Made by a program: the position numbers and the translations under genes. From Saccharospirillaceae bacterium (GTDB lineage: Bacteria; Pseudomonadota; Gammaproteobacteria; Pseudomonadales; Oceanobacteraceae), in contig JAJOJJ010000003.1 of NCBI GenBank assembly GCA_021208685.1, positions 1 through 49,136 on the forward strand: a DNA stretch of 49,136 nt, in the 5' to 3' direction. Shown here in pieces: positions 1 through 49,136 of the stretch. Position 1 is the stretch's first letter. Each line of letters begins with the position of its first letter. Below the pieces are notes generated by a model. It made no database searches. It saw only the letters and a list, made by a program, of their open reading frames with translations, and was not told the origin of the DNA.

Positions 1-182
1 GACTGGAGGAATATCCAATCTAAATCTTGCTCAAGAATAAAACTGTCTTTGCTTCATAAATGAATTTTCGACGAGTTCTTACTTGATAATGCTTTGTCTC
101 CAGAGCGTCTCAGTAAGCACCCACACGAATTACTTAATGCTTGAATTTTTAAAGAACGTCGCTTCGTTTCTCTCAAAGCGGG
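1..182 (-). other. rRNA operon 5' leader (16S gene just outside the window)
   Basis: Read on the minus strand, this segment follows four tandem strong promoters and a boxA-like element and runs off the left edge. It has the layout of the untranslated leader that precedes 16S rRNA. The start of 16S itself is not present. The gene order pssA-msrP-msrQ followed by 16S rRNA is one I recall from Pseudomonas aeruginosa, which supports the reading. The short open frames here are not credible genes. Confidence 0.75.
143..157 (-). promoter_or_regulatory. boxA-like antitermination element
   Basis: The minus strand reads GTTCTTTAAAAATTC, which closely resembles the rrn leader boxA (E. coli TGCTCTTTAACA). 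It lies about 30 bases downstream of the last of the four promoters. This is where NusB/NusE-dependent rRNA antitermination signals are found. Confidence 0.65.
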
Positions 183-188
183 CTGCGT

Positions 189-216
189 ATTCTATACAAG
201 CAGCTCTTGGTGTCAA
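189..216 (-). promoter_or_regulatory. rRNA promoter, proximal (fourth)
   Basis: The minus strand has a perfect -35 TTGACA (211-216), a 16-base spacer and -10 TAGAAT (189-194), followed by a short GC-rich stretch. The spacer length is shared with the three upstream copies. Confidence 0.75.
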
Positions 217-289
217 GCGTTTATTTCAATCTTTTCAACCGCTTAACCTTCTGAATCGTTCCGCTTTCGCTTCCCAACTCAGGCGGCGC

Positions 290-317
290 ATTTTACAGCA
301 CCTTTCGATCGTGTCAA
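290..317 (-). promoter_or_regulatory. rRNA promoter, third
   Basis: The minus strand has -35 TTGACA (312-317), a 16-base spacer and -10 TAAAAT (290-295). The discriminator that follows, GCGCCGCC, is GC-rich, as expected for stringently controlled rRNA promoters. Confidence 0.78.
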
Positions 318-403
318 GCGTTAATTTTCAAAATCTCTTTTAAAATCAACCACTTAACCAGCTTCAGCCAACTCTTTCGAGTCACTCTCAAAGCAGGTGG
401 CGC

Positions 404-431
404 ATTCTACGCTCTTACTGACCGAAATCAA
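404..431 (-). promoter_or_regulatory. rRNA promoter, second
   Basis: The minus strand has -35 TTGATT (426-431), a 16-base spacer and -10 TAGAAT (404-409), followed by the GC-rich discriminator GCGCCACC. Confidence 0.7.
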
Positions 432-543
432 TACCTTTTTTTGAGATTTTTCCAACAACCTGCGATGTTTAATTTTTCGTAAGTCATTGAAAAATAAAGC
501 TTTTTTAATCCACCCAACACACCGTAGCGGTCGAGAGGGGCGC

Positions 544-571
544 ATTATAGGGATATGAATTCCGGGGTCAA
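544..571 (-). promoter_or_regulatory. rRNA promoter, distal (first)
   Basis: The minus strand has -35 TTGACC (566-571), a 16-base spacer and a perfect -10 TATAAT (544-549), followed by GCGCCCCTC. It starts only 16 bases beyond the msrQ stop codon, so transcription from msrPQ may feed into the rRNA leader. Confidence 0.75.
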
Positions 572-587
572 CTGCTTTTTACATTAT

Positions 588-1202
588 TTAACTATTCTGT
601 GCGCTGGCAGGATTCGTGGCCGTGCTTTTTTGCAAGCGAAGTAGCAGCAGAAAGAGTACGAGTACGGCATACAACACAGGCTCGAACCAGGAGGAACGGA
701 TCTGCATCAGGTAATGAATGGCCGCCAGTACGGCTAACACATAAACCAGCTTGTGGAGATTTTTCCAGGTGTGTTTAAGCCGGCGTTGCCAGCGGCGGGT
801 TGAAGTGACCGCTAATGGCAGGAGTAGCAGCCATGCACTTAAGCCCAGCAGCAGGTAAGGACGCTTAACAACTTCAGCTCCCAGTTCGTTCAGTTGCCAT
901 TCGAGCAGGAAGGCAACATAGGCGAGCAGATGCAGCGATGCATAAAAGAAGGTAAACAGCCCAAGCATTCGGCGGTGCTGAATCAGCCAGGACTGTTTCG
1001 ACAGCCGGCGCAGTGGCGTTACCGCCAGCGTGAGCAGCAGAAAATTGAATGCCCAGATACCGGTATGCCAGACCACGGCCTTACCCGGCTCAGGTCCAAG
1101 GATTTCCCATTCGCCTGACTGCAGACGGATGATTGCCTGAGTTATGTAGATAAAGGGAGTCATTCCCAGCAAAAAGAGAGCAACCCGGCGCAGTCTAATC
1201 AT
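588..1202 (-). CDS. msrQ: MsrQ, heme-binding membrane subunit of periplasmic methionine sulfoxide reductase
   Basis: This is a 204-residue, mostly hydrophobic protein of the YedZ/MsrQ ferric-reductase-like family with about six membrane segments. MsrQ passes electrons from the quinone pool or a flavin reductase through heme to periplasmic MsrP, which repairs oxidised methionines in envelope proteins. Histidine-bearing segments such as LHLLAYVAF and NLHKLVYVLAVLAAIHYL fit heme ligation. The start is ATG with AGAGG upstream. The gene begins 15 bases after msrP, so the two form an operon in the usual order. Just beyond its stop lies the rRNA promoter array. Length is normal for the family. Confidence 0.9.
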   Translation of the reverse strand: MIRLRRVALFLLGMTPFIYITQAIIRLQSGEWEILGPEPGKAVVWHTGIWAFNFLLLTLAVTPLRRLSKQSWLIQHRRMLGLFTFFYASLHLLAYVAFLLEWQLNELGAEVVKRPYLLLGLSAWLLLLPLAVTSTRRWQRRLKHTWKNLHKLVYVLAVLAAIHYLMQIRSSWFEPVLYAVLVLFLLLLRLQKSTATNPASAQNS

Positions 1203-1217
1203 GCCAACGACCTCTGA

Positions 1218-2213
1218 TCAGTAGTATTTGTTCAGATCCATGCCGCTATAAAGAGAGGCTACCTCGTCGTAACCATTGAACAGGCGCGTGGCAATCCGGT
1301 TTGGCTTAAACAATCCGGACGGCAGGCGACGCTCACTGGCCTGACTCCAGCGAGGGTGGTCAACTTGTGGGTTTACATTGGCATAGAAGCCATATTCATT
1401 GGGCGCGATATCATTCCAGGTGGTGCGTGGCATGGTTTCGCGGAAACGGATGGCCACAATGGATTTGATGCTTTTAAAGCCGTACTTCCACGGCACGACC
1501 AATCGCAATGGTGCTCCGTTCTGATTCGGCAGAACTTCACCGTACAGGCCAACCGCCATAATCGTCAGCGGGTGCATGGCTTCGTCCATGCGCAGACCTT
1601 CCCTGTACGGCCAATCGATGGTTGAGAACGCCGAGCGCTGACCCGGCATCTGTTGCTTGTCTTCCAGCGTAACAAATTCAATGTATTTAGCGCTGGCGAG
1701 TGGCTTAAAGCGTTTAATCAGATCCGCCAATGAAAATCCGATCCACGGAATCACCATCGACCAGGCCTCGACACAGCGCAGACGATAGATACGCTCTTCC
1801 AGCGGCTGACCTTTAAGCAAATCTTCCAGAGGGAATGTGCCCTTGACTTCACATTCGCCATCAACCGTAACCGACCATGGATCGGTCTTCAGCTTAGCGG
1901 CATAACGGTATGGATCATCTTTACCGGTGCCGAATTCATAGAAATTATTGTACTGGGTGACACTGTTGTAAGGTGCCGGCACGTCATCTTCACCGAATGC
2001 TGTTTCACGGGCGGAGCCAATCTGCTCACGCAACCAGGGGGCGCCACTGCTGCCCGGCTGTTCACGGCGCTGTAATGCCTGAACCGGCATTGTGCTGGCG
2101 GCCAGTGCAAATGCTGCACCCTGCCCAATAAAATCGCGACGCTTCAGATAGAGGGATTGAGGAGTGATTTCTGACGCGGAAGGGTCGGAAGGATTGTGTG
2201 GCTTGATAATCAT
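1218..2213 (-). CDS. msrP: MsrP, periplasmic molybdopterin methionine sulfoxide reductase
   Basis: This is a 331-residue member of the sulfite-oxidase-fold molybdoenzymes (MsrP/YedY). MsrP reduces methionine sulfoxide in periplasmic proteins with electrons from MsrQ. The N-terminus holds a twin-arginine export signal (KRRDFIG at about residues 24-30, then a hydrophobic AAFALAAS stretch), which fits export of a folded cofactor-containing enzyme. The cysteine in [11 protein letters not shown] is the expected molybdenum ligand. The C-terminal part ([15 protein letters not shown]) is typical of the family. The start ATG has GGGGAG five bases upstream. It lies between pssA and msrQ on the same strand. 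Confidence 0.93.
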
Positions 2214-2322
2214 GGGCGCTCCCCGGCAGGCGGTTTAACCGCCTTTCCGTTGCAGCAGTCAGAACAGCAAGCAACAACGGAAAGACTTAAGAGCAAGGTT
2301 AGACTCAGATCAGGCTAATAAT

Positions 2323-3126
2323 TCAACCCTTGGCTTTTTTTTCACGCAGACGCAGCCAGACTTCATAAACCGGGCCGGATAGTGCATAGGTCATGAAGAC
2401 CCCCAGCAGAACCTTTGCCGGGTCAATGGAAACCACCACAAAAACGAATACCACGGCCAGCATGGCGACAAACGGAACTTTGCCACGCAGATCCAGGCCT
2501 TTAAAGCTGTGATAGCGGAAGTTACTGACCATCAGCAGACCCGCTGCCGGTACGACAACGGCCATCAGCCATGCAATATCAGCACCTGCGGTACCGGTTT
2601 CACTGAATACCCATACGGTTCCGGCAACAATAGCCGCCGCCGCAGGACTGGCCAGACCAGTAAAGAAGTTTTTATCCGCAACGGCGAGCTGCGTGTTGAA
2701 GCGTGCCAGACGAAGCGCGGCACCGGCGACATAAATAAAGGCGGCAACCCAACCGATTTTACCCAAATCCTGCAACGCCCAACTGAAGGCAACCAGCGCC
2801 GGAGCAACACCAAAAGACACCATATCCGCCAGACTGTCGTACTCGGCACCGAAGTCACTCTGGGTATTGGTCAGGCGGGCGACACGTCCATCCAGACCAT
2901 CGAGGATCATCGCAATAAAGATGGCGATTGCTGCATTTTCAAAATGGCCATTCATGCTGGCTACGACCGCATAAAAGCCGGAGAACAACGCGCCGGTTGT
3001 GAACAGGTTTGGCAGCAGGTAAATGCCTTTGCGTCCCGGCCACTTGGCAGAATTACGTCCGTTCTCGTCGTCGTTATCCATCAGGGGTACAACCTTGTTG
3101 TCATCATTCATTTGTTGCAGGCTCAT
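2323..3126 (-). CDS. pssA: CDP-diacylglycerol-serine O-phosphatidyltransferase
   Basis: PssA makes phosphatidylserine, the precursor of phosphatidylethanolamine, from CDP-diacylglycerol and serine in the inner membrane. The CDP-alcohol phosphatidyltransferase motif DGx2ARx8Gx3Dx3D is complete at about residues 79-101 (D79, G80, A83, R84, G93, D97, D101), and several membrane segments follow. I chose the ATG at 3126 because GAGG lies seven bases upstream; the open frame extends to a GTG at 3132 that overlaps this ribosome binding site. The protein is 267 residues, usual for the PssA type II group. It lies upstream of msrP on the same strand. Confidence 0.93.
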   Translation of the reverse strand: MSLQQMNDDNKVVPLMDNDDENGRNSAKWPGRKGIYLLPNLFTTGALFSGFYAVVASMNGHFENAAIAIFIAMILDGLDGRVARLTNTQSDFGAEYDSLADMVSFGVAPALVAFSWALQDLGKIGWVAAFIYVAGAALRLARFNTQLAVADKNFFTGLASPAAAAIVAGTVWVFSETGTAGADIAWLMAVVVPAAGLLMVSNFRYHSFKGLDLRGKVPFVAMLAVVFVFVVVSIDPAKVLLGVFMTYALSGPVYEVWLRLREKKAKG

Positions 3127-3161
3127 AAACACACCTCAGTAGAGCCGCTTATTATGAGGTA

Positions 3162-4037
3162 TTAAATCGCGGCTGTCTTCCATAACGCCTGTAACAAAGG
3201 TTCCTGCAGACGCTGGCTCTGGGCACACAGACCAATGGCAAAGGGCTCAAGTTCCGGCTGTACATTTAAAACCCGTACCCTGCCGGCCATCGGGCTGTTG
3301 CGCAGTACCAGCTCCGGCACCACACCCACGCCAACGCCCAGCGCCACCATGCTGACGATGGCTTCGTTGCCCGTTACCTGAGCATAAATATGCGGAGGTA
3401 TATTACGCGCGGCAAACCAGCGGTTAACGCGGGTCCGCGCCAGACCGGATTCCGATAACACCATCGGCACCTGCGCCCAATCAATTTCCGTCTGATTCAG
3501 CGGCAGCACCGCTCCCGGTGCTCGCGGTGCTATAAAAAGAAGCGGCGATGCCGCCATGGCTTTAAAGGTAAGCCCGGCAGCCAGCTGCTCCGGGCGTGCG
3601 GCAATCACCACATCGGCCTCACCCGATTCCACCCGCGGAATGGATTCCGCCGCATCGCCAGTATGAATGCGCAAATCCACCTGCGGATATTTTTCACGGA
3701 AGCGCGACAACAAGTCCGCCAGAAAACTGTAGCTGGCGGTCACGGAGCAATACAATGTCAGCCGGCCGCTCAGGTTGCTGACCTGTGTTCCCACAGCACT
3801 GCGCAGCTGCTCCCAGCTGAGCAGGGTCTGCTCGGCATGCTGGCGGAACAATTCACCCGCCGGCGTCAGTTGCAATGGCGAGCTGTCACGATTGAATAAT
3901 TGCGCACCGGCTTCTTCCTCCATCCTCGCCAGACGACGACTGAGGGTCGAAGCGCTCATATGCAATTGCTGACTGGCTTTGCCCAGATGCAGCAATGAGC
4001 TGAGGCTGAGAAATACCTGCAAGTCTTTGTAATCCAT
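3162..4037 (-). CDS. ilvY: IlvY, LysR-type activator of ilvC
   Basis: This 291-residue LysR-family protein has an N-terminal winged helix-turn-helix (HLGKASQQLHMSASTLSRRLARMEE at about residues 17-41, quoted only for position) and a C-terminal effector-binding domain. The start MDYKDLQVFL closely resembles E. coli IlvY. IlvY senses acetolactate or acetohydroxybutyrate and activates ilvC. The call rests on divergent placement against ilvC and a TTGCAA-type palindrome between the two genes, the arrangement known in enterobacteria. The start has AAGGA six bases upstream. Its 3' end is 35 bases from the pssA start codon, so readthrough into pssA is possible. Confidence 0.9.
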   Translation of the reverse strand: MDYKDLQVFLSLSSLLHLGKASQQLHMSASTLSRRLARMEEEAGAQLFNRDSSPLQLTPAGELFRQHAEQTLLSWEQLRSAVGTQVSNLSGRLTLYCSVTASYSFLADLLSRFREKYPQVDLRIHTGDAAESIPRVESGEADVVIAARPEQLAAGLTFKAMAASPLLFIAPRAPGAVLPLNQTEIDWAQVPMVLSESGLARTRVNRWFAARNIPPHIYAQVTGNEAIVSMVALGVGVGVVPELVLRNSPMAGRVRVLNVQPELEPFAIGLCAQSQRLQEPLLQALWKTAAI

Positions 4038-4062
4038 CGGATTTCCTTAAAGGAATAAAGAT

Positions 4063-4079
4063 GTTGCAAAAATTGCAAC
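4063..4079. promoter_or_regulatory. IlvY operator (perfect palindrome)
   Basis: GTTGCAA-AAA-TTGCAAC is a perfect inverted repeat with 7-base arms in the ilvY/ilvC intergenic region. It contains the TTGCAA arms I associate with IlvY operators in E. coli. It lies just upstream of the ilvC promoter. A weaker related segment (GGCGCAAATATAGC, about 4084-4097) could be the second tandem operator next to the -35 box. Confidence 0.7.
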
Positions 4080-4100
4080 GAGATGGCGCAAATATAGCAT

Positions 4101-4129
4101 TTTACGCAACAGCCATCTTCCCCTACTAT
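4101..4129 (+). promoter_or_regulatory. ilvC promoter
   Basis: The -35 is TTTACG (4101-4106), the spacer is 17 bases and the -10 is TACTAT (4124-4129). The weak -35 fits an activator-dependent promoter, and the operator palindrome ends 21 bases upstream. Confidence 0.6.
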
Positions 4130-4179
4130 TCGCCGCAACGTTTTTTAATCCACGATAACCTCAATTTAAGGAGCCGGAG

Positions 4180-5667
4180 ATGGGTGCTAACTACTTCAAT
4201 ACTCTGAATCTGCGTCAACAGCTGGATCAGCTGGGTCGCTGCCGTTTTATGGACCGTTCTGAATTCGCTTCCGAAGCTGAATTCCTGAAAGGTAAGAAAG
4301 TTGTCATCATTGGTTGTGGTGCTCAGGGCCTGAACCAGGGTCTGAACATGCGCGATTCCGGTCTGGACGTGTCTTACACCCTGCGCGCTGAAGCCATCGC
4401 TGAGAAGCGTCAGTCCTGGAAAAACGCGACTGACAACGGTTTCGTGGTTGGTACTTACGAAGAACTGGTGCCGCAGGCGGATCTGCTGATCAACCTGACT
4501 CCGGACAAGCAGCACACGTCCGTAGTAAACGCCGTTATGCCACTGATGAAAGAAGGCGCCTGTCTGGGTTACTCCCACGGTTTCAACATCGTTGAAGAAG
4601 GCATGCAGATCCGTCCTGATCTGACCGTTGTGATGGTTGCGCCTAAGTGCCCGGGTTCTGAAGTGCGTGAAGAGTACAAGCGTGGCTTCGGTGTTCCGAC
4701 CCTGATTGCTGTTCACCCTGAAAACGATCCTAAAGGCGAAGGCTGGGACATCGCTAAAGCATGGGCGGCCGGTACTGGCGGTCACCGCGCAGGTTGTCTG
4801 GAATCTTCTTTCGTTGCGGAAGTGAAGTCTGACCTGATGGGCGAGCAGACCATTCTGTGCGGCATGCTGCAGACCGGTGCGATTCTGGGCTTCGAGAAAA
4901 TGGTTGAAGACGGTATCGACGAAGGCTACGCCGCCAAACTGATTCAGTATGGTTGGGAAACGGTGACTGAAGCCCTAAAGTACGGTGGCATCACCAACAT
5001 GATGGACCGTCTGTCTAACCCAGCGAAAATCGTTGCGTTCGATATGGCTGAAGAGCTGAAAGAACTGATGCGCCCTCTGTTCCGTAAGCATCAGGACGAC
5101 ATCATGACCGGCGAATTCTCCCGCACCATGATGGCTGACTGGGCCAACAACGATAAAAACCTGCTGACCTGGCGTGAAGAAACGGCAGAAACCGGCTTCG
5201 AAAAAGCCCCGGCGTCTGACGTTGAAATCAACGAACAGGAATACTTTGACCACGGCATCCTGCTGGTTGCCATGATCAAAGCCGGCGTTGAACTGGCGTT
5301 CGAAACCATGGTTGAGAGCGGCATCGTTGAAGAATCTGCGTACTACGAGTCTCTGCACGAAACTCCGCTGATCGCCAACACCATCGCCCGCCGTAAGCTG
5401 TACGAAATGAACGTGGTGATTTCTGATACTGCTGAGTACGGTAACTACCTGTTCTCTCACGCTGCTGTTCCTCTGCTGCGCGAGAAGTTCATGCCACACA
5501 TCAGCACCGACGTTATCGGTAAAGGTCTGAAGCTGAAGTCTAACTCTGTCGACAATAAGCGTCTGATCGAAGTGAACGAAAACATCCGCAACCACCCGGT
5601 TGAGTGGATTGGTCAGGAACTGCGTGGCTACATGACTGACATGAAGCGCATCGTTGAAGCCAACTGA
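4180..5667 (+). CDS. ilvC: Ketol-acid reductoisomerase, class II (long form)
   Basis: IlvC converts acetolactate or acetohydroxybutyrate to the dihydroxy acids of valine, leucine and isoleucine synthesis, using NADPH and magnesium. At 495 residues this is the long class II form with a duplicated C-terminal domain, like the 491-residue E. coli enzyme and unlike the roughly 338-residue class I enzyme of Pseudomonas. The NADPH-binding segment [20 protein letters not shown] lies at about residues 41-60, and [20 protein letters not shown] is typical of IlvC. AAGGAG precedes the ATG. The 3' end is marked by a strong terminator. Codon use is highly biased, as expected for an abundant enzyme. Confidence 0.96.
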
Positions 5668-5690
5668 TTCAGGCTTTAACCCGCAGACAT

Positions 5691-5720
5691 AAAAAAACCC
5701 GGCGATTGCCGGGTTTTTTT
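5691..5720. terminator. Bidirectional intrinsic terminator after ilvC
   Basis: A perfect 6-base stem CCCGGC/GCCGGG with a GATT loop is flanked by seven A on the left and seven T on the right. It can therefore stop transcription from ilvC and from the opposite strand. Confidence 0.9.
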
Positions 5721-5781
5721 ATGCTCCGTCACCAGACAGGGTTCTGTTTACAGGCACTGAAGTTCTGACATGAACGGATGC

Positions 5782-6333
5782 TTACGATAACGCCAGCAAT
5801 AAAAATACCACCAGACCCGCACCACTTAATGCGAGCGTTTTGTTTTTCAGCATCGGAGATTGCAGGCCCAGATACAGGCCACTGGCCATAATCAGAACCA
5901 GCCCAAGGGCGAATATTTTTTCCAGCCATTTAAACAGTGAAGGACCATGGCCTTTGTGCAACTCCATCAGGGTTGCCTGCAGATCCGGCTCTCCGCGTTT
6001 AATCACAACAGTATCGCCCTGCTGTTGCAGCAGATAATGTTCGCGGCTGGTCGGGCGGGTATAAAAGCTGTTGCCCTTGTCTTTTACGTATTCAAAACCC
6101 GTGTCAATGCCTGCGCGTTTTAACAGCGCCTGAACATCGTCATTCAGGGTCGGGCTTTTCGCGTTCAGTGTTGCCCCATCGACCTGACCGATGTCGGTAT
6201 AGAGGGTGGTGCCTTTTATTCCGAACAGATACAGGCCACCGGAAACGGCCATAATGATAATCATGGGAGCAAAGAAAGATGCCAGGTACAAATGCACCGA
6301 CACCAGAGTTTTACGCGCGATCATAGCCGCCAT
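5782..6333 (-). CDS. PepSY-type small membrane protein
   Basis: This 183-residue protein has one N-terminal membrane segment (HLYLASFFAPMIIIMAVSG, about residues 14-32), a periplasmic middle of about 90 residues and two C-terminal membrane segments. The N-terminal signature resembles PepSY-associated transmembrane proteins, some of which are tied to iron or siderophore reduction. The exact role is unknown. The start ATG has AGGAG seven bases upstream. It is isolated between the ilvC terminator and the hydroxylase operon terminator, so it is probably transcribed alone. Confidence 0.6.
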   Translation of the reverse strand: MAAMIARKTLVSVHLYLASFFAPMIIIMAVSGGLYLFGIKGTTLYTDIGQVDGATLNAKSPTLNDDVQALLKRAGIDTGFEYVKDKGNSFYTRPTSREHYLLQQQGDTVVIKRGEPDLQATLMELHKGHGPSLFKWLEKIFALGLVLIMASGLYLGLQSPMLKNKTLALSGAGLVVFLLLALS

Positions 6334-6508
6334 CAGATATCTCCTGAGCGTTGAGTGAATAAGCCCGTCAACACGGATGAACAGGCTCTGAGAATTATCC
6401 TACCCATGCCGGTGCTTTGCATGTAAAGAATCGTCCTTCCGTTAAAAATTAAGACTCTGATCGGGTATAGATTGATCTGCAACAAGCAGATTGACGGCAG
6501 AGCGTCAT

Positions 6509-6541
6509 AAAAAAGCCGGAATTTCCATGGAAAATTCCGGC
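6509..6541 (-). terminator. Intrinsic terminator of the hydroxylase operon
   Basis: On the minus strand a perfect 10-base stem GCCGGAATTT/AAATTCCGGC with a 7-base loop is followed directly by a run of six T. It lies about 70 bases beyond the hydroxylase stop codon. Confidence 0.88.
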
Positions 6542-6611
6542 AAAGGTCACACCCTCGTGGGCTGAAATAAGAGCCCCCCCGAATCCTTCAGAGGTGCTCA
6601 GGCGTTTTATA

Positions 6612-7826
6612 TCAGGCCGCTTTCGCGGTTTTCTCAAACCCGGATTTTTTCGCAGCAATCAGATCACGGTAATCCTGTTGCATAAATTCTTTAATACCGC
6701 TGCGTTTATTGGCTTCCATTGCCAGCTCTAATTCCTCGGCAGTGGCATAACGGCGATCCCAGTCCAGCACTTTCGGCACCATAATGCGGTTCCACAGTGG
6801 CGGAATCAGCGTCAGGAAAATGGTGGTCAGATAACCATTCACCATCATCGGCGCATCCTGATAGGAGCGCAGTTTGTGGAAAGGTACATCACCTTCAGCA
6901 TGGTGGTGGGAATGACGGGTCAGGTTAAAGGTCGCCCAGGAACTGACGCGCTTATTGGTATTCCAGCTGTGGTATGGCTGCACCGGTGTTTTCGGATTAC
7001 GCACCATGCCGTAATGTTCCATGAAGTTAACGATTTCCAGAAAGGCTTTGGCGATCAGCGCTGAAGCGGTAAAGACCAGCACACCAATCCAGCCCGCCAT
7101 GGCAAAGGCAGCGATTTCCAGCAGCAGCGACATCAGCAACCCCCGGATATACAGATTGTGGTGGCTGAATACCGGCAGACGCTTTTTCTGCAGACGCTGT
7201 TTTTCCAGTTTCCAGGCGCTGATATTGCCTTTCCAGGTGGAGGCCAGAATGTGGTAGTACACATTGCGGCCACGCGGTGCGGTTGCCGGATCACCGACGG
7301 TGCTGACATAAATATGGTGGCCGTACACATGCTCAATCGAGAAACCGGTATCCCAGCTGAAGGCCAGCAACCAGCGACCGATAAACATCGCCACCGGGTC
7401 CCAGGTGCGATGGGTGAGTTCGTGGCCAACGATGGTGCCCACCACCGATGACAGCAGGCCGCAGCTGAAAATCGCCACCACATATTGGAGCACGGTATTG
7501 TCGGCACGGGCCGCGGCGGCATCATAGCCGGTCAATTGCTGTATCAGTGCGCCGTACCCCAGCACATCGGAATCGGCGACCGTCCACACCATTAAAAAAT
7601 TCATCGCAAAAATCAGTACCAGCGATGAGTACAGCTGCAGATTAAGAATCCACTCATGGCCGTATACCGGCTCGACGGTATCGTCGCCGAACAGCAGATC
7701 CCCAAGAATGACGAAACCAGCCGCCGCCGCCAGGCCCAGATACATCCAATCGCCCCCCAGGGTCAGACCGATGGCAAAGGGGATGGTTAACAGATGAAAC
7801 AAGGTATATTTCGCGTACTTAAACAT
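6612..7826 (-). CDS. AlkB/XylM-family membrane di-iron hydroxylase
   Basis: This 404-residue integral membrane monooxygenase should oxidise a terminal methyl group (n-alkane, or an alkylbenzene side chain) using O2 and electrons from the reductase encoded just upstream. Family histidine boxes are visible: HELTH (135-139), EHVYGHH (165-171), NFMEHYG (267-273) and RHSHHHA (304-310). The last box reads HSHHH where classical AlkB has HSDHH. The tail (LIPPLWNRIMVPKVLDW, RRYAT, ELAMEANKRSG) resembles XylM of the TOL plasmid more than AlkB. I therefore do not assign alkB or xylM. AGGAG precedes the ATG, and a 26-base gap separates it from the reductase gene, so the two are co-transcribed. Confidence 0.82.
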   Translation of the reverse strand: MFKYAKYTLFHLLTIPFAIGLTLGGDWMYLGLAAAAGFVILGDLLFGDDTVEPVYGHEWILNLQLYSSLVLIFAMNFLMVWTVADSDVLGYGALIQQLTGYDAAAARADNTVLQYVVAIFSCGLLSSVVGTIVGHELTHRTWDPVAMFIGRWLLAFSWDTGFSIEHVYGHHIYVSTVGDPATAPRGRNVYYHILASTWKGNISAWKLEKQRLQKKRLPVFSHHNLYIRGLLMSLLLEIAAFAMAGWIGVLVFTASALIAKAFLEIVNFMEHYGMVRNPKTPVQPYHSWNTNKRVSSWATFNLTRHSHHHAEGDVPFHKLRSYQDAPMMVNGYLTTIFLTLIPPLWNRIMVPKVLDWDRRYATAEELELAMEANKRSGIKEFMQQDYRDLIAAKKSGFEKTAKAA

Positions 7827-7852
7827 AGGAGTGCTCCTTTTTTTATAATAAG

Positions 7853-8932
7853 TCAGGCGTTGGCTGCATCTGGCAATGCCGCAGCGGCACCAGACAAGTC
7901 ACGACTGTCGAGGAATTTATCGAAGAACATGCGGTTAGGGCGGACACCGAATTTCTGGCATTCACTCATGGCGGCATCAATCATCGGTGCCGGGCCGCAC
8001 AGGTAAACCTGGCTGTCTGCCGCAATGCGCCCTTCGATGGCCTGAGTTACCCAGCCACGCAGCCCATTCCAGTCAGAATCGTCAGGCTCACTGGATAAAA
8101 CCGGCACAAATTCGAACGGCCCGGCCCAGCGATCCGCCAGCTGCTGAATGTCTTCCAGACAATACAAATCCTGCTGCGTACGGGCGCCAAACAGCAGCGT
8201 CACCGGGCGGCGTGATTGCTCGGCCACGCCCTGCCGCAAAATGCTCAGCAGTGGTGCCAGACCGCTGCCACCGGCAATGGCAAAGATCGGCGTGTCATCC
8301 GGGCGCAGCCAGAAATCGCCCAGCGGCCCTTCCACCTGTACCGCACTGCCAATGCGCGCAGGGTCCTGCAGCAAGGGGGATAACGCACCGCCGGGAACAT
8401 GGCGGATAAAAAATTCCAGCTCTTGACTGCCCCCCTCGGCACAGACGCCGGCAAAGGAATACGAACGCGCAGGGGCATTCATGCCGGTCAGGCTCAACTG
8501 TGCGTACTGTCCGGGTGTGAATGTCAGCGCATCATCCAGCGTTATGGTCAGGGCACTGATATCGTGGGTGAGTGCGCGCACCGCACTGATCACTCCGGAT
8601 ATTGTCTGTAACGGATGATCCGGACTGCGGTCATCCCAATCGGGAATATTCAGCAACAGATCCGTTTTCGGCACACTCTGGCAGGCGAGAATGTAGTTAT
8701 TATCAAGATCGTCAGCGCTCAGCACATAAGCGCTTTCGGTTAATTCTTTTACCTTGCCCTGCTGCAGCTGACACTTACAGGCAGCACAGCCGCCCACGCG
8801 GCAACTGTGAGGAAAACGGATACCTTCACGCAGAGCTGCCTGCAAAATGGTTTCACCCGGTGCCGCAGTAAAGCGCTGATGGGTACTGGCAAGGGTGACT
8901 TGTCTGGCTTTTTTGCTAAAAAATGACAGCAT
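7853..8932 (-). CDS. XylA-like 2Fe-2S ferredoxin/FAD/NAD(P)H reductase for the hydroxylase
   Basis: This 359-residue fusion has an N-terminal plant-type ferredoxin (C44-x4-C49-x2-C52 and C84), an FAD-binding domain (RSYSFAG at about 156-162) and an NAD(P)H domain (GGSGLAP at about 221-227, CGPAPM at about 312-317). It moves electrons from NAD(P)H via FAD and the iron-sulfur cluster to the membrane hydroxylase, replacing a separate rubredoxin or ferredoxin. The layout is that of XylA-type electron-transfer components. The frame opens at a TTG (8938), but I prefer the ATG at 8932 because AAAGGT sits nine bases upstream of it. It is the first gene of the operon and is divergent from an AraC-type regulator. 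Confidence 0.88.
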   Translation of the reverse strand: MLSFFSKKARQVTLASTHQRFTAAPGETILQAALREGIRFPHSCRVGGCAACKCQLQQGKVKELTESAYVLSADDLDNNYILACQSVPKTDLLLNIPDWDDRSPDHPLQTISGVISAVRALTHDISALTITLDDALTFTPGQYAQLSLTGMNAPARSYSFAGVCAEGGSQELEFFIRHVPGGALSPLLQDPARIGSAVQVEGPLGDFWLRPDDTPIFAIAGGSGLAPLLSILRQGVAEQSRRPVTLLFGARTQQDLYCLEDIQQLADRWAGPFEFVPVLSSEPDDSDWNGLRGWVTQAIEGRIAADSQVYLCGPAPMIDAAMSECQKFGVRPNRMFFDKFLDSRDLSGAAAALPDAANA

Positions 8933-9105
8933 GACCAAATGACCTTTATTGTTTTATTAGCCGCATGTTGTGGTTCGCCAACCTGCAGTGGACAGGCGTC
9001 AGTCTATGCTCAGCACGATGTCCGGGTTACAGCAGCACCAGACAGAGAATGGTCATCTGAGGCCAGCATTCTGGTTACCTCAACCGGGCGGAGTAAGATA
9101 AAAGA

Positions 9106-10164
9106 ATGAAAACAGCACAATCCGATACGTCGATACAACTGCCCACCAACTATCTGCGCAACCTGCTGGATCTGGTCGATGCGCGCGGAGGTGACGGCCT
9201 GCAGATGATGCAACGCAGTGGCCTCAACCCAGAGCTGATTGATGCCATTGACGGTCAGATCAGCTGGGCGCAGTTCAGCGGTGCGCTGCGCGAGAGCCGC
9301 CATGAAATCCATGAGCCCGGTCTCGGTCTTTATTTAGGCAGCCAGCTGACCATTACCACCCACGGTCTGCTGGGGCTGGCGGCGATGAGCAGCCCGACGC
9401 TGGGCGATGCTGCCCGGCTGGCCTGCCAGTACGTGGCAACACGAACGCCACTGGTATCACTGCGGCTGGAAAAGAAAGGCCTGCAGGTATCGCTGACCAT
9501 GGATGAGCTGTATGCGCTGGGCGATATCCGCGCCACCTTTCTTGAAACCCTCACCGTCACGCTTTTGGCGGTGATTGATTTTGTGGCCGGTGGTCAGGCC
9601 CGTGTCAGTCAGGTGAACTTTGCTTTCCAGACACCGGAATACAGCTCACTGTACGAAGCGTTTTTCCCCTGTCCGGTGCGTTTTAATCAGGAACAGAATC
9701 AGATCATCCTGCCCGCCAGCGACCTCGGCATCCGCTCACGCCTGGCCGATATTCAGGTGCAGCGTCAGGCCGCGCAGCAGTGCGAACAGCAATTAAAACA
9801 ATGGCAGGAGCGGCAGAGGTTATCCGGCCAGATCCGCATGATGCTGGGCCGCGCCAAAGGACGTTTTCCGGGCTTTGAACAGGTGGCCGACGAGCTATCG
9901 CTGTCACCGCGCACTCTGCGCCGGAGACTGGCCGATGAAGGCACCAGCTATCAGGAGTTACTGGAAATCTGGCGTGAAGAAATGGCGCATCAGTATCTGT
10001 TAACCACCCACCTCAGCATACAGCAGATCAGCTACCTGCTGGGCTATAACGACCCGGCCAATTTTGGCCGCGCGTTCCGTAAGCGCAATAACGGCATATC
10101 GCCATTGCGCTTTCGCCAGCAGAGTAAACACATCAATACTGATAACGATTCACCGAATCACTGA
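9106..10164 (+). CDS. AraC-family regulator next to the hydroxylase operon
   Basis: This 352-residue regulator has an N-terminal ligand-binding domain of the arabinose-binding-like type ([20 protein letters not shown], about residues 75-94) and a C-terminal double helix-turn-helix with the typical AraC ending (about residues 245-338, [15 protein letters not shown]). It is divergent from the hydroxylase/reductase operon across about 170 bases, so it probably activates that operon in response to substrate. GGAG lies about 11 bases upstream of the ATG. Its last 32 bases overlap the end of the convergent transporter-chemoreceptor gene. Confidence 0.85.
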
Positions 10165-12403
10165 ACTGGCTGGCACTGCTGCGCAGCGCCGATGAGGTAG
10201 CATCCAGCGTTCTGCTGGTGCGCTCGCTTTCCTGGCTGATGGCATGCACATCCATCACCAGCGTATTCACCTGCTGTGATAATTGCGCCTGCTGCCTGGC
10301 GGAGTGAGCAATCTCTTCATTCAGACGGGTAATGCCTTCCACCGCCTGCACCAGCGCGGCCAGCGACTGTAAGGTCAGCGCCGATTGTTCCGCGTTACCA
10401 CTAGCGGTTTCTGAGTACTGACGCAATTCCTGCGCCGAACGCTCGGCTTCGCTCTGTAATTTACCGATTTCCGCCTGAATATTACCGGTCGCATCCTGAG
10501 TACGCTGTGCCAGCGCACGGACTTCATCGGCAACAACAGCAAAGCCACGGCCATTTTCGCCGGCCCGCGCAGCCTCAATCGCGGCATTCAGCGCCAGCAG
10601 ATTGGTTTGCTCGGCAATGCTGTTAATCAGCGCAACCACTTCGCTGATGGTATTCGTTTGTAATGCCACCTGATCAGCCCGTTGCGAAGCCTCTTCCAGG
10701 TCAGAGGAAAGGCGGCCAACCGCCGCCGCCAGCGCTTCAACCTGAGCAATACCCTGCTGTGCATCGCTGCGGGTATTGGCTGCCGATCCGGCTCCGCGGC
10801 TGGCGCTGTCCTGAGTCTGACGGGCGAAATCCAGCACCTGCTGCATCAGCACCGACGCCTCGCCAATCAATTGTTGCTGCTGTTGCGATCCCTGACGGTT
10901 AGCACTGACCGCCGAATCCAGCTCCCGGCTGCGGCCAAAGACATCCTGAGCCGATTGCGCCATCAATTGAACGCTGCGCTGAAAACGATCCAGCATATGG
11001 TTAAAAGCCATGGCGGTTTCACCCGCTTCCGTGCCACGTTCGATTTCCGCGCGCGAACGCAAATCGCCAGTGTTCACAATGTGTTGCATGGTTTTCATGG
11101 TATCCAGCCACACAGTACGGGCACCGTGTTCCACCACATTCAGCCCCAGATCTTCTTCATCGTCGCTGACCCGTAAATCGTGGAACTGGCGCAGCAGATA
11201 AAACACCAAAAGCCCCATACAAAACGCCCAGACAAACACCGCAAGTATTCCCTGCAGCTGTACCCAGAACTGTTCTCCGCGGGGCAGATTCAGATTGGCT
11301 TCCGGGGCAAACAAGACCAGCGCCAGCGTGCCCCAGACGCCGCCAAAACCATGAACCGCAATAGCGCCCACCGGATCATCCAGACGAAATTTATGCAGCA
11401 GCAAAAACTCCGCGCTGTACACAATCAATGCCGCTACAGCACCGATCAGCAAGGCACTGCCGGGGCCAACAAAGGCACAGCCTGCGGTAATCCCGACCAG
11501 TCCGGCAAGAATCCCGTTCAGCGCTTTTTCCACCGCGACCTTGCCGTTGTTCAACAGGCTGCTGAGCAACAGTGCCACCAGCCCGCCACTGCAGCCGGCG
11601 AGTACGGTATTGACGATAATCAGCGCCACCGCACCGTCGGCTTTCAGGGTTGAACCACCGTTAAACCCAAACCAGCCAAACCAGAGGATGAACACCCCCA
11701 GAGTCGACAACAGCAGGTTATGCCCGGGAATTTCCTGCACCTCGCCCTGCTCGTTAAAGCGACCTTTGCGCGCTCCCAGTGCAATCACCCCGGCCAGCGC
11801 CACCCAGCCCCCCACCGAGTGCACCACCGTCGAACCGGCAAAATCCATAAACCCCCGGCTTTCAAGCCAGCCACTGGTATCACCCAATAAGGCGCTGCCC
11901 CAGATCCAGTGGCCGGATACCGGGTAAATCAAAACACTGATGGCAACCGAGATGATCAGATAAGCATTGAATTTCATGCGCTCCGCCACCGCTCCCGCCA
12001 CAATCGTGGCAGCGGTGCCGACAAACATCGCCTGAAACAGGAAGAAAGCGTAATCCGCAGGTGTCGACAGCAGGCTGCCCAAAAATCCGCCACTGCCAAA
12101 CCATCCGCTGCGGCTTAAACCAAACATCAGAGCGAAGCCCGCCAGCCAGAACGACAACACCGCCGCAAGGAAGTCACTGACATTCTTAACCGCCACGTTA
12201 TAACTGTTTTTTGCCCGCACCATGCCCGACTCCAGCATGGTGAAACCAGCCTGCATAAAAAACACCAGCCCAGCCGCCAGCAACACCCAGATCAGATCCA
12301 GTAATTCATCCGGACTTATCACCGCGGCGTCTTCGGCCTGAGCCGCGACCGGTAAAAGCAACAGATACAAAACGGTAAGCAGGTGCTGATAAATGCCTGG
12401 CAT
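10133..12403 (-). CDS. Ammonium transporter fused to a methyl-accepting chemotaxis domain
   Basis: This 756-residue protein joins a complete Amt channel (about 24-425) to a HAMP-like linker and an MCP signalling domain (about 480-756). It begins with a signal peptide (cleavage near AQA-EDA, residues 21-23). Amt landmarks are intact: DFAGSTVVH with D187 and first pore histidine H195, and the second pore histidine H351 in [10 protein letters not shown]. The conserved Amt cytoplasmic tail [14 protein letters not shown] (about 409-422) is kept before the fusion. The MCP hairpin tip is at about 592-632 ([19 protein letters not shown]). It probably couples ammonium occupancy or flux to CheA signalling. 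I chose the ATG at 12403 (GGAG seven bases upstream, signal peptide follows) over the longer open frame. Confidence 0.9.
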
Positions 12404-12666
12404 CGTCCATCTCCGGCAAGCAATGTTAAAGCATGAGCTACCAGTGTAGACAGAATGTCGCTGACGGGAGGTTAAAAGCAGGAAGACATCGATAAGAGAA
12501 CCGGGGATTTTCATTCGGAAATCCCCATGAAAACCACACAATGACGTTGTAGCGAATCATGCAGGTAATAAATTATGCTGAATTTCATCGCATAAAAAAC
12601 AGCGAAACCTCGCAGATTCCATGATTTATGGCCGACACTGGCCTTCATCACCGTCAACGCTGACCA

Positions 12667-13233
12667 TCAGCTGTCAGCGCTCTCAGCCAGCGCATTTTCT
12701 GCTCTGCGCGCAGCCTGAAATGCCGCCACACTGTCGCGCTGAGCAGAAGAAAACATACCCTTCATGCGCTCCAGTTCGGCGGCAGGTAACACATTCATGG
12801 TGGCGAATTTTTCCGGGGAAAACAGTGCGAAATTCCCTTCCGATCGGGCGGCCACCTGACCTTTGGCATTGCGTAATTCTGCCGCCAGAACAACCTGACG
12901 ATCATTGTTTTGCTCGGCAATAAAGCCATACACACTGACCGGCTCACCGATAGACACCGGCAATCGGAAGCGCACTTTAATATCGCGCGTCAGTAAAAAC
13001 TGATTAAGCAGATAAATACCGGCCCAACCCATCACTTCATCCAGAATGGTGGTAATCACACCGCCATGCGCCAGATTGCTCCAGCCGCGCAAATGTTCCG
13101 GAATAACCAGCTCTGAGCGCACCTGCTGTTCATCGGTGAAAAAGCGCATTTTCAGGCCGTGATGATTGTGCTGGCCGCAGCCAAAACAATCGTGGGAAAT
13201 GTTGGTCATCGGTCGCCATACGTTTTCAGACAT
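12667..13233 (-). CDS. PaaI-type hotdog thioesterase
   Basis: This 188-residue protein has a hotdog-fold thioesterase core with the typical segment LAHGGVITTILDEVMGWAG (about residues 54-72). Such enzymes hydrolyse acyl-CoA thioesters, but the substrate cannot be told from sequence. The N-terminal CFGCGQHNHHGL motif (about 16-27) is a common feature of this subfamily. AGGAG lies seven bases upstream of the ATG. It lies on the same strand between two chemoreceptor genes with gaps of more than 250 bases on each side, so it is probably an independent transcription unit. Confidence 0.8.
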   Translation of the reverse strand: MSENVWRPMTNISHDCFGCGQHNHHGLKMRFFTDEQQVRSELVIPEHLRGWSNLAHGGVITTILDEVMGWAGIYLLNQFLLTRDIKVRFRLPVSIGEPVSVYGFIAEQNNDRQVVLAAELRNAKGQVAARSEGNFALFSPEKFATMNVLPAAELERMKGMFSSAQRDSVAAFQAARRAENALAESADS

Positions 13234-13658
13234 TCCTAAACTCCTGTCTCCGCTGCATGAATATCAACACGGGAATAACGACCGCCGTAAACAACAGGCG
13301 ACCCGTTATTGCGCGCACAACGCTATCGTCACAGCGGCAAGATAACAACCGATTGTTACCATCCTCAGAACCGGTTGATACTGATGTTCCTGACAAGAAA
13401 GAGTGATGCAGACCATTCCTGTACTCAGGCACTGATCCGTTGGCGGTAACGCTTAATCCGTTTTTTCAGCCGTACCCGGTCGGGAATACGATGTCAGGCA
13501 GCGGTGAATATTGCGGTGCCCGCTTCAGCTTGAGGAAAAGCAACGCAACGCCAGACGCTATTACGGGCAGCTGGACGTCGATCAGGAGCGGGGAATGACG
13601 ACATTCTCATTCTGGCGCTGCGCAATCCGTCTTGGCAGCCGCCGGAATGAGCGCTGAA
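13234..13658. other. Gene-poor intergenic stretch
   Basis: These 425 bases lie between the thioesterase start and the PAS-chemoreceptor stop. The open frames here are short, lack ribosome binding sites and resemble no family I recognise. No clear terminator or repeat was found. It may hold the thioesterase promoter and decayed coding sequence. Confidence 0.4.
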
Positions 13659-14957
13659 TCAGGACTGATTCAGGCGCGCCACCGTGGCGGCCATCCCCTC
13701 TGCACTGTGGCGGATCTGTTCAATAACATTCGCCGCCTGCTGAATCTGCTCGCCCACCTGCTGCGTCTGCTGCTGGGTTTTCTTCATTTGCTCCATCGCC
13801 GCCCGGGTGAGTGCTTCGTTCGCCTTCACCATTTCGTCGATTTCCAGCGTCGAACTGTTGGTGCGAGATGCCAGACTGCGTACTTCATCAGCCACCACCG
13901 CAAAACCCCGGCCATGCTCACCGGCCCTGGCCGCCTCAATGGCTGCGTTCAGCGCCAGAAGATTGGTTTGTTCCGCAATGCTGCTGATGGTGGTGACAAT
14001 GGCAGAAATTTCCGCCGACTTACTGCTCAGTTTGCTGATGCTTTGCGCCACATCCCCCACCTGCTCAGCCACCTGAGCAGAAGCCGCCACACTGTTGCGC
14101 AACAGGCCACTGCCACTTTGCGCAAGGGTCACCGTATCGGCGGAATTGCTGCGCGCCAGCTCCGATGCCTCGCGCATCTGTTCAGCCTGCAGCACCCGTT
14201 CGGTAATGTCGGTGGCGAACTTAACCACCTTAACAACACGTTTCTGCGCATCAAAAATCGGGTTGTAACTGGCTTCCAGCCATACCGTACGGCCACGCTT
14301 GTCACGTCGCTCGAACTTACCGCTCTGCACCCGTCCCTGCGCCAGCTTTTGCCAGAAATCCGGCTGTTCACGGTAGAAACTGTCATCACACAGAATCCGG
14401 TGCTGCTTGCCGCGCAACTCCTCTAACCGGTAACCCATCGTGTTCAGAAAGTTATCGTTGGCATTGAGAATGGTACCGTCCGGGGTAAATTCAATGGTGG
14501 CCTGAGAGCGGTCGAGTGCATCCAAAACCGCTTCCTGACGGTAACGCTTCTCGGTACTGGCCGTGACATCCTGAGCCAGTTTGATCACCCGGTTAACGCG
14601 GCCATTCTGCTGTAGAGGAAAATACGTCGCTTGCAACCACAGGCGCTTACCCGATTTATCGACCCGCGGAAAAGCGCCACTGGCAAATTGCCCGGCGGCC
14701 AGTCCCTTCCAGAAGGTGCGGTACTCTTCAGACGCCGCATAATCGGCACTGCAGAATATTCGGTGGTGCTGACCCACCACTTCATCACGGCGATAACCCA
14801 CCACCGCCAGAAACAGATCGTTCACTTCTTTAATGGTGCCATCCGGGGCGAATTCGATCATTGCAGTGTCCTGACGCAATGCCTGTTCCAGCGCCTGAGC
14901 ATCCGTCAGTGCCCGCTCAAGCTGCTGAATTTTGTCTTTGCTGTTATCAAACCACAT
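13659..14957 (-). CDS. Soluble PAS-PAS methyl-accepting chemotaxis protein
   Basis: This 432-residue chemoreceptor has no membrane segment. It has a short coiled N-terminus, two PAS domains (about residues 25-140 and 145-260, each with a GTI..VND/AND-FL..-GYR pattern) and an MCP signalling domain with the tip [19 protein letters not shown] at about 333-351. The layout matches Pseudomonas BdlA and Aer-2-like cytoplasmic receptors, which sense redox state, heme/oxygen or internal metabolites. The second copy of the PAS pair repeats the first closely, suggesting internal duplication. I chose the ATG at 14957 (GGAG five bases upstream) over the upstream ATG at 14981, which has no ribosome binding site. 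Confidence 0.87.
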
Positions 14958-15101
14958 AGTTGCTCCGGGGTACGTTCGCATACAGGGTACACATAATCCT
15001 GATTCAGCTTAGTACCACCCACCTGTGCCCGCTACACGCGGCGGGTGCTATTGGTAAACGCTGCGGCGGTCTATGAGCCCGGAGCAGGGTGTTGCAGGCA
15101 T

Positions 15102-15128
15102 AAAAAAGCCGCCTGAGACGGCGGCTTT
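15102..15128 (-). terminator. Intrinsic terminator after ahr
   Basis: The minus strand has a perfect 9-base stem AAAGCCGCC/GGCGGCTTT with a 6-base loop that runs into a T tract. It begins about 15 bases beyond the aldehyde reductase stop codon. Confidence 0.88.
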
Positions 15129-15143
15129 GAGCACAACTGCGGC

Positions 15144-16145
15144 TTACTTTTTCAGTACCACACGATAGCGGGGGCTGCCGTTTTCCAGTCGGTCGATGGC
15201 GTTGTTCACGTCCGCCATATCGAACACTTCGACCTTAGGTTCAATCTGATGGCGGGCGGCAAATTCCAGCATCTGCGCAATCACCGCCGGGCTGCCAACC
15301 GGCGACGATGACACCGAGCGCTGTCCGCCCATGAGCGCGAACACGTTCAGCTCGACCGGCTCCAGTACCGCCCCCACCAGATGCAGACGGCCTTTCGGAC
15401 GCAGGGTATTGACATAGGAACCCCAATCGAGTGTCACATTCACCGTCGACAGAATCAGGTCGAAATACCCGGCGGAGTCTTTCAGCGCCTGAGTATCACG
15501 GGAATCCAGCGTACGGTGTGCGCCCAGCTCCAGCGCTTCGGTGCGCTTGGCTTCCGACGAGGTAAACGCCGTCACTTCGCAGCCCCAGGCATTCAGAAAC
15601 TGCAGTGCCATATGACCCAGACCACCAATGCCGACTACGCCGACCCGCGCCGTGGGCTTAACACCAAACTGCACAATCGGGTTAAACACGGTAATACCAC
15701 CGCAGAACAGCGGCCCGGCCACTTCGCTGCTGACGTTATCGGGCAGCTTCACCACGCTGGCGGCCTGCGCACGGACTTTATCGGCAAAACCGCCATGACG
15801 GCCAACAATCGTGCCGCGTGCACCGGCGCACAGGTTGTGGTCGCCTTCCATGCAGGTCTGACACTCATTGCAGTAACCGGAATGCCAGCCCAGACCGACA
15901 CGATCACCGATCTGCAGTTTTTTTACATGAGCACCTACCGCACGGATGCGCCCCGCCACCTCATGGCCCGGCACAAACGGATAACGGGTCATGCCCCATT
16001 CGTTATTCAGCATGCTCAGATCGCTGTGGCAGATACCGCAGTATTCCACATCGATTTCCACATCATGATCACCCAGCGGGCCCGGGTCGTATTCAAACGG
16101 CTTGAGTTCACCACCCGGCTCGAAGGCTGCATAGGCTTTGATCAT
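15144..16145 (-). CDS. ahr: Ahr-type NADPH-dependent aldehyde reductase (zinc alcohol dehydrogenase)
   Basis: This 333-residue zinc-dependent medium-chain dehydrogenase closely resembles E. coli Ahr (YjgB), which reduces aldehydes to alcohols with NADPH. Catalytic zinc ligands are C39 in CGICHSDLS and H61/E62 in GHEVAGR. Structural zinc is bound by C92, C95, C98 and C106 (CNECQTCMEGDHNLC). The nucleotide site is VGVVGIGGLGHMALQ (about residues 171-185). The start at 16145 has AGGAG seven bases upstream; the frame stays open another 12 codons without a ribosome binding site. It could help detoxify fatty or short aldehydes, including those from alkane oxidation, but it is not in the hydroxylase operon. 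Confidence 0.87.
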   Translation of the reverse strand: MIKAYAAFEPGGELKPFEYDPGPLGDHDVEIDVEYCGICHSDLSMLNNEWGMTRYPFVPGHEVAGRIRAVGAHVKKLQIGDRVGLGWHSGYCNECQTCMEGDHNLCAGARGTIVGRHGGFADKVRAQAASVVKLPDNVSSEVAGPLFCGGITVFNPIVQFGVKPTARVGVVGIGGLGHMALQFLNAWGCEVTAFTSSEAKRTEALELGAHRTLDSRDTQALKDSAGYFDLILSTVNVTLDWGSYVNTLRPKGRLHLVGAVLEPVELNVFALMGGQRSVSSSPVGSPAVIAQMLEFAARHQIEPKVEVFDMADVNNAIDRLENGSPRYRVVLKK

Positions 16146-16228
16146 GGTTGTTCTCCTGACATAAAAAAGAGGGGTCGTCATTACACCTGAGTGCCGTTTT
16201 CACGCGACGATGTGTTTACCGGTATGGC

Positions 16229-16651
16229 TCAGACCAATACCAACTCAACACGGATATTACCGCGAGTGGCGTTAGAGTATGGACATACCTGATGCGCCTT
16301 TTCCACCAATGTCTGAGCGACCGCGTTATCCATACCCGGCAGGCTGATGTGCAGTTCAACGTCAATGGCAAACCCCACGCCCTTATCATTAGGTCCAATA
16401 CCCACATGTGCGGTAATGGCGGTGTCGGCTGGCAGCGCGGTTTTATCCTGCATCGCCACATACTTCAGCGCGCCGATAAAACAGGCTGAGTAGCCCGCGG
16501 CAAACAGTTGCTCCGGATTTGTACCATCACCACCGGCACCGCCCAGTGCTTTCGGTGTGCTGAGTTTGACATCCAGCGCCTGGTCGGATGAGACAGAGCG
16601 GCCATCGCGGCCGCCGGTTGAGGTTGCTTTAGCGGTATACACAATTTCCAT
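16229..16651 (-). CDS. ohr: Organic hydroperoxide resistance protein Ohr
   Basis: This 140-residue OsmC/Ohr-family thiol peroxidase reduces organic and lipid hydroperoxides in the cytoplasm. Both redox cysteines are present, C57 in [10 protein letters not shown] and C123 in [11 protein letters not shown], together with E48 and the arginine R17. The start at 16651 has GGAG six bases upstream and gives the normal family length; the longer open frame adds 24 residues that do not fit the family. It lies immediately downstream of ohrR on the same strand, with two palindromic operators between them. Confidence 0.92.
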
Positions 16652-16725
16652 AGGATGCTCCGTTTTCTGAGAGTCATTGCTGGCAACGGTTTCTGCGACG
16701 TGCGTCTGCCCGCTGCCGCCCACAC

Positions 16726-16745
16726 ATAGTTATCGCGATAACTAT
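16726..16745. promoter_or_regulatory. Palindromic OhrR operator 1
   Basis: ATAGTTATCGCGATAACTAT is a perfect 20-base palindrome about 75 bases upstream of the ohr start codon. It shares the core TTATCGCRATAA with the second site near ohrR. This is the expected position for OhrR to repress ohr. Confidence 0.65.
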
Positions 16746-16786
16746 ATGATTGTAAAAAATGGCCTTATGCGGCCAGAACGAGGAAG

Positions 16787-16804
16787 AGATTATCGCAATA
16801 ATCT
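16787..16804. promoter_or_regulatory. Palindromic OhrR operator 2
   Basis: AGATTATCGCAATAATCT is an 18-base near-perfect palindrome with the same core as operator 1. It lies within 20 bases of the ohrR stop codon, between ohrR and ohr. Confidence 0.5.
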
Positions 16805-16822
16805 ATTGTACGCAATATAAAA

Positions 16823-17260
16823 TCATTCCCCCTGCAATGCCCGGCGCAGCACATCCAGCCGCTCTTTCAGATCCATCAGCTCCGGAATCGCTGCATTGCA
16901 GTGGCTGGCGGCACAGGCATTCACCTGCAACGCCTGCTCACGCAGGCTGCGGCCATGCTCGCTGAGGCGGATCTCCAGCAGACGTTCATCGGCGCTGCTG
17001 CGTGCACGGCTGATTAAGCCTTCAGCCTCCATCCGCTTGATCACCGGTGTTAACGCCCCCGGTTTCTGCCCCAGACGCGCAGCAATATCCTTCAGTCCCA
17101 GACCGTCCTGCTCCCACAGAATCAGCAACACCAGATACTGTGGATAGGTCAGCCCCAGCGGCTCCAGCAGGGGTTTATACACCTGAGTCATCGCCAGCGA
17201 CGTAGCGTACAGAGAGAAGCACAATTGCTTATCAAGCAGCAGTGGATTGGAATCGGACAT
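16823..17260 (-). CDS. ohrR: OhrR, MarR-family organic peroxide sensor
   Basis: This 145-residue MarR-family repressor is released from DNA when its N-terminal cysteine is oxidised by organic hydroperoxides. The sensing cysteine is C14 in KQLCFSLYATS. The winged helix includes LGLKDIAARLGQKPGALTPVIKRM (listed for position, about residues 55-78). The start is the ATG at 17260; the open frame extends to a TTG at 17293 but the family length fits the ATG. A further cysteine pair near the C-terminus (C106 and C111 region) would suit a two-cysteine type OhrR. It is upstream of ohr on the same strand. Confidence 0.9.
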   Translation of the reverse strand: MSDSNPLLLDKQLCFSLYATSLAMTQVYKPLLEPLGLTYPQYLVLLILWEQDGLGLKDIAARLGQKPGALTPVIKRMEAEGLISRARSSADERLLEIRLSEHGRSLREQALQVNACAASHCNAAIPELMDLKERLDVLRRALQGE

Positions 17261-17481
17261 AAGGCTCGGGCCTGTGGTGATCAAAGATGACAAAGAGGGA
17301 ATGCTGCCATAAGCCGGCGTTGCGGAACAGCGCCGATCGGGATGAGAGCGCCCATCATTAACGGTCGGTGCGTATTCGCTCCATCAGTATGGGGAGAGAC
17401 GACAAGGCAATCTCCCGTGGACAAACAGACGCTGCTGCAATGCCAGTACCGATAAAAAATCACCGCCCGGCAGACAGGGTT

Positions 17482-18239
17482 CTACCCCGCCTGCTGCACC
17501 TGTTTTTCCAGCTCAGCCACCAAACCGGGTTCCAGTTTTAACTGCCGGGCCAGTTCCTGCAGGTAGGCCTTTTCCATAAAGTTCTGTTCATCCACGACCA
17601 GTACTGAGGCCAGATACACTTCGGCGGCTTCTTCCGGTGCGGTGACCTGAGCGGCGATGTCTGCCGGGTCGAGTGGCTTACGCAGCTCCTGTTCCACAAA
17701 GCGGTTTACCTCGGCTGTTGCGCCCATCGCCTGTACGGCACTGCTGATGCGCTGCTGTTCAGCGTCGTCGATATGGCCGTCGGCTTTGGCGGCCGCAATC
17801 ATGGCCGATAAGAGCAGCAGGCTTTCGCGCTGCTCAGGGTCGTGGATGACAGCCTGCGCCGGCGCGGTTAATGCCGCCGCTGTTGCCTGCCCAGGCAAAG
17901 CCGTGGCCGTTGTCTGACGTGCCGCATTCTGGTCACCCTCTGTCGCTGCTGCGGTTTTCCGGCTTTCCAGCTCTGGTAGGTTTTGAAGGCAACGGCGGCC
18001 AGCGCGGCGCTGCCGCCGACTTTCAGGGCGGTTGATCCCAGCTTGCGGCCACTTTTTGAGCCCAGTAACAAACCCAGTGCGCCGCCCCCCAAAGCGCCTT
18101 TGGCCAGAGTCGATAAGGTTTCGCTGCGGGCTTCACCTTCCGCCGGAATATTCAGTGCTTTCTCCGCACTCTGCTTGCCTTGCTGGGCAAGGTCTGTTGC
18201 CGAGCTGAGAAATAGATTAACCAAACCTTTAATGTCCAT
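17482..18239 (-). pseudogene. DUF533 (YebE/TerB-like) membrane protein gene with an apparent frameshift
   Basis: Two overlapping frames together make one DUF533-family protein. The first (18239 to about 17955) gives the N-terminal part with the glycine-rich hydrophobic segment ALGGGALGLLLGSKSG and the AFKTYQSWKAGK segment. The second (ending at 17482) gives the TerB-like helical part (LLLLSAMIAAAKADGHIDDAEQ). A single extra base in the A4 run (T 17955-17958 on the plus strand) would read through as KAGKTAAATEG and join them into about 252 residues, normal for the family. It is a recent frameshift mutation or a homopolymer sequencing error. Function is unknown; relatives are inner-membrane stress-associated proteins. 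ATG 18239 has AGG eight bases upstream. Confidence 0.75.
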
Positions 18240-18493
18240 AGCCAATACCTGATAAGAATTAGGGCCTTACCAGTATCCGGATTTCACTTTAAGGTTGGGT
18301 CAGGGATTGTTAGGAAGGGTCAGCCCGGACTGTCTGATTTCCGGACAGGCGCTGGCAGCGGCCCCGAAAGTACCCTGTCGTCTGTCCGCCAGCGCCCCTG
18401 AGCCAATAGGCCAATGCCTGCACATCGGTTAGAATGGCGCGCATTATTATCTTTCCCACTGACCTCTGCCGGAGTCACCGGCCAGGAAATCGT

Positions 18494-20122
18494 ATGATCC
18501 GAATTACTGAACTCGCCCTGCCCCTCGATCACCCGCAGGAAGCACTGCGTGCAGCCATTCTTGAGCGCCTGAACATTCAGGATGCCGACCTGCTGAACTT
18601 CACCGTGTTTAAACGCAGCTACGATGCGCGCAAGAAAAATACCGAGATCAAGTTTGTTTACATCATTGATCTGGAAGCGCGTAACGAAGACAAGCTGCTG
18701 GCACGTTTTGAAAAAGACGTACATATCCGCCCGGCTCCGGACACCCACTACTATCCGGTTGGTCAGGCCCCGGAAGGTCTGAGTGAGCGTCCGGTGATTA
18801 TTGGTTTCGGCCCCTGCGGATTATTCGCAGCACTAACGCTGGCGCAGATGGGCTTTAAACCCATTGTGCTGGAGCGCGGCAAAGAAGTACGCCAGCGCAC
18901 CAAAGACACCTGGGCGCTGTGGCGTAAAAAAACGCTGAGCCCTGAATCCAACGTGCAGTTCGGCGAAGGCGGTGCCGGTCTGTTTTCCGACGGCAAACTT
19001 TACAGCCAGATCAAAGATCCGAAATTTTACGGCCGCAAAGTCATGCACGAGTTTGTCCGTGCCGGTGCGCCGGAAGAAATCATGTACGTCAGCAAGCCGC
19101 ATATCGGTACTTTCCGTCTGACCGGTGTGGTATCGACCATGCGTGAAGAGATTAAAAAGCTTGGTGGCGAAGTGCGCTTTGAAAGCAAGGTCACTGAAGT
19201 TCTGCGCAATGACGATGGCCAGACCGAAGGCGTGATGCTGGCCAGTGGTGAAATTATTCACAGCCGTCATGTGGTGCTGGCGCTGGGCCACAGCTCGCGT
19301 GATACCTTCCGTATGCTGCATAGAAATGGCGTGTATATCGAAGCCAAACCCTTTGCGGTGGGTTTCCGTATTGAGCATCCGCAATCCTTAATTGACCATG
19401 CCCGCCTAGGTAAATACGCCGGTCACCCGGAGCTGGGTGCCGCCGATTATAAGCTGGTGTATCACGCGAAAAATGGCCGTGCCGTTTATTCCTTCTGCAT
19501 GTGCCCCGGCGGTACCGTAGTGGCTGCGACCTCTGAACCGGGCCGTGTGGTTACCAATGGTATGAGCCAGTATTCCCGTAACGAGCGCAATGCCAACTCC
19601 GGCATTGTCGTCGGTATTACACCAGAGCAGGATTTTCCGGGCGGACCATTAGCCGGGGTTGAGCTGCAGGAAAAACTCGAAGAAAAAGCCTACGAGCTGG
19701 GCGGCAGCGATTACTGCGCACCGGGCCAGCTGGTCGGTGATTTTATCCGCGGAAAAGAGTCCAGTGAATTCGGTGAGGTTGAGCCGTCGTATAAACCCGG
19801 GGTTAAACTCGGCAGTCTGTATCCGTCACTGCCTTCCTATGTGATTGACGCCATCCGCGAAGCGCTGCCGGAATTCGGTAAACAAATCCGTGGCTTTGAC
19901 CGCGACGATGCGATTTTAACCGGTATCGAAACCCGTACCTCATCGCCGGTGCGCATCGCCCGCGACCGCGACTCTTTGCAGAGTGTAAACACCAAGGGTT
20001 TATATCCGGCCGGTGAAGGCGCAGGTTACGCCGGTGGTATTTTATCGGCCGGTGTCGATGGTATTAAAGTCGCCGAAGCCGTGGCACTGGATATGATCGC
20101 CCAGCATGGAAAACGTGCATGA
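18494..20122 (+). CDS. COG2509-type FAD-dependent dehydrogenase of unknown substrate
   Basis: This 542-residue flavoprotein has an N-terminal domain of about 90 residues, then an FAD-binding motif PVIIGFGPCGLFAALTLAQMG (about residues 97-117, listed for position only). Further on are NVQFGEGGAGLFSDGKL (about 156-172) and a C-terminal flavin segment GLYPAGEGAGYAGGILSAG (about 503-521). It matches the widely conserved uncharacterised FAD dehydrogenase family, whose substrate I do not know. The start at 18494 has AGGA six bases upstream; the open frame extends 20 codons further without one. It overlaps the next gene by four bases (ATGA), so the two are translationally coupled. Confidence 0.85.
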   Translation: MIRITELALPLDHPQEALRAAILERLNIQDADLLNFTVFKRSYDARKKNTEIKFVYIIDLEARNEDKLLARFEKDVHIRPAPDTHYYPVGQAPEGLSERPVIIGFGPCGLFAALTLAQMGFKPIVLERGKEVRQRTKDTWALWRKKTLSPESNVQFGEGGAGLFSDGKLYSQIKDPKFYGRKVMHEFVRAGAPEEIMYVSKPHIGTFRLTGVVSTMREEIKKLGGEVRFESKVTEVLRNDDGQTEGVMLASGEIIHSRHVVLALGHSSRDTFRMLHRNGVYIEAKPFAVGFRIEHPQSLIDHARLGKYAGHPELGAADYKLVYHAKNGRAVYSFCMCPGGTVVAATSEPGRVVTNGMSQYSRNERNANSGIVVGITPEQDFPGGPLAGVELQEKLEEKAYELGGSDYCAPGQLVGDFIRGKESSEFGEVEPSYKPGVKLGSLYPSLPSYVIDAIREALPEFGKQIRGFDRDDAILTGIETRTSSPVRIARDRDSLQSVNTKGLYPAGEGAGYAGGILSAGVDGIKVAEAVALDMIAQHGKRA

Positions 20123-20865
20123 AGGCTGATGACGTAAAAAAACTGCAGCACCGGAAATACCGCGAAGAACTGCACCACTTTTTAGTGGAAGGTGAGCACC
20201 TGATTCTGGAGCTGCAAAAAGCAGCAGCGTCCCAGCCACATCTGGCCCAGTCGCAACTCTTTATTACCGAACAGTATCAGGATTGGGTGGCGGAAAATAT
20301 CAGCCTGAATCTGCGCACGACCGTGGTTGGCCATAAAGCCATGAGCCAGATGTCCGACACCAAAAGTCCGCAGGGTATTATTGCTGCCGTGCCATTTGCG
20401 CCTGCACACTCCGTCAGCATGCAGACAGCGCAAAACGAACGCGCTGTTTATTTATATGAAATTCAGGACCCGGGGAATTTAGGTACGATTTTACGCACCC
20501 TCGCCTGGTTTGGTGGTTTCCGCTGCCTGCTCAGCGCCAACAGCGTTGACCCCTACAATCCTAAGGTTGTGCGTTCCAGTATGGGGGCAATTTTTCATGT
20601 GCCACTGGAACAGTATGTGGCGCTCGAAGTGGTGGCTGAACGTTATACCCGCATTGCCTGTCTCGATATGCAGGGCAAGGCGTTAAGCGACAGCAGCTTT
20701 AAACAATTTGATTGCTATGTATTCGGCAACGAAGCACGCGGCGTACCGCGTGAACCGCTTGAAGCCATGAACGCGCAGCCTTTTACCATTAATGGCAGTG
20801 GCGCAATTGAATCGCTGAATTTAGCCTCAGCGGTGAATATGTGCGTGTATGAATTAGTTCGCTGA
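20119..20865 (+). CDS. SpoU/TrmH-family RNA ribose 2'-O-methyltransferase
   Basis: This 248-residue methyltransferase uses S-adenosylmethionine to methylate a ribose 2'-hydroxyl in tRNA or rRNA. It has the three knot-forming SPOUT motifs: IQDPGNLGTILRTLAWFG (about 117-134), YVFGNEARGVP (about 196-206) and SGAIESLNLASAVNMCVYEL (about 217-236). An N-terminal substrate-binding domain (HFLVEGEHLILEL, about 20-32) resembles RlmB and TsnR relatives. The exact RNA target cannot be told. The start codon overlaps the stop of the FAD protein gene, and a very strong hairpin follows its end. Confidence 0.85.
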   Translation: MKADDVKKLQHRKYREELHHFLVEGEHLILELQKAAASQPHLAQSQLFITEQYQDWVAENISLNLRTTVVGHKAMSQMSDTKSPQGIIAAVPFAPAHSVSMQTAQNERAVYLYEIQDPGNLGTILRTLAWFGGFRCLLSANSVDPYNPKVVRSSMGAIFHVPLEQYVALEVVAERYTRIACLDMQGKALSDSSFKQFDCYVFGNEARGVPREPLEAMNAQPFTINGSGAIESLNLASAVNMCVYELVR

Positions 20866-20890
20866 TTGATCACCTATAAACACGGCGTAC

Positions 20891-20928
20891 AAAACGGAAA
20901 CGGGAGGCAAGCCTCCCGTTTCCGTTTT
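20891..20928. terminator. Bidirectional terminator with an 18-base perfect stem
   Basis: The inverted repeat has 18-base arms (20891-20908 and 20911-20928) separated by two bases. The ends are AAAA on the left and TTTT on the right. It lies between two convergent genes, the methyltransferase and the SDR dehydrogenase. Confidence 0.85.
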
Positions 20929-20940
20929 ACAAACGTAATC

Positions 20941-21804
20941 TCAGGCATTTTTAGCGCGCTGAGCCGCTTTTTTCGACTGCAATTGCACCGCTTTCGTGAA
21001 AATCCACTGATAGGTGGCCGGCAGCATACGCACCAGCAGATCAAATACACGGGCATCCGGGCCAATCAGAATACGGCGGCTGTTTTTGCGCACACCGTTC
21101 AGAATGGTTTTGGCTGCTTTATCCGGCGTGGTAATAAACAGCTTTTCAAATTCTTTGGTCGCTTCTTCTTCGGAAGTGCCGGTTACCTGAGCACAACTGG
21201 CATCCATTCGGGCTGATTTGGCGATATTGGTTTTAATACCACCGGGATGCACACAGCTGCAGCTGACAGCAGAGCCTGAGATTTCCAGATCCTGACGCAG
21301 GGATTCCGTCAGACCACGAACGGCAAACTTACTGGCGTTGTAACCGCTCATTAATGGCTGGGATGCCAGACCAAAAATACTGGAGGTATTAATGATATGG
21401 CCTTCACCGGAAGCTTCCAGATGCGGCAGGAATGCCTTGGTGCCATACAGCACGCCATTAAAATTAATATCCATAATCCACTGGTAATCTTCCAGACTCA
21501 GGGCAGCCACTGTACCTGATAACGCCACACCGGCATTGTTGAAGATCATGTTGACCTTGCCGTGCTCTCTGGCGGTTTTATCGGCCCAGGCATACACCGC
21601 GTCACGGTCTGACACATCCAGAATATCGGTCGTCACTTTCACGCCATAGCTTTTCAGCATCTGCGCCGTTTCTTCCAGACCTTTGGCACTGACATCACTT
21701 AACGCCAGATGACAGCCCTGCTGTGCCAGATTAATCGCCAACGCACGACCAATGCCGGAACCGGCACCGGTAACCGCCGCGACTTTATTGTTAAAATTTT
21801 TCAT
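20941..21804 (-). CDS. Short-chain dehydrogenase/reductase
   Basis: This 287-residue classical SDR has the cofactor motif TGAGSGIG (about residues 12-19), the structural NNAG (about 88-91), and the catalytic serine and tyrosine-lysine pair in INTSS and YNASK (about 137-160). The longer C-terminus (LVRMLPATYQWIFTKAV) is typical of SDRs acting on bulky hydrophobic substrates. The D in the LALSDVS segment after the second strand favours NAD over NADP, which is an inference. The start ATG has GGAG five bases upstream. It has no operon partners; the substrate is unknown. Confidence 0.82.
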   Translation of the reverse strand: MKNFNNKVAAVTGAGSGIGRALAINLAQQGCHLALSDVSAKGLEETAQMLKSYGVKVTTDILDVSDRDAVYAWADKTAREHGKVNMIFNNAGVALSGTVAALSLEDYQWIMDINFNGVLYGTKAFLPHLEASGEGHIINTSSIFGLASQPLMSGYNASKFAVRGLTESLRQDLEISGSAVSCSCVHPGGIKTNIAKSARMDASCAQVTGTSEEEATKEFEKLFITTPDKAAKTILNGVRKNSRRILIGPDARVFDLLVRMLPATYQWIFTKAVQLQSKKAAQRAKNA

Positions 21805-22067
21805 GAGAACTCCGCGCCGTCCTGAAGACGGTTGTAAGATTTCCGCCCTGTGCCGCCCGGTTGATGAGAGTGGCGAGCAAAGGCAGTTTGTTATTCTGTC
21901 GTTATAAACGGAGCACAGTCTGTCACGTTATCGGCGATTTTGCCGGGTTGGAGCCTGCCAGATTCGGCGCTTCAGAGGCGGAAAAACTTCCGCTTTCAAC
22001 CAGCCGCCACACCGTAGCCGGTAAAACCTGCAGGTTACCAGCCACCGGTGGCATCCGCCGCGGGGGA

Positions 22068-23135
22068 TCAGGGTTTACCCGGTACGGTATTTTTATACTG
22101 CTCCCAGTGAGTGACGATTTCATTCACCACCACACTGCCCACCCGATAGGCACTGTCAACAGCCAGCGCCAAACCGGAATAATGTTCACCGGAATTGATC
22201 AGGTTTTCTGCAGCGCTGACCCCGGGATCCGGAATGGTGAAATTACTGGCGGTACGCAATACCATCAGGCGCTGTTCATCGGCCTTACCGGCGCGGGTTA
22301 AGTAGCGCAACGATTGAGCCGTGCCTGTGTCTTCCATTGCCGACGAGACAAATTCTCCCCGCCCTTCACTCCAGTAGCGGACCCAGCGATTGGCCCAGTC
22401 GTTGAGTAACTCGCCGTGCCAGAAGGTCATGCCCGACAAGGTATCGCCTTTCAGTACGAACGGCGGTTTCTGTGCATTCGGATATTGGGTAAACGCTTTA
22501 CGCTGTTCGCTCACCACCGGGTCATCACCCAGTCTGGTGTTCCGGGTCAGCTGAAACGCCCAATCGGTCAGGCCGGCATTCAGATGAAATACTTCGCCAT
22601 TATCCGGCGGACGCTTTTCCGGGTCCGGACCACTGCTGAACAACGGGAAATAGCCGTTATTCCAGCCCTCCGGTATTTCTCGTGCATCAATTTCATGGCC
22701 AAGATCACCATCGACTACCCATTCTGCCCAGGCCGCTGAGCCAATGGAGGCATCCTGAGGGTCAAACCCCGAAATGCCAGCCACCAGCCAGTAAGCCTTG
22801 CTCAGATCGAAACGGGGGTCCAGCCCCAGCGCCATAATGGCGGACGATGATTTGTTGGTACCCATACCCGTGACCATGCCCAGAACACCGGTTTCAGGGT
22901 TCAGGTACAGATCGTGATGGGAGTGCGGAAAGCCATACACCTGCGTCAGTTGCTGATTGGCCTTCCAGGTCTGAAATTCACCCGCCGCATCACCTTCGTC
23001 GTTACCGATTTCAAACATGGTGACCACCACCACCTTCACTTCAACCGGCGTGATCGCGTGCTCTTTTGTATCTGAGCAGGCGCCCAGCAGGCTGCTGCCG
23101 AGAAAGACCGACAGGGCTAATACATTTTTTTTCAT
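22068..23135 (-). CDS. NUP-family (purine nucleoside permease-like) lipoprotein
   Basis: This 355-residue protein has a lipoprotein signal with a lipobox (LLGAC, C20) and no membrane segments after it. It matches the NUP family named from yeast purine nucleoside permeases (VTGMGTNKSSSAIMALGLDPRFDLSKAYWL region, about residues 88-117, listed for position). The lack of transmembrane helices argues against a permease. The family has been linked to the nucleoside phosphorylase fold, so an enzyme that binds or cleaves nucleosides in the periplasm is as likely. It starts 16 bases after the adenosine deaminase gene, so they are co-transcribed. Confidence 0.75.
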   Translation of the reverse strand: MKKNVLALSVFLGSSLLGACSDTKEHAITPVEVKVVVVTMFEIGNDEGDAAGEFQTWKANQQLTQVYGFPHSHHDLYLNPETGVLGMVTGMGTNKSSSAIMALGLDPRFDLSKAYWLVAGISGFDPQDASIGSAAWAEWVVDGDLGHEIDAREIPEGWNNGYFPLFSSGPDPEKRPPDNGEVFHLNAGLTDWAFQLTRNTRLGDDPVVSEQRKAFTQYPNAQKPPFVLKGDTLSGMTFWHGELLNDWANRWVRYWSEGRGEFVSSAMEDTGTAQSLRYLTRAGKADEQRLMVLRTASNFTIPDPGVSAAENLINSGEHYSGLALAVDSAYRVGSVVVNEIVTHWEQYKNTVPGKP

Positions 23136-23151
23136 GCTGATTCCCGATTAT

Positions 23152-24570
23152 TTATTGAGAACAAAAGCCATAACGCTGACAGATAAAGCCATCGCTTCTG
23201 GGCATTGCTGCAGGTAACCCTTGCATACCCTGAGTGCGGAAATTCCGCTCAAAGGCATTCAGGCGTTTAGTTAAGGTATCGCGTAATGCGGCTTTGACCG
23301 GTGCCTCGACAAAGGCATGTTCAATCGAATTGTTGAGCAAAAGACGGATTTCTGCCCACGACAGATTAAACTCCGTCACCGCCACGAAATATTCATCGGT
23401 CATGTTTGATAACCACATGCCGCGGTCATCGGTCGATAACGTGACCGGAATGCCAAAGCGCAAATATTCCGGAAACGGATGATCCTTAAACTGATTGACG
23501 TAATTCAGTTTCATGTTGCTGATCAGATTAATTTCCACCAGATTCCGGCTGTTGCGCATGAGCAGCATGGTGTCCGGATCGGTGATCAGGTTAATTCCAT
23601 GGCCAATGCGTTCGGCGCCGATCAGCAGTGTGTCACGCACATGATGATTGGGCTCATCCACTTCTCCGGCGTGAATCGCCAGTGGAATCGCGGGGATATC
23701 CCGGCGCAGCTTACGCAACACGGGTAAAAAGCGCAGCGGGTAGCCTTTATCGTTATCTTCACGCCCAACCATATTAATGCCGGTGAACAGATCGCGGTTG
23801 CGGTGCACGAAGTGGTAAATCCATTCTAAATCCTGTTCAGCATCCGCAATAAAGCGCAACAGATAATATTGCATACGCACCGTAACCCCGGTGGCGATGG
23901 CATCCGCCTGTTGCAGACGCTGACGGAAAATACCGGCGACCGCATCCGGCTCTATCGGCTGACCATCCGGGGTCTGATAAAAACGGGTACCTTCCATGGT
24001 TTCCAGATAGATCAGCCCTTCTCGGCCAAATTCGCGCATATTCAGAAACAGCAGCTCGGCCATGATGAAAGGATTGCCGGTTAAATCCGCCAGACGCTGC
24101 CAGTGAGTCTGAAAAAATTCGTCGCGCCCTTCATGAGCTTTATCTAAAGCCAGACTGTTCATCCAGCCGGTTTTCTGTTCGCTGGTCAGATGTTCGAGTT
24201 TCTGGAATTCAGCCTTTTCACACGCAGGTAAGCGGTCATAGGTGGATTCCTGAATCGTGCGGAACAGCAACAGATACGGCGAAAATCCGAACATATCACC
24301 GCCCGGTTCACGGCAATTATTAATGCGTATTTTGGTGTAGTACTGGTAACCCCCATTTGTTTTTTTATCGGTAGCCAATGCATACCACCATTCGGGAAAA
24401 CCCGAACCACTCAGATGATTATGCAGATCACCGCCTTTGGGCATGGCATGCAGAAACTGATACAGCTGCGGCGCTGTGGCTGACGTACGGAATTCATCAA
24501 ACCAGTCCGCCGCTTTTACCGGCAGACCCAGCAGGCCCAGCATCAGACCAGCCAGTGGAAGATATTTCAT
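23152..24570 (-). CDS. Secreted adenosine deaminase (ADGF/ADA2-like)
   Basis: This 472-residue amidohydrolase converts adenosine to inosine and ammonia. It has a signal peptide (cleavage near VKA-ADW, residue 20), so it acts in the periplasm or outside. Zinc and catalytic motifs are present: DLHNHLSGS with H50/H52, IHAGE, GHG and STDD. The MPKGGDLHNH segment resembles ADGF-type enzymes. Four cysteines (C in NNCREPGG, PACEK and the C-terminal ICQRYGFCSQ) could form disulfides in the periplasm. I chose the ATG at 24570 because GGA lies eight bases upstream and a signal peptide follows. It sits between the TonB receptor and the NUP lipoprotein. Confidence 0.82.
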   Translation of the reverse strand: MKYLPLAGLMLGLLGLPVKAADWFDEFRTSATAPQLYQFLHAMPKGGDLHNHLSGSGFPEWWYALATDKKTNGGYQYYTKIRINNCREPGGDMFGFSPYLLLFRTIQESTYDRLPACEKAEFQKLEHLTSEQKTGWMNSLALDKAHEGRDEFFQTHWQRLADLTGNPFIMAELLFLNMREFGREGLIYLETMEGTRFYQTPDGQPIEPDAVAGIFRQRLQQADAIATGVTVRMQYYLLRFIADAEQDLEWIYHFVHRNRDLFTGINMVGREDNDKGYPLRFLPVLRKLRRDIPAIPLAIHAGEVDEPNHHVRDTLLIGAERIGHGINLITDPDTMLLMRNSRNLVEINLISNMKLNYVNQFKDHPFPEYLRFGIPVTLSTDDRGMWLSNMTDEYFVAVTEFNLSWAEIRLLLNNSIEHAFVEAPVKAALRDTLTKRLNAFERNFRTQGMQGLPAAMPRSDGFICQRYGFCSQ

Positions 24571-24596
24571 AAACAACATCCGACAAGTGACACCGT

Positions 24597-24624
24597 AAAA
24601 AAAAACGACAGCCCAAAGGCTGCC
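24597..24624 (-). terminator. Terminator or attenuator after the TonB receptor gene
   Basis: The minus strand has a CAGCC/GGCTG stem extended by one pair beyond a mismatch, followed by nine T. It lies between the receptor and the adenosine deaminase gene. It may partly end transcription, giving more receptor than enzyme. Confidence 0.7.
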
Positions 24625-24634
24625 GGTTCCTGAT

Positions 24635-26884
24635 TCAGAAGTATTTACTGGCTTCAATACCGTAGTAACGCGGTTCGTTGGTAAATGCCGTCATGTTGAG
24701 AAAGTCTATCGCGCCATCCGCCACGATGCGGTTGGTAATGTTGCGGCCCACCAGCGAAATATCGTACGCACTGGCGTAGTTTTCGTAGCCCAGTTTCACA
24801 CCACCGATCCAGCGTGACTCTGCAACAAATTCCGTGGACTCATAGAGGAAAATGTTGGATTCGCTGCGGTAGTTCCAGTCGGTGGATGCATTCAGGGAAC
24901 CACTTGCAACCGGGTAGCGATAGCTGAGAATGATGTTGGTCAGCCATTCCGGTGAACGCGGTACCGGGTTACCGTCGATACTGACCAGAGTGCGGTCGCC
25001 AAAAGCACCGGGAACCGTGGCAACAAACGGATCGGCTGACGTACAGCCCGGAGTACCGGAACACAGGTCGGTTGTCAGCGAGGCATCCTGAATTTCGGTG
25101 CGGTTGTAACTCATATTAAAGGTCAGGCGCAGTTGATCGGTCAGCTGCGCCGTCAGATCAGTTTCAACACCATAGCCCAGTGTTTTATCCGCATTGAGCA
25201 GCCGATTAACGTTGTCCGAACCACCGGTAGCGGTCAGCTGATGATCTTTAATGGTGTAGTAATAGGCCGTTGTATTCCAATGCGCACGGTTATCGAACAA
25301 CAGGGATTTGAAGCCGGTTTCAAACGAGGTAATGGTCTCGGTATCGGCCTTGGTCGTCACGCCGAAACGACCCAGCGTAGCGGGTCCGCGCGAGGCGGTT
25401 GCCAGCCGTGAATACACCGTCCAGTCGTCATTAAGATCGTAATTCCCCGCCAGTTCCCAGCTGAAATAACGGTCGTCATCCTCAATGCTGGCCGCTGCGG
25501 CAGCGGAAGGCGTACCCGGACGCACATCCAGTTCTTTGGTGTCCATGGTGTAACGCAAACCACCGGTTACCGACAATGCATCGGTAATGCCATACTCCGC
25601 CTGACCAAAAGCCGCCGCCGAGGTAGTAAGCTGCTCAACAAAGGTCATATTGGTCGCAGTGCCGGCATTATCGAAATCGACGGAACGTACGGTAATGTCC
25701 TCCTGAAAATAATACAGCCCGCCCTGATAAAACAGGTTGTCGTCATTACCGGCCAGACGCAACTCCTGTGTGAACTGATAATGATCATCCAGACCATCAC
25801 CCGAGGCCACGCTGAAAAATGCCTGCTGATTTGGCTGACCAATGGCTTCAGGTCCGCCCTGTACCCCACCATCAATGTCAGCCGAACTGAAGCTCGACAC
25901 TGTGTCATAACTGGTAACAGAGGTAACCGCCAGCGACGACGATATATCGTAGCCGACCTTGATGCTGCCGCCGGTATGATCCATTTCAAAGCCGCTGTCG
26001 GTGTAATCATGAGCCGCGCTGTTTATATCAAACCCAGGACGCAGACCTTCATGCCCTGGTGTAAAGGCGTTGGCATAAAATACCTGAGGCTGCCCGCCGT
26101 TCTGATGAAAACCGTGCAGTTTCGTCAGTATGCTTAAATCGGCTGATGGTTCTGCCAGGAATTGCAGGCGATACGCCAGCTCGTCGAAATCACCGAAATC
26201 ATCACCACGGGTGCCGGCATTTTCGTTATCGATCCAGGCATCACGCTTCTGATATTTCACCGCGGCCCGCGCCGCCATGGTATCGGATAAACCCGTACCG
26301 TACGCACCCTCAAAGGTCTGTGTGTTATGAGAGCCATATCCCAGACGACCATAGCCTTCCTCCACCTGCGACGGTTTTACCGAATCGACTTTAATCACAC
26401 CGGCGGTGGTGCTGCGGCCGAACAGGGTACCCTGTGGGCCTTTCAGTACTTCCACCTGCTCTACGTCGAACAGCGGAATACTTTTTAATACCGAGTTTTC
26501 CAGCGCAACATCGTCATAAATCAACGCCACCGGCTGCGTCGCATTCACATCAAAATCGTAGTTACCCAGACCACGGATATAAAACCGGGGCGACTGACGG
26601 CCATTGGACGATTCGATCTGCAGACTCGGTACACGCCCCGCCAGAGCACGGATATTTTCACCGGCACTGATCATCTCCTGCACGTATTCACCGCTGATCG
26701 GCGTTACGGCTGAAGGCACGTCAGACAGCGACTGCTCACGCTTCTGCGCGGTCACCATCACTTCTTCCAGAACCATACCATCGTTACTGTTTTCTTCTGC
26801 CCAGACCATTGCAGGTATGGCTGCACCGCTCAGACCGGCAATCACCAGACTCAGAGCCGAACGCTTAATCAGCTGATTTTTCAT
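24635..26884 (-). CDS. TonB-dependent outer-membrane receptor, probably for nucleosides
   Basis: This 749-residue receptor has a signal peptide (cleavage near VWA-EEN, about residue 29), a plug domain with the segment VEVLKGPQGTLFGRSTTAGV (about 141-160) and a beta-barrel that ends in phenylalanine (EASKYF). It belongs to the iron-siderophore/vitamin/carbohydrate TonB receptor family. The ligand is inferred from context: the following genes encode a secreted adenosine deaminase and a nucleoside-family lipoprotein. The start ATG at 26884 has GGTGG/GGA upstream and gives a normal signal peptide; the open frame continues 35 codons further. Confidence 0.85.
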   Translation of the reverse strand: MKNQLIKRSALSLVIAGLSGAAIPAMVWAEENSNDGMVLEEVMVTAQKREQSLSDVPSAVTPISGEYVQEMISAGENIRALAGRVPSLQIESSNGRQSPRFYIRGLGNYDFDVNATQPVALIYDDVALENSVLKSIPLFDVEQVEVLKGPQGTLFGRSTTAGVIKVDSVKPSQVEEGYGRLGYGSHNTQTFEGAYGTGLSDTMAARAAVKYQKRDAWIDNENAGTRGDDFGDFDELAYRLQFLAEPSADLSILTKLHGFHQNGGQPQVFYANAFTPGHEGLRPGFDINSAAHDYTDSGFEMDHTGGSIKVGYDISSSLAVTSVTSYDTVSSFSSADIDGGVQGGPEAIGQPNQQAFFSVASGDGLDDHYQFTQELRLAGNDDNLFYQGGLYYFQEDITVRSVDFDNAGTATNMTFVEQLTTSAAAFGQAEYGITDALSVTGGLRYTMDTKELDVRPGTPSAAAAASIEDDDRYFSWELAGNYDLNDDWTVYSRLATASRGPATLGRFGVTTKADTETITSFETGFKSLLFDNRAHWNTTAYYYTIKDHQLTATGGSDNVNRLLNADKTLGYGVETDLTAQLTDQLRLTFNMSYNRTEIQDASLTTDLCSGTPGCTSADPFVATVPGAFGDRTLVSIDGNPVPRSPEWLTNIILSYRYPVASGSLNASTDWNYRSESNIFLYESTEFVAESRWIGGVKLGYENYASAYDISLVGRNITNRIVADGAIDFLNMTAFTNEPRYYGIEASKYF

Positions 26885-27168
26885 CCCATTCCACCTTGCG
26901 TAATTTGTATAGACCCGCTGTGCAGCACACCCTTGAAATGGCAGCACCGGCTCGTTCTGAATATGAGCAAGAGCCCTGTAGCAACGCATATGCCATGAAA
27001 TTGCCCAAGCGGTCAGGAATAAATAAAGGCTGAAATTAAGATGAAATTGGCGCCTTTGCGTGTGCTCAATCCTCCGAATCCAATGAAAAAATACGAGCCA
27101 TTAAACCAGCACGGAGAAACCATACGGGTAAGCGACACTCCGGCCGGAAGGGCTGCTCATTAAAGAAT

Positions 27169-27184
27169 CTGTCCAATCGGTCAA
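27169..27184. promoter_or_regulatory. Degenerate RutR-like site upstream of the TonB receptor operon
   Basis: CTGTCCAATCGGTCAA matches 11 of 14 defined positions of the RutR consensus TTGACCAnnTGGTCAA. It is about 285 bases upstream of the receptor start, so a direct role needs an upstream promoter. Confidence 0.3.
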
Positions 27185-27502
27185 AAAATGTGCACTGCCA
27201 TCGGGCCATGCTCCGGCTGTGTGCGCGAACAACGGGTAGAACGCCATCTGAAACCTGGTGGAGAACATGGACTGATGAAGAGAAAAGGTGACTGGCCAGA
27301 CTCAAACCAGCCATCCTCCCTGATCACCCTGCTGACGGCATCGGCATCAGACTGATCATAACCACCTCAGAAGCCTGTATTCCGCCGGCGCCTGCGTCGC
27401 AAAGCGGGCAGACGGCAGAACATCCGCTATGCTCTGTTCGACCCCCGCATTCAGCCCCTGCGACGGGAGCACCTGATGCGGTCGGACAATAGACCTGCGC
27501 CA

Positions 27503-27531
27503 TTGCTGAAGCCATCATTCTGCGCGACAAT
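27503..27531 (+). promoter_or_regulatory. Candidate transketolase promoter
   Basis: -35 TTGCTG (27503-27508), a 17-base spacer and -10 GACAAT (27526-27531) lie about 90 bases upstream of the transketolase start codon. Confidence 0.45.
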
Positions 27532-27620
27532 AGCGCCCCTTTTTTTAAAGGCTGGCAATGGCGCACCTCCTCCGGGCAGCGCTGGCTGGCCAGAACCGAA
27601 CCTTGATCAGGAGTCGTTAC

Positions 27621-29609
27621 ATGACATCTCGTTCCGAACTGGCGAACGCCATCCGTGCACTGAGTATGGATGCGGTACAAAAAGCCAAATCCGGCCATCC
27701 GGGCGCGCCTATGGGGATGGCTGATATCGCCGAAGTCCTGTGGAATGACTACCTGAAGCACAACCCGAACAACCCGGAATGGGCAGACCGCGACCGTTTT
27801 ATTCTGTCCAACGGCCATGGCTCGATGCTGATTTACTCGCTGCTGCACCTGAGCGGCTACGATCTGTCCATCGACGATCTGAAAAACTTCCGTCAGCTGC
27901 ATTCCAAAACGCCGGGCCATCCGGAATACGGTTACGCACCAGGCATTGAAACCACCACCGGCCCGCTGGGTCAGGGCATCGCCAATGGCGTCGGTATGGC
28001 GCTGGCAGAGAAAGTGCTGGCGGCACAATTCAACCGCGACAAGCACAATGTAGTCGACCACTACACCTACGTGTTCATGGGCGATGGCTGCATGATGGAA
28101 GGTATTTCCCACGAGGCCTGCTCACTGGCCGGTACGCTGGGTCTGGGCAAACTGATTGCGTTCTACGATGACAACGGCATTTCCATCGATGGTGAAGTGG
28201 AAGGCTGGTTCACCGACGATACCGTTAAGCGTTTTGAGTCTTACGGCTGGCAGGTGATCCCGCGCGTAAACGGCCACGATCCGGAAGAGATCAAACAGGC
28301 CATCGAAACCGCCCGCGCCAACACTGAGCAGCCAACCCTGATCTGCTGCAAAACCATTATTGGTTTCGGTTCACCAAATAAAGAAGGCAAAGAAGAATGC
28401 CACGGCGCCCCACTGGGTGACGACGAAATCGCCCTGACCCGTGAGCGTCTGGGCTGGAAACACGGCGCATTCGACATTCCGGAGAATGTTTACGCCGGCT
28501 GGAGCGCGAAAGAGAAAGGTCAGGCTGCCGAACAGCGCTGGGACGAAAAATTCGCCGCTTACGCCGCCGCTTATCCGGAACTGGCAGCCGAATTCAAACG
28601 CCGCGTCGCGGGCGAACTGCCTGCTGACTTCACCGCTCAGGCACAGGCTTATATCGAAGAATGCCAGGCTAAGGGTGAAGTGGTTGCTTCACGTAAAGCC
28701 TCACAAAACACCCTGAACGCCTTTGGCCCGCTGCTGCCTGAATTCCTCGGCGGTTCTGCTGACCTCGCCGGTTCCAACCTGACGCTGTGGAAAGGTTGCC
28801 AGGGCGTGAGCGAAACCGATGCCTCCGGTAACTACGTATTCTACGGCGTACGTGAATTCGCCATGAGCGCGATGATGAACGGTATCGCCCTGCACAAAGG
28901 CTTTATTCCGTACGGCGCCACTTTCCTGATGTTTATGGAATACGCCCGCAACGCCGTTCGTATGGCGGCGCTGATGAAGCAACGCTCGATTTTCGTATAT
29001 ACCCACGACTCCATCGGTCTGGGTGAAGACGGCCCGACGCACCAGCCGGTAGAACAGGTGGCCAACCTGCGTAACACGCCGAACCTGGAAACCTGGCGCC
29101 CATGCGATACCGTCGAATCCGCCACCGCCTGGAAATCAGCGATTGAGCGTAAAGACGGCCCGAGCGCGCTGATTTTCTCCCGTCAGAATCTGCAGCATCA
29201 GCCGCGCTCTGCTGAACAGGTTGCGGCCATTGCCCGTGGTGGTTACATCCTGAAAGACTGTGCCGGTACTCCGGATGCCATCATCATTGCAACCGGCTCC
29301 GAAGTAGAACTGGCCACCGCTGCTGCGGAACAACTGGCTGGCAAAAACATCCGCGTCGTGTCGATGCCGTGTGCCGAACGGTTCTGCAAACAGGACGCGT
29401 CTTACATCGAATCGGTACTGCCTGCGTCTGTGTCTGCCCGCGTTGCGGTCGAAGCACTGCACAAAGATTACTGGTACAAATTCGTTGGCCTGAACGGCAA
29501 GATCATCGGTATGGACACCTTTGGTGAATCCGCACCGGCGGCCCAGCTGTTTAAAGAATTCGGTATCACTACCGAAGCCGTGGCTGAAGCCGTAAACAGC
29601 CTGCTGTAA
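27621..29609 (+). CDS. tkt: Transketolase
   Basis: This 662-residue thiamine-diphosphate enzyme moves two-carbon units between ketose and aldose phosphates in the pentose phosphate pathway. It has the N-terminal [19 protein letters not shown] segment, the TPP-binding [13 protein letters not shown] (about residues 154-166) with the following [18 protein letters not shown], and the C-terminal domain. Its length is that of bacterial TktA (663 in E. coli). The start at 27621 has AGGAG seven bases upstream. It is divergent from the TonB receptor/adenosine deaminase operon, so ribose released from nucleosides could feed it, though the gene is also housekeeping. Confidence 0.97.
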
Positions 29610-29639
29610 ACGGCGCAGCCATTGAGGCTGAAGTCACAC

Positions 29640-29681
29640 CATTGCCGGACGCTTGCCTGATCAGGTAAAGCTCCGGCAATG
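29640..29681 (+). terminator. Terminator hairpin after transketolase
   Basis: CATTGCCGGA pairs with TCCGGCAATG around an inner imperfect stem (GCTTGCCTGATCAGGTAAAGC). A short T-rich stretch follows, so it is a weaker intrinsic terminator. It starts 30 bases beyond the stop codon. Confidence 0.65.
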
Positions 29682-29864
29682 TTATTTCCGGCTCTGAAAA
29701 ATCAGTGAACGCCATAGCGGACAGTCGTCACCCTTCAGACAACCGGCCAGTGAAAATCTGCCCCATGCCTCCTTAATGCTATCGAGATTAATATTTATAG
29801 ATATTAACCTGAACAGCCACCTGATATAAAATCCGTAAAATTTTTTCCTGACAAGGACGTAATA

Positions 29865-32800
29865 ATGAATTGCTTCAGCGGTTTCCCGGGCCTGATGCGC
29901 CTGGTTGCCTTTGCTTCACTGATACTCAGCAGTATTGCGGCACAGGCCGCACTGGTCGATGTTAAACGCGATGCCAACATCATTTATGCGGCCTATTCAG
30001 CGCCAAACAAAATCGTGCGTTATGACCTGGAAAATGAAACATTTCTGGATGAAATACGGCTAACATATTCACCCGGTCAGATCGCTATCGCTGACAACCA
30101 GCTGTATTTCACCTCAGGCTATAACATCTATCGTCTGGAAGCCGATGGAAGTCAGACATTTATTCTTTCGACTGCAGAAACAAATTCAACCCGTTCAATT
30201 ATCGGATTTGTTGTTACTGATGACATTTATCTGGTAAGTAATTCTAATGAGTCCTTCACATTCAGACGTTCTGACAATTCCTTTATTCAGAGGCTGTACT
30301 ATAGCGTTCCTGAAAATGTTGCATATCACAAGGCAGACAATAACACCATTATCAGAACAGATAATGGCTACCAGAATTGCAGGGTAATAACCATTGCCGA
30401 CGACACGTTTAATGCGACGACACAAGCCTGTGCAGCAGCGACAAATCCTTATCGTTCAGATTCATCAATAAAAGCGGCGATCACTTCCAATGAAGACACC
30501 ATTTTTTCAAGCAATGGATTTAATTATCACAAAGACTCGCTGGAAGTAAAATCATCATTTGGCTCACCATATACCGAAATCGCACTGACACAAGATGAGC
30601 ATGCAATCATTTATCGTGACTCAAAGCTGAGTTACCTCTCAGAAACAGGCGAGTTAAAAGGTACCTATACACTGGCAACTGCCAGTCAGTTTCTGACCGT
30701 TTATGGCAATACTGTATTCTCTTTATCCAGTAACAATTACTCAGCAAGCATCGATAAAATTGATTTAAATACAATCCAGTGGCCAACACAGAAACAAGCT
30801 CCTGATCCAGAAAGCAACTTCCGGTTCACCAGCGTACACTCCAACAATGCCGATACTCTGTATTTTATCGATAACCAGCAATTGCTTATCAGAACCTGGG
30901 ATAAGACCAGTGGGACATTTTCAACCAGTTATCCGCTCCGGGATACCGTGGCTGATGCGTTCTACAGCAACGGCTACCTGTACTTAACAGGTTCAGATTT
31001 CAGCATCAGCCGTTATGATTTTTCTCAGCAAATGCCAGTGCAGGAATATATTGGCTTTCTACCGGAAAGCGTTTCCTGGGTAACGCACCATAATGATACT
31101 CAGCTATTGGCACAGCAAAAAGATGATTACTACGTTTTGCTCGATCGCAAAACAGGTTGGCTTGATTATGAAGGAAGTTCCAGAAAAACGATCAGGTCTT
31201 ACAGGAATGACAACCTGTCGCACCTGTTCGTCAGTGACACTGAAACTTACTCATTTACGATCAGTAATAATAAAATAAGCAACAGAACCCTGACCAGCTA
31301 CCAAGATACTAATGTAAATTCTCCGTTTGTTGATCTGAGCAAGAATGGTCAGCTGCTGATCAACGCTACAGGCAACCTGTTCAAACCAGGCAATCGAGCT
31401 TCCCTCAATACTTTAAACCAGCCGGTTTCATCTGCAGTCTGGTTCACAGATAACCTGGTGACGTTCGATTCTACGACACGCCATATGACGGTCTGGGACA
31501 GCAACTATCTTAAACTGGCTGGCAGAGAATTGTCTTCCACATCCCCTTACCTATTTAATCTTGGTGAAGATCTGGTCATCGTCGAGCATCAGAGTATCGG
31601 AAATATTGTTGATATCAATCGCCTCAGCTTTGCATCTGATGCCGATGCGGATACCGATAATATCAAAGACATTCTGGATAACTGCCCCCTTATCGCAAAT
31701 ACCGATCAAGCAGATACCGATGGTGATTCTAAAGGCAATGTTTGTGATATCGACGATGATAATGATCTGATTCCTGATCTGGTTGAATCAGACAATGGCT
31801 TAGATCCATTCAATGCAAGCGATGCCCTTCAGGATAAGGACAACGATGGTATCCATAACCTCGCGGAATATCAGCTGAATACCGATATCAGTGATTCAAC
31901 ATCCTATCCTGAAAAGATTTCTCATTTAGACATCAACTTCAGTAACGGCAATATCAGCCCTATGTACAGCTACCGTTCAGGCTGGTCCCTTGCTGAAAAT
32001 GGGTACGAATCAACGCGTGGAATTATTTCCTCAGCGATTAAAGGCGATAAACAGTCGTCTTCAATCTTCCTGACTCATAATTTTTCTGCCGGCGTAATGA
32101 ATTTTAAACACTCCGTTGTTAGCGGAAGCTCAAACTATACACTGACCATTTATATCGATGACTTACGGGTTGAGCGGTTTTACGAATACGACAGCGAGTG
32201 GAATACTCGCATGTTTAGCATCACCGAAGGGGTTCACACCATTGAATTCCGCTTAACAAGTCTTTCGACCTTCCCCTATGGCATTGGCCAACATCGTATT
32301 GATGAAATCTCATTTGAGCTGGATCAGGATAGTGACACAATCCCTGATTCTGCTGACAACTGCCCAACCATCAGCAACTATTATCAGGAAGATGACGACA
32401 ATAATGGTATTGGCAATGCGTGTGATGGCTATTATGCCGACAATGATGCTGATGGTGTTCAAAACTACATAGATAACTGCCCGGCAATGGCGAATGCCGG
32501 TCAGGAGAATCTGGATCGGGACCAGTACGGCGATGCTTGTGATAGTGATATTGATGGTGACAGGATCAGCAATACCCTAGAAGAACAATACGATTTTCTT
32601 GATCCTTTTGATCCTCGGGATGCTTATCTCGATTATGACAATGACGGTATTTCAAATCTTGACGAAATATTGTCTGGTACCCAACCGGATGAATATAACG
32701 AGAAGAAAATCGTATCCGTACTGGACTACTTCCCTCTTGGCAGTCTTGATATCTTGACGACTTCCGGAAGCTACACCATGCGTCCAACCGGGACATCGAA

Positions 32801-33308
32801 TGAGTATCTGGTAACCACTGTCGAGACCGGTTTCTATCAGAAATTGCAGGTCACAGAAATCGGGATTTTTAGGACCGAAGCCTATATTCCCGAAAACGAC
32901 CTGACGCTCAGTTTCAGTGCTCATTTGCTCCTGCCAAAACAACTGACACTGAACGATGCCTACTACTACTCCTATGAAGTCAGTTTTTCAGACGGGCAAC
33001 CCGCCGTTGCCGTAGATGCCAGAATAAAACTGATTGAAACAGGGATCACTTCCTGGCAAGGCAAAGAATATGAGTATATTTCCATTGATCATGATGGCCA
33101 CGTCAGCACGTACCTTAAGGGTATCGGTTATGCGTTCGAGGGCACTCCCGGCAACGGCACTCTGACATTGCTCGATATTACGATCCACACACTTGATGAC
33201 ACCAGCATCGTCAAAGACTCAGGAGATGGCTCGTCCGGAGGGGCGTTATATTGGCTTATTATTGCCGGACTTTTAATCCTCAGCACACAACGCAGAAGCA
33301 AAGCCTGA
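29865..33308 (+). CDS. Large surface protein with thrombospondin type 3 repeats and a GlyGly-CTERM anchor
   Basis: This 1147-residue protein has a signal peptide (cleavage near AQA-ALVD, about residue 28). A roughly 560-residue beta-rich region that may form a propeller (repeated NxxxYDLxxxTF-type strands) is followed by two thrombospondin type 3 blocks (about 591-680 and 820-945) rich in Ca2+-binding DxDxDGIxDxxDNCP units. Between them lies a beta-sandwich-like module ending IDEISFELD. The C-terminus (SSGGALYWLIIAGLLILSTQRRSKA) is a GlyGly-CTERM segment: glycines, membrane helix, basic tail. Rhombosortase cuts such tails, and the products are type II secretion substrates. AAGGA precedes the ATG. 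The gene looks AT-richer than its neighbours. Function unknown. Confidence 0.85.
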   Translation: MNCFSGFPGLMRLVAFASLILSSIAAQAALVDVKRDANIIYAAYSAPNKIVRYDLENETFLDEIRLTYSPGQIAIADNQLYFTSGYNIYRLEADGSQTFILSTAETNSTRSIIGFVVTDDIYLVSNSNESFTFRRSDNSFIQRLYYSVPENVAYHKADNNTIIRTDNGYQNCRVITIADDTFNATTQACAAATNPYRSDSSIKAAITSNEDTIFSSNGFNYHKDSLEVKSSFGSPYTEIALTQDEHAIIYRDSKLSYLSETGELKGTYTLATASQFLTVYGNTVFSLSSNNYSASIDKIDLNTIQWPTQKQAPDPESNFRFTSVHSNNADTLYFIDNQQLLIRTWDKTSGTFSTSYPLRDTVADAFYSNGYLYLTGSDFSISRYDFSQQMPVQEYIGFLPESVSWVTHHNDTQLLAQQKDDYYVLLDRKTGWLDYEGSSRKTIRSYRNDNLSHLFVSDTETYSFTISNNKISNRTLTSYQDTNVNSPFVDLSKNGQLLINATGNLFKPGNRASLNTLNQPVSSAVWFTDNLVTFDSTTRHMTVWDSNYLKLAGRELSSTSPYLFNLGEDLVIVEHQSIGNIVDINRLSFASDADADTDNIKDILDNCPLIANTDQADTDGDSKGNVCDIDDDNDLIPDLVESDNGLDPFNASDALQDKDNDGIHNLAEYQLNTDISDSTSYPEKISHLDINFSNGNISPMYSYRSGWSLAENGYESTRGIISSAIKGDKQSSSIFLTHNFSAGVMNFKHSVVSGSSNYTLTIYIDDLRVERFYEYDSEWNTRMFSITEGVHTIEFRLTSLSTFPYGIGQHRIDEISFELDQDSDTIPDSADNCPTISNYYQEDDDNNGIGNACDGYYADNDADGVQNYIDNCPAMANAGQENLDRDQYGDACDSDIDGDRISNTLEEQYDFLDPFDPRDAYLDYDNDGISNLDEILSGTQPDEYNEKKIVSVLDYFPLGSLDILTTSGSYTMRPTGTSNEYLVTTVETGFYQKLQVTEIGIFRTEAYIPENDLTLSFSAHLLLPKQLTLNDAYYYSYEVSFSDGQPAVAVDARIKLIETGITSWQGKEYEYISIDHDGHVSTYLKGIGYAFEGTPGNGTLTLLDITIHTLDDTSIVKDSGDGSSGGALYWLIIAGLLILSTQRRSKA

Positions 33309-33327
33309 CTATTATTAAATAGCGCCA

Positions 33328-33357
33328 TAAAGCCACAAGATACTTTGTGGCTTTATA
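33328..33357. terminator. Terminator after the surface protein gene
   Basis: A 12-base perfect stem (ATAAAGCCACAA/TTGTGGCTTTAT) with a 6-base loop lies 20 bases after the stop codon. It sits between two convergent units and could work in both directions, though the tail after it is only moderately T-rich. Confidence 0.75.
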
Positions 33358-33485
33358 TTTACCATATTGGTGAGCTGACCGGTAAAAACAGGCTCAACGG
33401 TAGCGATAAAGCCACTGAAGGTGGTATCTGTACACCGAACACCATTATCCCACCCAAGCCTGAATGCAATCCGTAAAATACGGTC

Positions 33486-34688
33486 TTATTCAGTACCCGC
33501 CGAAAGCGGTTTCTCAGTTTGCAGCCAGAGAATCAGCTGCGTACGTTCATCGTCAGTCATCGCCGTCATATTCGCCAGAGGCATATAGCCGGTTTGCAGA
33601 GCACTGATTATCCGCTCTTTAAACTGCAGCAGTTGCGCCTCGCTGCCAAGCACAATACCGGCCGGTGCACTGGTAAACATGCTGCTGGTTGGCGATTCAC
33701 TGTGACACTCAGCGCAGCGCAACTGGGCAATATGCAGCGCCTGTGGGGCACTGATGAGCGTTTCACCCTGGACTAACTGCGGGGGACGCGGAGCCATGAC
33801 CGCCGCCAGTGCCAGCATCAGTACCAGTGCCACCACTAAAATCCAGGGTTTAAAAATTCCCTGAGTTTTCAGGTTAAAGAAATGACGGGCAAATGCACTG
33901 ATAAAACCGATAGCCGCCAGAATTAACCAGCCATACTCATGCCCATAGGTCATCGGATAATGGTTGCTGATCATGATAAAAATCAGCGGCAGGGTGAAAT
34001 AATTATTATGGGTAGAACGCAATTTAGCCAACTCGGCAAATTTCGCCTGCGGCTGCTCACCGGCTTCTACCGCACGGACCAGCTCACGCTGGGCCGGCAT
34101 AATACCAAAGAACACATTACCCGCCATAATGCTGCCAATTAACGCACCGACATGCAGGTAGGCCGCACGATCAGAGAAAATCTGATCCAGACCCCAGGCC
34201 GCCAACACCAGCAGGCTGTAAAGAACGATTGCGAATAATGTATTGTGCGCCCGCAACGGACTTTTAATTAAACCCTCATAAACCGCAAATCCACCGGCAA
34301 GAAATACCAGGCTGATCGCAATTGCCTGCCACTGGCTGAGTGCCATTTTAGCGGGATCAATCAGGTATTGATCCGCCCCCCAGTAGTACATCACCGACAG
34401 CAGAGTAAAACCGGTCAGCCAGGTGGTATAGGCTTCCCATTTAAACCAGTGCAGGGTTTGTGGCATTTTTTCCGGCCCTAACTGATATTTGGCAACCTCA
34501 TAAAAGCCGCCACCGTGAATAGCCCATAAGTCGCCTTTAATGCCTTTATCTTTTTTCCACTGCGGAGGCTCACGCAAACTGAGATCCAGCCAGACGAAAT
34601 AAAAAGAGGCACCAATCCAGGCGACACCGGCAATCACATGAAACCAGCGGAAGAACAAATTCAGCCACTCAAAGATATAGGCTTCCAT
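33486..34688 (-). CDS. puuD: PuuD, membrane urate hydroxylase with cytochrome c domain
   Basis: This 400-residue PuuD-type urate oxidase turns urate into 5-hydroxyisourate and passes electrons to its own C-terminal cytochrome c rather than to O2 directly. It has about eight membrane segments with N-terminal FFRWFHVIAGVAWIGASFYFVWLD (listed for position, about 12-35) and a C-terminal heme site CAECHS (about residue 333). Its start codon shares one base with the guaD stop (TGATG), so translation is coupled. It is the last gene of the purine operon and is convergent with the surface protein gene. Confidence 0.92.
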   Translation of the reverse strand: MEAYIFEWLNLFFRWFHVIAGVAWIGASFYFVWLDLSLREPPQWKKDKGIKGDLWAIHGGGFYEVAKYQLGPEKMPQTLHWFKWEAYTTWLTGFTLLSVMYYWGADQYLIDPAKMALSQWQAIAISLVFLAGGFAVYEGLIKSPLRAHNTLFAIVLYSLLVLAAWGLDQIFSDRAAYLHVGALIGSIMAGNVFFGIMPAQRELVRAVEAGEQPQAKFAELAKLRSTHNNYFTLPLIFIMISNHYPMTYGHEYGWLILAAIGFISAFARHFFNLKTQGIFKPWILVVALVLMLALAAVMAPRPPQLVQGETLISAPQALHIAQLRCAECHSESPTSSMFTSAPAGIVLGSEAQLLQFKERIISALQTGYMPLANMTAMTDDERTQLILWLQTEKPLSAGTE

Positions 34689-35995
34689 CAGCAGTGCCCC
34701 TCCGCTTTATCCCATTGTTTCTTGCCGGCCACCCAGGTTTCGGCAACGGCACGGTCATCACCCAGAATCATCAGGCTGAACAGGCTTTCATCCAGGGTTT
34801 TACAGATAGACTGACGACGTTTCATTAAATCGGTACAGCCCAGATCAAACACCACAAAATCGGCCTCTTTACCCGTCTCGAAATTGCCGATTTTATCGTC
34901 CAGTGACAGTGCTTTGGCATTGCCCAGCGTCATCATATAAAACGCTTTCTGAGCCGACAGGCTGCTGCCTTTTAACTGACAGATTTTGTAAGCTTCATTC
35001 ATGGTTTGCAGCATCGAGAAGCTGGTGCCGCCACCGACATCGGTGGCCACACTGACGGTAACCGGATGCGGCTGATGTTCCAGCGAAAATAAACCACTGC
35101 CTAAAAACAGGTTGGACGTCGGGCAGAATGAAATCTTGCTGTTGGTTTCACTCATGCGCCGGTAGTCTTCATCATCCAGATGCACACAGTGGGCGAAGAT
35201 ACTGCGGTCACCCAGCAGACCGTAATGATCGTACACATCCAGATAACTTTTACGCTCCGGGAATAATTCTTTCACAAAGGCTATTTCATCCAGATTCTCA
35301 GCCAGATGAGTCTGCATATAAACGCCCGGATTAGCGGCCAGTAATTCCCCGGCTGCGGCTAATTGTTCTGCTGTTGAGGTAATGGCAAAACGCGGGGTAA
35401 TGGCGTACAGCTGACGGCCATGATTGTGCCAGCGGTCAATCAGCGCCTGAGAGTCAGCCACCGAGCTTTCAACGGTGTCGCACAAACCTTCCGGTGCGTG
35501 ACGATTCATCATCACCTTGCCGCAAATCATACGGGTATTGCGTTTTTCGCTTTCAGCAAAGAAAGCATCGACCGAACCTTTATGCACCGTACCGAAAACA
35601 AGAGCCGTAGTGGTGCCGTTTTTCAGCAGTTCCGTTAAGAAAAATCCGGCGGCATCGCTGGCCACAGCCGGATCGGCAAAATTCAGTTCCGTGGGAAAAG
35701 TGTAGTTGTTCAGCCAATCCAGTAACTGTTCGCCATAGGATGCGATAACATCCACCTGCGGATAATGCACATGGGTATCGATCAGGCCGGGGGTCAGCAG
35801 TGCATTGTCGTAGCGGGTTACCGGCAGTTGCGGATAATGCGCCAACAATTTTCCGGCATCCTCGCAGGCAACAACCGTACCGTTCGAGGCATCCACAACC
35901 AATAAACCGTCTGCAAAGAAATGCGCCACCGGCTCATCAGAGGCGGATGTATGGGTGTAATGCAAAATGGCGGCGCGATAACCCTGATAATTCAT
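34688..35995 (-). CDS. guaD: Guanine deaminase
   Basis: This 435-residue amidohydrolase turns guanine into xanthine and ammonia, feeding xanthine dehydrogenase. Zinc-binding motifs are LLTPGLIDTHVHYPQ (about residues 65-79), the conserved MQTHLAE and FAHCVHL segments, and a late VATDVGGG with the catalytic aspartate. Length fits GuaD (439 in E. coli). It lies 22 bases after allA and is translationally coupled to puuD. Confidence 0.93.
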   Translation of the reverse strand: MNYQGYRAAILHYTHTSASDEPVAHFFADGLLVVDASNGTVVACEDAGKLLAHYPQLPVTRYDNALLTPGLIDTHVHYPQVDVIASYGEQLLDWLNNYTFPTELNFADPAVASDAAGFFLTELLKNGTTTALVFGTVHKGSVDAFFAESEKRNTRMICGKVMMNRHAPEGLCDTVESSVADSQALIDRWHNHGRQLYAITPRFAITSTAEQLAAAGELLAANPGVYMQTHLAENLDEIAFVKELFPERKSYLDVYDHYGLLGDRSIFAHCVHLDDEDYRRMSETNSKISFCPTSNLFLGSGLFSLEHQPHPVTVSVATDVGGGTSFSMLQTMNEAYKICQLKGSSLSAQKAFYMMTLGNAKALSLDDKIGNFETGKEADFVVFDLGCTDLMKRRQSICKTLDESLFSLMILGDDRAVAETWVAGKKQWDKAEGHC

Positions 35996-36017
35996 TTCAA
36001 TATCTCTTATTCAATAA

Positions 36018-36542
36018 TTAATCAGCCAGATTAATGGTGATGTTCCAGTCTTCCGGAAAGAAAAATTCCTGCAGATTATTGCCCGGCCCAAGCCGGTCGA
36101 CGATCCAGAAATCACTGATTTTATTCAAGGCCAGCAATGGGTGATGCCAGCAATTAGCCTTGTAGTTCACTCCTTCTCCGTCACTGGCGAGAAAGAGTTT
36201 AAAGCTGGACGGGTCAGGAATTTCCGCACCATCCACGAGGTGACTGAGGCACACCAATACCAGATAGGGTTCATCCGACGATGGCAGAAAGGCCTGACTG
36301 CCCAGCGGATGGCGCTCCATCATGCCAATATTCATCGGCAGGGTTCGCGGTTGCGCACGGAAAATACTGATAATGCCCTGACCTGTTTGCGGGGCATCAC
36401 CCAGCGTAACCTGCGCCAGATTATGGTAACGCTCGGTGGTACCGTTATTAATCATAATCGGTTTACCGCGCACACTGATCAGCTCACCGAAGGGCGCAAA
36501 GCTTTCGGCGGTTAAAGGTTCAGGCTGCAGAATGAATTCCAT
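36018..36542 (-). CDS. allA: Ureidoglycolate lyase
   Basis: This 174-residue AllA-type enzyme splits ureidoglycolate into glyoxylate and urea. The N-terminal LTAESFAPFGELI and the C-terminal WHHPLLAL and DFWIVDRLGPGNNLQEFFF segments are family hallmarks. It completes the purine ring breakdown after allantoicase. It starts 11 bases after uraH in the same operon. The glyoxylate and urea it produces would need enzymes outside the window. Confidence 0.92.
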   Translation of the reverse strand: MEFILQPEPLTAESFAPFGELISVRGKPIMINNGTTERYHNLAQVTLGDAPQTGQGIISIFRAQPRTLPMNIGMMERHPLGSQAFLPSSDEPYLVLVCLSHLVDGAEIPDPSSFKLFLASDGEGVNYKANCWHHPLLALNKISDFWIVDRLGPGNNLQEFFFPEDWNITINLAD

Positions 36543-36553
36543 GACCGGATTCC

Positions 36554-36913
36554 TCAGGAGCCACGATAGGTGGAGAAACCATTGGCCGACAGCAACAGCG
36601 GCACATGATAGTGCTCCGTCGGCGTATCGATCTCAAACAGAATATCGACCTGCGGGTACAGGGTACTCAGGCCCTGTGCGGCATAATAAGCACCGGTCGC
36701 GAATTCCAGTTTGTATAAACCGGCCTCACGCTCACGCGAACCCAGCCAGTCGATAATCCGGCCATCATCATTGGTCGCGGCACTGGCCATCTCCTGCCAT
36801 TGCGCGTCGGCAACAGAGCCGGTTGCCGATTTGAATAAACGCACCCCGACCCCAATCGCCGGACGGCCACGCTGGGTGTCGAGAATATGTGTGGTAATTA
36901 CACTTCTCTGCAT
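36554..36913 (-). CDS. uraH: 5-hydroxyisourate hydrolase
   Basis: This 119-residue transthyretin-like enzyme hydrolyses 5-hydroxyisourate, the PuuD product, to OHCU. Family marks are the N-terminal THILDTQRGRPAIGV and the C-terminal STYRGS ending. I chose the start at 36913 because GAGGAG lies six bases upstream; the open frame extends nine codons further. It starts 10 bases after the uraD stop. Confidence 0.92.
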   Translation of the reverse strand: MQRSVITTHILDTQRGRPAIGVGVRLFKSATGSVADAQWQEMASAATNDDGRIIDWLGSREREAGLYKLEFATGAYYAAQGLSTLYPQVDILFEIDTPTEHYHVPLLLSANGFSTYRGS

Positions 36914-36923
36914 AAACTGCTCC

Positions 36924-37436
36924 TCACTGTGCCAGACCAAGAATCTTTTTAATACGCAGATCCGTGATCATCATCTGATTCTCAGCGGCATTCCGGATTT
37001 CCTGCTCACGGCTGTTTGGCAGTCGCTGTTCCAGCAACGCCAGCATTTGCTCAGCGCTCTTTCCGGTGGCAAAGACGATAAAAATAAAACCAAATTTTTC
37101 CTCGTAGGCGCTGTTACCGGCGGCCAGCGCCTGCAACACATCGTCCGCAGCTCCTGCTGCACCACTTTGCTCGTGCGAGGCAATGGCTTTGGTATTGGCA
37201 TATTTAGCGCGCAGCGAATTTACATCACCAATTTTCGGGTGAGCGGTAAAAGCCTGCAGAAAATCCGCCTCGGCCATTGTCCACCAGAATTCATTGGCTT
37301 TGTGCAGCAATTCATCGACCGATGCATACGGACGCGCGGCGACCACTCTGGCAACCCAGCGCTCTGCAGCACAGCAACTGGTAAAGGCAGCGGTGGCATC
37401 GGCCACCGTCAGGTTATTCAGTTCATCCAGCGTCAT
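36924..37436 (-). CDS. uraD: OHCU decarboxylase
   Basis: This 170-residue enzyme decarboxylates OHCU to S-allantoin. The motif FTAHPKIGDVNSLRAKY (about residues 63-79) and the later YEEKFGFIFIVFATGKSA (about 110-127) are characteristic. The start overlaps the allantoicase stop by four bases (ATGA). Confidence 0.93.
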   Translation of the reverse strand: MTLDELNNLTVADATAAFTSCCAAERWVARVVAARPYASVDELLHKANEFWWTMAEADFLQAFTAHPKIGDVNSLRAKYANTKAIASHEQSGAAGAADDVLQALAAGNSAYEEKFGFIFIVFATGKSAEQMLALLEQRLPNSREQEIRNAAENQMMITDLRIKKILGLAQ

Positions 37437-38428
37437 TTGGCGTCCTTTAAGAATCCATACACGCGTAAGCGGCTGATACCGCCATCCGGGTACATATTCA
37501 GTTTGATATGGGTAAAGGTCTGCTCACCACTGATCACTTCGTCTCTGTAGAAATGTTCGGCATCGGCACTCAGTTTCTGACGTCCGATCACCGGCATCCA
37601 GTCTGAGGTTTCCTGCGGATGCTGACCTTCCGGCATGGTAATGCCCAGCAGTGAAAATCCATCCGGGTAATTACCTTTAAAGTGTGCAGTATCCACCACC
37701 ACTTTTTTAATGCTGCCGGTTCCGGCCAGTTTAATAATAATCCAGTCGCATTCACGGCCACCGCGACGACGTTTGGTTTCCCAGCCATCGCCCATATTCA
37801 CACCACGGTCCGGCATGATCAGGTTACTCATGGAGCTGAAAAACATATCGCTGCATTCCACCGGGCGAGCACCATTTTTCATAAAGGCCAGATCCACAGG
37901 CTCACCTGGCAGGAACCAGTGATTGTCCATGACCGCTTCGCCATACACACGCAGGCGGGCAATACCACCATCAGGGAAACTGTTGATACGCAGGTGCGTC
38001 CATACACCAGCGGAATCGCAATCAATAAAATTATTGCTGTCCGGCTGAACATCCTGCTGCGGTACTACCATGGTCCACTCAGTGCTGTCATCCGGTGCCG
38101 TTTTGCTGTTGCAGGCCTCAATCGATACCTGCTTCGGCGCATTTCCGGCAAAAAATCGGGTGCAGACATTAAATCCACGGATTTTTCCCTGAGTTCCCAG
38201 TTTAAGAATGGCCCAGTCATAACCCACAACCCGTTTACGGCGGCTTTCCCAGCCATCCATCCATTTGCCGCGATCGGTATATTTTCCGTCGATAAACACC
38301 GGAGCTTCCGGTTTAATCAGATTTTCCATCTCGGCAAAGAAATCATCACTGCAGCTAAGAACCTGACCTCCCAAACGGCGGTTTGCAAGGTCAATCCATT
38401 CACTGTAAGGATGCACTTCGTTTTTCAT
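37433..38428 (-). CDS. alc: Allantoicase
   Basis: This 331-residue enzyme hydrolyses allantoate to ureidoglycolate and urea. It shows the duplicated domain typical of allantoicase, each half with a GWESRRKR/GWETKRRR segment (about residues 59 and 223) and a paired CDWIIIKLAG/YDWAILKLGT strand. It starts about 67 bases after xdhC, across a hairpin. No allantoinase gene (allantoin to allantoate) is present in the window, so this step must be encoded elsewhere. Confidence 0.94.
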   Translation of the reverse strand: MKNEVHPYSEWIDLANRRLGGQVLSCSDDFFAEMENLIKPEAPVFIDGKYTDRGKWMDGWESRRKRVVGYDWAILKLGTQGKIRGFNVCTRFFAGNAPKQVSIEACNSKTAPDDSTEWTMVVPQQDVQPDSNNFIDCDSAGVWTHLRINSFPDGGIARLRVYGEAVMDNHWFLPGEPVDLAFMKNGARPVECSDMFFSSMSNLIMPDRGVNMGDGWETKRRRGGRECDWIIIKLAGTGSIKKVVVDTAHFKGNYPDGFSLLGITMPEGQHPQETSDWMPVIGRQKLSADAEHFYRDEVISGEQTFTHIKLNMYPDGGISRLRVYGFLKDAK

Positions 38429-38458
38429 AGTATTCTCAACATTATCAGACGAATAATT

Positions 38459-38480
38459 CTGACGATGATCAGATCGTCAG
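38459..38480 (-). terminator. Hairpin between xdhC and alc
   Basis: CTGACGAT and ATCGTCAG form a perfect 8-base stem with a 6-base loop in the 67-base xdhC-alc gap. On the minus strand it is followed by AATTATTCG, so only a weak terminator is likely; it may lower or uncouple expression of the downstream half of the operon. Confidence 0.45.
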
Positions 38481-38495
38481 GCTATTAAAGATGAC

Positions 38496-39401
38496 TTACA
38501 GGCTGATGTCTGATGACGCCGGTGCATCACCGGTCAGCCCTTCCTGCAATTGTTTCCAACTAAGACCTTTGCGACGGCTTTTATCGGCAGACATTCTGGC
38601 TGATGCAGCGGCCGTTTTACGTGCCAGCAACTGCGCGGCAACAGAAACCGCGACTTCCATGGGCAATTTACCCCCCACTTCCGCCAGGCCAATGGGCATG
38701 GTCAGCCGTGACCGCTGGTCGGCGCTCAATCCTGCATGCTGCAAACGCAGGGCAAATCGTTCTGTTTTGGTGGCCGAGCCAATACAACCGATGAATGCAA
38801 AATCATCCCGACTCAATGCGGCCTGCAATACATCGAAATCCAGCTGATGATTATGCGTCAGAACCACCAGCTCACTGCCAGCCGGGAGCCCGGCGATAAT
38901 ACTGACCGGATCGGCCAGACAGCGGCAATCAATATTGTCAGCAAGATGATCCGCTGATGGAAACTGTTCAGGACGGCTATCCACCCAGATAACGGGCTGT
39001 TCGAGTCCGCCAAGAATATTCATCAGCGCTTTGGCCACATGCCCGGCACCAAATACCACCAGAGGAGCCGCTTCCAGCACAAACATTTCAAGCAGCACGG
39101 TGACACTGCCGCCACAGCACTGACCGGCTTTGGCCGCTAAGGGAATTTTCTCTGTTTTCTGCAGCGAAAATTCAGTACCCGAAAGGGCATGGTCAGAAAG
39201 CCATTGCCGTGCTTTGTGAATTAATTGAAATTCAAGCTGACCACCGCCCAGAGTGTCAAACTGATCGTGCGCAGTAATCACCATTTTACTGCCGGGATCA
39301 CGCGGCACAGAACCTGCGCTGCCCATCACAGTCGCAATCACATAGGATTCGCGGCGTTGCTGGCAACGGGCAATGGCGTCATACCAACGCACAAATTTCA
39401 T
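38496..39401 (-). CDS. xdhC: XdhC, xanthine dehydrogenase maturation protein
   Basis: This 302-residue XdhC protein binds molybdenum cofactor, helps sulfurate it and inserts it into XdhB. Family segments include GSAGSVPRDPGSKMV, the CCGG site (QCCGGSVTVLLE) and a nucleotide-binding domain with VVFGAGHVAKAL. The start at 39401 has GGAG eight bases upstream and overlaps the XdhB stop by four bases; the open frame extends seven codons further. Confidence 0.93.
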   Translation of the reverse strand: MKFVRWYDAIARCQQRRESYVIATVMGSAGSVPRDPGSKMVITAHDQFDTLGGGQLEFQLIHKARQWLSDHALSGTEFSLQKTEKIPLAAKAGQCCGGSVTVLLEMFVLEAAPLVVFGAGHVAKALMNILGGLEQPVIWVDSRPEQFPSADHLADNIDCRCLADPVSIIAGLPAGSELVVLTHNHQLDFDVLQAALSRDDFAFIGCIGSATKTERFALRLQHAGLSADQRSRLTMPIGLAEVGGKLPMEVAVSVAAQLLARKTAAASARMSADKSRRKGLSWKQLQEGLTGDAPASSDISL

Positions 39402-41758
39402 GGCCGGATCTCCTGCTGGCAAAACATCACGGCATTCAATACCCGTTCCGGGGTAGCAGGTGTATCCAGCGGCGGGCTGATTTTATAATCCGCCACACTG
39501 GCGACCGCGTCACGCAGAGCACACCACACCGCAATACCATGCATAAATGGCGGTTCACCAACGGCTTTTGAGTTATAGATCGTATCTTCGGCGTTAGCCC
39601 GATCAAACAATTGCACGGTAAAGTGTTCAGGAATATCAACGGACGTCGGGATTTTATACGTCGCCGCCGAGTTGGATTGCAGGCGCCCTTTGTCGTCCCA
39701 CAACAGTTCTTCTGTGGTTAACCAACCCATTCCCTGAATAAACGCCCCTTCAATCTGGCCAATATCAATTGCCGGATTCAGCGAGCGGCCAACATCGTGC
39801 AAAATATCAGCACGCAGCACTTTATACTCGCCCGTCAGGGTATCAATTTCCACTTCGGCGCAGCAGGCACCAAAAGCGTAATAAAAGAACGGACGGCCAT
39901 TGGCAGTATCGCGGTTGTAATGAATTTTCGGCGTGGCGTAATAGCCCGTGGTCGAGAGTGATACGCGGTTCTGGTAAGCCAGGGTGACAAAATCGGCAAA
40001 GGAAATCCACTGCGCGCTGTCCTCATTCGCCCCGATCACGACATGATTATTCATAAAGCGCACGTCAACGGCATTCACCTGAAAATGCTGCTGAGCAAAC
40101 TGCACCAGACGCGATTTAAGAATCTGACAGGCATTCTGTGCTGCTTTACCATTCAAATCAGAGCCGGAAGACGCGGCCGTTGGCGAGGTGTTCGGCACCT
40201 TATCCGTCGCGGTGGCACTGGCCTGAACCATATCAATGTCGATATCAAATTCATGGGCAACCACCTGCGCCACTTTAGTGAATAATCCCTGACCCATTTC
40301 AGTGCCACCGTGGTTCAGATGAACGGAGCCATCGGTATAAATATGCACCAGTGCACCGGCCTGATTTAAAAACTGAATGGTGAATGAGATTCCAAAACGA
40401 ATCGGTGTTAATGCCAGGCCGCGCTTTTTCCAGCGATGATCCCTATTAAATTCTGCAATTGCAGTGCGGCGGGCACGATAGTCACAATCATGCTCCAGCT
40501 GGGCCACCAATTCCGGCAGATAAAAATCTTCAATCGGCTGACCATAATGGGTACTGCCGCCATCGCGGTAAAAATTAATTTTGCGCACATCCAGCGGATC
40601 TTTACCCACTTTACGCGCTATATCATCCAGCATGGCTTCGGCAAAAATCATCCCCTGCGGTCCGCCAAACCCCCGATAGGCGGTATTGGATACGGTATTG
40701 GTTTTACAGCGATGACCGATGACCCGCGCATTATTCAGATCGTAGGCGTTATCGACATGAAACATCGCACGATCAACAATGGCGTCGGATAAATCCGGTG
40801 AATATCCGCAAAAACCGGCCAGCTCAATGTCAGCGCCCAGAATTTTTCCGTTCTCATCAATGCCCAGATGATAGCGGTTGTAAAAATCATGGCGCTTGCC
40901 GGTCAGGACCATATCATCCTGACGGTCAAGTCGCATTTTCACCGGACGGTTCAGGCGCTGGGCAAAAACCGAGGCAATACACCCCCACTGCGCAGCCTGT
41001 GTCTCTTTACCACCAAAGCCGCCGCCCATGCGCCGCACTTCAACCTGCACATGATTGATCGGCACATCAAGTACTTCAGCAACCAGTTTCTGTACTTCTG
41101 ACGGATGCTGACTGGAGCAATACAATTTAATACCGCCGTCTTCGGCTGGCAGGGCGTAGCTGATCTGGCCTTCCAGATAAAAATGCTCCTGACCTTTTAC
41201 ATACAGTTCACCGCTCATCTGTATCGGAGCGTTCTGAACAGCCATCCTGGCATTGCCCTTCTGCATACTGTGCGCAGGACGGACAAAGGCGTTTTGTTGT
41301 AATGCCTCTTTAATCGTCAGCAATGCGGGCTGTTCTTCATAGCGCACCTGCGCCAGCAACACGGCGCGCTTTGCCTGTTCGAAGCTTTCGGCAACCACGG
41401 CAAATAAAGCCTGACCGTGAAATTCCACCACGCCATCGGCAAAAATCGGGTCACCTTTAAAAACCGGGCCAATGTCTTTTTCGCCGGGAATATCATCCAG
41501 TGTAATCACATCGACCACACCCGGCGCATTGCGCACGGCGGTTAAATCGAGTGACAGAATTTTTCCGTGAGCGATGGTACTTTTGCCGACAGCAGCAAAT
41601 AAGGTTCCGGCTGATTCCGGCATATCATCAATGTACGTCGCGGTGCCCAGCACATGTTTTTCGGCGCTTTCATGTGCGAGTTTACTGCCGCTTTTACCTT
41701 TTGCCGGACGCTGACGACGCGCTTCCCAGGGGGTTACTTTAGAAGAAACGTGGCTCAT
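39398..41758 (-). CDS. xdhB: Xanthine dehydrogenase, molybdopterin-binding subunit
   Basis: This 786-residue catalytic subunit oxidises hypoxanthine and xanthine to urate. The molybdenum-site segment VRRMGGGFGGKETQAAQWGC (about residues 238-257), the RGFGGPQG motif (about 348-355) and the C-terminal VGEPPFMHG with the catalytic glutamate are all present. It overlaps both neighbours by four bases (ATGA), so the three xdh genes are tightly coupled. Confidence 0.95.
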   Translation of the reverse strand: MSHVSSKVTPWEARRQRPAKGKSGSKLAHESAEKHVLGTATYIDDMPESAGTLFAAVGKSTIAHGKILSLDLTAVRNAPGVVDVITLDDIPGEKDIGPVFKGDPIFADGVVEFHGQALFAVVAESFEQAKRAVLLAQVRYEEQPALLTIKEALQQNAFVRPAHSMQKGNARMAVQNAPIQMSGELYVKGQEHFYLEGQISYALPAEDGGIKLYCSSQHPSEVQKLVAEVLDVPINHVQVEVRRMGGGFGGKETQAAQWGCIASVFAQRLNRPVKMRLDRQDDMVLTGKRHDFYNRYHLGIDENGKILGADIELAGFCGYSPDLSDAIVDRAMFHVDNAYDLNNARVIGHRCKTNTVSNTAYRGFGGPQGMIFAEAMLDDIARKVGKDPLDVRKINFYRDGGSTHYGQPIEDFYLPELVAQLEHDCDYRARRTAIAEFNRDHRWKKRGLALTPIRFGISFTIQFLNQAGALVHIYTDGSVHLNHGGTEMGQGLFTKVAQVVAHEFDIDIDMVQASATATDKVPNTSPTAASSGSDLNGKAAQNACQILKSRLVQFAQQHFQVNAVDVRFMNNHVVIGANEDSAQWISFADFVTLAYQNRVSLSTTGYYATPKIHYNRDTANGRPFFYYAFGACCAEVEIDTLTGEYKVLRADILHDVGRSLNPAIDIGQIEGAFIQGMGWLTTEELLWDDKGRLQSNSAATYKIPTSVDIPEHFTVQLFDRANAEDTIYNSKAVGEPPFMHGIAVWCALRDAVASVADYKISPPLDTPATPERVLNAVMFCQQEIRP

Positions 41759-43215
41759 GCTGCATCTCCTGCCTGGCCGGCGGTTAATTCCAGATAGCTT
41801 TTCAGCAACAGGTTACGCGTAACCTGCAGGCGGTATTCTTTGCTGGCGCGGACATCCGACAGCGGCTGATAATCCTGTCCGATTGAATTCGCAGCCTGTA
41901 AAAAGGTATTTTCAGAAAATGGCTGGCCAATTAATGCCTGTTCCGTTTTCAACGCACGTAATGGGGTCGCGGCCACACCACCGCAGGCCAGACGTGCCTG
42001 TTCAATAATGCCGTTCTGCACGTCCAGATACAGGGCAAACATCACCGCGGAAATATCATCGTCGTAACGCTTACTGATTTTATGCAGCGTCAGCGATTCA
42101 CTGCTCTGCAATGTCTTTATGCGAATGGCGCGCAAATATTCACCGGGTTGCAGTACGGTCTGTTTATACCCCAGATAAAAATCATCAATGGCAACGTCGC
42201 GGCGGCCATGGTTTCCATCAATTTCCAGCGTGGCATTCAAAGCTAAAAAAGCGGGGGGCGTATCACCAATCGGTGAAGCATTAGCAATATTGCCCCCCAA
42301 AGTGCCCATATTGCGGATCTGGCGTGAGCCAATTCGATGCAAGAGCTGAGCAAACGAAGGAAAAAGATCAGCCAGCTGATGTTCAGCCTGACTGTAGGTA
42401 ACACCGGCTCCCAGCCACAACTGCCCGCCTTGCTCCTGTGTCTGAGCAAGGGTTGTGATGCGGTTAAGACAAATGATGGTGTCGAATTGTTTAAAGCGCT
42501 GGGTAATTTCCAGTCCGATATCGGTACCACCTGCCCACAGGCAGGCCTCCGGATATTCCCGCAACAGAGCTTTCAGCTGCTCTTCGGTTAACGGCATAAA
42601 TAAACGACGGCCATCAACCTCCTGCAACGCCTGCGGTGATGTGGGCGATACATTTTCCGCCTGTGGATTAAAGGTTTGCACACCACTGCGGGCAGAAATA
42701 TCACGCACATCACAGACCGGCAGTTCTGCCATTTTATGGGCCGCTTCGATAATCGGCCGGTAACCGGTACAGCGGCACAGGTTGCCAGACAATGCGGCGT
42801 GAATCTGCTCATCGGTTAATGCGCTCTGCTGCGCATGCAGACCCGCCTGCTGATACAGGTTGGCCAGCGACATAACAAATCCCGGAGTACAGAATCCGCA
42901 TTGCGAACCGTGGCAATCGACCATCGCCTGCTGGGCCGGATGCAACTGCCCGGCACGGCCAATACCGGAAGGGGTCAACAGGTAACGCTCATGCGCATTG
43001 GCCATTAATGCAATGCAGGCATTCAGTGTGCGGTACTCAATACCACGCTCTGTCATTTCGCCCAGCATCAGTGTGCAGGCACCGCAATCACCCGCGGCAC
43101 AACCTTCTTTTGCATCAGGCTGCATCATCGTGGTGCGCAGATATTTCAGAATGGTACAATTTGGATCAATTTTATTGTCTTCAATCCAGCGACCGTTTAG
43201 GTTAAATCGAATCAC
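41755..43215 (-). CDS. xdhA: Xanthine dehydrogenase, iron-sulfur/FAD subunit
   Basis: This 486-residue subunit carries two 2Fe-2S clusters and FAD. Cluster one is bound by C39, C44, C47 and C67, cluster two by C106, C109, C147 and C149 (CGFCTPG and NLCRCTGYRPI). The FAD domain has RNMGTLGGNIANASPIGD (about 309-326). The open frame runs on to 43437, but the family begins at the MIRFxLNG position, so I chose the GTG at 43215, with AGG about seven bases upstream. The extra 74 codons have no homology and contain the RutR-like operator. It is the first gene of the operon. Confidence 0.9.
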   Translation of the reverse strand: MIRFNLNGRWIEDNKIDPNCTILKYLRTTMMQPDAKEGCAAGDCGACTLMLGEMTERGIEYRTLNACIALMANAHERYLLTPSGIGRAGQLHPAQQAMVDCHGSQCGFCTPGFVMSLANLYQQAGLHAQQSALTDEQIHAALSGNLCRCTGYRPIIEAAHKMAELPVCDVRDISARSGVQTFNPQAENVSPTSPQALQEVDGRRLFMPLTEEQLKALLREYPEACLWAGGTDIGLEITQRFKQFDTIICLNRITTLAQTQEQGGQLWLGAGVTYSQAEHQLADLFPSFAQLLHRIGSRQIRNMGTLGGNIANASPIGDTPPAFLALNATLEIDGNHGRRDVAIDDFYLGYKQTVLQPGEYLRAIRIKTLQSSESLTLHKISKRYDDDISAVMFALYLDVQNGIIEQARLACGGVAATPLRALKTEQALIGQPFSENTFLQAANSIGQDYQPLSDVRASKEYRLQVTRNLLLKSYLELTAGQAGDAA

Positions 43216-43351
43216 GCTTACACCTGTTTTCTGCCCGACAGCTCTGTTGAACGGCGCCGCTTTCACGCCGTTGTGGCGAATGTGCGGCGGCATCGCCCGA
43301 CAGCGCTGTATTTCAGTAGAGAGTTCTGTCCGGAGAATGCTTTGCAATTTC

Positions 43352-43367
43352 CTGACCAACTGGTCAA
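43352..43367. promoter_or_regulatory. RutR-like operator 1, xdhA side
   Basis: CTGACCAACTGGTCAA matches 13 of 14 defined positions of the RutR consensus TTGACCAnnTGGTCAA. It lies about 137 bases upstream of the xdhA start codon in the divergent xdhA/ABC-transporter region. Confidence 0.7.
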
Positions 43368-43429
43368 GCATATAACAAAACATGCCGGAATGTGCAGATG
43401 CAGTATGTGGCAAGCTAATTGCTAATGGC

Positions 43430-43445
43430 TTGTCCAAGTGGTCAG
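43430..43445. promoter_or_regulatory. RutR-like operator 2, transporter side
   Basis: TTGTCCAAGTGGTCAG matches 12 of 14 defined consensus positions. It lies 22 bases upstream of the GTG start of the ATPase gene, just before its ribosome binding site, where a bound repressor could block transcription. Confidence 0.6.
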
Positions 43446-43467
43446 CTTTTAAATTTGAGGAATCTTA

Positions 43468-45027
43468 GTGCCAGCACAAGAATCAACCATACGCCTGCAT
43501 CTGAGCGGTATCCGCAAAGAGTATCCGGGCTGCCTAGCCAACGATGATATTGAATTGTTGGTGAATGCCGGTGAGACCCACGCCCTGCTTGGGGAAAACG
43601 GCGCCGGCAAAAGTACCCTGATGAAAATCATCTACGGTGTCATCAAACCGGACGCCGGTAAGATTGTCTGGCAGGGTGACGCTATTCAGATGAACGGCCC
43701 TGCACATGCGCGCCAGCTGGGCATTGGTATGGTGTTTCAGCATTTTTCGTTGTTTGAAACCCTGACCGTTGCCGAAAATATTGCGCTGAGTCTGCCGGCG
43801 GAAGAAAGCCGGAATATGGAAGCACTAAGTAAGCGCATACGTGAAATTTCTGCGCACTACGGAATGGCACTGGACCCTGACCGCCATGTTCACACGCTTT
43901 CGGTCGGGGCGCAGCAGCGGGTGGAAATCGTACGCTGCTTACTGCAAGACATTAAACTGCTGATTCTGGATGAACCGACGTCAGTTCTCACCCCGCAGGA
44001 AGTGCGCGAATTGTTCCGCACCCTGAAGAAGCTGGCCGCTGAAGGCTGCTCCATTTTGTTTATTTCGCACAAACTGGATGAAGTCACCGAGTTGTGTAAT
44101 GCCGCTACTGTGCTGCGCAATGGCCGGGGTACCGGACGCTGCAACCCACAGGATGTCAGCAGTGAAGATCTGGCACGGATGATGGTCGGTGAAGACACGC
44201 CGCTGAATCAGAATTATCAGAAAGCGGAAGGCGGAGAGACCGCCCTCAGCCTGAACAACCTCAGCTTTACCCCGGAAGATCCGTTCGGCGTAACCCTGAA
44301 TAATCTGAATCTGAAGGTAAAAGCCGGCGAAATTCTCGGCATCGCGGGTGTTGCCGGTAATGGTCAGGATGAACTCTGCGCCCTGCTCAGCGGTGAAGAA
44401 ATAACCCGCGCTGACAGCATTGAATTACTCGGCCAGAATATCGGTGCCATGAGCCCCGATCAGCGTCGCCGCCTGGGGTTTGCCTTTGTTCCGGAAGAGC
44501 GTCTGGGACGTGGTGCGGTGCCCAATATGTCATTGGTGGAAAACACCCTGCTCAGCAGCAGCCACCGCGACTTAAAAGCCAATGGCTGGATTAATTACCG
44601 CAAAGTACGCGAATTTTCCCGCGACATTATTGAAAAATATAACGTCAAATGTGCCAACGAGTACGCTCAGGCCAAAAGTTTATCCGGCGGTAATCTGCAA
44701 AAATTCATTATTGGCCGCGAAATCGAACAACAACCGAAATTGCTGGTGTGCTCTCACCCGACCTGGGGCGTGGATATTGGCGCTGCCATTTTAATCCGCC
44801 ATGCGCTGATTCAACTGCGCGACGAAGGTGCCGCCATTATTGTGGTATCGGAAGATATTGATGAGCTCTATCAGATATCTGACCGCATCGGTGCAATTTG
44901 TGATGGGCAATTGAGCCCGGTAAAACCGACCCACGAAGTGGGTATCGAAACACTGGGTCAATGGATGGCCGGTCAATTTGGTCACGACAGTGCCAATCCA
45001 TCCACTGTGGAGAGCGCACATGCTTAA
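43468..45027 (+). CDS. Nucleoside/purine ABC transporter, double ATPase
   Basis: This 519-residue protein has two ABC ATPase domains. The first has a full Walker A (GENGAGKS, about 42-49) and ABC signature (LSVGAQQRVEIV); the second has the degenerate GVAGNGQDEL seen in sugar/nucleoside-type importers. It belongs to the BMP/YufO/NupA group that imports nucleosides. The gene starts with GTG at 43468 with GAGG seven bases upstream. It is divergent from xdhA and followed by two permease genes. No BMP-type binding protein is encoded in the window. Confidence 0.88.
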   Translation: MPAQESTIRLHLSGIRKEYPGCLANDDIELLVNAGETHALLGENGAGKSTLMKIIYGVIKPDAGKIVWQGDAIQMNGPAHARQLGIGMVFQHFSLFETLTVAENIALSLPAEESRNMEALSKRIREISAHYGMALDPDRHVHTLSVGAQQRVEIVRCLLQDIKLLILDEPTSVLTPQEVRELFRTLKKLAAEGCSILFISHKLDEVTELCNAATVLRNGRGTGRCNPQDVSSEDLARMMVGEDTPLNQNYQKAEGGETALSLNNLSFTPEDPFGVTLNNLNLKVKAGEILGIAGVAGNGQDELCALLSGEEITRADSIELLGQNIGAMSPDQRRRLGFAFVPEERLGRGAVPNMSLVENTLLSSSHRDLKANGWINYRKVREFSRDIIEKYNVKCANEYAQAKSLSGGNLQKFIIGREIEQQPKLLVCSHPTWGVDIGAAILIRHALIQLRDEGAAIIVVSEDIDELYQISDRIGAICDGQLSPVKPTHEVGIETLGQWMAGQFGHDSANPSTVESAHA

Positions 45028-46090
45028 ACTTGAAAAGCGTCAGGCCGACTCGCGTCTGATGAGTTATGTATCCCCTCTTATCGCCATTGTGCTGACCCTG
45101 TTTGGCGGTGCATTACTGTTTTCGGTACTGGGGCATGACCCGCTGCACGCCCTGTATACCTTTTTTATTGCACCACTCACTAACACCTATGGCTGGACCG
45201 AACTGGGTATAAAAGTAGCGCCATTGTTACTGTGTGCAATGGGTCTGACATTATGTTACCGCGCCAAAATCTGGAATATCGGTGCCGAAGGCCAGTTTAT
45301 TATGGGAGCGCTGGGTGGCAGCATGGCCGCACTGCAGTTTCTTGATGCGGAAAGCCGCTGGGTGCTGGTGCCTATTCTGCTGGCAGGAACCATCAGCGGC
45401 TTGTTGTGGGCAGCACTGGCTGCGTGGCTGAAAACCCGCTTCAATGCCAATGAAATTCTGACCACCATTATGCTCAACTACATTGCGCTGAATGCCCTTC
45501 TGTACGCCGTACACGGGCCTTTGCGCGATCCGGCCGGATTTAATTTTCCGGAATCCGCCATGTTTGCCGATGCTGCGTTGTTGCCTTTATTCAGTGACGA
45601 TTATCGTCTGAATATTTCTATCCTGTTTGCGCTATTTTTTACTGTGGTTATCTGGACAGTGATGGCGCGCAGCTGGGTCGGTTATCAGATTCAGGTACTC
45701 GGTGAAGACGCCAAAGCCGCACGCTATGCCGGTTTTAATACCAATCGCCTGACCTGGTTTGCATTGCTGGTGTGTGGAGCACTTGCCGGACTGGCAGGAG
45801 TAGCAGAAGTCAGCGGACCGATTGGACAGTTAATTCCCCAAGTCTCGCCGGGCTACGGTTATGCCGCGATTATTGTGGTGTTTTTAGGCCGCATGCAGCC
45901 ATTCGGTATTTTGCTGGCCAGTATGCTGCTGGCACTGACCTTTATGGGCGGGGAAATGGTGCAGATCGAAATGAGTCTGCCAAAATCCCTGACCGGTTTA
46001 TTTCAGGGAATGCTGTTGTTCTTCCTGCTGGCTGCGGATCTGTTAATCAGTTATCGCATTGTTTTTCAACCACGTACTGCCCGGGCCTGA
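45020..46090 (+). CDS. Nucleoside ABC transporter permease 1
   Basis: This 356-residue permease has about nine membrane segments and matches the YufP/NupB-type permease of BMP-family importers (IGAEGQFIMGALGGSMAAL and ANEILTTIMLNYIALNAL are characteristic). The start ATG at 45020 has GGAG seven bases upstream and overlaps the ATPase stop by eight bases, so translation is coupled. The open frame extends further upstream into the ATPase gene but without support. Confidence 0.88.
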   Translation: MLKLEKRQADSRLMSYVSPLIAIVLTLFGGALLFSVLGHDPLHALYTFFIAPLTNTYGWTELGIKVAPLLLCAMGLTLCYRAKIWNIGAEGQFIMGALGGSMAALQFLDAESRWVLVPILLAGTISGLLWAALAAWLKTRFNANEILTTIMLNYIALNALLYAVHGPLRDPAGFNFPESAMFADAALLPLFSDDYRLNISILFALFFTVVIWTVMARSWVGYQIQVLGEDAKAARYAGFNTNRLTWFALLVCGALAGLAGVAEVSGPIGQLIPQVSPGYGYAAIIVVFLGRMQPFGILLASMLLALTFMGGEMVQIEMSLPKSLTGLFQGMLLFFLLAADLLISYRIVFQPRTARA

Positions 46091-46093
46091 ACC

Positions 46094-47020
46094 ATGGATA
46101 TCGATTTAATTACTAACATTCTGTTTGCAACCTTCAAGACCGGTACTCCGCTTATTCTGATTGCACTGGGCGAGATGGTGTGCGAAAAATCCGGCGTTCT
46201 GAACCTGGGTCAGGAAGGTATGCTGCTGGTGGGCGCGGTGGTCGGTTTTATTGCGGCCTCAGTCACCGGCAATTATTTTCTGGCAACCTTCTGCGCCATA
46301 TTTGCCGGTATGGGCATGGCCTTTCTGTTTGGTTATCTGTCAATCACACTCGCGTCCAATCAGGTGGCAACGGGTCTGGCACTGACCATTTTTGGTGGCG
46401 GTCTGAGTGCTTTTCTCGGCACCAATTATATCGGTATCGGTCTGGAGGGCATTCAGGTCTGGTCGGTTCCGCTGCTCAGCGATATTCCGGTCATCGGTAA
46501 AGTGCTGTTCCAGCATGACCCGTTGGTGTATTTAACGCTGGCATTATTTGCGCTGGTCTTTTGGGTATTCCGCAGCACCCGTCTGGGGTTAAAAATCCGC
46601 GCGGTTGGTGAAAATCCGGAAGCGGCCAATGCCATCGGTATTAATGTGCAGCAGATCCGTTTTATGGCTGTGCTTTTTGGTGGCGCCATGACCGGTCTGG
46701 CCGGTGCGTATTTATCCCTGGTCTACACCCCGATGTGGAGTGACGGCATGTCAGCAGGACGAGGCTGGATTGCCTTATCACTGGTGGTATTTGCCAGCTG
46801 GAAAGCCGAACGTATTCTGCTGGGCGCTTATCTGTTTGGTTTTGCCAGCATTCTGCATCTGGTATTGCAAGGCACACGCTTTGAAGTTCCGCCAAATATT
46901 ATGGCCATGCTGCCTTATGTGGCGACCATTATTGTGCTGGTCTGGCTGTCATCCGATGCCATTAAAACCAAAATGAGTGCACCTAAGTCTATTGGCCAGC
47001 CGTATCGGCCACTGGCTTAA
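46094..47020 (+). CDS. Nucleoside ABC transporter permease 2
   Basis: This 308-residue permease (YufQ/NupC type) has about eight membrane segments. Characteristic segments are VLNLGQEGMLLVGAVVGF, ITLASNQVATGLALTIFGGGL and GENPEAANAIGINV. It starts three bases after the permease 1 stop. Together they form the channel for the ATPase. A stable hairpin lies just downstream. Confidence 0.88.
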   Translation: MDIDLITNILFATFKTGTPLILIALGEMVCEKSGVLNLGQEGMLLVGAVVGFIAASVTGNYFLATFCAIFAGMGMAFLFGYLSITLASNQVATGLALTIFGGGLSAFLGTNYIGIGLEGIQVWSVPLLSDIPVIGKVLFQHDPLVYLTLALFALVFWVFRSTRLGLKIRAVGENPEAANAIGINVQQIRFMAVLFGGAMTGLAGAYLSLVYTPMWSDGMSAGRGWIALSLVVFASWKAERILLGAYLFGFASILHLVLQGTRFEVPPNIMAMLPYVATIIVLVWLSSDAIKTKMSAPKSIGQPYRPLA

Positions 47021-47035
47021 AGGAAGACAAATACT

Positions 47036-47071
47036 GGCCTGATTTGCGGTTTACACAACCGCCATCAGGCC
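47036..47071 (+). promoter_or_regulatory. Stable hairpin between permease 2 and the Tsx-like gene
   Basis: GGCCTGAT pairs with ATCAGGCC around an inner stem GCGGTT/AACCGC, about 14 pairs in total. No T run follows, so it is more likely an RNA processing or stability element than an intrinsic terminator. Confidence 0.45.
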
Positions 47072-47303
47072 TGATCCTCAGGGTTTCATGCGAGAAAAAA
47101 CATGTCTGATTCATACTGGTTTTTTTTGCCGGAAACCCTCCGGCACTGATAAAAATACCAAAATGGTCAATGTTAAAAATCAAGGAAATTCATTATTTAA
47201 AAGATGAAAAAAAAGGAATTGATTGATAAATTGAGTGCGTTGATTAAAACCAAAAACAATACAACTTATTAGAAATAACACTTTGTTAAATCTGGAGAGA
47301 AAC

Positions 47304-48029
47304 ATGAAAAAGCAACTCTTGGCTATGGCGGTTATCGCGGCCGCTACCGGCACCGCTCAGGCAGAACAATTCTGGGCTGATAACAGCGTATCTGCGCTGT
47401 ACGGTTCTGACTATAAAGTCGATGGCCCGAAGTTTGATGACGGCAACTCGCTGACCACTTACACCCTTGAGCACGTATCTGGCCATAGCTGGGGCGGCCT
47501 GTTCTATTTTATGGATCGTCATGTTGGTGATGATGGTTTTACTGCCACCTACAGTGAATTCTCACCTAAAGTAACCCTGGCATCGTTCGAGGGCGGTCTT
47601 GTTAAGAGCGTCAATGCAGCCTTCACTCTGGAATCCAGCTCAGGCGGTTTTGATAACTACCTGTACGGTGTTGGTGCTGATCTGGCCATTCCGGGCATGA
47701 ATTTCGCCAGCGCCACGGTGTTCTATGCCGTCAATGACAACAGCGCCAACGATTACCAGCTGACCCTGACCTATGGCTGGTCTGCCGGTGCTTTCAATAT
47801 CGACGGCTACATTGACTACTCCACTCAGGTTGAAGCCGATGGCAACCGTTTTGGCAGCAAAGCCAACCTGCACTTCAACCCACAGATTACTTACGATCTG
47901 GCACCTGTGATTGGTAAAACGTTCAGCAAGGTAAAAGTCGGTATCGAGTACAGCTACTGGGGCAACAAGTACGGTATCGAAGGTATTGACCAGAACGCTG
48001 TCAGCGCTCTGCTGAAAGTACACCTGTAA
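47304..48029 (+). CDS. Tsx/OmpK-like nucleoside outer-membrane channel
   Basis: This 241-residue protein has a signal peptide (cleavage near AQA-EQF, residue 20) and alternating beta-strands of a small 12-stranded barrel, ending in VHL. It belongs to the nucleoside-specific channel (Tsx/OmpK) family. Outer-membrane entry of nucleosides fits the ABC transporter and purine catabolism genes beside it. I chose the ATG at 47304 with GGAG six bases upstream over the start at 47283. The 280 bases before it are AT-rich and probably hold its own promoter. Confidence 0.85.
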   Translation: MKKQLLAMAVIAAATGTAQAEQFWADNSVSALYGSDYKVDGPKFDDGNSLTTYTLEHVSGHSWGGLFYFMDRHVGDDGFTATYSEFSPKVTLASFEGGLVKSVNAAFTLESSSGGFDNYLYGVGADLAIPGMNFASATVFYAVNDNSANDYQLTLTYGWSAGAFNIDGYIDYSTQVEADGNRFGSKANLHFNPQITYDLAPVIGKTFSKVKVGIEYSYWGNKYGIEGIDQNAVSALLKVHL

Positions 48030-48044
48030 GACCTGTAAAACAAA

Positions 48045-48066
48045 GGGAGCCTCGGCTCCCTTTTTT
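48045..48066 (+). terminator. Intrinsic terminator after the Tsx-like gene
   Basis: A perfect 7-base stem GGGAGCC/GGCTCCC with a 2-base loop is followed by six T. It starts 16 bases after the stop codon. Confidence 0.92.
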
Positions 48067-48079
48067 CTGCGATGAGCGA

Positions 48080-48108
48080 TTGGTCACACCCGCTCCCGGA
48101 TATGATAC
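48080..48108 (+). promoter_or_regulatory. Promoter of the rutR-like gene with overlapping half-operator
   Basis: -35 TTGGTC (48080-48085), a 17-base spacer and -10 TGATAC (48103-48108). The -35 overlaps TGGTCA, half of the RutR-type palindrome, so weak autoregulation is possible. Confidence 0.5.
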
Positions 48109-48166
48109 TCTTTGGCACTCACAGACTATGTAATGCCAGATTCGTTCTTCACTGGCCGGAAGTGAT

Positions 48167-48862
48167 ATGAGTACTCAACAAAAATACAAAACCGGCGCCA
48201 TTCGTGAGCGCAATAACGAAAATATTCTTGCTGCCGCTGAGCAGGAATTTGTATTACATGGCTTTAAAGGCACCAGCATGCAGGCCATTGCTGATCGTGC
48301 CGGCGTTCCTAAAGCCAATATCCATTATTACTTCAAGAACAAGGGCAACCTGTACCGCGCCCTGCTGGAAAATATTCTGACGACCTGGAATGAAGTACTG
48401 TCCGATATTAATGCCGACAGCGATCCGGCGAGGATTCTGAGCCTGTTTATCCGCACCAAAATCCGTCTTTCCTATACTCATCCGAATGCTTCCAAAATTT
48501 TTGCCATGGAAATCATTCAGGGTGCTCCGTACCTGAAAGACTATATCAGTGGTGCTATGCGTTTATGGGTCAGGGAAAAAACCCAGGTTATTCAGAGCTG
48601 GATTGATGCCGGTAAAATCCGCGCCATTGATCCAACCCATCTGATTTTTATGATCTGGTCTTCAACGCAGCATTACGCCGACTTTGAAACTCAGGTGCTG
48701 GAAGTCACCAACAAACGTCAGTACGAAGAAGAAGATATTCTGCGTATTGGTGATTTTCTTGAAGATATGATTCTGCGCGGCTGTGGTTTAACCCCGCCGG
48801 GGCGGGCCGCGTATCTGGCACTGGTCAACGATCAGGCTGCTGCAAGTGATACAGAGGCCTGA
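48167..48862 (+). CDS. RutR-like TetR-family regulator of purine genes
   Basis: This 231-residue TetR-family regulator has an N-terminal helix-turn-helix (GTSMQAIADRAGVPKANIHYYFKNK, about residues 36-60, listed for position) and the RutR/YcdC-type C-terminal domain with IRTKIRLSYTHPNASKIFAMEIIQGAP (about 103-129). In E. coli RutR responds to uracil and thymine and controls pyrimidine and purine genes. The operators near xdhA match its consensus, so it is the probable regulator of this region; the ligand here may be a purine or a pathway product. Its own terminator is a small hairpin overlapping the stop. Confidence 0.85.
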   Translation: MSTQQKYKTGAIRERNNENILAAAEQEFVLHGFKGTSMQAIADRAGVPKANIHYYFKNKGNLYRALLENILTTWNEVLSDINADSDPARILSLFIRTKIRLSYTHPNASKIFAMEIIQGAPYLKDYISGAMRLWVREKTQVIQSWIDAGKIRAIDPTHLIFMIWSSTQHYADFETQVLEVTNKRQYEEEDILRIGDFLEDMILRGCGLTPPGRAAYLALVNDQAAASDTEA

Positions 48863-48925
48863 ATGGCCTCTGCAATACCCACATCCGTTATGAACAGTGC
48901 CAGTTAACGTATCCGGGCAGGCTCT

Positions 48926-49060
48926 TGATTTTTGTTTTCGAGGCCGTCAATGCAAGGCAAAAACCGACGAAAAAGCGCAGTTTACAGATCGTAAATGAGC
49001 ATTTTGAGTCCACTGCTGTCCCACAGTTTTTAATCAGAACCATAGCGGACAAAAAACGTA
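48926..49060. repeat. Possible interspersed intergenic repeat
   Basis: This stretch contains a GCAGTTTACAGATCGTAAAT-type element with a TTTAC/GTAAA inverted repeat (48981-48995), like short repeats I recall near marine gammaproteobacterial genes. Only one copy is visible in this window, so repetitive nature is unproven. The remainder to 49136 holds no recognisable gene. Confidence 0.4.
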
Positions 49061-49136
49061 TTTTTTAACATCAAGGCCTGTTGCCTCCCAGGGGAACTTA
49101 TCCCCTTGCCGGCGGGCCGACCCCAGCTTCGCGCTT

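Follow-up and report, generated by a model that had tools for sequence, protein, structure and literature searches.

A TonB-dependent receptor, a secreted adenosine deaminase and a NUP lipoprotein in a proposed purine-nucleoside utilisation locus of a Saccharospirillaceae bacterium

What do a TonB-dependent receptor, a secreted adenosine deaminase and a lipoprotein of the NUP "permease" family do side by side? Genes for all three are neighbours on the minus strand of the window, by which we mean the whole analysed stretch of 49,136 nucleotides from contig JAJOJJ010000003.1 of a Saccharospirillaceae bacterium, and a sequence-only reading had taken them for one nucleoside scavenging operon. Open reading frames and Pfam matches above cut-offs bear out the identity of the three neighbours. 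The receptor gene (24635..26884) encodes 749 residues from the ATG at 26884, in a frame that stays open to 26989 (784 aa), and matches the Pfam plug (Plug, 64.1 bits) and barrel (TonB_dep_Rec, 89.3 bits). The deaminase (23152..24657, 501 aa from a TTG) scores 118.6 bits against a cut-off of 27 for A_deaminase, PF00962, and the NUP protein (22068..23135, 355 aa) scores 374.7 bits against a gathering cut-off of 27 for PF06516. On the whole the analysis supports the sequence-only reading: gene content, kept linkage, the invariant residues and predicted fold of NUP, and operator-like sites are observed, and the receptor's cargo, the enzyme activities, the sequence of steps and the regulation are inferred. 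We give a probability of roughly 0.7 to the reading that the locus serves purine-nucleoside utilisation through import by the receptor, periplasmic deamination, cleavage and purine catabolism.

Gene layout and conserved linkage

The deaminase and NUP genes are separated by 16 bases. At the receptor/deaminase boundary, the hairpin search found an intrinsic-terminator-like structure on the minus strand (24606..24625) with six G-C pairs and nine T, the longest T run among seven such sites, a number of sites close to the 6.1 per 6 kb expected from shuffles. The sole Rfam row, a weak one for Hrs13 that falls on the hairpin (20 bits against 52), is taken as chance. Given this hairpin, the layout is best described as a receptor gene and a deaminase-NUP pair, joined through read-through at most: the receptor could be expressed alone, and the pair either by read-through or from a start of its own. 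This weakens the proposal of a single operon. The locus is flanked by an SDR gene (Pfam) on one side and a transketolase-like ORF (by eye) on the other, and no SusD partner lies between or beside the three genes, where there is no intervening ORF and the flanks were checked.

NUP has a patchy distribution. Counting the host each time, it turns up in 5 of the 369 class genomes, in 4 of the 55 relatives, in 4 of the 44 family members and in 26 of the 398 phylum genomes (25 above cut-off), and in none of the eight other species of the host's genus. A close ADGF (E <= 1e-30) is found in 4 of the 44 family genomes, exactly the four NUP carriers; by arithmetic that ignores descent, this is one of 135,751 possible arrangements. 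The NUP matches of the class, relative, phylum and family samples, minus the window and one match below cut-off, make up 31 fetched stretches. The order receptor-ADGF-NUP recurs in Aestuariicella hydrocarbonica (67, 64 and 69% identity), in Microbulbifer species and in a Pseudomonadales MAG. This recurrence, together with the coincidence of ADGF and NUP in the same four genomes, argues for an association above chance. The three genes are thus not unlinked in all relatives, the outcome that would have spoken against the sequence-only reading; linkage is kept in several of them.

Locus statistics were drawn from the best 80 of 492 relatives in a scan of genome contigs; these loci are not independent, as they include duplicated records (L047/L122, L204/L101) and sister species. 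Of these best 80, 68 have a TonB receptor no more than 6 kb from NUP, and in 64 it is on the same strand (window's subfamily 19, a second subfamily 44, other 2, with one locus counted twice). Thirty have an ADGF of at least 45% identity no further than 9 kb away, whichever the strand, and receptor and ADGF are both on the same strand in 24, nine of which have the window's receptor subfamily. Among 24 distant loci, where NUP is less than 50% identical, two have a receptor and none an ADGF. In blastp at E 1e-3 the second subfamily does not match the window's receptor, and the best hit to it in the host (E 4e-7) is not a close counterpart. Several of its loci (L047, L061, L064, L105, L111, L121 and others) carry DUF3450, ExbB, ExbD, TonB and TPR genes between receptor and NUP; in L061 four of these accessory genes are confirmed by Pfam, and the short ExbB and ExbD are recognised by eye only. 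Within the host's family the window-type receptor occurs in 1 of 44 genomes, the host alone; the other three NUP-bearing members have the second subfamily in two cases and no receptor nearby in one.

The motifs HxH, HAGE, GHG and TDD of the deaminase are unchanged in all eight aligned sequences, and its start is probably the ATG at 24579 or 24570, from which a typical signal peptide is seen by eye. With 93.5 bits against 315 it falls below the cut-off of the ADGF/ADA2 subfamily model TIGR01431, and "ADGF-type" here means secreted and similar, not subfamily membership. Two further kinds of deaminase accompany NUP in some loci: one that resembles ADGF distantly (the distant type) and a TRZ/ATZ-type amidohydrolase. 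When only amidohydrolases at least 35% identical to that of L204 are counted, the loci of the best 80 of 492 relatives divide into ADGF only (29), distant type only (13), amidohydrolase only (15), two types (2) and none (21), and ADGF and amidohydrolase never occur together. With this limit dropped, at least one type is present in 72 of the same 80 and two types in ten, including ADGF with amidohydrolase in L097, L098 and L104. Strict mutual exclusion fails at these three loci; ADGF and amidohydrolase are seldom together, and one deaminase type per locus is a rule, not a law. A crude test for a hydrophobic N-terminus is positive in 87 of 97 NUPs, 26 of 32 ADGFs, 23 of 32 sequences from the distant-type query (which also collects ADGF) and 11 of 16 amidohydrolases, against 0 of 28 cytoplasmic-type adenosine deaminases, 2 of 12 AGT, 2 of 6 XdhB and 6 of 14 AllC, the last value marking the test as noisy.

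Predicted fold and active site of the NUP lipoprotein

The NUP N-terminus, MKKNVLALSVFLGSSLLGACSD, is by eye a signal peptide with a lipobox, and the predicted structure (pLDDT 93.7) consists of one N-terminal helix (residues 4-18) followed by a soluble alpha/beta fold. Both agree with the earlier description of a lipoprotein free of membrane segments, the signal helix aside, and a permease is rejected, as the model has no membrane-spanning segments past that helix. The suggested structural comparison with PNP-fold enzymes places the model in the MTAN / nucleoside phosphorylase-I superfamily, with MTAN as the closest fold; the 49 better rows of the fold search are hydrolases by title (MTAN, futalosine hydrolase). 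E53 and E268 are invariant and in register with the catalytic glutamates of MTAN, whose catalytic set is Glu12, Glu174 and Asp197; the MTAN Glu matching the E53 position is the water-activating residue. The triad of MTAN proper is not present, since NUP has Asn298 where MTAN carries its catalytic Asp: position 298 is Asn in 70 of 79 NUP sequences and Asp in 7. All seven Asp sequences are without a nearby ADGF, but they are distant NUPs, and Asp298 as a marker of ADGF-less loci is confounded by descent.

Sequence comparison gives weaker matches. PF01048 does not match the window's NUP up to E 10, and among four NUPs tried it matches only that of L036 (E 0.17, 11.7 bits against 25.1). PDB sequence searches with NUP found no relative. 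NUP aligns weakly with profiles of MTAN in hhalign (P 0.0029, probability 10.6%), and trimeric PNP-type proteins (P 0.58) and one DeoD (P 0.12, out of register) lend no support. NUP also differs from known MTANs, including the periplasmic enzyme of Aeromonas hydrophila (5b7q), in lacking a PF01048 match and in being about 120 residues longer. The nucleosidase fold and active-site register favour a nucleoside-cleaving protein over a binding protein or permease, so of the two roles first suggested, nucleoside-binding or nucleoside-cleaving, the second is preferred.

In the periplasm-facing lipoprotein, E53 would activate water, E268 would hold the ribose hydroxyls, and R294, S297 and N298 would point toward the base, making NUP a hydrolytic purine nucleosidase of MTAN fold. 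Asn in place of the MTAN Asp suggests 6-oxopurine nucleosides (inosine, guanosine) as substrates, a preference that would explain why the deaminase acts first.

Purine catabolism and RutR-like sites

A purine catabolism gene set occupies 33486..43437 on the minus strand, with profile matches to urate oxidase (from 33486), guanine deaminase (34688), ureidoglycolate lyase (36018), HIU hydrolase (36554), OHCU decarboxylase (36924), allantoicase (37433), XdhC (38496) and xanthine dehydrogenase subunits (39398, 41755); the distance from the receptor to its genes for xdh, guanine deaminase and uricase is about 7 to 17 kb. On the plus strand follows an ABC transporter (ATPase and two permeases, 43468..47020) related to the one near NUP in L060 and L063. 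In L059 and L060 the xdh genes enclose NUP; in L055 an xdh/uricase set ends with it, and L048-L050 have xdh some 5 to 9 kb away from it. These positions, along with RutR-type operator-like sites common to parts of the window, uphold the proposed link to purine catabolism.

Genes for handling the base and the ribose are found near NUP as well. Among the best 80 of 492 loci, an NCS2 permease is present on the same strand within 8 kb in 24, an AzgA-type permease in 10 (on the opposite strand in 12), a ribokinase in 10 and a DMT-type permease in 10; the 24 distant loci have 0, 2, 0 and 0, respectively. The ribokinase of L204 exceeds its cut-off (TIGR02152, 323 against 299.65), and for the adjoining permease Ureide_permease is a better match than Sugar_transport, so that it may carry either ribose or a purine derivative. 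Hydrolytic nucleoside cleavage yields free ribose, the substrate of ribokinase. On other contigs of the host genome two NCS2 purine/uracil permeases score clearly (331 and 175 bits) and a third match is borderline (27.2 against 27); the genome encodes a single NUP and a single PNP_UDP_1 protein, which scores as MTI phosphorylase, and has no match to MTAN. A Tsx-like channel at 47283-48029 is not claimed (DUF5020 at 29 bits, below 36.7; model pLDDT 41).

We searched for operators with the RutR consensus, allowing up to three mismatches, and call the resulting sites operator-like. The window has eight, against 2.2 expected, and none of 100 shuffles reaches this number. Two lie upstream of the receptor (27001..27016 and 27169..27184, three mismatches each), two by the xdh/ABC genes and four elsewhere. 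Of the xdh/ABC pair, 43430..43445 (two mismatches) is in the divergent region, and 43352..43367 (one mismatch) falls in the extended N-terminal part of the xdh ORF, whose true start probably lies downstream of the site, as the first xdh domain begins only at residue 80. The core TGNCCANNNGGTCA, which was built from these very hits and is post hoc for the window, occurs in the window solely in these two pairs (0.14 matches expected). In relatives (111 loci, 2.15 Mb) there are 36 sites with up to two mismatches against 5.0 expected, 8 with up to one against 0.33, and 14 core-type sites against 5.0; 8 of the core type are near starts of purine or receptor genes against 0.2 expected, for a target list picked after the first scan of relatives. 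All receptor-associated sites in relatives belong to the second subfamily. A TetR regulator (TetR_C_3) is encoded at the window's end (48167..48862, plus strand), and its closest kin seen, at 81% and 73%, directly adjoin NUP in L061 and L064. It scores below the cut-off of the RutR equivalog TIGR03613 (185.6 bits against 368) and is a RutR relative, not RutR.

These elements fit a pathway in which the receptor would carry purine nucleosides over the outer membrane at low external concentration, and the secreted ADGF, judging by family activity and its intact active site, would turn adenosine into inosine in the periplasm. After cleavage by NUP, the free base would cross the inner membrane via a purine permease, either an NCS2 protein encoded elsewhere in the genome or the window's ABC transporter, and hypoxanthine and guanine would enter the xdh, guanine deaminase and uricase steps; in some relatives ribose may be handled by the ribokinase and DMT-type permease. 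The operator-like sites suggest control by a shared RutR-like repressor.

Rival readings and known systems

It is possible, though we regard it as unlikely, that only the ADGF-NUP pair is nucleoside-related and the receptor is a neighbour with other cargo, such as cobalamin, a siderophore or an unknown organic compound. This would account for the terminator-like hairpin, for locus L062, where ADGF and NUP overlap and the fetched 20 kb contain no receptor, and for the finding that in relatives (111 loci) no window-type receptor has an operator-like site ahead of it. A receptor-based search found the window-type receptor in 22 of the 390 genomes sampled from the order, the host being one; among the 21 non-host relatives, NUP is in the fetched stretch in 8 and absent from it in 13, three of which (L206, L212, L216) are short contigs. 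The closest receptor relative among the 13, L197, has a DeoD phosphorylase in NUP's place and BtuFCD-like genes upstream of the receptor. Against a chance neighbour stands the proximity to NUP of receptors from two subfamilies in 68 of the best 80 loci; as a rough yardstick, 17 receptor candidates in 4.0 Mb give about 0.06 per such stretch. In the receptor tree the window, L073, L138 and L197 form one clade (100/100), and in all four a secreted-type adenosine deaminase follows the receptor, as it does in each of the nearest relatives seen (Aestuariicella 67%, G992 60%, Pseudomonadales MAG 59%). On the tree 6 changes of the NUP label suffice, where shuffled labels need 11.3, with L208 mislabelled as NUP-less, its NUP being split into two ORFs; the window's receptor subfamily is not restricted to nucleosides, yet NUP linkage clusters on the tree. 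The sites upstream of the receptor resemble the window's xdh sites, and no riboswitch or Fur box matched. A known-equivalog B12, heme or siderophore receptor is rejected, as no BtuB, siderophore or heme model reaches its curated cut-off (best TIGR01783, 117.2 against 223.5; B12 models 42.9 against 836 and 35.7 against 599.7).

Other readings concern NUP itself. Modified nucleosides (5'-methylthioadenosine, 5'-deoxyadenosine or S-adenosylhomocysteine) as the true substrates would suit the nearness to MTAN, a host with MTI phosphorylase and no MTAN match, and the amidohydrolase of some ADGF-less loci, whose scores with the 5'-deoxyadenosine and MTA/SAH deaminase models stay below cut-offs; but the ribokinase linkage suits plain ribose, the window's guanine deaminase and purine degradation set suit bulk purines, and we consider this rather improbable. 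A phosphorylase making ribose-1-phosphate in the periplasm is improbable in view of the hydrolase titles of the better fold rows, the invariant E53 at the position of the water-activating Glu of MTAN, and the linkage to ribokinase in 10 of the best 80 loci, which points to free ribose. That NUP merely binds nucleosides and passes them to an ABC transporter, or that the family name permease is right, seems very improbable: it is a lipoprotein, and in L063 it adjoins an ABC transporter accompanied by a PnrA/Bmp binding protein, but its catalytic residues are invariant, its fold is of an enzyme type and its model lacks membrane segments past the signal helix. Returning to utilisation of purine nucleosides through all three genes, we note that the hairpin, the NUP-less receptor relatives (L197 with its BtuFCD-like genes among them), the presence of the window-type receptor in the host alone within its family, the weak three-mismatch receptor sites, the confinement of receptor sites in relatives to the second subfamily, the weak NUP/MTAN hhalign, the empty PDB sequence searches and the distant NUP loci, mostly without these partners, count against it. 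Nucleosides are also small enough for porins, and a requirement for TonB is left without explanation.

The locus resembles the rus locus of Bacteroides thetaiotaomicron, said to have been described by Glowacki et al. in 2020, which reportedly combines a TonB-dependent receptor, a nucleoside-cleaving enzyme, a ribose permease and a ribokinase in a polysaccharide-utilisation-locus architecture. Receptor and cleaving enzyme are common to both, as is ribokinase in loci of relatives; rus reportedly has a SusC/SusD pair and IUNH-type nucleoside hydrolases, whereas the window has no adjacent SusD and instead an enzyme of NUP/MTAN fold, a secreted deaminase and purine nitrogen catabolism. A purine nucleosidase of Ochrobactrum anthropi, reportedly from work of Ogawa et al. 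in 2001, is said to be secreted, about 360 aa long and to hydrolyse purine nucleosides; it is alike in secretion, size and proposed reaction, a likeness by description and not by sequence. Tsx of enterobacteria is likewise an outer-membrane entry for nucleosides, but a passive channel, not TonB-driven.

We found no described system with this gene set in titles or abstract openings of the open-licence literature. The words nucleoside, purine, nucleotide and adenosine are absent from an article on marine TonB transporters (PMC3400609). Passages of two further articles describe nucleosides released by algae as a nitrogen and carbon source and their use by marine bacteria (PMC8027193, PMC9870897), and the receptor-deaminase-NUP set is absent from those passages. 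NUP is counted as a transporter, for example as COG5042 in a passage of PMC2847192. The Candida albicans NUP, of the same family by name rather than by sequence comparison, is described in part of another article as a permease through which an adenine-auxotrophic yeast can grow on adenosine; unlike a CNT carrier it confers no sensitivity to the adenosine analogue toyocamycin, from which the authors infer narrower transport (PMC9431476). The data in that part would also fit a secreted nucleosidase supplying adenine.

We see even odds for a wider proposal: that Proteobacteria have a modular TonB-dependent purine-nucleoside locus with swappable parts, that the entire NUP "permease" family, fungal members included, consists of secreted purine nucleosidases, and that Candida NUP releases adenine extracellularly for yeast instead of importing adenosine. 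The parts that would be swapped are two receptor subfamilies, three deaminase types, NUP or DeoD phosphorylase, import of purine base and ribose, and sometimes a dedicated ExbB/ExbD/TonB. If true, TonB-driven uptake followed by deamination and cleavage in the periplasm would account for the way in which some bacteria obtain algal nucleosides, receptors that automatic annotation names only as TonB-dependent would gain a function, and the name of the NUP family would be corrected.

Possible substitutes at the NUP and ADGF positions

Among the stretches fetched from relatives' genomes, L197 carries consecutive genes for the receptor, a secreted-type adenosine deaminase and a DeoD-type phosphorylase, the last of which seems to substitute for NUP, with BtuF, FecCD-type permease and ATPase genes immediately upstream of this row (6235-13753). 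Another stretch, L204, encodes a TRZ/ATZ-type amidohydrolase with a signal-like N-terminus, as judged by eye (11296-12699), opposite to receptor-permease-ribokinase-NUP genes; an amidohydrolase of this type may occupy the slot of the secreted deaminase ADGF in Halieaceae.

NUP copies and possible energiser genes in relatives

Eight loci harbor two NUPs, the second of which is more distant (L084, L086, L098, L114, L116, L127, L130 and L142) and in several cases bears the motif MTNMESQ with RTxSNPSM. This second NUP is perhaps a paralogue with a different substrate. The NUP reading frame of L208 is split into two overlapping ORFs (7760-8961), and the adjoining receptor is intact. A DUF3450-ExbB-ExbB-ExbD-TonB-TPR set separates ADGF and receptor from NUP in L061 (1751-9303) and likewise in L047, L064, L105, L111 and L121, as if each locus possessed its own energiser.

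Other genes of the window

Inspection by eye indicates a transketolase-like ORF divergent from the receptor (27558-29609) and, in an 1147 aa protein (29865-33308), repeats resembling calcium-binding thrombospondin type 3 repeats. Between the ABC transporter and RutR-like regulator genes lies an outer-membrane-like protein of 248 aa (47283-48029), which matches DUF5020 below the cut-off and may be a nucleoside channel.
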